IMG/VR virus record: IMGVR_UViG_3300026136_000275
Coordinates: 1-25,190 of that record
From: a virus
DNA length: 25,190 nucleotides
Strand: one strand, 5' to 3'
A model generated the notes under the pieces. It was not told the origin of the DNA. It saw only the letters and a list, made by a program, of their open reading frames with translations, and made no database searches. Shown piece after piece: positions 1 to 25,190 of this stretch. A program made the position numbers and the translations under genes. Positions within the stretch are counted from its first letter, which is position 1; each line of letters begins with the position of its first letter.

Positions 1-3
1 AAA

Positions 4-828
4 TTAAACGAGATTGTTCAATAATTCCCAGGCTGTTCCATTAGCCATTTCTTCCATAGAATAATTATTATAAGCAAGTGAACTAAACAATCCAACCCTA
101 TCCCCATACACAGGAGTTTCAATTTTAGTAAAATCAGTTTCGGCTATAGGTGTTGCAGAACAAGTGCTAGAATTACAAAACACTGGCACACCGTTTGCAA
201 AACTTTCAACTAGTGTATTACTGTTAAATGTAACCATTGCATAATATTCGTTCCAATCAATTTTACCCAATTTTTTATCTGTGGGTATGTCAATTTTTAT
301 TGTTGCACCTACGTGATCTTTTGCTATTCCTGGATTGTATGGCTTATTTCTAACAACTATTTCTCTATCTGTATTTTCTTTTAAAACTTTCAGTGTATTA
401 TCTAACCAATCGTTTGCATTGAAAAAGTTTGCAATAGCATTTGTAGGAGGTAACACAAGAATTTTCGAACCAGATTTATTCCACGGCTTGATGTCTTGTT
501 TAAAATATTTTTCATATCTATCTGTTGGCTTATTGTACATTTTGGTTTGACAATGTGCATTTTTTGTTATCCTTAACCAGTGCGGATAGTCGTGAGCATT
601 AGTAAAGTATCCATGATCCATAAAATAGAAATCTTTATTTTCTTTGGCGCACCAATTATATACTTCACCAGAACCCGCTAATATACCATACATTACTAAA
701 GTTTCGTTAGGTAAATTTTTTAAATCTCTCCAATGGTATATTTTAAATGTGCCAGGAGTTCCTTGTACAAAAGCATCAACATATCTTTGAGTTCTTGGTT
801 TGGTGGTATGAACCCCGGCTATGTTCAT
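4..828 (-). CDS. Capsule-type GT-B-like glycosyltransferase, paralog A
   Basis: Complete 274-aa protein and last gene of a leftward operon. Its start overlaps the stop of the upstream gene as ATGA. A conserved C-terminal block reads NSNTLVESFANGVPVF, followed by a PIAETD...IETP segment and an SLAYNNYSMEEM-type tail. A vRxKP motif lies near residue 160. The same block occurs in three other proteins of this window (3217-4023, 5045-6055, 9979-10857), so this is one copy of a local paralogous family. The block resembles the C-terminal nucleotide-sugar-binding half of KpsC/KpsS-like capsule glycosyltransferases. There is no signal peptide or membrane segment, so it should act in the cytoplasm. Donor and acceptor are unknown. 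The family match is from recalled motifs; the paralogy is seen directly. Confidence 0.7.
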   Translation of the reverse strand: MNIAGVHTTKPRTQRYVDAFVQGTPGTFKIYHWRDLKNLPNETLVMYGILAGSGEVYNWCAKENKDFYFMDHGYFTNAHDYPHWLRITKNAHCQTKMYNKPTDRYEKYFKQDIKPWNKSGSKILVLPPTNAIANFFNANDWLDNTLKVLKENTDREIVVRNKPYNPGIAKDHVGATIKIDIPTDKKLGKIDWNEYYAMVTFNSNTLVESFANGVPVFCNSSTCSATPIAETDFTKIETPVYGDRVGLFSSLAYNNYSMEEMANGTAWELLNNLV

Positions 829-1547
829 TTTTTAAAATCCTTAATGAACTTTTTAAGTGCATCAACATCTGCATTAAGATGTCTTTCTCGTATTTTGCTC
901 CATACATAGTCATCTCTAAAGTTAATATCTAAATGTTTCCTAACTTGTTTTCCTGTGTCATCAAATACTTTCTTTGCCTTAATTGTAACGTCTGGAAAAT
1001 ATAAACATCTGTTTAGTTTCCTGGAAACTTTTTGTGTATACGTATCTACGTACCAATGCCAGAAGAAAGGTGGCACAAAATAACCTAATGTATTGATCCA
1101 ATTTTTGTGTACTAAAAAGTGTGGAGATGAGAATGGAACGTCTCCAATTAGTGTTGGCTCTTTTGCATTTAATAAACTTTTAGGTTTATTTTTATCTTTG
1201 CCATCATAAGGGATAGCCATTAAAATTTTATCCGGATAGTTAGTAAATCCATCAACCATTTTTGTATCCCAATTCTGTGTTTTAAATTGTATATCATCAC
1301 CTGCTAAAAAAACGTAATCGTATCTGGCTTTTTCTGCCATTAGATTCCAACTATAACAAGTAGATCTATTTGGACCAACTGTATAATGTTTCTTGTCTAT
1401 GGTATCTTTATATTCTTCTAATGCTGGATCGTCATTGTTTAGATAAATCAAAAACTCTATATCATCTGCGGCTGTATCATATGCAGTATCAATCATTCTT
1501 TTTGCTAGTTGAGGTCTACCTCTAGATGGACAACTTATTGAAATCAT
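825..1547 (-). CDS. GT-A (GT2-like) glycosyltransferase
   Basis: 240 aa, overlapping both neighbours by ATGA (4 nt), so it is translationally coupled in the leftward operon 2548-4. The N-terminus (MISISCPSRGRPQLAKRMI) has the beta-strand and basic-loop opening of GT2-type enzymes. Around residues 75-90 it has YDYVFLAGDDIQF, where GDD fits the metal- and nucleotide-binding acidic motif of GT-A folds. A later FFWHWYVDTYTQ stretch lies where the acceptor-side acidic residue is expected. It probably transfers a sugar from an NDP donor to a surface or virion glycan. The acceptor cannot be told. No membrane helix is seen. Confidence 0.7.
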   Translation of the reverse strand: MISISCPSRGRPQLAKRMIDTAYDTAADDIEFLIYLNNDDPALEEYKDTIDKKHYTVGPNRSTCYSWNLMAEKARYDYVFLAGDDIQFKTQNWDTKMVDGFTNYPDKILMAIPYDGKDKNKPKSLLNAKEPTLIGDVPFSSPHFLVHKNWINTLGYFVPPFFWHWYVDTYTQKVSRKLNRCLYFPDVTIKAKKVFDDTGKQVRKHLDINFRDDYVWSKIRERHLNADVDALKKFIKDFKK

Positions 1548-2548
1548 ATTAATTTATTTTTCCAAGTTTCGGGGGTTTTATCATTTATTATTTCTAACGG
1601 CAGATGGTACTGAAACTTTTTGGTACCTCTATTTCTAATATATTCTGCTGTCTTTTGTACAGATTGTCTTACATTTGTAGAAGTTTTGTATCCTAATAAT
1701 TTTCTTGCTTTGTCTGACGAGCAGACAGCAATCTTGACTTCTTGTGGTCTATCTTTATGATATAAACAATCTAAATTTAATCCAGTTTCGTTAGCACACA
1801 TTTCGGCTAAATCATTGATTGTGCAAGACTCTTCGTCTGGACCAATGTTAACTACTTCGCCGACTACATCTTCCTGAAAGGCAAGTGCGTTCAAACAATA
1901 TAAACAATCATCTATGTAACTAAAACATCTTCTCTGTTCACCATCTCCGTATATGATTGGTTGTTTGCCTTGTAACATTCTGTTCAGCATAATTGACATA
2001 ACGTTCCTAAATGGATCGTCATACTTTTGTCTAGGTCCAACGATGTTGTGTGGAACAGCAATTACATACTCAACTCCGTGCGTTTCACATAAATTTTTTA
2101 ACACATCTTCACCGGCCTTCTTTGCGATACCATATGGATCTTGGGGACGACATTCGTAATCTTCTTTGTATGGCATTTCATCATGATGACCATATCTTGC
2201 CATGCTTGAGCAATACACAATACGTTTAACTTTATTTCTTATTGCCGCTGTAATAGTTGTGACCGATGCTTCAAAAATATTTCTTGTTACAAGCACAGGA
2301 GAGAATACAGATAGTCCTTCGTATGCCGTTGCGGCAGTGTGATATACAATATCACACCCTTCCATTGCTTTGGTTAAGTTTTCTAAATCACAACAATCTA
2401 CTTGATGAAACTCTACACCCTGTGGTACATTATCAGCATATCCGCCAATCATATTATCATTACCAGCAACAGTATGTCCGTTTGCTAACATCAGGTCTGC
2501 TAGATGTGAACCTAAAAATCCCGCAACACCTGTAATAAAAATTTTCAT
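1544..2548 (-). CDS. NAD-dependent sugar epimerase/dehydratase (extended SDR)
   Basis: 334 aa. The N-terminal Rossmann motif GVAGFLGSHLADLM (GxxGxxG) binds NAD(P). The catalytic YxxxK is PYGIAKKAGED near residue 140, with the serine in YCSSMARYG just before it. The C-terminal half has the sugar-nucleotide-binding style of UDP-glucose 4-epimerase/GDP-mannose dehydratase relatives (GDGEQRRCFSYIDD). Length is normal for the family. It is first gene of the leftward operon 2548-4, with a TAAATA box 6 nt before the start. It should interconvert or dehydrate an NDP-sugar for the neighbouring transferases; exact substrate unknown. A second, less similar SDR lies at 9047. Confidence 0.85.
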   Translation of the reverse strand: MKIFITGVAGFLGSHLADLMLANGHTVAGNDNMIGGYADNVPQGVEFHQVDCCDLENLTKAMEGCDIVYHTAATAYEGLSVFSPVLVTRNIFEASVTTITAAIRNKVKRIVYCSSMARYGHHDEMPYKEDYECRPQDPYGIAKKAGEDVLKNLCETHGVEYVIAVPHNIVGPRQKYDDPFRNVMSIMLNRMLQGKQPIIYGDGEQRRCFSYIDDCLYCLNALAFQEDVVGEVVNIGPDEESCTINDLAEMCANETGLNLDCLYHKDRPQEVKIAVCSSDKARKLLGYKTSTNVRQSVQKTAEYIRNRGTKKFQYHLPLEIINDKTPETWKNKLI

Positions 2549-2554
2549 TAAAAC

Positions 2555-2560
2555 TATTTA
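2555..2560 (-). promoter_or_regulatory. TAAATA box for the leftward sugar operon
   Basis: Minus-strand TAAATA (plus-strand TATTTA) 6 nt before ATG 2548, in the short gap after the FkbM gene. Confidence 0.5.
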
Positions 2561-2584
2561 ATATGTGTTATTGTGGTGGTAAAA

Positions 2585-3217
2585 TTATCTACAAAAGATT
2601 TTGTCAGGCCATATATTCATCATTTCATAAAAGCCTAGTTCTTTTAAATAGTCTTCAATTTTGCCGTTGCTTGAACCATATTTTTTAGAATTATTATTAA
2701 GTTCTATCATAATATATTGCACTGTTTCTAAAGTTTGTTTGGCACCTTCAAGCACTTTCATTTCATACCCTTCAACATCTAACTTGATCAATTCAACATT
2801 TTTATATTCAAATGAATCTATTGTTCTCATCGGAACGTTACCTGCTTTATCGTCAATTCTTACTGCTTGAGTAAAATCATCTGACGTTAAACTTACTTCA
2901 CCCTCTCTATCACCCAATGCAAATCTATTACAACTGATATTATCATATCCTCCTAGATTTTTTTCTAAACATTCAAAATTTAATTTGTTTGGTTCAAATG
3001 CATATAGTCTTCCAGCAAATCCTTTCATTTCATATGCCCAAGTTCCTGCCCAGGCACCTACATCAATAACAGTTTCAAAATGTTTGTGTTGTGTTCTACA
3101 CCATTCTTTGAACTGCAATAAACATTTATTTTGTGTAAAAGGTTTTCCTTCTTTCCAATCATTTAAGTGAATATCGTTTTCAGGAATCCAGAACTCGTTT
3201 ATTTTTATAGCACCCAT
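2585..3217 (-). CDS. FkbM-family SAM methyltransferase
   Basis: 210 aa using the ATG at 3217. The open frame continues upstream to 3304, but I reject that start because it would lie inside the preceding gene. At 3217 the stop of that gene and this ATG form TAATG, a usual coupling arrangement. SAM-binding motif I is VIDVGAWAGTWA (about residues 48-59), followed by YAFEPN (motif II acidic region). The FkbM signature LIKLDVEGYEMKVLEGA is near residues 165-181. Family members O-methylate sugars or secondary metabolites. With glycosyltransferases on both sides, methylation of a surface sugar is the likely role. The protein is compact and cytoplasmic. Confidence 0.8.
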   Translation of the reverse strand: MGAIKINEFWIPENDIHLNDWKEGKPFTQNKCLLQFKEWCRTQHKHFETVIDVGAWAGTWAYEMKGFAGRLYAFEPNKLNFECLEKNLGGYDNISCNRFALGDREGEVSLTSDDFTQAVRIDDKAGNVPMRTIDSFEYKNVELIKLDVEGYEMKVLEGAKQTLETVQYIMIELNNNSKKYGSSNGKIEDYLKELGFYEMMNIWPDKIFCR

Positions 3218-4023
3218 TAATAATATTTTTCTATCATTTTTACAGCAAGTCCATTTTCTATCTCTTCTGGAGTGAACTGCTGATATGCCAAAGAACACAA
3301 CCACTGGTAAGGATCAACATACTTTGGATTTTCAATATTACTTAACTCTATTTCTCCAATTGGTTTGGCAAAACTTTTTTCGTGACAGAATACTGGCACA
3401 CCATTGCAAATTGATTCTACAGCACTAATAGAACAAGAAGTAACACAAGCAAAAGCATCTTTTAAATCTTCTTCTATAGGAGTTTTTGCTTCACTTGGAC
3501 CAGACGTTCCTCTACCACGTGGTTTTTGTCTAACTTTAATTGGTCTATCTGTATATTTTTTTAGTGTGCTTAAAGTATCTTCTAACCAACCAGGTTGCTT
3601 AAGATATAAATTAATACCCGGCGAACTTGGACAAACTAAAATATGTTTTCCTTCTCTGTTCGGCGACTTAACTTTTATTTTAAAAGAATCAAATCTAGTA
3701 GAATCACAATCATTAATAAGTTTAGCATGAATATTATTCTTACATATTCTCCAATAGTGATTATCTTTTTTTAAATTATTGTTATCAAATCTTCCAAAAT
3801 ATGGTGTATCAGTAAACCAATAATCTTGTTTATTTGCTTCTAACTTATGAATCATACTTAAATTATTGCCAACAAATCCCCAAAACATAGAATTTGCAAG
3901 AGCCGTTGTTGCTTTTGAATTGTCTAGACAGTTTGTTTCTTCAGACCAAGACTTCAGTACACCAGAAAATACTTCCCAGGCTTTACTTTTTAGATTGCTT
4001 GTTGGTGCATAAATTGTTAGCAT
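3217..4023 (-). CDS. Capsule-type GT-B-like glycosyltransferase, paralog B
   Basis: 268 aa and second of the four-member family. The shared C-terminal block reads SAVESICNGVPVF, then PIGEIELSNIENPKYVDPYQW and SLAYQQFTPEEIENG. The family vRxKP motif appears as VRQKPRG. It is first gene of a two-gene leftward unit with the FkbM methyltransferase, coupled by TAATG. It has a TAAATA box 10 nt upstream that overlaps the box of the divergent gene at 4053. Probably a cytoplasmic sugar transferase of the KpsC/KpsS-like type; function is inferred from family resemblance, paralogy is seen. Confidence 0.7.
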   Translation of the reverse strand: MLTIYAPTSNLKSKAWEVFSGVLKSWSEETNCLDNSKATTALANSMFWGFVGNNLSMIHKLEANKQDYWFTDTPYFGRFDNNNLKKDNHYWRICKNNIHAKLINDCDSTRFDSFKIKVKSPNREGKHILVCPSSPGINLYLKQPGWLEDTLSTLKKYTDRPIKVRQKPRGRGTSGPSEAKTPIEEDLKDAFACVTSCSISAVESICNGVPVFCHEKSFAKPIGEIELSNIENPKYVDPYQWLCSLAYQQFTPEEIENGLAVKMIEKYY

Positions 4024-4033
4024 AGTATTATTT

Positions 4034-4043
4034 TATTTAAATA
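4034..4043. promoter_or_regulatory. Palindromic bidirectional TAAATA element
   Basis: TATTTAAATA is a perfect 10-bp palindrome that gives a TAAATA box to each of two divergent genes: 9 nt before ATG 4053 and 10 nt before ATG 4023. Confidence 0.55.
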
Positions 4044-4052
4044 ATTGACAGT

Positions 4053-5096
4053 ATGCAAGTTAAAAATATCACAAATCTGAAGTATTTTTCTGAAAAATTT
4101 GAAATGGTTGATACACCAACCTCATATCTTACATATCAAACCAACCCAACATACCTAGGTGAATTTTATAATTGTATGGTAAACACTATGCCATTTTTGA
4201 TCACTGAAACCGGAGGACTTATATCCGAACACGTATGGCCTCTAACCTGGAAACAGAAGAAAAAATTAGGTCCTAAAATGGGTGTTTTTTCAACTTGGTC
4301 AGAAAATATGCACATCAATATTCCTCCTGTATCAGAAAGTTATAACGAAGAAGGAAAATATGTTTGGCTTCCAATAGATGTATCGTCTGGTAATAATCCA
4401 TGGCATATATGGATGGATGTGATTGCTAAAATGAGAATATTAGAAAAACGTTTAGGATTAAATTACAAAGATTTTGTTTACGTAATGCCTCACAAAAGTC
4501 AATATTTTGAAAAAGTAATAAAAGAGATTATGCCAGATCTCAAAGTAATTACAATGCCAAAAAACAGCACTTGGAAATTTAAACATCTGTATGTCCCTAC
4601 AATGTGTAATCATGACGACGGTGTTATTGTGCCACAGTCAATCTCCTGGATACGCTCAAGATTTTTAAACAAGTCTGTAAAGGCTCCTCATAGAAAACTT
4701 TTTATCGATAGAGGAGTTGGTTCTAGAAAATTATCAAACAAAGAAGAAATATTTGCAATACTTAAAGGATGGGAAGTATTAAGATTAGAAGAGATGTCAA
4801 TTATAGATCAACTCACTGCATTTGCTGAAGCAACACATATAACTGGAACTCATGGTGCAGGACTGGTTAACTTATTATGGTGTATGCCCGGAACTAAAGT
4901 AATTGAAATAGTACACAAATATACTGCAAAAAAAGTTTATCCTAACTTATCGTTTTTATGTGGGTTAAAACATAAAGTTTTAATGGGAGAGTGTGTTGCA
5001 ATACCTAAAACCACACACGAAAAAACTTTTAAAAGATTAAATGATTACAATGATATTAAATTAGATTCAAGTATTTTGTTACGGAATCTTGAATAA
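4053..5096 (+). CDS. GT61-family (DUF563) glycosyltransferase
   Basis: 347 aa. Near residues 255-275 it carries ITGTHGAGLVNLLWCMPG followed by KVIEI, the signature of GT61 enzymes (relatives of plant xylosyltransferase and animal EOGT, widespread in bacterial surface-glycan loci). An earlier KLFIDRGVGSRKLSNKEEI segment is the usual R-x(n)-R-x-N/S block of the family. Length is normal. It is divergent from the leftward gene at 4023, with a shared palindromic promoter element, and convergent with the gene ending at 5045: the two 3' ends overlap by 52 nt. There is no other gene in its unit. Cytoplasmic; acceptor unknown. Confidence 0.8.
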   Translation: MQVKNITNLKYFSEKFEMVDTPTSYLTYQTNPTYLGEFYNCMVNTMPFLITETGGLISEHVWPLTWKQKKKLGPKMGVFSTWSENMHINIPPVSESYNEEGKYVWLPIDVSSGNNPWHIWMDVIAKMRILEKRLGLNYKDFVYVMPHKSQYFEKVIKEIMPDLKVITMPKNSTWKFKHLYVPTMCNHDDGVIVPQSISWIRSRFLNKSVKAPHRKLFIDRGVGSRKLSNKEEIFAILKGWEVLRLEEMSIIDQLTAFAEATHITGTHGAGLVNLLWCMPGTKVIEIVHKYTAKKVYPNLSFLCGLKHKVLMGECVAIPKTTHEKTFKRLNDYNDIKLDSSILLRNLE

Positions 5097-6055
5097 ACTT
5101 TTCCAGATCTTATCTCATCAATAGACCACAACATATAACCTAAATCATTTAACCATTGTGTTCTATCAGGGTACTTTGGGTTTTCGATATCTTCTAAATT
5201 AGTATTTGCTACTGGCCAACAAATTGCAAGATCTGAGGTAACAAAGGTAGGGACTCCACGAATGCAAGAGTCGACACTGGCAGTAGAATTGTGAGTAACA
5301 ACAGCATGACAATTATTTAATGCCTGCTGAAAATTAAATCTATAATACTTTTTCTCATCACCTTGAAAGTGCTTTTGTCCAATTATTACGTCACAGTCAG
5401 GTGGAAACTCGCCTTTTCTTTGTTCCATTGCCGACACGTGATTAGGATGAGGCCTTACTAAAAATTTTCTTTTTGTTAATGGTCTCAATTTTTTATATAC
5501 ATCATTAAACCATTCTATTGGATCTAGTTCGTTCATACTCCAATTATCTTTTGGTTGTAACACAAACAATATAGGAGCATCTGGATTGGGTTTTTGCCAT
5601 TCATAGTTTCCAATATTAAACAATCCTTGCATTTCTTTCCATCGATCGTCTGGTGAATTATCTGCTAAAAAGTTTCCATTACGCATTGGTGTCCACAATG
5701 CTACTCTGTATCTGTGATTTGGAACTCCTGCTGTGTTTCCAAAACTTGAACAAAGTCCACCATCAAATGTTATAATAACACTTCCGTTTTTCTTTGCGTT
5801 TTGTACTAATGTGTATCTTCTGCCTTTAGTATGATGTAATTGTTTATCGCCACCATAACCAAACATAACTCCAATTGGTGCTGTTATTTCCATTTCGTTA
5901 TCCACAGTCAATCCTGTTAAATTTTCATTAACAATTTCGACTTCGTCGCCAACTGCTCTTATGCCTTCTGCAAAATCGTATAACAACTTATAAGAGTCGC
6001 CTTTTTTACGATCTTTCACTGTTCTTCTAAATATTTGGACCTTGATCTTTTTCAT
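5045..6055 (-). CDS. Capsule-type GT-B-like glycosyltransferase, paralog C
   Basis: 336 aa, the longest member of the four-copy family. The shared block reads AVVTHNSTASVDSCIRGVPTF, then PVANTNLEDIENPKYPDRTQW and a LGYMLWSIDEIRSGK tail; the vR motif is LVRPHPN. The HNS...GvP pattern is typical of KpsC/KpsS-like and related GT-B transferases where the phosphate-binding end of the nucleotide sugar sits. It has its own short unit; the 3' end overlaps that of the GT61 gene by 52 nt. No TAAATA box is seen before its start, unlike most first genes here. Cytoplasmic, substrate unknown. Confidence 0.72.
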   Translation of the reverse strand: MKKIKVQIFRRTVKDRKKGDSYKLLYDFAEGIRAVGDEVEIVNENLTGLTVDNEMEITAPIGVMFGYGGDKQLHHTKGRRYTLVQNAKKNGSVIITFDGGLCSSFGNTAGVPNHRYRVALWTPMRNGNFLADNSPDDRWKEMQGLFNIGNYEWQKPNPDAPILFVLQPKDNWSMNELDPIEWFNDVYKKLRPLTKRKFLVRPHPNHVSAMEQRKGEFPPDCDVIIGQKHFQGDEKKYYRFNFQQALNNCHAVVTHNSTASVDSCIRGVPTFVTSDLAICWPVANTNLEDIENPKYPDRTQWLNDLGYMLWSIDEIRSGKVYSRFRNKILESNLISL

Positions 6056-6071
6056 TAAATATGTATATAAT
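6042..6071 (+). promoter_or_regulatory. Sigma70-like promoter and TAAATA box before 6090
   Basis: TTGATC (6042-6047), 18-nt spacer and an exact TATAAT (6066-6071), with TAAATA at 6056-6061 between them. The start codon is at 6090. The host-type and phage-late-type elements overlap, so either or both may be used. Confidence 0.45.
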
Positions 6072-6089
6072 TATCAAAGGATAAAGTCT

Positions 6090-7004
6090 ATGAGATCATT
6101 AGCGGTTATAACAACTTTCCCACCAAATCGTTGGGAGGCATACGGAAAAAGAATGATAGAAAGTTTTATAGATAACTGGCCTAATGATGTTAAACTTTAT
6201 GTGTACTACGAAAAAGAATTACCACCCATCAAGCACGAAAAAATTGAATACATTGATTTAGAAAAAGTAAATCCAGATTTGGTTGCATTCAAAGAAAGAC
6301 ACAAAAACGATCCAGTTGCTAACGGAGAGTTAGATGAGATCGAAGGAGGTGTGAGGAGAAGACCAGAAGCCGGTCATAATGACAAAGGTAAAGGATCTTT
6401 TCTATGGGACGCAGTTAGATTTGCTCATAAAACTTTTTGTGTTGCACACGCAGTAAAAAATTTAAAGACCGATGTTGTGTTATGGCTAGATGCCGACACA
6501 TACACTTTTAGACCAATTCCAAAAGAATTCATACTTGATTTAATACCAGTAGACAAACTTGTAAATTACTTAGGTAGAGGAGAAAAATATCCTGAATGTG
6601 GTTTTGTAAGTTACAATTTACATCACGCAATGATGGATAGATTTATAGATACTTGGGTAGACTTATATAAAAGCGATGCGATTTTTAAACATTTAGAATG
6701 GCACGATTCTTATATTTTTTGGCAAGTATTAAAACAAGTTGCACCTGATAGTGGTTATGACATTGGTAAGGGTGCTGGTGCAAAAGGACATCACATTTTT
6801 ATTAACAGTGTTTTAGGATCTTATATTGATCATATGAAAGGCAAAAGAAAAATTAAAGGAAAAAGTTCTGCTAGTGATTTACGAACAGACAGAACAGAAG
6901 ACTACTGGAAATCAGTTGAAAATTATGATCCGTTTGCCAAAGGAGGATTTGATCCAAAACAAGCAAATGATATAGTATCTAAAGTAGACAAAAAAGGAAA
7001 TTAA
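6090..7004 (+). CDS. GT-A-like transferase with DxD motif, twin 1
   Basis: 304 aa from ATG 6090. The frame is open back to 6042, but that start would run over the promoter region and the divergent start, while MRSLAVITTF matches the N-terminus of its twin (MKSLTIATTW at 8158) and an AAAGGA stretch lies before 6090. The DxD motif is LWLDADTYTF (about residues 132-141). Shared with the twin: YIDL near residue 52, F..RHKN.P, DAVRF, YLGR, HxFINSxLGxYxDHMKG, and a closing K-x-S-S...SDL. The pair flanks the ColD-like gene. Probably transfers a sugar made by the neighbours. The family is not precisely recognised; GT-A fold is inferred from DxD and context. Confidence 0.65.
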   Translation: MRSLAVITTFPPNRWEAYGKRMIESFIDNWPNDVKLYVYYEKELPPIKHEKIEYIDLEKVNPDLVAFKERHKNDPVANGELDEIEGGVRRRPEAGHNDKGKGSFLWDAVRFAHKTFCVAHAVKNLKTDVVLWLDADTYTFRPIPKEFILDLIPVDKLVNYLGRGEKYPECGFVSYNLHHAMMDRFIDTWVDLYKSDAIFKHLEWHDSYIFWQVLKQVAPDSGYDIGKGAGAKGHHIFINSVLGSYIDHMKGKRKIKGKSSASDLRTDRTEDYWKSVENYDPFAKGGFDPKQANDIVSKVDKKGN

Positions 7005-8161
7005 TGATATATCCATTAGCATATTCAACTTGGGGTAAAGAAGAAGTCGATGCAATACAAAAAGTTATTGATACAGATATGTATACCATGGGTAGCCATG
7101 TAAAACAATTTGAACAAGAGTTTGCTGAACTCTTTAATTCACCAAATGCAGTAATGGTCAACTCCGGCTCTAGTGCGAATCTTTTAATGTTAAGTTTATT
7201 GAAATGGAAATATAGACTTACAGGAGATATCATTGTTCCGGTTGTAGGTTGGGCAACAACTTATTTTCCTATTGTACAAAATGGATTTAAAATTAATTTT
7301 GTAGACGTAGACCCAAATACTTGGAACATCGATGTAACAAAGATTGAACAAGCAATCACGCCTAACACTGTTGCAATAATGCCTGTAAACTTACTAGGCA
7401 ATAGTTGTGATTATAAAGCAATAAAAGAAATATGTTTCAAACACAAATTGCTTTTGATTGAAGATAACTGTGAATCAATGGGTGCCAAATTTAACGATCA
7501 ATACACGGGCACATTTGGTTTAGCAGGATCATTCAGTTTCTTTTTCAGTCATCATATACAGACAATGGAAGGTGGTATGGTACTTTGCAAACACAAAGAC
7601 GATGCAGATTATTTGAGAAGTATGAGAGCTCATGGATGGGTTAGAGACTTACCTGATAATTCATCACTGTATAAAAAGACAGGAAACGCATTTAATGATA
7701 ATTTTATATTTGCAACTCCGGGTTATAATTTAAGACCGTTAGAAATGAGTGGTGCTATAGGATCTGTACAACTAAAAAAATGGAACGATATAATGAAAGT
7801 TAGATTAGAAAACACTAAACATTTTTTAAATCTATTTGCAAATAAATCTTGGTGTAGAATACAAAACGAAACAGGAGAAAGCAGTTGGTTTACCTTTGGT
7901 ATTGTGTTAGATGGAGAACTTAAAGGTCGTAGAGAAGAAATAATTAATGCATTAACAAATGCTGGAATACAAAATAGACCACTTGCATCCAGAAACTTTT
8001 TAAAGCAACCTGTAATGCCTAACCTAGATCATATTGTTTCAGGAACAATGGATGCCGCAAACGACATACACGATAACGGATTCTTTGTTGGCAACGGTAG
8101 TATCGATATTAAAGAAGGTATCGATAAAATGTATGAGATAATATCAGGATTTGCAAAGTGA
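7004..8161 (+). CDS. ColD-like PMP-dependent sugar 3-dehydratase (DegT/DnrJ/EryC1/StrS)
   Basis: 385 aa, fold-type I. Cofactor phosphate region NSGSSANL near residue 53, LIEDNCESMG near 151 (the Asp pairs with the pyridine nitrogen). Where ordinary DegT aminotransferases have the Schiff-base lysine, the motif here is SFFFSHHIQTMEGGM, with His183. This Lys-to-His change is the hallmark of ColD and RfbH, which use PMP to remove the 3-hydroxyl of a 4-keto-6-deoxy sugar nucleotide. The single-subunit ColD type seems likelier because no ferredoxin-like partner is visible nearby. Start ATG overlaps the upstream TAA (TAATG) and the end overlaps the next gene as GTGA. Product sugar would be a 3,6-dideoxyhexose or its amino derivative; that part is inference. 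Confidence 0.8.
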   Translation: MIYPLAYSTWGKEEVDAIQKVIDTDMYTMGSHVKQFEQEFAELFNSPNAVMVNSGSSANLLMLSLLKWKYRLTGDIIVPVVGWATTYFPIVQNGFKINFVDVDPNTWNIDVTKIEQAITPNTVAIMPVNLLGNSCDYKAIKEICFKHKLLLIEDNCESMGAKFNDQYTGTFGLAGSFSFFFSHHIQTMEGGMVLCKHKDDADYLRSMRAHGWVRDLPDNSSLYKKTGNAFNDNFIFATPGYNLRPLEMSGAIGSVQLKKWNDIMKVRLENTKHFLNLFANKSWCRIQNETGESSWFTFGIVLDGELKGRREEIINALTNAGIQNRPLASRNFLKQPVMPNLDHIVSGTMDAANDIHDNGFFVGNGSIDIKEGIDKMYEIISGFAK

Positions 8162-9030
8162 AATCATTAACTATCGCAACAACCTGGGGAACGAAATATT
8201 GGCCCAATCCAGTAAAGCCTTGTATAGAAAGCACGATTAAGAATTGGCCTGAACACGCAAAGATATTATTATATCCAGATGATATGTCGCAAAAATTAGA
8301 TTTGCCACGTACAGAATATATTGATTTGTGTAAGGCACAACCAAAATTACAGGAGTTTATTGATAGACATAAAAACAATCCAGAACTAAATCCAAGAATA
8401 AAACAAAATGCCGAAGAACAAAAAGGTTTTGATAAAGACACATCTATATATGTTTACGATGCTGTTAGATTTAGTTATAAAGTTTTTGCCTGTATTGATG
8501 CTTGGCAAAGAACTAAACCTGATATGTTATGGTTTTTAGATGCTGATTTATTAACGTTTGAAAAAATTCCTATGACATGGTTAGAACATATTATTCCTGA
8601 CACTGCCTTTACATCATATTTGGGTAGACCTAAAAAAGGATTTTCAGAAACTGGATATTATGCTTTTAATACAGCACACAAATACGCAGAAGAGTTTTTT
8701 AAAAGATGGGAACAGTATTACACAGAGGATCTATTTTTTAATATACAAAAAGGATTTTTGAATCACTTTCCTATTGCAGGTTACACAGATTCATTTACAT
8801 TTGATGCAGTAAGAATTGAAATGGAGCAGGCAGGTAAAATCAAAAACGAAGATCTTAATGACGGGAGATTTGCGGGTAAAAGAAGAGCAAAACATCCTTT
8901 TATAAATTCGGAACTTGGACAATACATGGATCATATGAAAGGCTTCTCACGTAAATCAAGAATGAGTTCTAAAAGGAGTGATTTAACAACAAAACAAAAC
9001 CACCCATATTGGAAAACCATAAAGGATTAG
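8158..9030 (+). CDS. GT-A-like transferase with DxD motif, twin 2
   Basis: 290 aa starting at GTG, which overlaps the upstream stop as GTGA. It is a clear paralog of 6090-7004: the same opening, FIDRHKNNP, YDAVRFSYKVF, LWFLDADLLTF (DxD at about residues 137-139), YLGRP, HPFINSELGQYMDHMKG, and SSKRSDL before a C-terminal PYW. The two are divergent enough that the duplication is old. It probably has a related donor but another acceptor or position. A 16-nt gap with a TAAATA box follows before the next gene, so it may be the last gene of its unit. Cytoplasmic. Confidence 0.65.
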   Translation: MKSLTIATTWGTKYWPNPVKPCIESTIKNWPEHAKILLYPDDMSQKLDLPRTEYIDLCKAQPKLQEFIDRHKNNPELNPRIKQNAEEQKGFDKDTSIYVYDAVRFSYKVFACIDAWQRTKPDMLWFLDADLLTFEKIPMTWLEHIIPDTAFTSYLGRPKKGFSETGYYAFNTAHKYAEEFFKRWEQYYTEDLFFNIQKGFLNHFPIAGYTDSFTFDAVRIEMEQAGKIKNEDLNDGRFAGKRRAKHPFINSELGQYMDHMKGFSRKSRMSSKRSDLTTKQNHPYWKTIKD

Positions 9031-9035
9031 GTTTG

Positions 9036-9041
9036 TAAATA
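9036..9041 (+). promoter_or_regulatory. TAAATA box before the SDR at 9047
   Basis: TAAATA 5 nt before the ATG, in a 16-nt gap after the previous gene. It would allow an internal start of the sugar operon. Confidence 0.4.
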
Positions 9042-9046
9042 TCGAT

Positions 9047-9982
9047 ATGAAAGCACTTATTACAGGTTGTCAAGGATTTATTGGTAAAAATTTAGCACAA
9101 CATTTAAAGAAACAAGGACATTATGTCGTAGGGATAGACAAGAAACTTAAGGTCGGTGATCCTGTATTTGTTGACGAGTTTATAGGTCACGATATGGAAT
9201 CTCGAATAACAATAGATAACGATTTCGAAAGAGTGTATCATCTTTCTGCAGATGTACCTAACTCAAAACAAGTAGGATCAGCACAGTTAACAACTGGAAG
9301 AAGTAATCCAATACAAACAATTCAAGCAATGGATTTTGCGGCACAAAATAATTCTCATTTTATATATGCTGTGTCGGCTATGATTTACAACACAGACTAT
9401 CAAGGACATAATGGTCCAGACCTAAACGAAGACGAACATATATGGCCTGCTCAACCGGCAGGAAACATTTACGGTATGGAAAAACTTTACAATATGCAAC
9501 TTGCTCAAGAGTACGCAAAAAGTTATCATATGAGAATTTCTCTACCAATATTCCATGCTATGTATGGACCACACTGTGATATTTTTTACAACTCTAAAGT
9601 AGTAGCGGCAACTTGTTTAAAAATTTTACAAGCAGATGATCCCGGAGAAATTGAAATATGGGGAGATGGATCACAGATAAGATCTTTTTGTTACATAGAT
9701 GATCTTATGATTGGTCTTGATAAACTTATCGAGAATGATATTGAAATTCCAATCAATATGGGTTCCGATGAAGCAATAACAATGACACAACTTGCAGATA
9801 TGTTAATCGATATATCAGGAAAAAAAATAAAGAAAAAATATCTACCGGCCGGACCTGCAGGATGTATGAGAAGGAATTCAGACAATACAAAAATAATGAA
9901 ACTTACTGGCTGGAAACCAAACTATCCTCTAGAACAAGGTTTAAAAAATACATTTGAATATGTAAAAAGTCAGGTCAAATGA
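9047..9982 (+). CDS. NAD-dependent sugar epimerase/dehydratase (extended SDR)
   Basis: 311 aa. Rossmann motif ITGCQGFIGKNLAQHL (GxxGxxG) at residues 4-19; catalytic tyrosine and lysine in NIYGMEKLYN near residue 140 (YxxxK), with the upstream YAVSAMIYN supplying the serine. The C-terminal half contains IEIWGDGSQIRSFCYIDD, the same substrate-loop region as in the SDR at 1544, so the two are distant relatives of the GalE/GDP-mannose dehydratase group. A TAAATA box lies 5 nt before the ATG; the end overlaps the following gene as ATGA. It likely supplies a modified NDP-sugar to the adjacent transferases. Exact reaction unknown. Confidence 0.82.
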   Translation: MKALITGCQGFIGKNLAQHLKKQGHYVVGIDKKLKVGDPVFVDEFIGHDMESRITIDNDFERVYHLSADVPNSKQVGSAQLTTGRSNPIQTIQAMDFAAQNNSHFIYAVSAMIYNTDYQGHNGPDLNEDEHIWPAQPAGNIYGMEKLYNMQLAQEYAKSYHMRISLPIFHAMYGPHCDIFYNSKVVAATCLKILQADDPGEIEIWGDGSQIRSFCYIDDLMIGLDKLIENDIEIPINMGSDEAITMTQLADMLIDISGKKIKKKYLPAGPAGCMRRNSDNTKIMKLTGWKPNYPLEQGLKNTFEYVKSQVK

Positions 9983-10857
9983 GAATAGCACTGTATCCGG
10001 AATATTCTAGTTTAAATGGTAGACCGGTATTTGCCGCATTGATTGAACACTTAAAATCCAAAGGTGAGAAAGTTTTTATCAACGAAGATAGAAATTGTGA
10101 TGTAGCCGTTATTTGGTCGGTTCTTTGGCAAGGCAGGATGGAAGCAAACAGGAAGGTATGGGAACAATTTAGAAGCACAGGTAGACCTGTAGTGGTACTG
10201 GAAGTAGGTGGCCTAAGAAGAAATTCATCATTCAAGATGGGCATCAACGGAATAAACAGAGAAGCGGACTTTGCCAACGATACATTTGACGATAAAAGAT
10301 GGCCGTTGTTTAATCATCAATTATTACCGTGGAAACAATCTGGCAATGTTATTGTTATATGTGGACAACATCATAACAGTCATCAGTGGAGAGAAAATCC
10401 TGGAATGAAATCATACTTTAAAAATTGTATAGAAGAAATTCGTAGATATACAGATAAGCCTATTGTTATAAGACCACATCCTAGAAATATTGTGCATAAT
10501 TTTCCTGTAGAAAAATACAAACACGTAAGAGTAAATTTGCCAAAAAGAGATTGGGGTACTTACGATGATACCGATTTTAAAAAAATACTTAAATCGACCT
10601 GGGCCGTGGTAAATCATAGTTCTAATCCTGCCATGGAGGCAGTAATACATGGTATACCGGTATTTGTATCTGAGAAAAGTTTATGTCACGATGTTGGTAA
10701 CACTGATTTATCAGATATAATGCACCCGGCAATGCCGGCTAGACAAAATTGGGCAAATCGTTTAGCATACACTGAATGGTTTACTGAAGAATTTAGAGAA
10801 GGTAAACCTTGGGCAAGAATAAGAAAAAGACTAGAGGAGAAATACATAAAAAAATAA
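9979..10857 (+). CDS. Capsule-type GT-B-like glycosyltransferase, paralog D
   Basis: 292 aa and fourth member of the local family. The shared block is AVVNHSSNPAMEAVIHGIPVF, then DVGNTDLSDIMHP and NRLAYTEWFTEEFREGKPW; the vR motif is VIRPHPRN. The N-terminus (MRIALYPEYSSLNGRPVF) and the VIWSVLW stretch are its own. It overlaps the SDR upstream as ATGA and the next gene as TAATG, so three genes form a tightly coupled set. Of the four copies it is most similar to paralog C by eye (both keep RPHP). Cytoplasmic transferase, donor unknown. Confidence 0.72.
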   Translation: MRIALYPEYSSLNGRPVFAALIEHLKSKGEKVFINEDRNCDVAVIWSVLWQGRMEANRKVWEQFRSTGRPVVVLEVGGLRRNSSFKMGINGINREADFANDTFDDKRWPLFNHQLLPWKQSGNVIVICGQHHNSHQWRENPGMKSYFKNCIEEIRRYTDKPIVIRPHPRNIVHNFPVEKYKHVRVNLPKRDWGTYDDTDFKKILKSTWAVVNHSSNPAMEAVIHGIPVFVSEKSLCHDVGNTDLSDIMHPAMPARQNWANRLAYTEWFTEEFREGKPWARIRKRLEEKYIKK

Positions 10858-11597
10858 TGCAAAAGATTAATATAGGAAGACAGGACCCAGATCAGCCAAT
10901 TGAGTGGACACCATATCAAGGCGAAGAAGTTATCATGAAAATGGTGATTAGAAAAGGACAAAAAATAGAGGAAAGAGAATTTTGTCCAGACAGAGTGAAT
11001 GCTGTGCCTAAAGGAAATGCATACATCATTGGAAATGGACCATCGAGAAAAGATAAGTTGGATTTAGATACACTTAAGAATACAGGACAGACATACGGGT
11101 GTAATGCCTTGTATAGAGATTTTATACCTGATTATTTGTTTATGGTTGATAGATTTATATCTCAAAAAATTGTAGATGATAAAGTATTTGAAAAATGTAT
11201 TTGTTATGCTCCTGCTTTAGAGTTTAACAGATCTAAAAGAAGACTACATTTAATACCTCACAATCCACATTGGATTTCGGGCTCTGCCGCTTTTTGGACT
11301 GCTTGTATGCACGGACACAAAAATATATATTTGATTGGTTTTGATTTTAGAGAATACGGTAAAGATCAATTAAACAACATATACCAGGACACTGACAATT
11401 ACGGACCTAGACACAGTGATACTATATTTGAACCATGGTTACAACAATACAGAAGTATTTGTAAACGAAGACCGTATTGTAAATTTACAGTTGTACATGA
11501 CAATCCACCTGATTACGTACAGGCAATTCCGTTTGAAAATCATAGTGTAATGTCTTATGCCGACTTTATCGGTAAAGTTTTAAACCAGCAGACTTAA
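10857..11597 (+). CDS. GT42/DUF115-like protein, possible glycosyltransferase
   Basis: 246 aa from ATG 10857, which overlaps the preceding TAA. The frame is open to 10809 but that start lies inside the previous gene. Motifs: AYIIGNGPSRKD near residue 58, GCNALYRDFIPDYLFMVD near 80, and GSAAFWTACMHGHKNIYLIGFDF near 140. The order GNGPS / CN / G-x-x-a-x-x-A-x-x-x-G-x-x-x-I-y-L-x-G-x-D-F is that of GT42 sialyltransferase-like and DUF115 proteins, which share a Rossmann-like fold. Either would fit a glycan locus. It closes the rightward sugar operon; its 3' end overlaps the convergent SprT-like gene by 32 nt. Assignment is moderate. Confidence 0.55.
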   Translation: MQKINIGRQDPDQPIEWTPYQGEEVIMKMVIRKGQKIEEREFCPDRVNAVPKGNAYIIGNGPSRKDKLDLDTLKNTGQTYGCNALYRDFIPDYLFMVDRFISQKIVDDKVFEKCICYAPALEFNRSKRRLHLIPHNPHWISGSAAFWTACMHGHKNIYLIGFDFREYGKDQLNNIYQDTDNYGPRHSDTIFEPWLQQYRSICKRRPYCKFTVVHDNPPDYVQAIPFENHSVMSYADFIGKVLNQQT

Positions 11598-12033
11598 ATC
11601 TATCTCTGAACGAATAGAAATTTGCGTTGTGGTTAGAATAAGGATCTTTTAATACAGTCATTTGGTATAGATGTACCATTTCGTGTGCTAACGTTTCAAT
11701 AAAATCTTGCCATTTTGGAAATTTACAATGTAATTCTATTCTGTAAAATACATCGGCCTTGTTGTATGGTATAACTCTTTGATCAAATGTGCCTTTTCTA
11801 CATTGTCTATTATCCCAATCGGCAACACATCTACCCCAGTCATGATGTAATTTTTTAACATAAATCATGGTTGATGGTAATTTGTTATCGAACAGTAGTC
11901 CGTTCAACTTACGATACCAATGGGCACACGCCATACCTGTTGGCTTATATCCCACAACATTTTCTTTCACAGTTAGGGTTCTTTTGAACTGTTTTTTCAA
12001 ATGCTTTTTAGTACTTCTTATTTTTTTAATCAT
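11566..12033 (-). CDS. SprT-like zinc metalloprotein
   Basis: 155 aa. The zincin motif HEMVH (HExxH) is at about residues 117-121 in LAHEMVHLYQ, and a third ligand is likely His135 in SNHNANF, as in SprT/Spartan proteins. The N-terminus is very basic (KK, RTKK patterns), consistent with DNA binding. Relatives are common in T4-like marine phages, and Spartan-type enzymes cut proteins crosslinked to DNA; that role here is by analogy. It is the only minus-strand gene between the sugar and replication blocks, with a TAAATA box about 39 nt upstream and a 32-nt tail-to-tail overlap with the gene before it. Confidence 0.8.
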   Translation of the reverse strand: MIKKIRSTKKHLKKQFKRTLTVKENVVGYKPTGMACAHWYRKLNGLLFDNKLPSTMIYVKKLHHDWGRCVADWDNRQCRKGTFDQRVIPYNKADVFYRIELHCKFPKWQDFIETLAHEMVHLYQMTVLKDPYSNHNANFYSFRDRFKSAGLKLYR

Positions 12034-12072
12034 AGGTTGACAATTTTACCATGTATGTTACAATAATATACA

Positions 12073-12078
12073 TATTTA
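12073..12078 (-). promoter_or_regulatory. TAAATA box upstream of the SprT-like gene
   Basis: Minus-strand TAAATA inside TTAAATATGTAT, 39 nt before ATG 12033. The same 12-mer occurs at 6055 and 18099 on the plus strand. Confidence 0.4.
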
Positions 12079-12092
12079 ACCAAAATTTTGAT

Positions 12093-13430
12093 ATGCAAAA
12101 ACACACAGATTTACCGTTAACAATTAACGAAGCGATTAATATATTAGCATATAATGACTTTTTTTATATCTCCAGTCCAAAATTAAAAAACGAACTGGTC
12201 AACCCACATCCAAAAGATAGAGAAACTGTGATGTCTCTGGCAAATGCACAATATCCGTGGACAGAAAAACAGGGCAAATTAGCAGTGATACTTCTTAAAA
12301 GATATCTAACTAGATTCCAAAAACACGGACTAGACATAGCGGATTTGTTACAAAATCCAAAATACGAACATCCGTTTAGAGTAATCGATTGGGGGAAAAG
12401 TATTGAAAAATTCATCGACGAAGAAAATGAATCTCAAATCGAAATAAAATTTCCGTACAACAAAAAAATCATTAACTTGATTAGGTGTCTTAAAAACAAC
12501 AAAGGTATGCCAGAACGATATATGGTGTATGATCCAGAAGGCAAACATTGGACTTGTAAGCAAACAGAAGTAACAACTTATTATTTGACGCTGATTGCTA
12601 TTAGGTATAATTTTAATTTTGTTGATAAAAGTTTATTTGATGATTATTTAGAAGTAAAAAAAGAAAAGTTGAGCATAAAAGATCCTTTTGTATTTTTAGA
12701 AAACAATGAATTAAAATTTAAAAACGTATCAGAACCATTTTTAGAACATTGGAAAGAAAATATAATTCATAAACCGTTGCTTCAACAAGTCGATTCTTTG
12801 AAAGAATTTTTATTCAGCACTAACAAAATAAAAGTAGAAGCAGAAACTCCTGTTGCACATAAAGTTGCACATAGTTCAGAAAGAAAAATTTGGATTAATA
12901 AAGACAAATATAGCAGAGAACAAGTAGTACAAGGCATCAAGGAATTAAATGCTTGGCCTATCATATTTCCGGTTTCAGGAGACATACTGTCGTCCACAGA
13001 AGATACACATGAGTTGTGGAATTGGATTCGAGCATTTGAAAGAATAGGCATTAATGTATGGGGAGAACTATCGTTTGGTTTTGATATCAAGCAACCAATA
13101 AGAGTATCAGACATAGACGAAATGGAGCAAGAAAAAGATTTTCTAGTTACGAGAATAAGCGATGATGTGTTTGAAACAATGTTTGAACTGCATCAGATGA
13201 GTAAACAATTTAAATATATAGATGAAAACACTAAAGTCTTATTTGTTAAAAATAAAATGCCAAGGTCATATTTAAGATCAAAAATAAGAGCTAAACTTGG
13301 CTTATGGACTATCGATGGAGTAAGAATGGGTGGCGAAACAATATACAGAACACTTGAGTATTTGCCAAGAACATTGTATTATAGTAATAGTCCGAGAAGA
13401 AATACACTAGACTTTGAGACATTATTCTAG
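12093..13430 (+). CDS. Unidentified 445-aa protein beside UvsW
   Basis: I do not recognise this protein. The frame opens at ATG 12051, but the 14 extra residues are hydrophobic and encoded by an AT-rich stretch that looks like the divergent promoter, so I prefer ATG 12093; neither has a clear Shine-Dalgarno. The protein has no membrane segment or obvious catalytic motif. Residues 40-75 (TEKQGKLAVILLKRYL) form a helical basic segment, and the C-terminus (PRSYLRSKIRAKLGLW) is again basic, suggesting nucleic-acid contact. It stands 16 nt before uvsW on the same strand, so a replication or recombination role is possible. No function is assigned. Confidence 0.75.
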   Translation: MQKHTDLPLTINEAINILAYNDFFYISSPKLKNELVNPHPKDRETVMSLANAQYPWTEKQGKLAVILLKRYLTRFQKHGLDIADLLQNPKYEHPFRVIDWGKSIEKFIDEENESQIEIKFPYNKKIINLIRCLKNNKGMPERYMVYDPEGKHWTCKQTEVTTYYLTLIAIRYNFNFVDKSLFDDYLEVKKEKLSIKDPFVFLENNELKFKNVSEPFLEHWKENIIHKPLLQQVDSLKEFLFSTNKIKVEAETPVAHKVAHSSERKIWINKDKYSREQVVQGIKELNAWPIIFPVSGDILSSTEDTHELWNWIRAFERIGINVWGELSFGFDIKQPIRVSDIDEMEQEKDFLVTRISDDVFETMFELHQMSKQFKYIDENTKVLFVKNKMPRSYLRSKIRAKLGLWTIDGVRMGGETIYRTLEYLPRTLYYSNSPRRNTLDFETLF

Positions 13431-13446
13431 TAAAATATAACATATC

Positions 13447-14913
13447 ATGAGTTCTTGTAAATTGGTAATAAAAGACGAAGTAAATGTGAAGTTTGAAAAC
13501 TTAGATCTAAAATGGCGACAAAAATTAGTCAATAAATTTAAGTATCAAATACCATATGCATATCATCTACCTGCTGTTAAGTTAGGAAGATGGGACGGCA
13601 AAATTGCATTCTTTCAAATGGGTGGGTCAACATATCTCAATCTAGTAAACGAAATATTACCAATACTCGAAGCGGGTGGAGTTTATGTAGAACTAGAAGA
13701 CAGAAGAACAAATCATAATTTTGAGTTCCAAGCAATCAACAAAGATTATCTATCACATATCAACTGGCCAGCAAATCACCCAATGGCCGGACAGCCAATA
13801 GAATTAAGAGATTATCAAGTGGAAACAATAAACAAATTTATTGAGAACCCACAAAGCATACAAGAGATCGCCACTGGTGCAGGTAAGACCATCATAACTG
13901 CGGCACTGTGCCAATTGGTCGAACCATATGGACGCACACTTACTATTGTTCCAAATAAAAGTCTCGTCACACAGACAGAAGAAGACTTTCTTGCTTGTAA
14001 CTTAGACACAGGTGTATATTATGGTGACCGTAAAGAAGTTGGAAGATATAATACAATAGCAACTTGGCAAAGTTTGAATGTATTAGAAAAGAAAGCAAAG
14101 AACGAACATAGCACAGAGTTCAAAGAATTTTGCGAAGGTATCAATACAATCATTATCGACGAAGTACATATGGCGAAGGCAGATGTTTTAAAAAGATTAT
14201 TGACAGGTGCTTTTGCACATTGTGGTATACGTTGGGGACTTACAGGCACAGTACCAAAAGAAGAATATGAATTTATGGGAATTAAATGTTCACTCGGAGA
14301 AGTTACAAATAAAATACCTGCAAAGGATTTACAAGACAAAGGAGTACTTGCACAATGTAACGTAAATGTTTTACAGACACAGGATCATCCTATGTTTAAA
14401 AATTATCAAGAAGAACTGAAATGGCTAACTACGGACAGCAACAGAATGACTTGGATAGCACAAACAATAAAAGATATTTCAAGTTCAGGAAATACACTTA
14501 TACTGGTTGATAGAATATCGGCAGGTGAAATATTACAAAAAAAACTAAAAGACTCTGTGTTCATATCAGGGTCAACTAAAAACACAGAAAGGAAAGAACA
14601 CTACGATGAAGTGTCTACAGCACAAAGTAAAATTATTATTGCCACATATGGGGTTGCATCTGTTGGTATTAACATTCCTAGGATATTCAATCTTGTTCTT
14701 ATTGAACCTGGTAAGTCCTTTGTTCGTGTGATACAAAGTATAGGAAGAGGCATACGTAAAGCAGAAGATAAAGATCACGTACAAATCTGGGATATTACAA
14801 GCAGTTGTAAGTTTGCAAAAAGACATCTAACACAAAGAAAAAAGTTTTACAAAGAGGCAAATTATCCGTATAATATAGAAAAAATAGATTATGAAAATCC
14901 TTACACTAGATAA
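13447..14913 (+). CDS. uvsW: UvsW-like superfamily 2 DNA helicase
   Basis: 488 aa, close to T4 UvsW length. N-terminal region (1-110) matches the UvsW DNA-binding domain style (KLGRWDGKIAFF). SF2 motifs in order: Q/RDYQ near residue 122, Walker A ATGAGKT at 142-148, motif II IIIDEVHMAK, motif III GLTGTV, motif V ATYGVASVGINIP and motif VI QSIGRGIRKAE. UvsW rewinds and branch-migrates recombination intermediates and R-loops, and in T4 turns off origin-type initiation. The next gene starts 23 nt inside its 3' end. A TAAAATATA stretch lies 7 nt before the start. Family call is firm. Confidence 0.93.
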   Translation: MSSCKLVIKDEVNVKFENLDLKWRQKLVNKFKYQIPYAYHLPAVKLGRWDGKIAFFQMGGSTYLNLVNEILPILEAGGVYVELEDRRTNHNFEFQAINKDYLSHINWPANHPMAGQPIELRDYQVETINKFIENPQSIQEIATGAGKTIITAALCQLVEPYGRTLTIVPNKSLVTQTEEDFLACNLDTGVYYGDRKEVGRYNTIATWQSLNVLEKKAKNEHSTEFKEFCEGINTIIIDEVHMAKADVLKRLLTGAFAHCGIRWGLTGTVPKEEYEFMGIKCSLGEVTNKIPAKDLQDKGVLAQCNVNVLQTQDHPMFKNYQEELKWLTTDSNRMTWIAQTIKDISSSGNTLILVDRISAGEILQKKLKDSVFISGSTKNTERKEHYDEVSTAQSKIIIATYGVASVGINIPRIFNLVLIEPGKSFVRVIQSIGRGIRKAEDKDHVQIWDITSSCKFAKRHLTQRKKFYKEANYPYNIEKIDYENPYTR

Positions 14914-15394
14914 TATATCTTATAATATAGAAAAAATACCTGAATACGTCGACGACTCTTTAAGGTTCTCGGTACTTGATAATTCAAATCCTGAAGATCC
15001 AGACCATTTTTTTATTCCGTTAATATTTTTAGAAAGTTTCAATGCTCCAGCGGCAGTGTTGCAAATAGGCAAATACAAAATCAAAATGCCATTGGATTGG
15101 AAAATGGTTGTTGGCGAAGCAGAGCAAGGTGAACTTCACGTACTGCCTATAACAAGTTTGAATGACAGAGGATTTGATGCATTCTTGTTCAACCCATTAT
15201 CAAGCGGTAAACCCGAATTTGACAATGTCGATATCATAGATATCTATCAAGAAGTAAAATGGTACTTTCCAAAAATTAAATCTGGACAAATATTATGTGT
15301 ACCTTTAGAAAATAAACCTAAACCACAGTGTGCATATTTTGTAAAAGATATTTCTAGGCAGTGTGAACTTATTGATTACAGTGCAGTATGGTAG
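14891..15394 (+). CDS. Unknown 167-aa protein between UvsW and gp62-like
   Basis: Not recognised. Overlaps the end of uvsW by 23 nt and the next gene by 7 nt, so it is made as part of the replication operon. It is acidic to neutral and rich in beta-type segments: FFIPLIFLESFNAPAAVLQ in the middle and IKSGQILCVPLENKPKPQC near the end. A late tryptophan (SAVW) closes the chain. No transmembrane helix, zinc motif or nucleotide-binding motif is seen. The regular frame, tight overlaps and conserved-looking core argue that it is a real gene. No function can be given. Confidence 0.7.
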   Translation: MKILTLDNISYNIEKIPEYVDDSLRFSVLDNSNPEDPDHFFIPLIFLESFNAPAAVLQIGKYKIKMPLDWKMVVGEAEQGELHVLPITSLNDRGFDAFLFNPLSSGKPEFDNVDIIDIYQEVKWYFPKIKSGQILCVPLENKPKPQCAYFVKDISRQCELIDYSAVW

Positions 15395-15657
15395 GAACAC
15401 GCAAAGGACAGTCTGTTACTATACCTGCTCCTTGTTGTATTATTCCAAATCATAATGATAGAAAGGTTCCGGTTTGGCTTGATAGAGGACAATGGTATCA
15501 AGATTTATTGGAACATTTTCACAACCATAATTACGATGTCCATAAAACAATAATTAAAGAAGGAGAAATTACCATTCGCTTTAACAATAGGAATCATGCT
15601 ATACTATTTTTACTAACTTATGAACAAAGAAATCAAACAGAAGAGGAAATTTTTTGA
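15388..15657 (+). CDS. Unknown 89-aa protein
   Basis: Starts at ATG 15388, overlapping the preceding stop by 7 nt, and ends 38 nt inside the next gene. It contains a Cys-Cys pair in TIPAPCCIIPNHND and aromatic/His-rich YQDLLEHFHNHNYDVH, then a strand-rich tail (EITIRFNNRNHAILFLLTY). The tail reads like a small RNA- or protein-binding alpha/beta fold, but I recognise no family. I looked for similarity to RegA, which often sits by gp62 in T4-like phages, and saw none. Supported as a gene by overlaps on both sides and same-strand context. Confidence 0.6.
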   Translation: MVGTRKGQSVTIPAPCCIIPNHNDRKVPVWLDRGQWYQDLLEHFHNHNYDVHKTIIKEGEITIRFNNRNHAILFLLTYEQRNQTEEEIF

Positions 15658-16078
15658 ACTAAGAAACGGACTCAAAGCAGTCGATTTCCGAAACAAAGAT
15701 TACTATGACAGAATAGATGATCATGAACGATCGTTATATTCTCCTTTCATGCTTATGAGATATGCCTCGAGTGTATCCTCAAAAGATCAATTTTTTGTTG
15801 AACACTATGTAGAGATGATTAATGAATGTGTGAATAAAAATCTTTTCACACTATCAAGCAAACACAAAAAATTATGTTGGATACTAACATCAATGTGTGG
15901 TGCATTACAGCAACAATTCCATCCTTGGATCAAACCAATGAAAAGAGTACAAAATAAAACATTAAAACAGTTGCTCACAATATATCCAAATATGAAAGAA
16001 TCGGATCTCGAAACACTCGATAAGATTATAACCGATAAAGAATTTGAAGAACTATTAGAAGAGCATGGAATCAACTAA
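15620..16078 (+). CDS. gp62-like clamp-loader small subunit
   Basis: 152 aa. The order of FFELRNGL at the start, YSPFMLMRYASS, VEHYVEMIN, a basic KKLCWILTSMCG segment, FHPWIKPMKR and a C-terminal TLKQLLTIYPNMKESDLETL matches what I recall of gp62 from marine T4-like phages (start FFEWR, then YPPF, SPWLK and a C-terminal helix pair). gp62 with gp44 loads the gp45 sliding clamp on DNA. gp44 and gp45 are not in this window. The start overlaps the upstream gene by 38 nt, but no later start codon fits because the FFELR motif begins at residue 11. Overlaps the next gene by 14 nt. The match is by eye. Confidence 0.65.
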   Translation: MNKEIKQKRKFFELRNGLKAVDFRNKDYYDRIDDHERSLYSPFMLMRYASSVSSKDQFFVEHYVEMINECVNKNLFTLSSKHKKLCWILTSMCGALQQQFHPWIKPMKRVQNKTLKQLLTIYPNMKESDLETLDKIITDKEFEELLEEHGIN

Positions 16079-16751
16079 ATTTAAATGTCCTTATTGTGGT
16101 AAGGAATTCACAAGAGAAAGAACATTACAGGTTCATATGTGTGAACCTAAAAGAAGACATCTACAAAAAAACGAAAAATGGGTACAGAATGGCTTTATAG
16201 TATTTCAACGATTTTATGAAATACATCAAAAAAATCATAAAACTAAAACATACGATGAATTTTGTAAATCTGCTTTTTATAATGCATTTGTAAAGTTTGG
16301 CAGATTTATGATGCATATAAATCCAATATATCCTGAAAAGTATATAGACTATGTTATACTATCAAAAATTAAATTAGATCATTGGGCAAGAGAAGATTTG
16401 TATGAGGCTTATCTTGTTGACACACTAAAAGTTGAACCTGTTGAATCTGCTATACAAAGATCAATCACAACAATGATGGATTGGGCAGATGAACAAAATG
16501 CACAATGGTCTGATTACTTTAGATTAGTAAACACAACGAGAGCAGTTCAACATATTCAGAACGGAAAAATGTCTCCGTGGCTGGTTCTTGGTTGTGTTGC
16601 AGGTCAAAAAATGTTACAATCGTTTAGTGACGAACAATTAGATATGGTTGAAAGATTTATTAAACCAGACTATTGGAAAATGAAATTTAAACAATATCCT
16701 GCTGATCATTTATTTGTACAGGAAACAGTTAAAGGAGCAAAAATTGAGTAG
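16065..16751 (+). CDS. Zinc-finger protein of unknown function
   Basis: 228 aa. The first 20 residues form a single C2HC-type zinc finger: CPYCGKEFTRERTLQVHMC (C-x2-C-x12-H-x-C). The rest is helical, with WVQNGFIVFQRFYEIH, a middle DHWAREDLYEAYL and a C-terminal YWKMKFKQYPADHLF. It has no enzyme motif that I can see. As a DNA- or RNA-binding protein in the replication operon, it may control expression or replication. It overlaps the gp62-like gene by 14 nt and the next gene by 8 nt. The C-terminal AKIE sits on the Shine-Dalgarno of the next gene. Confidence 0.8.
   Translation: MESTKFKCPYCGKEFTRERTLQVHMCEPKRRHLQKNEKWVQNGFIVFQRFYEIHQKNHKTKTYDEFCKSAFYNAFVKFGRFMMHINPIYPEKYIDYVILSKIKLDHWAREDLYEAYLVDTLKVEPVESAIQRSITTMMDWADEQNAQWSDYFRLVNTTRAVQHIQNGKMSPWLVLGCVAGQKMLQSFSDEQLDMVERFIKPDYWKMKFKQYPADHLFVQETVKGAKIE
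16731..16737 (+). promoter_or_regulatory. Strong Shine-Dalgarno deciding a TTG start
   Basis: AAAGGAG lies 6 nt before the TTG at 16744, inside the end of the zinc-finger gene. It supports TTG rather than the upstream ATG at 16714, which has no such site. It is one of the best Shine-Dalgarno matches in the window, where many starts have none. Confidence 0.6.
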
Positions 16752-16986
16752 AGTAAAAGTCGAAATAGATGATGAGTTGGATTTTGATCTTGAAGATGGA
16801 GACATGATACTACACATTAAACATAATGGCGATATTGGAAAAGTTTGTATGCCTGACATGAATCCAAAAGTAAAAAATAGTGTTGGCTATCACAAATTAC
16901 TTCAAGTATTAGAAATTTTAAAACCTGGCACAAAAGAAGAATTTATTAAATGGAATGAAAAGAAATTGAAAGGTAGCATACACTAA
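16744..16986 (+). CDS. Small acidic 80-aa protein, TTG start
   Basis: Unknown. I choose TTG 16744 because of the AAAGGAG 6 nt before it; the ATG at 16714 would overlap the previous gene by 38 nt. With TTG the overlap is 8 nt. The protein opens with an acidic run (VEIDDELDFDLEDGD), then a beta-strand pair (MILHIKHNGDIGKVCMPD), and ends with a helix (GYHKLLQVLEILKPG). The stop forms TAATG with the DnaE-like gene downstream, so the two are probably made together. No known domain; an acidic N-terminus could be DNA mimicry or a protein contact, but this is only a guess. Confidence 0.6.
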   Translation: MSRVKVEIDDELDFDLEDGDMILHIKHNGDIGKVCMPDMNPKVKNSVGYHKLLQVLEILKPGTKEEFIKWNEKKLKGSIH

Positions 16987-17576
16987 TGCCTGATGTAGAC
17001 ATAGATTTTTACGATAGAGATGGAGTATTATCATTGTTTAAACATACTCCAGCAACTATTGTAAAAGATGAAATGCACGAAAAACATAAAACAGGAATTT
17101 ACTTCCATGACATTCCTGTTAATCCATCTACAAAACATTCGAGTTTAGATTATAAAAAAGCAGACGAACGAGGATATTTTAAAATTGATTTATTGAATGT
17201 TAACATCTACAAAGACATCAAATCAGAAAAAGAACTTGTTGAACTAATGATACAAGAACCAGATTGGGATATGTTGAAAGATCCTAAAATAGTGGAAAAC
17301 CTTTTTCACCTAAATGGCCATTATAACATTGTGTCAAAACTCGAACCTAAAAACATTGAACAACTTGCGGCTGTACTAGCAATAATACGTCCAGCAAAAA
17401 GACACTTGATGTATAAGGATTGGTTAGATATATTAAAAGAAGTGTGGACGAAGCCGTCTGATGGATCATATTTTTTTAAGAAGTCACACGCAATAGCCTA
17501 TGCTCACGCAATCGTTGTCCAGTTAAATTTGATAGCACGTGATAAATATAGTTTTGATGCGATATCAAAAAACTAG
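16986..17576 (+). CDS. Miniature DnaE-like (Pol III alpha) protein
   Basis: 196 aa. It reads like the polymerase core of bacterial DnaE compressed: residues 2-8 PDVDIDF (DnaE PDxDxDF with the two catalytic Asp, here D5 and D7), FKID at 65-68 (third Asp, D68, as in DnaE KFDFLG), LAAVLAIIRPAKR at 127-139 (like DnaE LFRPGP), and FKKSHAIAYAHA at 164-175 (like FNKSHAAAYA). DnaE itself is about 1100 aa; PHP, beta-binding and OB domains are absent. Start overlaps the upstream stop (TAATG). T4-like phages replicate with family B gp43, so a DnaE remnant in the operon is odd. It may be a small nucleotidyl transferase, a clamp or host-replisome binder, or a decoy. The motif order is seen; function is not. 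Confidence 0.75.
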   Translation: MPDVDIDFYDRDGVLSLFKHTPATIVKDEMHEKHKTGIYFHDIPVNPSTKHSSLDYKKADERGYFKIDLLNVNIYKDIKSEKELVELMIQEPDWDMLKDPKIVENLFHLNGHYNIVSKLEPKNIEQLAAVLAIIRPAKRHLMYKDWLDILKEVWTKPSDGSYFFKKSHAIAYAHAIVVQLNLIARDKYSFDAISKN

Positions 17577-17712
17577 AAAGAAAAAATCCAAAACACGTAC
17601 TAAAAGAAACTCCGCTTCAAAAAAGGATCCATATGGCTATCAGCCGGATAGTCCTTTAACACAACACTATCTTATAACAGGTGCTATACTTCCTGAAAAG
17701 AAGACTAGGTAG
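17557..17712 (+). CDS. Small basic 51-aa ORF
   Basis: Starts at ATG 17557, overlapping the DnaE-like gene by 20 nt in another frame, and ends tail-to-tail with the leftward gene (8-nt overlap). The first 23 residues are almost all Lys/Arg/Thr/Ser (RKKKSKTRTKR), followed by a non-repetitive tail DPYGYQPDSPLTQHYLITG. It fills the otherwise empty stretch between two genes, which favours a real gene. There is no clear Shine-Dalgarno. It could bind nucleic acid. Confidence 0.45.
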   Translation: MRYQKTRKKKSKTRTKRNSASKKDPYGYQPDSPLTQHYLITGAILPEKKTR

Positions 17713-18079
17713 GTTTCCGCATTAATTGAATAGTACGTCTCTTCACCCGTTTCTTCGAAATATCTGATAATCGTACTGTTGGACCATGTGATATTTTAAC
17801 ATCTTTTCCATTTAGTGTAGTCAATGCATATTTGAATGCTTTGAAATCTTGTTTCAAGAAAATGTTTATTGGTAATTTTCTATTGGATTCCCACCACCAA
17901 ACTTCGCCCAAACGTAAAAATTCTTGCTTGTGATCTGCATCGGTAAGTTTATTGTAGTCATACAGGCTGATTACATTGATATCTTGGTTCTGGATAATAC
18001 CAACATATTCAAACTCACCCTTTTGTACAAGCGATAAAAAGGGGAATTTTTTACCTAATTTTTCAAAAATGTCATTCAT
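17705..18079 (-). CDS. Unknown 124-aa protein
   Basis: Leftward gene set inside the rightward replication block, divergent from the virion-like gene at 18112. It is alpha/beta: FPFLSLVQKGEFEYVGIIQNQDINVISLYDY at the start, then EVWWWESNRKLPINIFLK (three Trp in a row) and a very basic C-terminus (KKRVKRRTIQLMRK). The pattern is of a small regulatory or nucleic-acid-binding phage protein, but no family is recognised. The orientation switch means it has its own promoter in the 32-nt gap with 18112. Confidence 0.65.
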   Translation of the reverse strand: MNDIFEKLGKKFPFLSLVQKGEFEYVGIIQNQDINVISLYDYNKLTDADHKQEFLRLGEVWWWESNRKLPINIFLKQDFKAFKYALTTLNGKDVKISHGPTVRLSDISKKRVKRRTIQLMRKPT

Positions 18080-18089
18080 AGTCTATCAA

Positions 18090-18105
18090 TAAATACTGTT
18101 AAATA
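18090..18105 (+). promoter_or_regulatory. Two tandem late-promoter TAAATA boxes
   Basis: TAAATA at 18090-18095 (in CAATAAATAC) and again at 18100-18105 (in TTAAATATG), 6 nt before the ATG at 18112. The T4 late core is TATAAATA. A late promoter fits the virion-like protein encoded next. The second box would start transcription at about the ATG. Confidence 0.55.
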
Positions 18106-18111
18106 TGTATT

Positions 18112-18894
18112 ATGCAAACAGTATCAAGGTATTTAATAACCAATTTGGTAAACGCCACTATAAGTGGTTATCACGGAAGGAACTCTAAAGTGTACGATCG
18201 TAGGCTAAAAATATTTAAAGGAGCATCTAATCCTATAACTTTTACGTTCAAAAACGAAGACCAAAAGGCTCAAACTATCACAAGCAAGACCTATGAGTTC
18301 AATTTAATTGATACAGAAAGTCATGAGTCGGTTTTAACTAGAAATTTAACTGTATTAGATGACGGCAGTACTACATCAACCAAAGGACAAGCATCAGTTA
18401 CTATCACGGAAGGTGATCTTTTAGAACTAGATGCAAAATTTTACAACTACGCAATCAGAGAAGTTAAAAGTGATAACTCACGTGAAGTAACATACTCCGA
18501 TACAGGATACAATGCTTCTGGTACTGTTGAAGTATCGGGTGAAGCATTTCCAAGTTTTATGGCTAGTACTGATGTCACAGGATTGCTTACCGCATCAGGA
18601 ACAAGAAAAACATCAAGTTCTGTTTATGCATATCCAGGAAGAAATAATAATTCTGCTTTGCACACAGTTGCAGTTTATGGCACAGGCTTTACTGGAAACT
18701 TTAAGATACAAGGATCGTTGGTAACAACACCTACAACAGATGCTGATTGGAGTACTGTATCAAATAACACTATCACAGACTTATCTGGTATTACCTACTA
18801 TAACTTTAACGGTGTTTACACTTACGTAAGATTCTCTTACGATAATGCATCTGGTAATTCTGGAACCGTTGACAAAATACTTTATAGACATTAA
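18112..18894 (+). CDS. Probable virion/baseplate protein (BppU-like N-terminus)
   Basis: 260 aa, rich in Thr, Ser and beta-strand patterns, with no catalytic motif. Residues 30-110 contain LKIFKGASNPITFTFKNEDQ and a later SVTITEGDLLELDAKFYNYAI, the style of the BppU-like N-terminal domain found on phage receptor-binding or baseplate proteins. The C-terminal half (GTGFTGNFKIQG, DADWSTV, YTYVRF) is a beta-sandwich type segment. It sits alone between replication genes with its own late-type promoter, so its timing probably differs from its neighbours. Candidate tail or fibre component. Confidence 0.55.
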   Translation: MQTVSRYLITNLVNATISGYHGRNSKVYDRRLKIFKGASNPITFTFKNEDQKAQTITSKTYEFNLIDTESHESVLTRNLTVLDDGSTTSTKGQASVTITEGDLLELDAKFYNYAIREVKSDNSREVTYSDTGYNASGTVEVSGEAFPSFMASTDVTGLLTASGTRKTSSSVYAYPGRNNNSALHTVAVYGTGFTGNFKIQGSLVTTPTTDADWSTVSNNTITDLSGITYYNFNGVYTYVRFSYDNASGNSGTVDKILYRH

Positions 18895-18904
18895 AATATA
18901 GTTT

Positions 18905-19930
18905 ATGAACCTGATCCAGTCGACTATTCTGACATCCTTACCTGCGGGTAAAAAGAAAACTCCTTCTGGATGGATTGCCTTTAATGCCCCTTGTTGTGTT
19001 CATAACGGAGAGAATGCTGACAGAAGAAAACGAGGCGGCATAATGAATAGTCCAGACGGCACACTTTCTTTTCACTGTTTTAATTGCGGATTTAAAACTT
19101 CATACACTCCGGGTAGAAAAATATCTTTAAAAACTAAAAAGTGGATGGCATGGTTGGGCATAGACGATAACACTATCAAGAAAATGGTTATCGAGGCCAT
19201 GCGTTTAGAGGAAGCAGATAAAACAGCAGGAGTTGAAAAGAAAAAATTTATTTCGTTTAATAAAAAATCTTTGCCAAAAAATTCACACAAACTTGATATT
19301 TGGTTAGAAAAATATCTTAAGAAAGATCTAACTGACAAACAGCATAGATATATTGATTCATTGTTAAACTACCTTAAGGACAGAGGCATTGGTCCGGATT
19401 GGTATAATTTTATGTATTCACCTGATATGACATTTGATATTAACAAAAGAATTATTATACCTTTTTACTGGAAGGGTGATGTTGTTGGTTATACAGGAAG
19501 ACTGTTTGAAAAAATTGACAAACTAAAATACTATACAGATGTACAACCAGGATATGTGTTCAATATGGATGTACAAGATTGGTCAAGACAATTTGTAATC
19601 GTAACCGAAGGACCATTTGATGCTATTTCCATTTCTGGAGTCAGTATACTTGGATCAGAGGTAAATGATACACAAAGAGAACTTATTGATAACCTAAACA
19701 GAAAGGTAATTGTAGTTCCAGATAAAGATAAAGCAGGGTCTAAACTTATCGAACAAGCAATAGAGTATAGATGGTCCGTTGCTTTTCCAGAATGGGGACA
19801 AGGAGTTGACGATGTCGCCGATGCTGTGTTAAAATATGGGAGATTGTTTACAATGCAATCAATATTAAAATCAACAGAGTCGAATAGACTTAAAATAGAT
19901 TTAAAGAGAAAGATGTATGGCAGAGTATAG
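18905..19930 (+). CDS. gp61: T4-type DNA primase gp61
   Basis: 341 aa, close to T4 gp61 (about 340). N-terminal zinc-binding module: Cys30-Cys31 and His33 (APCCVHNG) with Cys58 and Cys61 (FHCFNCGF). Middle Toprim domain: VTEGPFDAIS near residue 230 (glutamate) and VPDKDKAG near 273 (DxD), then a C-terminal PEWGQGVDDVADAV. It lays short RNA primers on the lagging strand and works with gp41 in the primosome; the gene order gp61-gp41 here supports this. End overlaps gp41 by 14 nt. TAAAATATA lies 4 nt before the start. Confidence 0.92.
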   Translation: MNLIQSTILTSLPAGKKKTPSGWIAFNAPCCVHNGENADRRKRGGIMNSPDGTLSFHCFNCGFKTSYTPGRKISLKTKKWMAWLGIDDNTIKKMVIEAMRLEEADKTAGVEKKKFISFNKKSLPKNSHKLDIWLEKYLKKDLTDKQHRYIDSLLNYLKDRGIGPDWYNFMYSPDMTFDINKRIIIPFYWKGDVVGYTGRLFEKIDKLKYYTDVQPGYVFNMDVQDWSRQFVIVTEGPFDAISISGVSILGSEVNDTQRELIDNLNRKVIVVPDKDKAGSKLIEQAIEYRWSVAFPEWGQGVDDVADAVLKYGRLFTMQSILKSTESNRLKIDLKRKMYGRV

Positions 19931-21356
19931 TTTTGATGTTCAGAAGTTGTATTTAGAAATGTTTTTGGCAGATGCCGAAGCATTTGCAAGAGCATCTAAC
20001 ATTTTTAATCCAAACAGTTTTGATAGAAAACTACAACCAATTGCAAAATTTATTAAAGACTATGTCGAAGAATATAAAATTATGCCAGAGGTTGAACAAG
20101 TAAATGCAAAACACGATATTAATTTAAAAGGCACAAACGATATAGATGCCTCTCATTTCAATTGGTTACTAGATGAGTTCGAAACGTTTTCCAGACACAA
20201 GGCACTAGAAAGTGCAATACTTCAATCGGCTGACTTACTCGAAAGAGGTGATTATGCTCCAGTAGAGGACATGGTCAAAAGTGCAGTCAACATAGGATTG
20301 ACTCGTGATATTGGTACAGACTACTTTGAAGATCCAAAAGGTAGATTAGAACTTTTAAAAAGTTCAAACGGACAAGTCAGCACAGGCTGGACTAATCTCG
20401 ACAAGAAACTGTTCGGTGGATTTAACCGAGGTGAACTAAACATTTTTGCAGGCGGATCAGGTGCTGGAAAAAGTTTATTTCTACAGAATCTTGCAGTTAA
20501 TTGGGCACTGGCTGGCTTGAATGTTGTATACATATCTTTTGAATTATCTGAAGTACTAGCGGCTATGAGGATAGATGCTATGACAACTAACATTCCAACA
20601 AAACAAGTAATGAAATCAATGGACGATGTTGAAATGAAAGTTAAGATGTTAAAGAAAAAAGCAGGTAACTTACAGTTGAAATACTTGCCAAGTGGTTGTA
20701 ATATTTTAGATGTTAAAACTTACATCAAAGAACTAGAACTAAAAAATAAAAAGAAGATCGATGCAGTACTGATAGATTATCTTGACTTAATGATGCCGAA
20801 AAGCAAAAAAGTATCTCCTGCAGACTTGTTTATTAAAGACAAGTATGTGTCTGAAGAACTGAGAAACTTTGCAGTAGAATCACAATGTTTACTTGCAACG
20901 GCGTCACAGTTGAATAGAGCAAGTGTTGAAGAAATAGAATTTGATCATTCTCACATAGCAGGCGGATTATCTAAAATACAAACAGCAGATAACGTAATTG
21001 GTATATTCACAAGCAGAGCGATGAGAGAACGTGGCAGATATCAAATTCAGTTTATGAAAACTAGATCAAGTTCGGGTGTTGGACAAAAAGTTGATTTAGA
21101 ATTCGATATCGATACATTAAGAATTAGAAGTTTAGAAGAAGATGAATCAAACAATTATGTTACTAAACAATCAGGTGCTGTATTTGATCAACTTAAACAA
21201 AAATCCAAAGTAACACCATCTATACCAAAAGATGCACAACCATCTGAACCCGATCCAACTAAAGGTGATACTATCACTGGTAAAGTTAAAGCAGATGTTC
21301 AAAGCAATAAGTTAAGACAACTGCTTAACGAACTACATTCAGACGAAGAGCAGTAG
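19917..21356 (+). CDS. gp41: T4-type replicative helicase gp41 (DnaB-like)
   Basis: 479 aa, typical of gp41. RecA-like core begins near residue 155: Walker A GGSGAGKS at about 179-186, Walker B AVLIDYLDLMMP near 284-295, followed by ATASQLNRAS (sensor Q) and KTRSSSGVGQK (arginine region). N-terminal 130 residues are helical, as in the gp41/DnaB N-domain that stacks the hexamer. The C-terminal 70 residues are low-complexity and acidic (SEPDPTKGD, LHSDEEQ), the region that contacts helicase loader or primase in T4. Unwinds the fork 5'-3' and couples to the primase encoded upstream. Confidence 0.94.
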   Translation: MAEYSFDVQKLYLEMFLADAEAFARASNIFNPNSFDRKLQPIAKFIKDYVEEYKIMPEVEQVNAKHDINLKGTNDIDASHFNWLLDEFETFSRHKALESAILQSADLLERGDYAPVEDMVKSAVNIGLTRDIGTDYFEDPKGRLELLKSSNGQVSTGWTNLDKKLFGGFNRGELNIFAGGSGAGKSLFLQNLAVNWALAGLNVVYISFELSEVLAAMRIDAMTTNIPTKQVMKSMDDVEMKVKMLKKKAGNLQLKYLPSGCNILDVKTYIKELELKNKKKIDAVLIDYLDLMMPKSKKVSPADLFIKDKYVSEELRNFAVESQCLLATASQLNRASVEEIEFDHSHIAGGLSKIQTADNVIGIFTSRAMRERGRYQIQFMKTRSSSGVGQKVDLEFDIDTLRIRSLEEDESNNYVTKQSGAVFDQLKQKSKVTPSIPKDAQPSEPDPTKGDTITGKVKADVQSNKLRQLLNELHSDEEQ

Positions 21357-21369
21357 CCGTAGGCGTACC

Positions 21370-21430
21370 GCGTTTTTTTATATACTAGTTGCGTAAATTT
21401 AGAAAAAGCGAGAGCGTTTTTTTGCGTAAA
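21370..21430 (+). repeat. Imperfect tandem repeat in a convergent intergenic region
   Basis: Two 10-nt copies of GCGTTTTTTT (21370-21379 and 21414-21423), 44 nt apart, and two copies of TTGCGTAAA (21389 and 21422). The block lies between the convergent gp41 and SGNH genes. Confidence 0.6.
21403..21423 (+). terminator. Bidirectional hairpin terminator
   Basis: AAAAAGCG-AGAG-CGTTTTTT folds as an 8-bp stem (five A-T pairs, one G-T, two C-G) with an AGAG loop, followed by more T on the plus strand. The minus strand ends in GCTTTTT, so it can stop transcripts from both convergent genes. No stronger hairpin is seen in the gap. Confidence 0.55.
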
Positions 21431-21453
21431 AAGGTTTGTGAATTTAAATGTTC

Positions 21454-22185
21454 TTACAATATAAACATTGGAGTTTCGTCTTTGCGGGTAGACGGTATGC
21501 GAGTGTTGTAAATGTTCTCACAATATAATTTTGCTCCGGCCGGATTTAAATGTTGTCCATCGTCTACGATGTAATTTGAGTACTCCGGTATCTCTGCATA
21601 TGGCAACACTGGGTCTTTACCCAACACTTGTTGTACCTGTTTGTGCAACACAGGATCTCCCTGGTATCCCGAAGAACTGTTGGAATTTATGAACGTATGG
21701 CTGTAGGTCCCTAACAAATGTTTTGTGTACGCAAGTGCCTGCACGAACTGATGCCTAAACATATCAGTGAACACCCAGGCATTGTAATCACTGTTGGCAG
21801 TCTTTTGGAAGTTTGTTCTGTTCTTTGCTTCCGTGTCTGCATTACCCGGAGTTATTATGTGGAAATGCTGTTTGATTCCGTCCTCTAATTTCAATGCTTT
21901 GTAGTTTGGTTTCACGTCATACCACGATTCACTCAACACAGTGTCTGGGGATATTTTGGAAGTTTGGAAACCGTATCTTCTTGCTCCAGTGAGTTGAAAG
22001 AACACATGGTCCGGTTGTACCTGTGTTAGCAAGGATTCTAACAAAAAATTGTGCAGATGTATAGACGATCCTTGTATTCCGGCATTGTATATTTCGTGTT
22101 TTCCGTTGTCTAGATAGTCTGCCGGAGCGGGTCTATCTGCATCCGTGCCTGCGGTCCAACTGCACCCAACTAATAATAGTTTCAT
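21454..22185 (-). CDS. SGNH-fold hydrolase
   Basis: 243 aa from the second ATG (22185). The first ATG (22191) overlaps a TAAATA box, so the later one is preferred. Block I is LLVGCSWTAG (nucleophile Ser), block II GIQGSS near residue 40, and the last block DDGQHLNPAGAKLY near 215 gives the Asp-x-x-His pair. These are SGNH/GDSL esterase or acetylesterase motifs. No signal peptide, so it should act inside the cell, for example removing or adding acetyl groups on a sugar or small molecule. Divergent from the radical SAM gene at 22213. Base composition is more GC-rich than the left half of the window. Confidence 0.78.
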   Translation of the reverse strand: MKLLLVGCSWTAGTDADRPAPADYLDNGKHEIYNAGIQGSSIHLHNFLLESLLTQVQPDHVFFQLTGARRYGFQTSKISPDTVLSESWYDVKPNYKALKLEDGIKQHFHIITPGNADTEAKNRTNFQKTANSDYNAWVFTDMFRHQFVQALAYTKHLLGTYSHTFINSNSSSGYQGDPVLHKQVQQVLGKDPVLPYAEIPEYSNYIVDDGQHLNPAGAKLYCENIYNTRIPSTRKDETPMFIL

Positions 22186-22190
22186 ACGCA

Positions 22191-22196
22191 TATTTA
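22191..22196 (-). promoter_or_regulatory. TAAATA box for the SGNH gene
   Basis: On the minus strand TAAATA ends at 22191, 5 nt before ATG 22185. It overlaps the alternative ATG at 22191, which would be a poor start if this is the promoter. Confidence 0.45.
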
Positions 22197-22200
22197 CTAT

Positions 22201-22206
22201 TAAATA
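22201..22206 (+). promoter_or_regulatory. TAAATA box for the radical SAM operon
   Basis: TAAATA (in ATTAAATAATTG) 6 nt before ATG 22213. The same TTAAATAATTG string precedes the GT61 gene at 4053. Confidence 0.5.
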
Positions 22207-22212
22207 ATTGCC

Positions 22213-23415
22213 ATGAGAGATTTATCGAAAGACAAATATTTTTGTTATCATCCATTTGAGACATTGACAATAACAGCAGATGGTAATGCACAACCTTGTC
22301 CTGTGTGGAATATGTCTGATAAATTTCCCATTGCCGACCTCAATCAAAAAGAAGTCACCATAGACGAGATATTTAATTCAGAGCCCCTCAAGCGGATGCG
22401 AGAACAGATGTCCAGCGGAGAGGTGGTGTCCGCCTGCAATTCTTGCCACAGGAGAGAACGGGTCAAGATGGACAGCCAGAGATTGAGATACGGCAGGCGT
22501 AGATCCAAAAAAGAAACACACAGCCTGAAGCAGATAGAAATCAATTTCAGCAATCAGTGTAACCTGGCGTGTGCCATGTGTAATCACAACCATAGTTCTG
22601 GTTGGTATCAGCAGGAAAAATCTCTACCCGAGTCTCTGAGGAAAGACATGGATCTCAACAAACACTGGCCTTCCAAACCCTACAAGTATTTTTCGTTATC
22701 CAAAAAATTTGTTGACAGCATAGTGGATCGTTTAGACACACTGGAAGTGTTAATGATCAAGGGCGGCGAGCCGTTGTACGATAAAAACTGTTTGAATCTA
22801 CTGAACCGCATCAGTGAAATCAAACCAGATCTAAAGATAGTGTTGGTCAGCAACATCACACACATACCTCAAAAAACTCTGGACACCCTATCAAAACTTA
22901 CCAACGTGGAGTTGAACATCAGCATAGACGGAACAGGAAAGATATACGAATGGATCAGGGGATATTCATTTGACAAGATAGTGAGCAACTATAAAAAAAT
23001 ATGTGAGTTGAAACTTGATGCTGTGTATGTAAACGTCACTGTCAGTATCTACAATGTGTTCAATGTTGTTGACACAATAAAATATTTCAAGGACCTATCA
23101 CCCAACAACTACGGCGGCAGTTTTAACTTTGTGTGGGAACCTTTTATGTCTGCATTGACTTTGTTACCGGATACTCATAAAGATAGAATCATTAACGAAA
23201 TCGTTCCGGAATTGAAAGAACTCGGTTGTGTTCCGGATGACCAAATTGATTCATACGAAAATTACGTTTCCAAAAAATATGACAATCTCCACAGTGCTTT
23301 GGTAACAACAATGGATAAAACTCAAAAAGTTTTTCGAGATTACACCAATTGGCTAAACACAATTAGAGGTATACAAATACAAGACGAAGCAAGTTATTTG
23401 AAAGAATTAATGTAA
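22213..23415 (+). CDS. Radical SAM enzyme with N-terminal twitch/SPASM-like cluster
   Basis: 400 aa. Auxiliary cluster first: Cys11 (FCYHPF), Cys29 (QPCPVW), Cys75 and Cys78 (ACNSCHRRE), an arrangement I know from twitch-domain radical SAM proteins in marine phages. The radical SAM site is SNQCNLACAMC, Cys116-Cys120-Cys123 (CX3CX2C), followed by IKGGEPL (GGE motif) near residue 183 and a later NISIDG. It should cleave SAM to make a radical. The target is unknown: twitch members act on sugars, nucleotides or peptides. It is first of three coupled genes (TAATG with the next). Its middle third (22380-22900) is about 60% GC in places, unlike the rest of the window. Confidence 0.85.
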   Translation: MRDLSKDKYFCYHPFETLTITADGNAQPCPVWNMSDKFPIADLNQKEVTIDEIFNSEPLKRMREQMSSGEVVSACNSCHRRERVKMDSQRLRYGRRRSKKETHSLKQIEINFSNQCNLACAMCNHNHSSGWYQQEKSLPESLRKDMDLNKHWPSKPYKYFSLSKKFVDSIVDRLDTLEVLMIKGGEPLYDKNCLNLLNRISEIKPDLKIVLVSNITHIPQKTLDTLSKLTNVELNISIDGTGKIYEWIRGYSFDKIVSNYKKICELKLDAVYVNVTVSIYNVFNVVDTIKYFKDLSPNNYGGSFNFVWEPFMSALTLLPDTHKDRIINEIVPELKELGCVPDDQIDSYENYVSKKYDNLHSALVTTMDKTQKVFRDYTNWLNTIRGIQIQDEASYLKELM

Positions 23416-24293
23416 TGGATATTGAAAAATTAGAATCGTTGATAGATAGGAAAGCAAAAAGGAAACGTCCTATGTATGATCAAGAGATGCGTACATATCT
23501 AAGGACAATCGACTACTCCTGGAATTACCCGATAGATCATTATGTTCAAACATTCACTGAATGGTTAACATCTCACAAAACTAATAAATTAATTAACTTG
23601 GATGCATTTCCGGACAGACGAATCATACTAGGTGTCACGCAGGCCATCAATGATCTGTATATGATGTATCCCAATCGAGTTGTAATACTTGATGGCGAAT
23701 ATTTTTATCATGATCAATTGTTCCCTGATATAAAAGTGAGGACCCTGGAAACTTTAATCAACGGTGATGTGCTGTTAATCTCAATGCCTTTCTGTGGAGA
23801 GAACTACGGAGTACATCCTAAGATGCCCGAGATACTGCAAAAATGTTTAGATGAAAATATTCCTGTACACATCGATGCGGCATGGTATCCTTGTAGCAGA
23901 GGAATAACTTTTGATTTAGATCATCCTGCAATACAGTCAGTCAGTTGTAGTCTAACCAAAGCATATGGCATAAGTGAACATCGTTCGGGAGTGAGATATT
24001 CTAGAGCACCTATGCCAGGATATGTTACTTGGATGACCGACAATGATTCTATTCCGTCAAAGCATAATTTTTTTACTGGAATAAAATTTATGCAGAAATT
24101 TGGTCCAGACTATTGGTGGAACAAATACGGAGAACACTATGATTTTATTTTAGAAAATTGTAAAAATTTAGCACCCAGTCCTGCAATTCACGTTGCATTT
24201 TCTACCGACGACAAAGGAAATGTTATAAAAGCGGTGCCAATGAAGGAAGCATTGTTGTACGTAAATACGTACAGTAATGGAACAACAACCTAA
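23415..24293 (+). CDS. Short PLP-dependent fold-type I enzyme
   Basis: 292 aa. The central PLP features are IDAAWYPC (Asp154, which pairs with the pyridine ring) and SLTKAYG (Lys182, the Schiff-base lysine), with GDVLLISMPFCGENYG before them in the usual place. Fold-type I aminotransferases are typically 350-430 aa; here the C-terminal domain seems cut short, though the frame ends normally and overlaps the next gene by 17 nt. It lies between two radical SAM genes and is coupled to both, which suggests an aminotransferase, lyase or decarboxylase working on the same substrate. The C-terminal region (KAVPMKEALLYVNTYSNG) is not typical. Function beyond PLP use is not known. Confidence 0.75.
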   Translation: MDIEKLESLIDRKAKRKRPMYDQEMRTYLRTIDYSWNYPIDHYVQTFTEWLTSHKTNKLINLDAFPDRRIILGVTQAINDLYMMYPNRVVILDGEYFYHDQLFPDIKVRTLETLINGDVLLISMPFCGENYGVHPKMPEILQKCLDENIPVHIDAAWYPCSRGITFDLDHPAIQSVSCSLTKAYGISEHRSGVRYSRAPMPGYVTWMTDNDSIPSKHNFFTGIKFMQKFGPDYWWNKYGEHYDFILENCKNLAPSPAIHVAFSTDDKGNVIKAVPMKEALLYVNTYSNGTTT

Positions 24294-25190
24294 AATAAAT
24301 CGTATACAATGGCTGTTTGGAAATGTGTGCAACTATGATTGTTCGTATTGTCCAACAATTTTACATTCTAATGATTCCAAATTTGATGACCCTAACATAA
24401 TTGCAAACGCAGTTCAATACACAGTTTCTTCTTTGAGAATGTTAGATAGAGAACCGTCCTTTGAATTCGTAGGTGGTGAGCCAACATTGAATCCAGGATT
24501 ACTATCTATTTGTCAACGTATGGGTAATCAAAAGTTAAGCAACAAGTTAACCACAAACGGAAGTGCCAGCATAGAATGGTGGGAAGAATATTACATTTAT
24601 TTTTCACAAGTTGAAATAAGTTATCACACAGAATTTGCAAATCTAGAACATATCGAAAAAGTAATTGATTTTTTGATTGAAAAAGAACTTGCAGTAAAAG
24701 TAATGGTACATTGTACACACCTCGACGAACAATGGAACAAAGCAATACACGTTTATCAAATATTTAAAAACAAAGGATACAAAACAGAATTAAAACTTTT
24801 GTTTTCAAACTTTACCAAAGGTTTTCAATTTTATCCTTACAAAACATATCAGTTAAAATACTATTTCGAAGAGAAAGGACAAGACTGGGATCCAGAACAA
24901 ACAATGTATACTGGAAATTTAAAATACGATGGATACACTCACGCAAGGCATGACATGAATAGAGAATTTGTAGATAAAAAAGATGGAAGAATAAAAAACA
25001 ACTGGAATTATAAAGGTTGGAGATGCAACGCCGGTGTTGATCAATTTGTTGTTGATAAAAGAGGAAACGTAAGACGTGGCTGGTGTGGACAAGGAGAAAG
25101 ATTAGGAAATGTTCTTCTAAGAAATGTGCAATGGCATCAAAAGGCTATCAAGTGTGATTTAGACGTGTGCCGGAATGGCTTCGACCAATT
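24277..25190 (+). CDS. Second radical SAM/SPASM enzyme, cut by the window end
   Basis: At least 304 codons without a stop, running off the right edge. ATG 24277 overlaps the PLP gene by 17 nt. Radical SAM site VCNYDCSYCPTI (Cys18-Cys22-Cys25), then FVGGEPTLNPG, KLTTNGS and a SPASM-like cysteine set near the edge (WRCNAGVDQF, GWCGQGERLGNV, KCDLDVCRNGF), so cluster-binding cysteines follow at the C-terminus. This differs from the first enzyme, whose auxiliary cysteines are N-terminal. A role in a small tailoring pathway is inferred from the coupled genes. Confidence 0.8.
   Translation, partial: MEQQPKINRIQWLFGNVCNYDCSYCPTILHSNDSKFDDPNIIANAVQYTVSSLRMLDREPSFEFVGGEPTLNPGLLSICQRMGNQKLSNKLTTNGSASIEWWEEYYIYFSQVEISYHTEFANLEHIEKVIDFLIEKELAVKVMVHCTHLDEQWNKAIHVYQIFKNKGYKTELKLLFSNFTKGFQFYPYKTYQLKYYFEEKGQDWDPEQTMYTGNLKYDGYTHARHDMNREFVDKKDGRIKNNWNYKGWRCNAGVDQFVVDKRGNVRRGWCGQGERLGNVLLRNVQWHQKAIKCDLDVCRNGFDQ

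Follow-up and report, generated by a model that had tools for sequence, protein, structure and literature searches.

A DnaE homologue in a T4-type phage replication operon is the predicted C-terminal half of a split minimal DNA polymerase III alpha

The window analyzed here, a stretch of 25,190 nucleotides of viral DNA (IMG/VR record IMGVR_UViG_3300026136_000275), encodes a 196-residue homologue of the C-family polymerase DnaE within a T4-type replication operon. Comparison with related viruses indicates that this protein is one half of an enzyme (the C half) and that the palm half carrying the GRGSS motif (the N half) is encoded by a separate conserved gene. We consider it probable that the C half is the metal-binding half of a two-subunit minimal Pol III alpha nucleotidyltransferase, with the N half supplied from a distant gene. 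This split-enzyme reading of the gene is already published: Iyer et al. 2021 (PMC7824862) predicted from genomes a split minimal Pol III alpha in “group 2.2” jumbo phages. A preceding sequence-only reading of the window, which did not know whether relatives had been studied, is superseded on that point by their computational description.

The 196-residue protein is a DnaE homologue

Translation of the open reading frame confirmed a 196-residue protein that begins MPDVDIDF and carries DnaE motifs in the DnaE order, as the sequence-only reading had proposed, with D5 and D7 followed by D68 in FKID, by IIRPAKR and by FKKSHAIAYA at residues 164 to 173 (Table 1). D5 and D7 correspond to E. coli DnaE D403 and D405 in the numbering used in this analysis and to D401 and D403 in that of the literature, the same residues of MPDFDVDF.

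A single-sequence phmmer search with the 196-residue protein returned no PDB match, and Pfam gave a sub-threshold fingers match alone (E = 0.015). When a profile of 48 C-half family sequences was used, 7 of the 8 PDB hits were Pol III alpha (best E value, 0.0044), and the weak matches ran in DnaE order through MPDIDIDF, the region of the third aspartate, the fingers and YAFNKSHAAGY. Alignment to DnaE sequences by hhalign gave a weak probability (8 to 24%) and nonetheless paired the right residues, setting GYFKIDLLNV on E. coli GLVKFDFLGL and hence D68 on D555. An AlphaFold2 model of the C half (pLDDT 90.4) placed D5 and D7 on the strand formed by residues 4 to 8 and D68 on that formed by residues 67 to 71. 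In a Foldseek search with this model, ranks 1 to 13 were all C-family polymerases, nearly all of them Pol III alpha, with probabilities up to 1.00; the TM-scores to whole DnaE were modest (0.33 to 0.52, with large rmsd) because the model covers just a part of that large protein. The profile and structure searches against Pol III alpha, both proposed as checks before the analysis, thus returned the expected family, and homology to Pol III alpha is supported alike by profile, by fold and by the collinear motifs.

Like bacterial DnaE (E. coli, 1160 residues), the C half has the DxD motif, the third aspartate, the fingers RP and KSHA in collinear order. In contrast to E. coli DnaE, it lacks a PHP domain, to which the 196-residue protein gave no match, the GS (NTP-binding) motif, which is absent from the open reading frame and located in the phrog_11127 proteins, the thumb-length insert, the RRAMGKKK finger segment and anything after KSHA. 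The compressed motif spacing noticed earlier was borne out: about 163 residues separate DxD from KSHA, compared to about 357 in E. coli DnaE. Within this stretch, the distance from DxD to the third aspartate is about 61 residues versus about 150 in DnaE, and that from IRP to KSHA is 31 versus about 119. RRAMGKKK was found in none of 156 C-half family members, whereas a single-chain DnaE of the same virus group retains RRAFAKK.

This domain content bears on the proposal that the C half acts as a binder of, or decoy for, Pol III partners of the host (clamp, tau, epsilon) and thereby subverts the host replisome. While the homology of the C half, which is solely to host DnaE, would suit such a role, the protein has no PHP domain, ends just after KSHA without a counterpart of the DnaE C-terminal modules, retains its catalytic residues and lies within the phage's own replication operon. 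We rejected the decoy on domain content and regard it as highly improbable; the earlier suggestion of a binder of host Pol III partners goes with it.

Table 1. Coordinates of the C half, its motifs and neighboring genes in the window, and of the single-chain DnaE in related loci
Feature	Position	Strand	Basis
UvsW-type helicase	13447..14913	+	profile matches, synteny
167-aa conserved protein, no assigned function	14891..15394	+	phrog_11279 (1e-44), synteny
152-aa protein, conserved neighbor	15620..16078	+	phrog_11758 (2e-15), synteny
C2H2 zinc-finger protein	16065..16751	+	PF00096, phrog_11058 (1e-60); position shared by 8 sequenced jumbo phages
90-aa acidic protein	16714..16986	+	open reading frame directly before the C half
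Predicted C half of split minimal Pol III alpha, 196 aa	16986..17576	+	phrog_11778, collinear PDB Pol III alpha matches, AlphaFold2 and Foldseek
PDVDIDF motif, predicted catalytic D5 and D7	16989..17009	+	aligns to MPDIDIDF / PDFDVDF of solved Pol III alpha
FKID motif, K66 and D68 (E. coli D555)	17178..17189	+	invariance; hhalign onto E. coli VKFD 552-555
IIRPAKR, residues 133-139, fingers segment (E. coli LFRPGPL 637-643)	17382..17402	+	R135, P136, K138 invariant
FKKSHAIAYAHA, fingers motif (E. coli FNKSHSAAYA 756-765)	17475..17510	+	H168, Y172 invariant
124-aa opposite-strand gene adjoining the C half	17705..18079	-	position kept in 8 sequenced jumbo phages
gp61-type primase	18905..19930	+	Toprim, phrog_47 (3e-36)
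gp41 / DnaB-type helicase	19917..21356	+	PF03796 (4e-22), phrog_19 (2e-72)
Single-chain DnaE (also carried by L007, L043, L053, L060, L062, L072, L081, L239, L261, L281)	L041:16091-17815

The C half belongs to a large family under purifying selection

The protein matched phrog_11778, which PHROGs labels “DNA polymerase,” over its full length (7.4e-65, residues 3 to 187). By tblastn, homologues were detected in 90 jumbo-phage records, including RaK2, Asteriusvirus, PA5oct-type phages, Atu_ph07, Phosso, XacN1, SCTP-2 and others; 87 of these 90 matches span at least 80% of the protein, every identity is below 60%, and the 40 matches listed range from 36.6 to 54%. Compared with the proteins of Atu_ph07, Phosso and PA5oct-type phages, to which it is 52 to 54% identical, the window C half represents a marine metagenomic lineage. 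In IMG/VR, at least 591 loci are related to it. Among 74 distinct C-half sequences, D3, D5, D7, K66 and D68 are invariant, as are R135, P136, K138, H168 and Y172. Given the profile match, the 90 records, the IMG/VR loci and the invariant residues, the family lies far beyond chance similarity. Purifying selection on the C half is strong; in one related locus (L005), for example, dN was 0.096 and dS was 1.16. The split enzyme is common, each half being present on hundreds of virus contigs, and sequenced phages that carry it infect E. coli, Klebsiella, Pseudomonas, Agrobacterium and other hosts. With a distribution this wide and hosts such as E. coli, a laboratory test would be simple to arrange.

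The C half lies in a conserved replication operon

The placement of a DnaE-like protein in a T4-type replication operon, put forward in the sequence-only reading, is upheld by the homology and by the UvsW, gp61 and gp41 neighbors. The conserved order runs from UvsW through the phrog_11279 and phrog_11758 proteins, the zinc-finger protein and, in most genomes, a small gene to the C half, and continues with the opposite-strand 124-residue gene, a 260-residue protein, the gp61 primase and the gp41 helicase. The core of this order is common to 8 sequenced phages with Agrobacterium, Sinorhizobium, Pseudomonas, Klebsiella, Salicola, Vibrio, Serratia and E. coli hosts; in the synteny comparison, the Vibrio phage gave no detected homologue of the 260-residue protein. 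For XacN1 and RAS14, the polymerase gene was the sole match within the shorter stretch compared. The start codon of the C half overlaps the stop codon of the upstream 90-residue gene (TAATG), an arrangement that suggests translational coupling, and among the genomes compared for synteny, a homologue of the 90-residue protein was detected only in two marine relatives. The 152-residue neighbor might be a gp62-type clamp-loader small subunit, an assignment that we offer tentatively, together with its possible helical character. Pfam gave no match for the 124-residue gene, which lies antisense inside the forward replication operon.

Farther from the operon, positions 11566 to 12033 on the minus strand encode an SprT-like zinc metalloprotease (PF10263). 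As judged from translations, positions 1 to 11600 contain glycosyltransferase-, nucleotide-sugar epimerase- and aminotransferase-like genes. Positions 22213 to 25190 encode two radical-SAM proteins (PF04055), one with a SPASM domain and the other below the cutoff.

In relatives, the N half is a separate gene that ends where the C half begins

The palm of C-family polymerases is of the Pol-beta type and binds the nucleotide triphosphate through a GS motif located upstream of DxD. In jumbo phages this motif lies in the phrog_11127 proteins, which were present in all 11 sequenced genomes tested. In Phosso, the N half at 97210 to 97743 matched PF07733 (5e-12, profile positions 21 to 95), and the C half lies far from it, at 321328 to 321903. 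GRGSS is invariant among 58 diverse N-half sequences. The PDB matches of an N-half profile were to Pol III alpha only and ended at E. coli DnaE residues 392 to 393, hhalign extended the N half over residues 322 to 396, and a structural model (pLDDT 91.5) retrieved Pol III alpha or PolC at each of Foldseek ranks 1 to 17.

The two proteins are cut at a fixed site. In 74 of 80 viral loci, the N protein terminates exactly 33 residues beyond the first residue of GRGS, and the C protein starts 0 to 6 residues before DxDxD in all 156 cases. In E. coli DnaE, FERFLN begins at residue 388 and MPDFDVDF at residue 399; the N half ends at the equivalent of about residue 392 to 396 and the C half begins at that of about residue 399. 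From this spacing, the N and C proteins abut without overlap.

Since the C half starts at the DxD strand and the GS motif lies on a second gene, it is not a self-contained polymerase. The earlier description of a “miniature DnaE polymerase-like protein” therefore holds for the DnaE homology and fails for self-sufficiency, the GRGSS half being a separate gene in 11 of 11 phages and the two chains abutting. By the same evidence, an active mini-nucleotidyltransferase formed by the 196-residue protein alone, which the retained metal-binding aspartates would favor, is the least probable reading we considered, as all sequenced genomes tested encode the NTP-binding palm half in a conserved gene of its own.

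The halves also occupy separate neighborhoods, the C half with UvsW, gp61 and gp41 and the N half with gp44. In Phosso, 121Q and one marine contig, the N half is near a GroES-like gene and a gp44-type clamp-loader gene; we observed the order N half, GroES-like co-chaperonin, gp44-type clamp loader at L337:10001-16433, L096:4779-7343 and L083:5211-9309.

Co-occurrence of the two halves and a family-B polymerase

Among 7 N-bearing records of at least 228 kb, 6 were found to contain the C half; among 4 C-bearing records of 180 to 365 kb, 3 were found to contain the N half. No fusion of N and C, and no fetched stretch (up to about 30 kb) with both halves, was seen among 374 loci. A family-B polymerase, which the sequence-only reading expected of T4-like phages, is carried by Phosso and by the records of 19 of 20 further relatives; none was recognized within the 25-kb window, itself a genome fragment. 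One 359-kb record (IMGVR_UViG_3300035698_035310, the record of L145; G010 in our set) had the N half and a family-B polymerase and no detected C half, which could reflect a fragmentary record, divergence of the C half or its true loss.

PF07733 had no match in the window phage's own record, and because that record is a fragment of just 25 kb, the N half is not shown in this phage's genome. Nor was the N half found in a 91-kb relative, the longest record of the window's C clade, no member of which was linked to an N half on one contig; records of the N clade (36 to 103 kb) were without a C half. The matching marine N clade occurred in 23 of the 64 metagenomes of the window's C clade, and an unselected N list occurred in 5. 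Such sharing of metagenomes is only suggestive of a tie between the marine N clade and the window's C clade.

A proposed two-chain nucleotidyltransferase and its alternatives

We propose that the N half, encoded far off beside the gp44 clamp loader, would supply the GRGSS half of the palm that binds NTP phosphates, and that the two chains would assemble into a single Pol-beta-type palm. The DxD strand and D68 would then bind two metal ions while the N half held the incoming nucleotide triphosphate. Reduced fingers would be formed by the IRPxK and KKSHAxxYA helices. The split enzyme may thus transfer nucleotides in phage DNA replication or repair beside the family-B replicase. Physical assembly, catalysis and the role beside the family-B polymerase are parts of this proposal that we infer.

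The loss of the thumb-length insert and the RRAMGKKK finger segment makes polymerase activity uncertain, and owing to these missing DnaE parts our confidence in an active polymerase is lower than that in the DnaE identity; a helper, a different mode of nucleotide binding or a non-polymerase role must be considered for the split pair. One such role is that of a structural or regulatory replisome subunit, in which a palm-like complex of N and C is no longer a polymerase. The same missing parts would fit this role, as would the possibility that the family-B polymerase performs bulk synthesis, but the three catalytic aspartates and GRGSS are invariant down to 31 to 40% overall identity, a conservation that an inactive scaffold would not need. 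We consider an inactive complex unlikely.

Returning to the two-subunit nucleotidyltransferase, a bolder form of it is conceivable, although we hold it only tentatively: the pair may be an active heterodimer of palm and fingers remnant, devoid of PHP, thumb and RRAMGKKK, that serves a dedicated step next to the family-B polymerase, with a third, single-chain DnaE enzyme in part of the marine clade. If true, the pair would be smaller than, and mechanistically unlike, the known C-family polymerases. An active pair, with chains of about 175 and 195 residues, would constitute the smallest known C-family polymerase core, would reveal which elements the bacterial replicase can do without and would offer a testable model for the origin of the bacterial replicase, as Iyer et al. 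proposed.

Relation to published descriptions

By our own matching, PHROG 11778 corresponds to the C unit and PHROG 11127 to the N unit of the enzyme of Iyer et al. The window protein shares the same C unit by profile (7e-65), and its relatives share a family-B polymerase, T4-type replication genes and a distant gene for the N unit; unlike the published system, some close relatives of the window add a second, single-chain DnaE without a PHP domain. A truncated “Pol III alpha” is annotated in phages CBB (PMC5259590) and Atu_ph07 (PMC6102473) of the same phage group, and the passages on it do not present it as an enzyme made from two genes. At 172 residues, the CBB piece is probably the N half. 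PF07733 was reported in 51.9% of a marine jumbo-phage cluster (PMC9123017), whose PF07733 proteins probably include the N half. In the literature searched, we found no experimental test of the split Pol III alpha, including for DNA copying, and no description of the fixed cut site, the separate neighborhoods of the halves, the loss of the thumb-length insert and RRAMGKKK or the second single-chain DnaE.

Other forms of DnaE in related phages

A separate single-chain DnaE without a PHP domain was present in 13 of 80 close relatives, and in 6 of the 28 that have at least 7 kb downstream. It lies shortly downstream of gp41 and is 564 to 578 residues long where complete, some copies running off the contig. 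In these close marine relatives, its GS, DxD, D and RRAxxKK motifs are intact. Its best phage match was in a 484-kb uncultured phage (38.6%), in which the split halves were not detected. It was absent from the 10 kb downstream in a sister of the window (L004, 99% identical). Carriers would have the split mini Pol III, the single-chain Pol III and, probably, a family-B polymerase.

In Tenacibaculum phage Larrie (Cbastvirus, ON950054.1), DnaE is encoded by two adjacent genes (L097:7146-10726), with PF07733 divided at profile positions 98/100. An intein was considered as the cause of this split, and Pfam showed no intein domain. The cut in the Larrie enzyme (FERFLN / LPDIDSDF) falls in the loop at which the jumbo-phage mini enzyme is also divided, but the Larrie enzyme differs from the latter in being full size, with PHP and HhH domains, in the adjacency of its halves and in an N protein that continues for about 50 extra residues past the cut.
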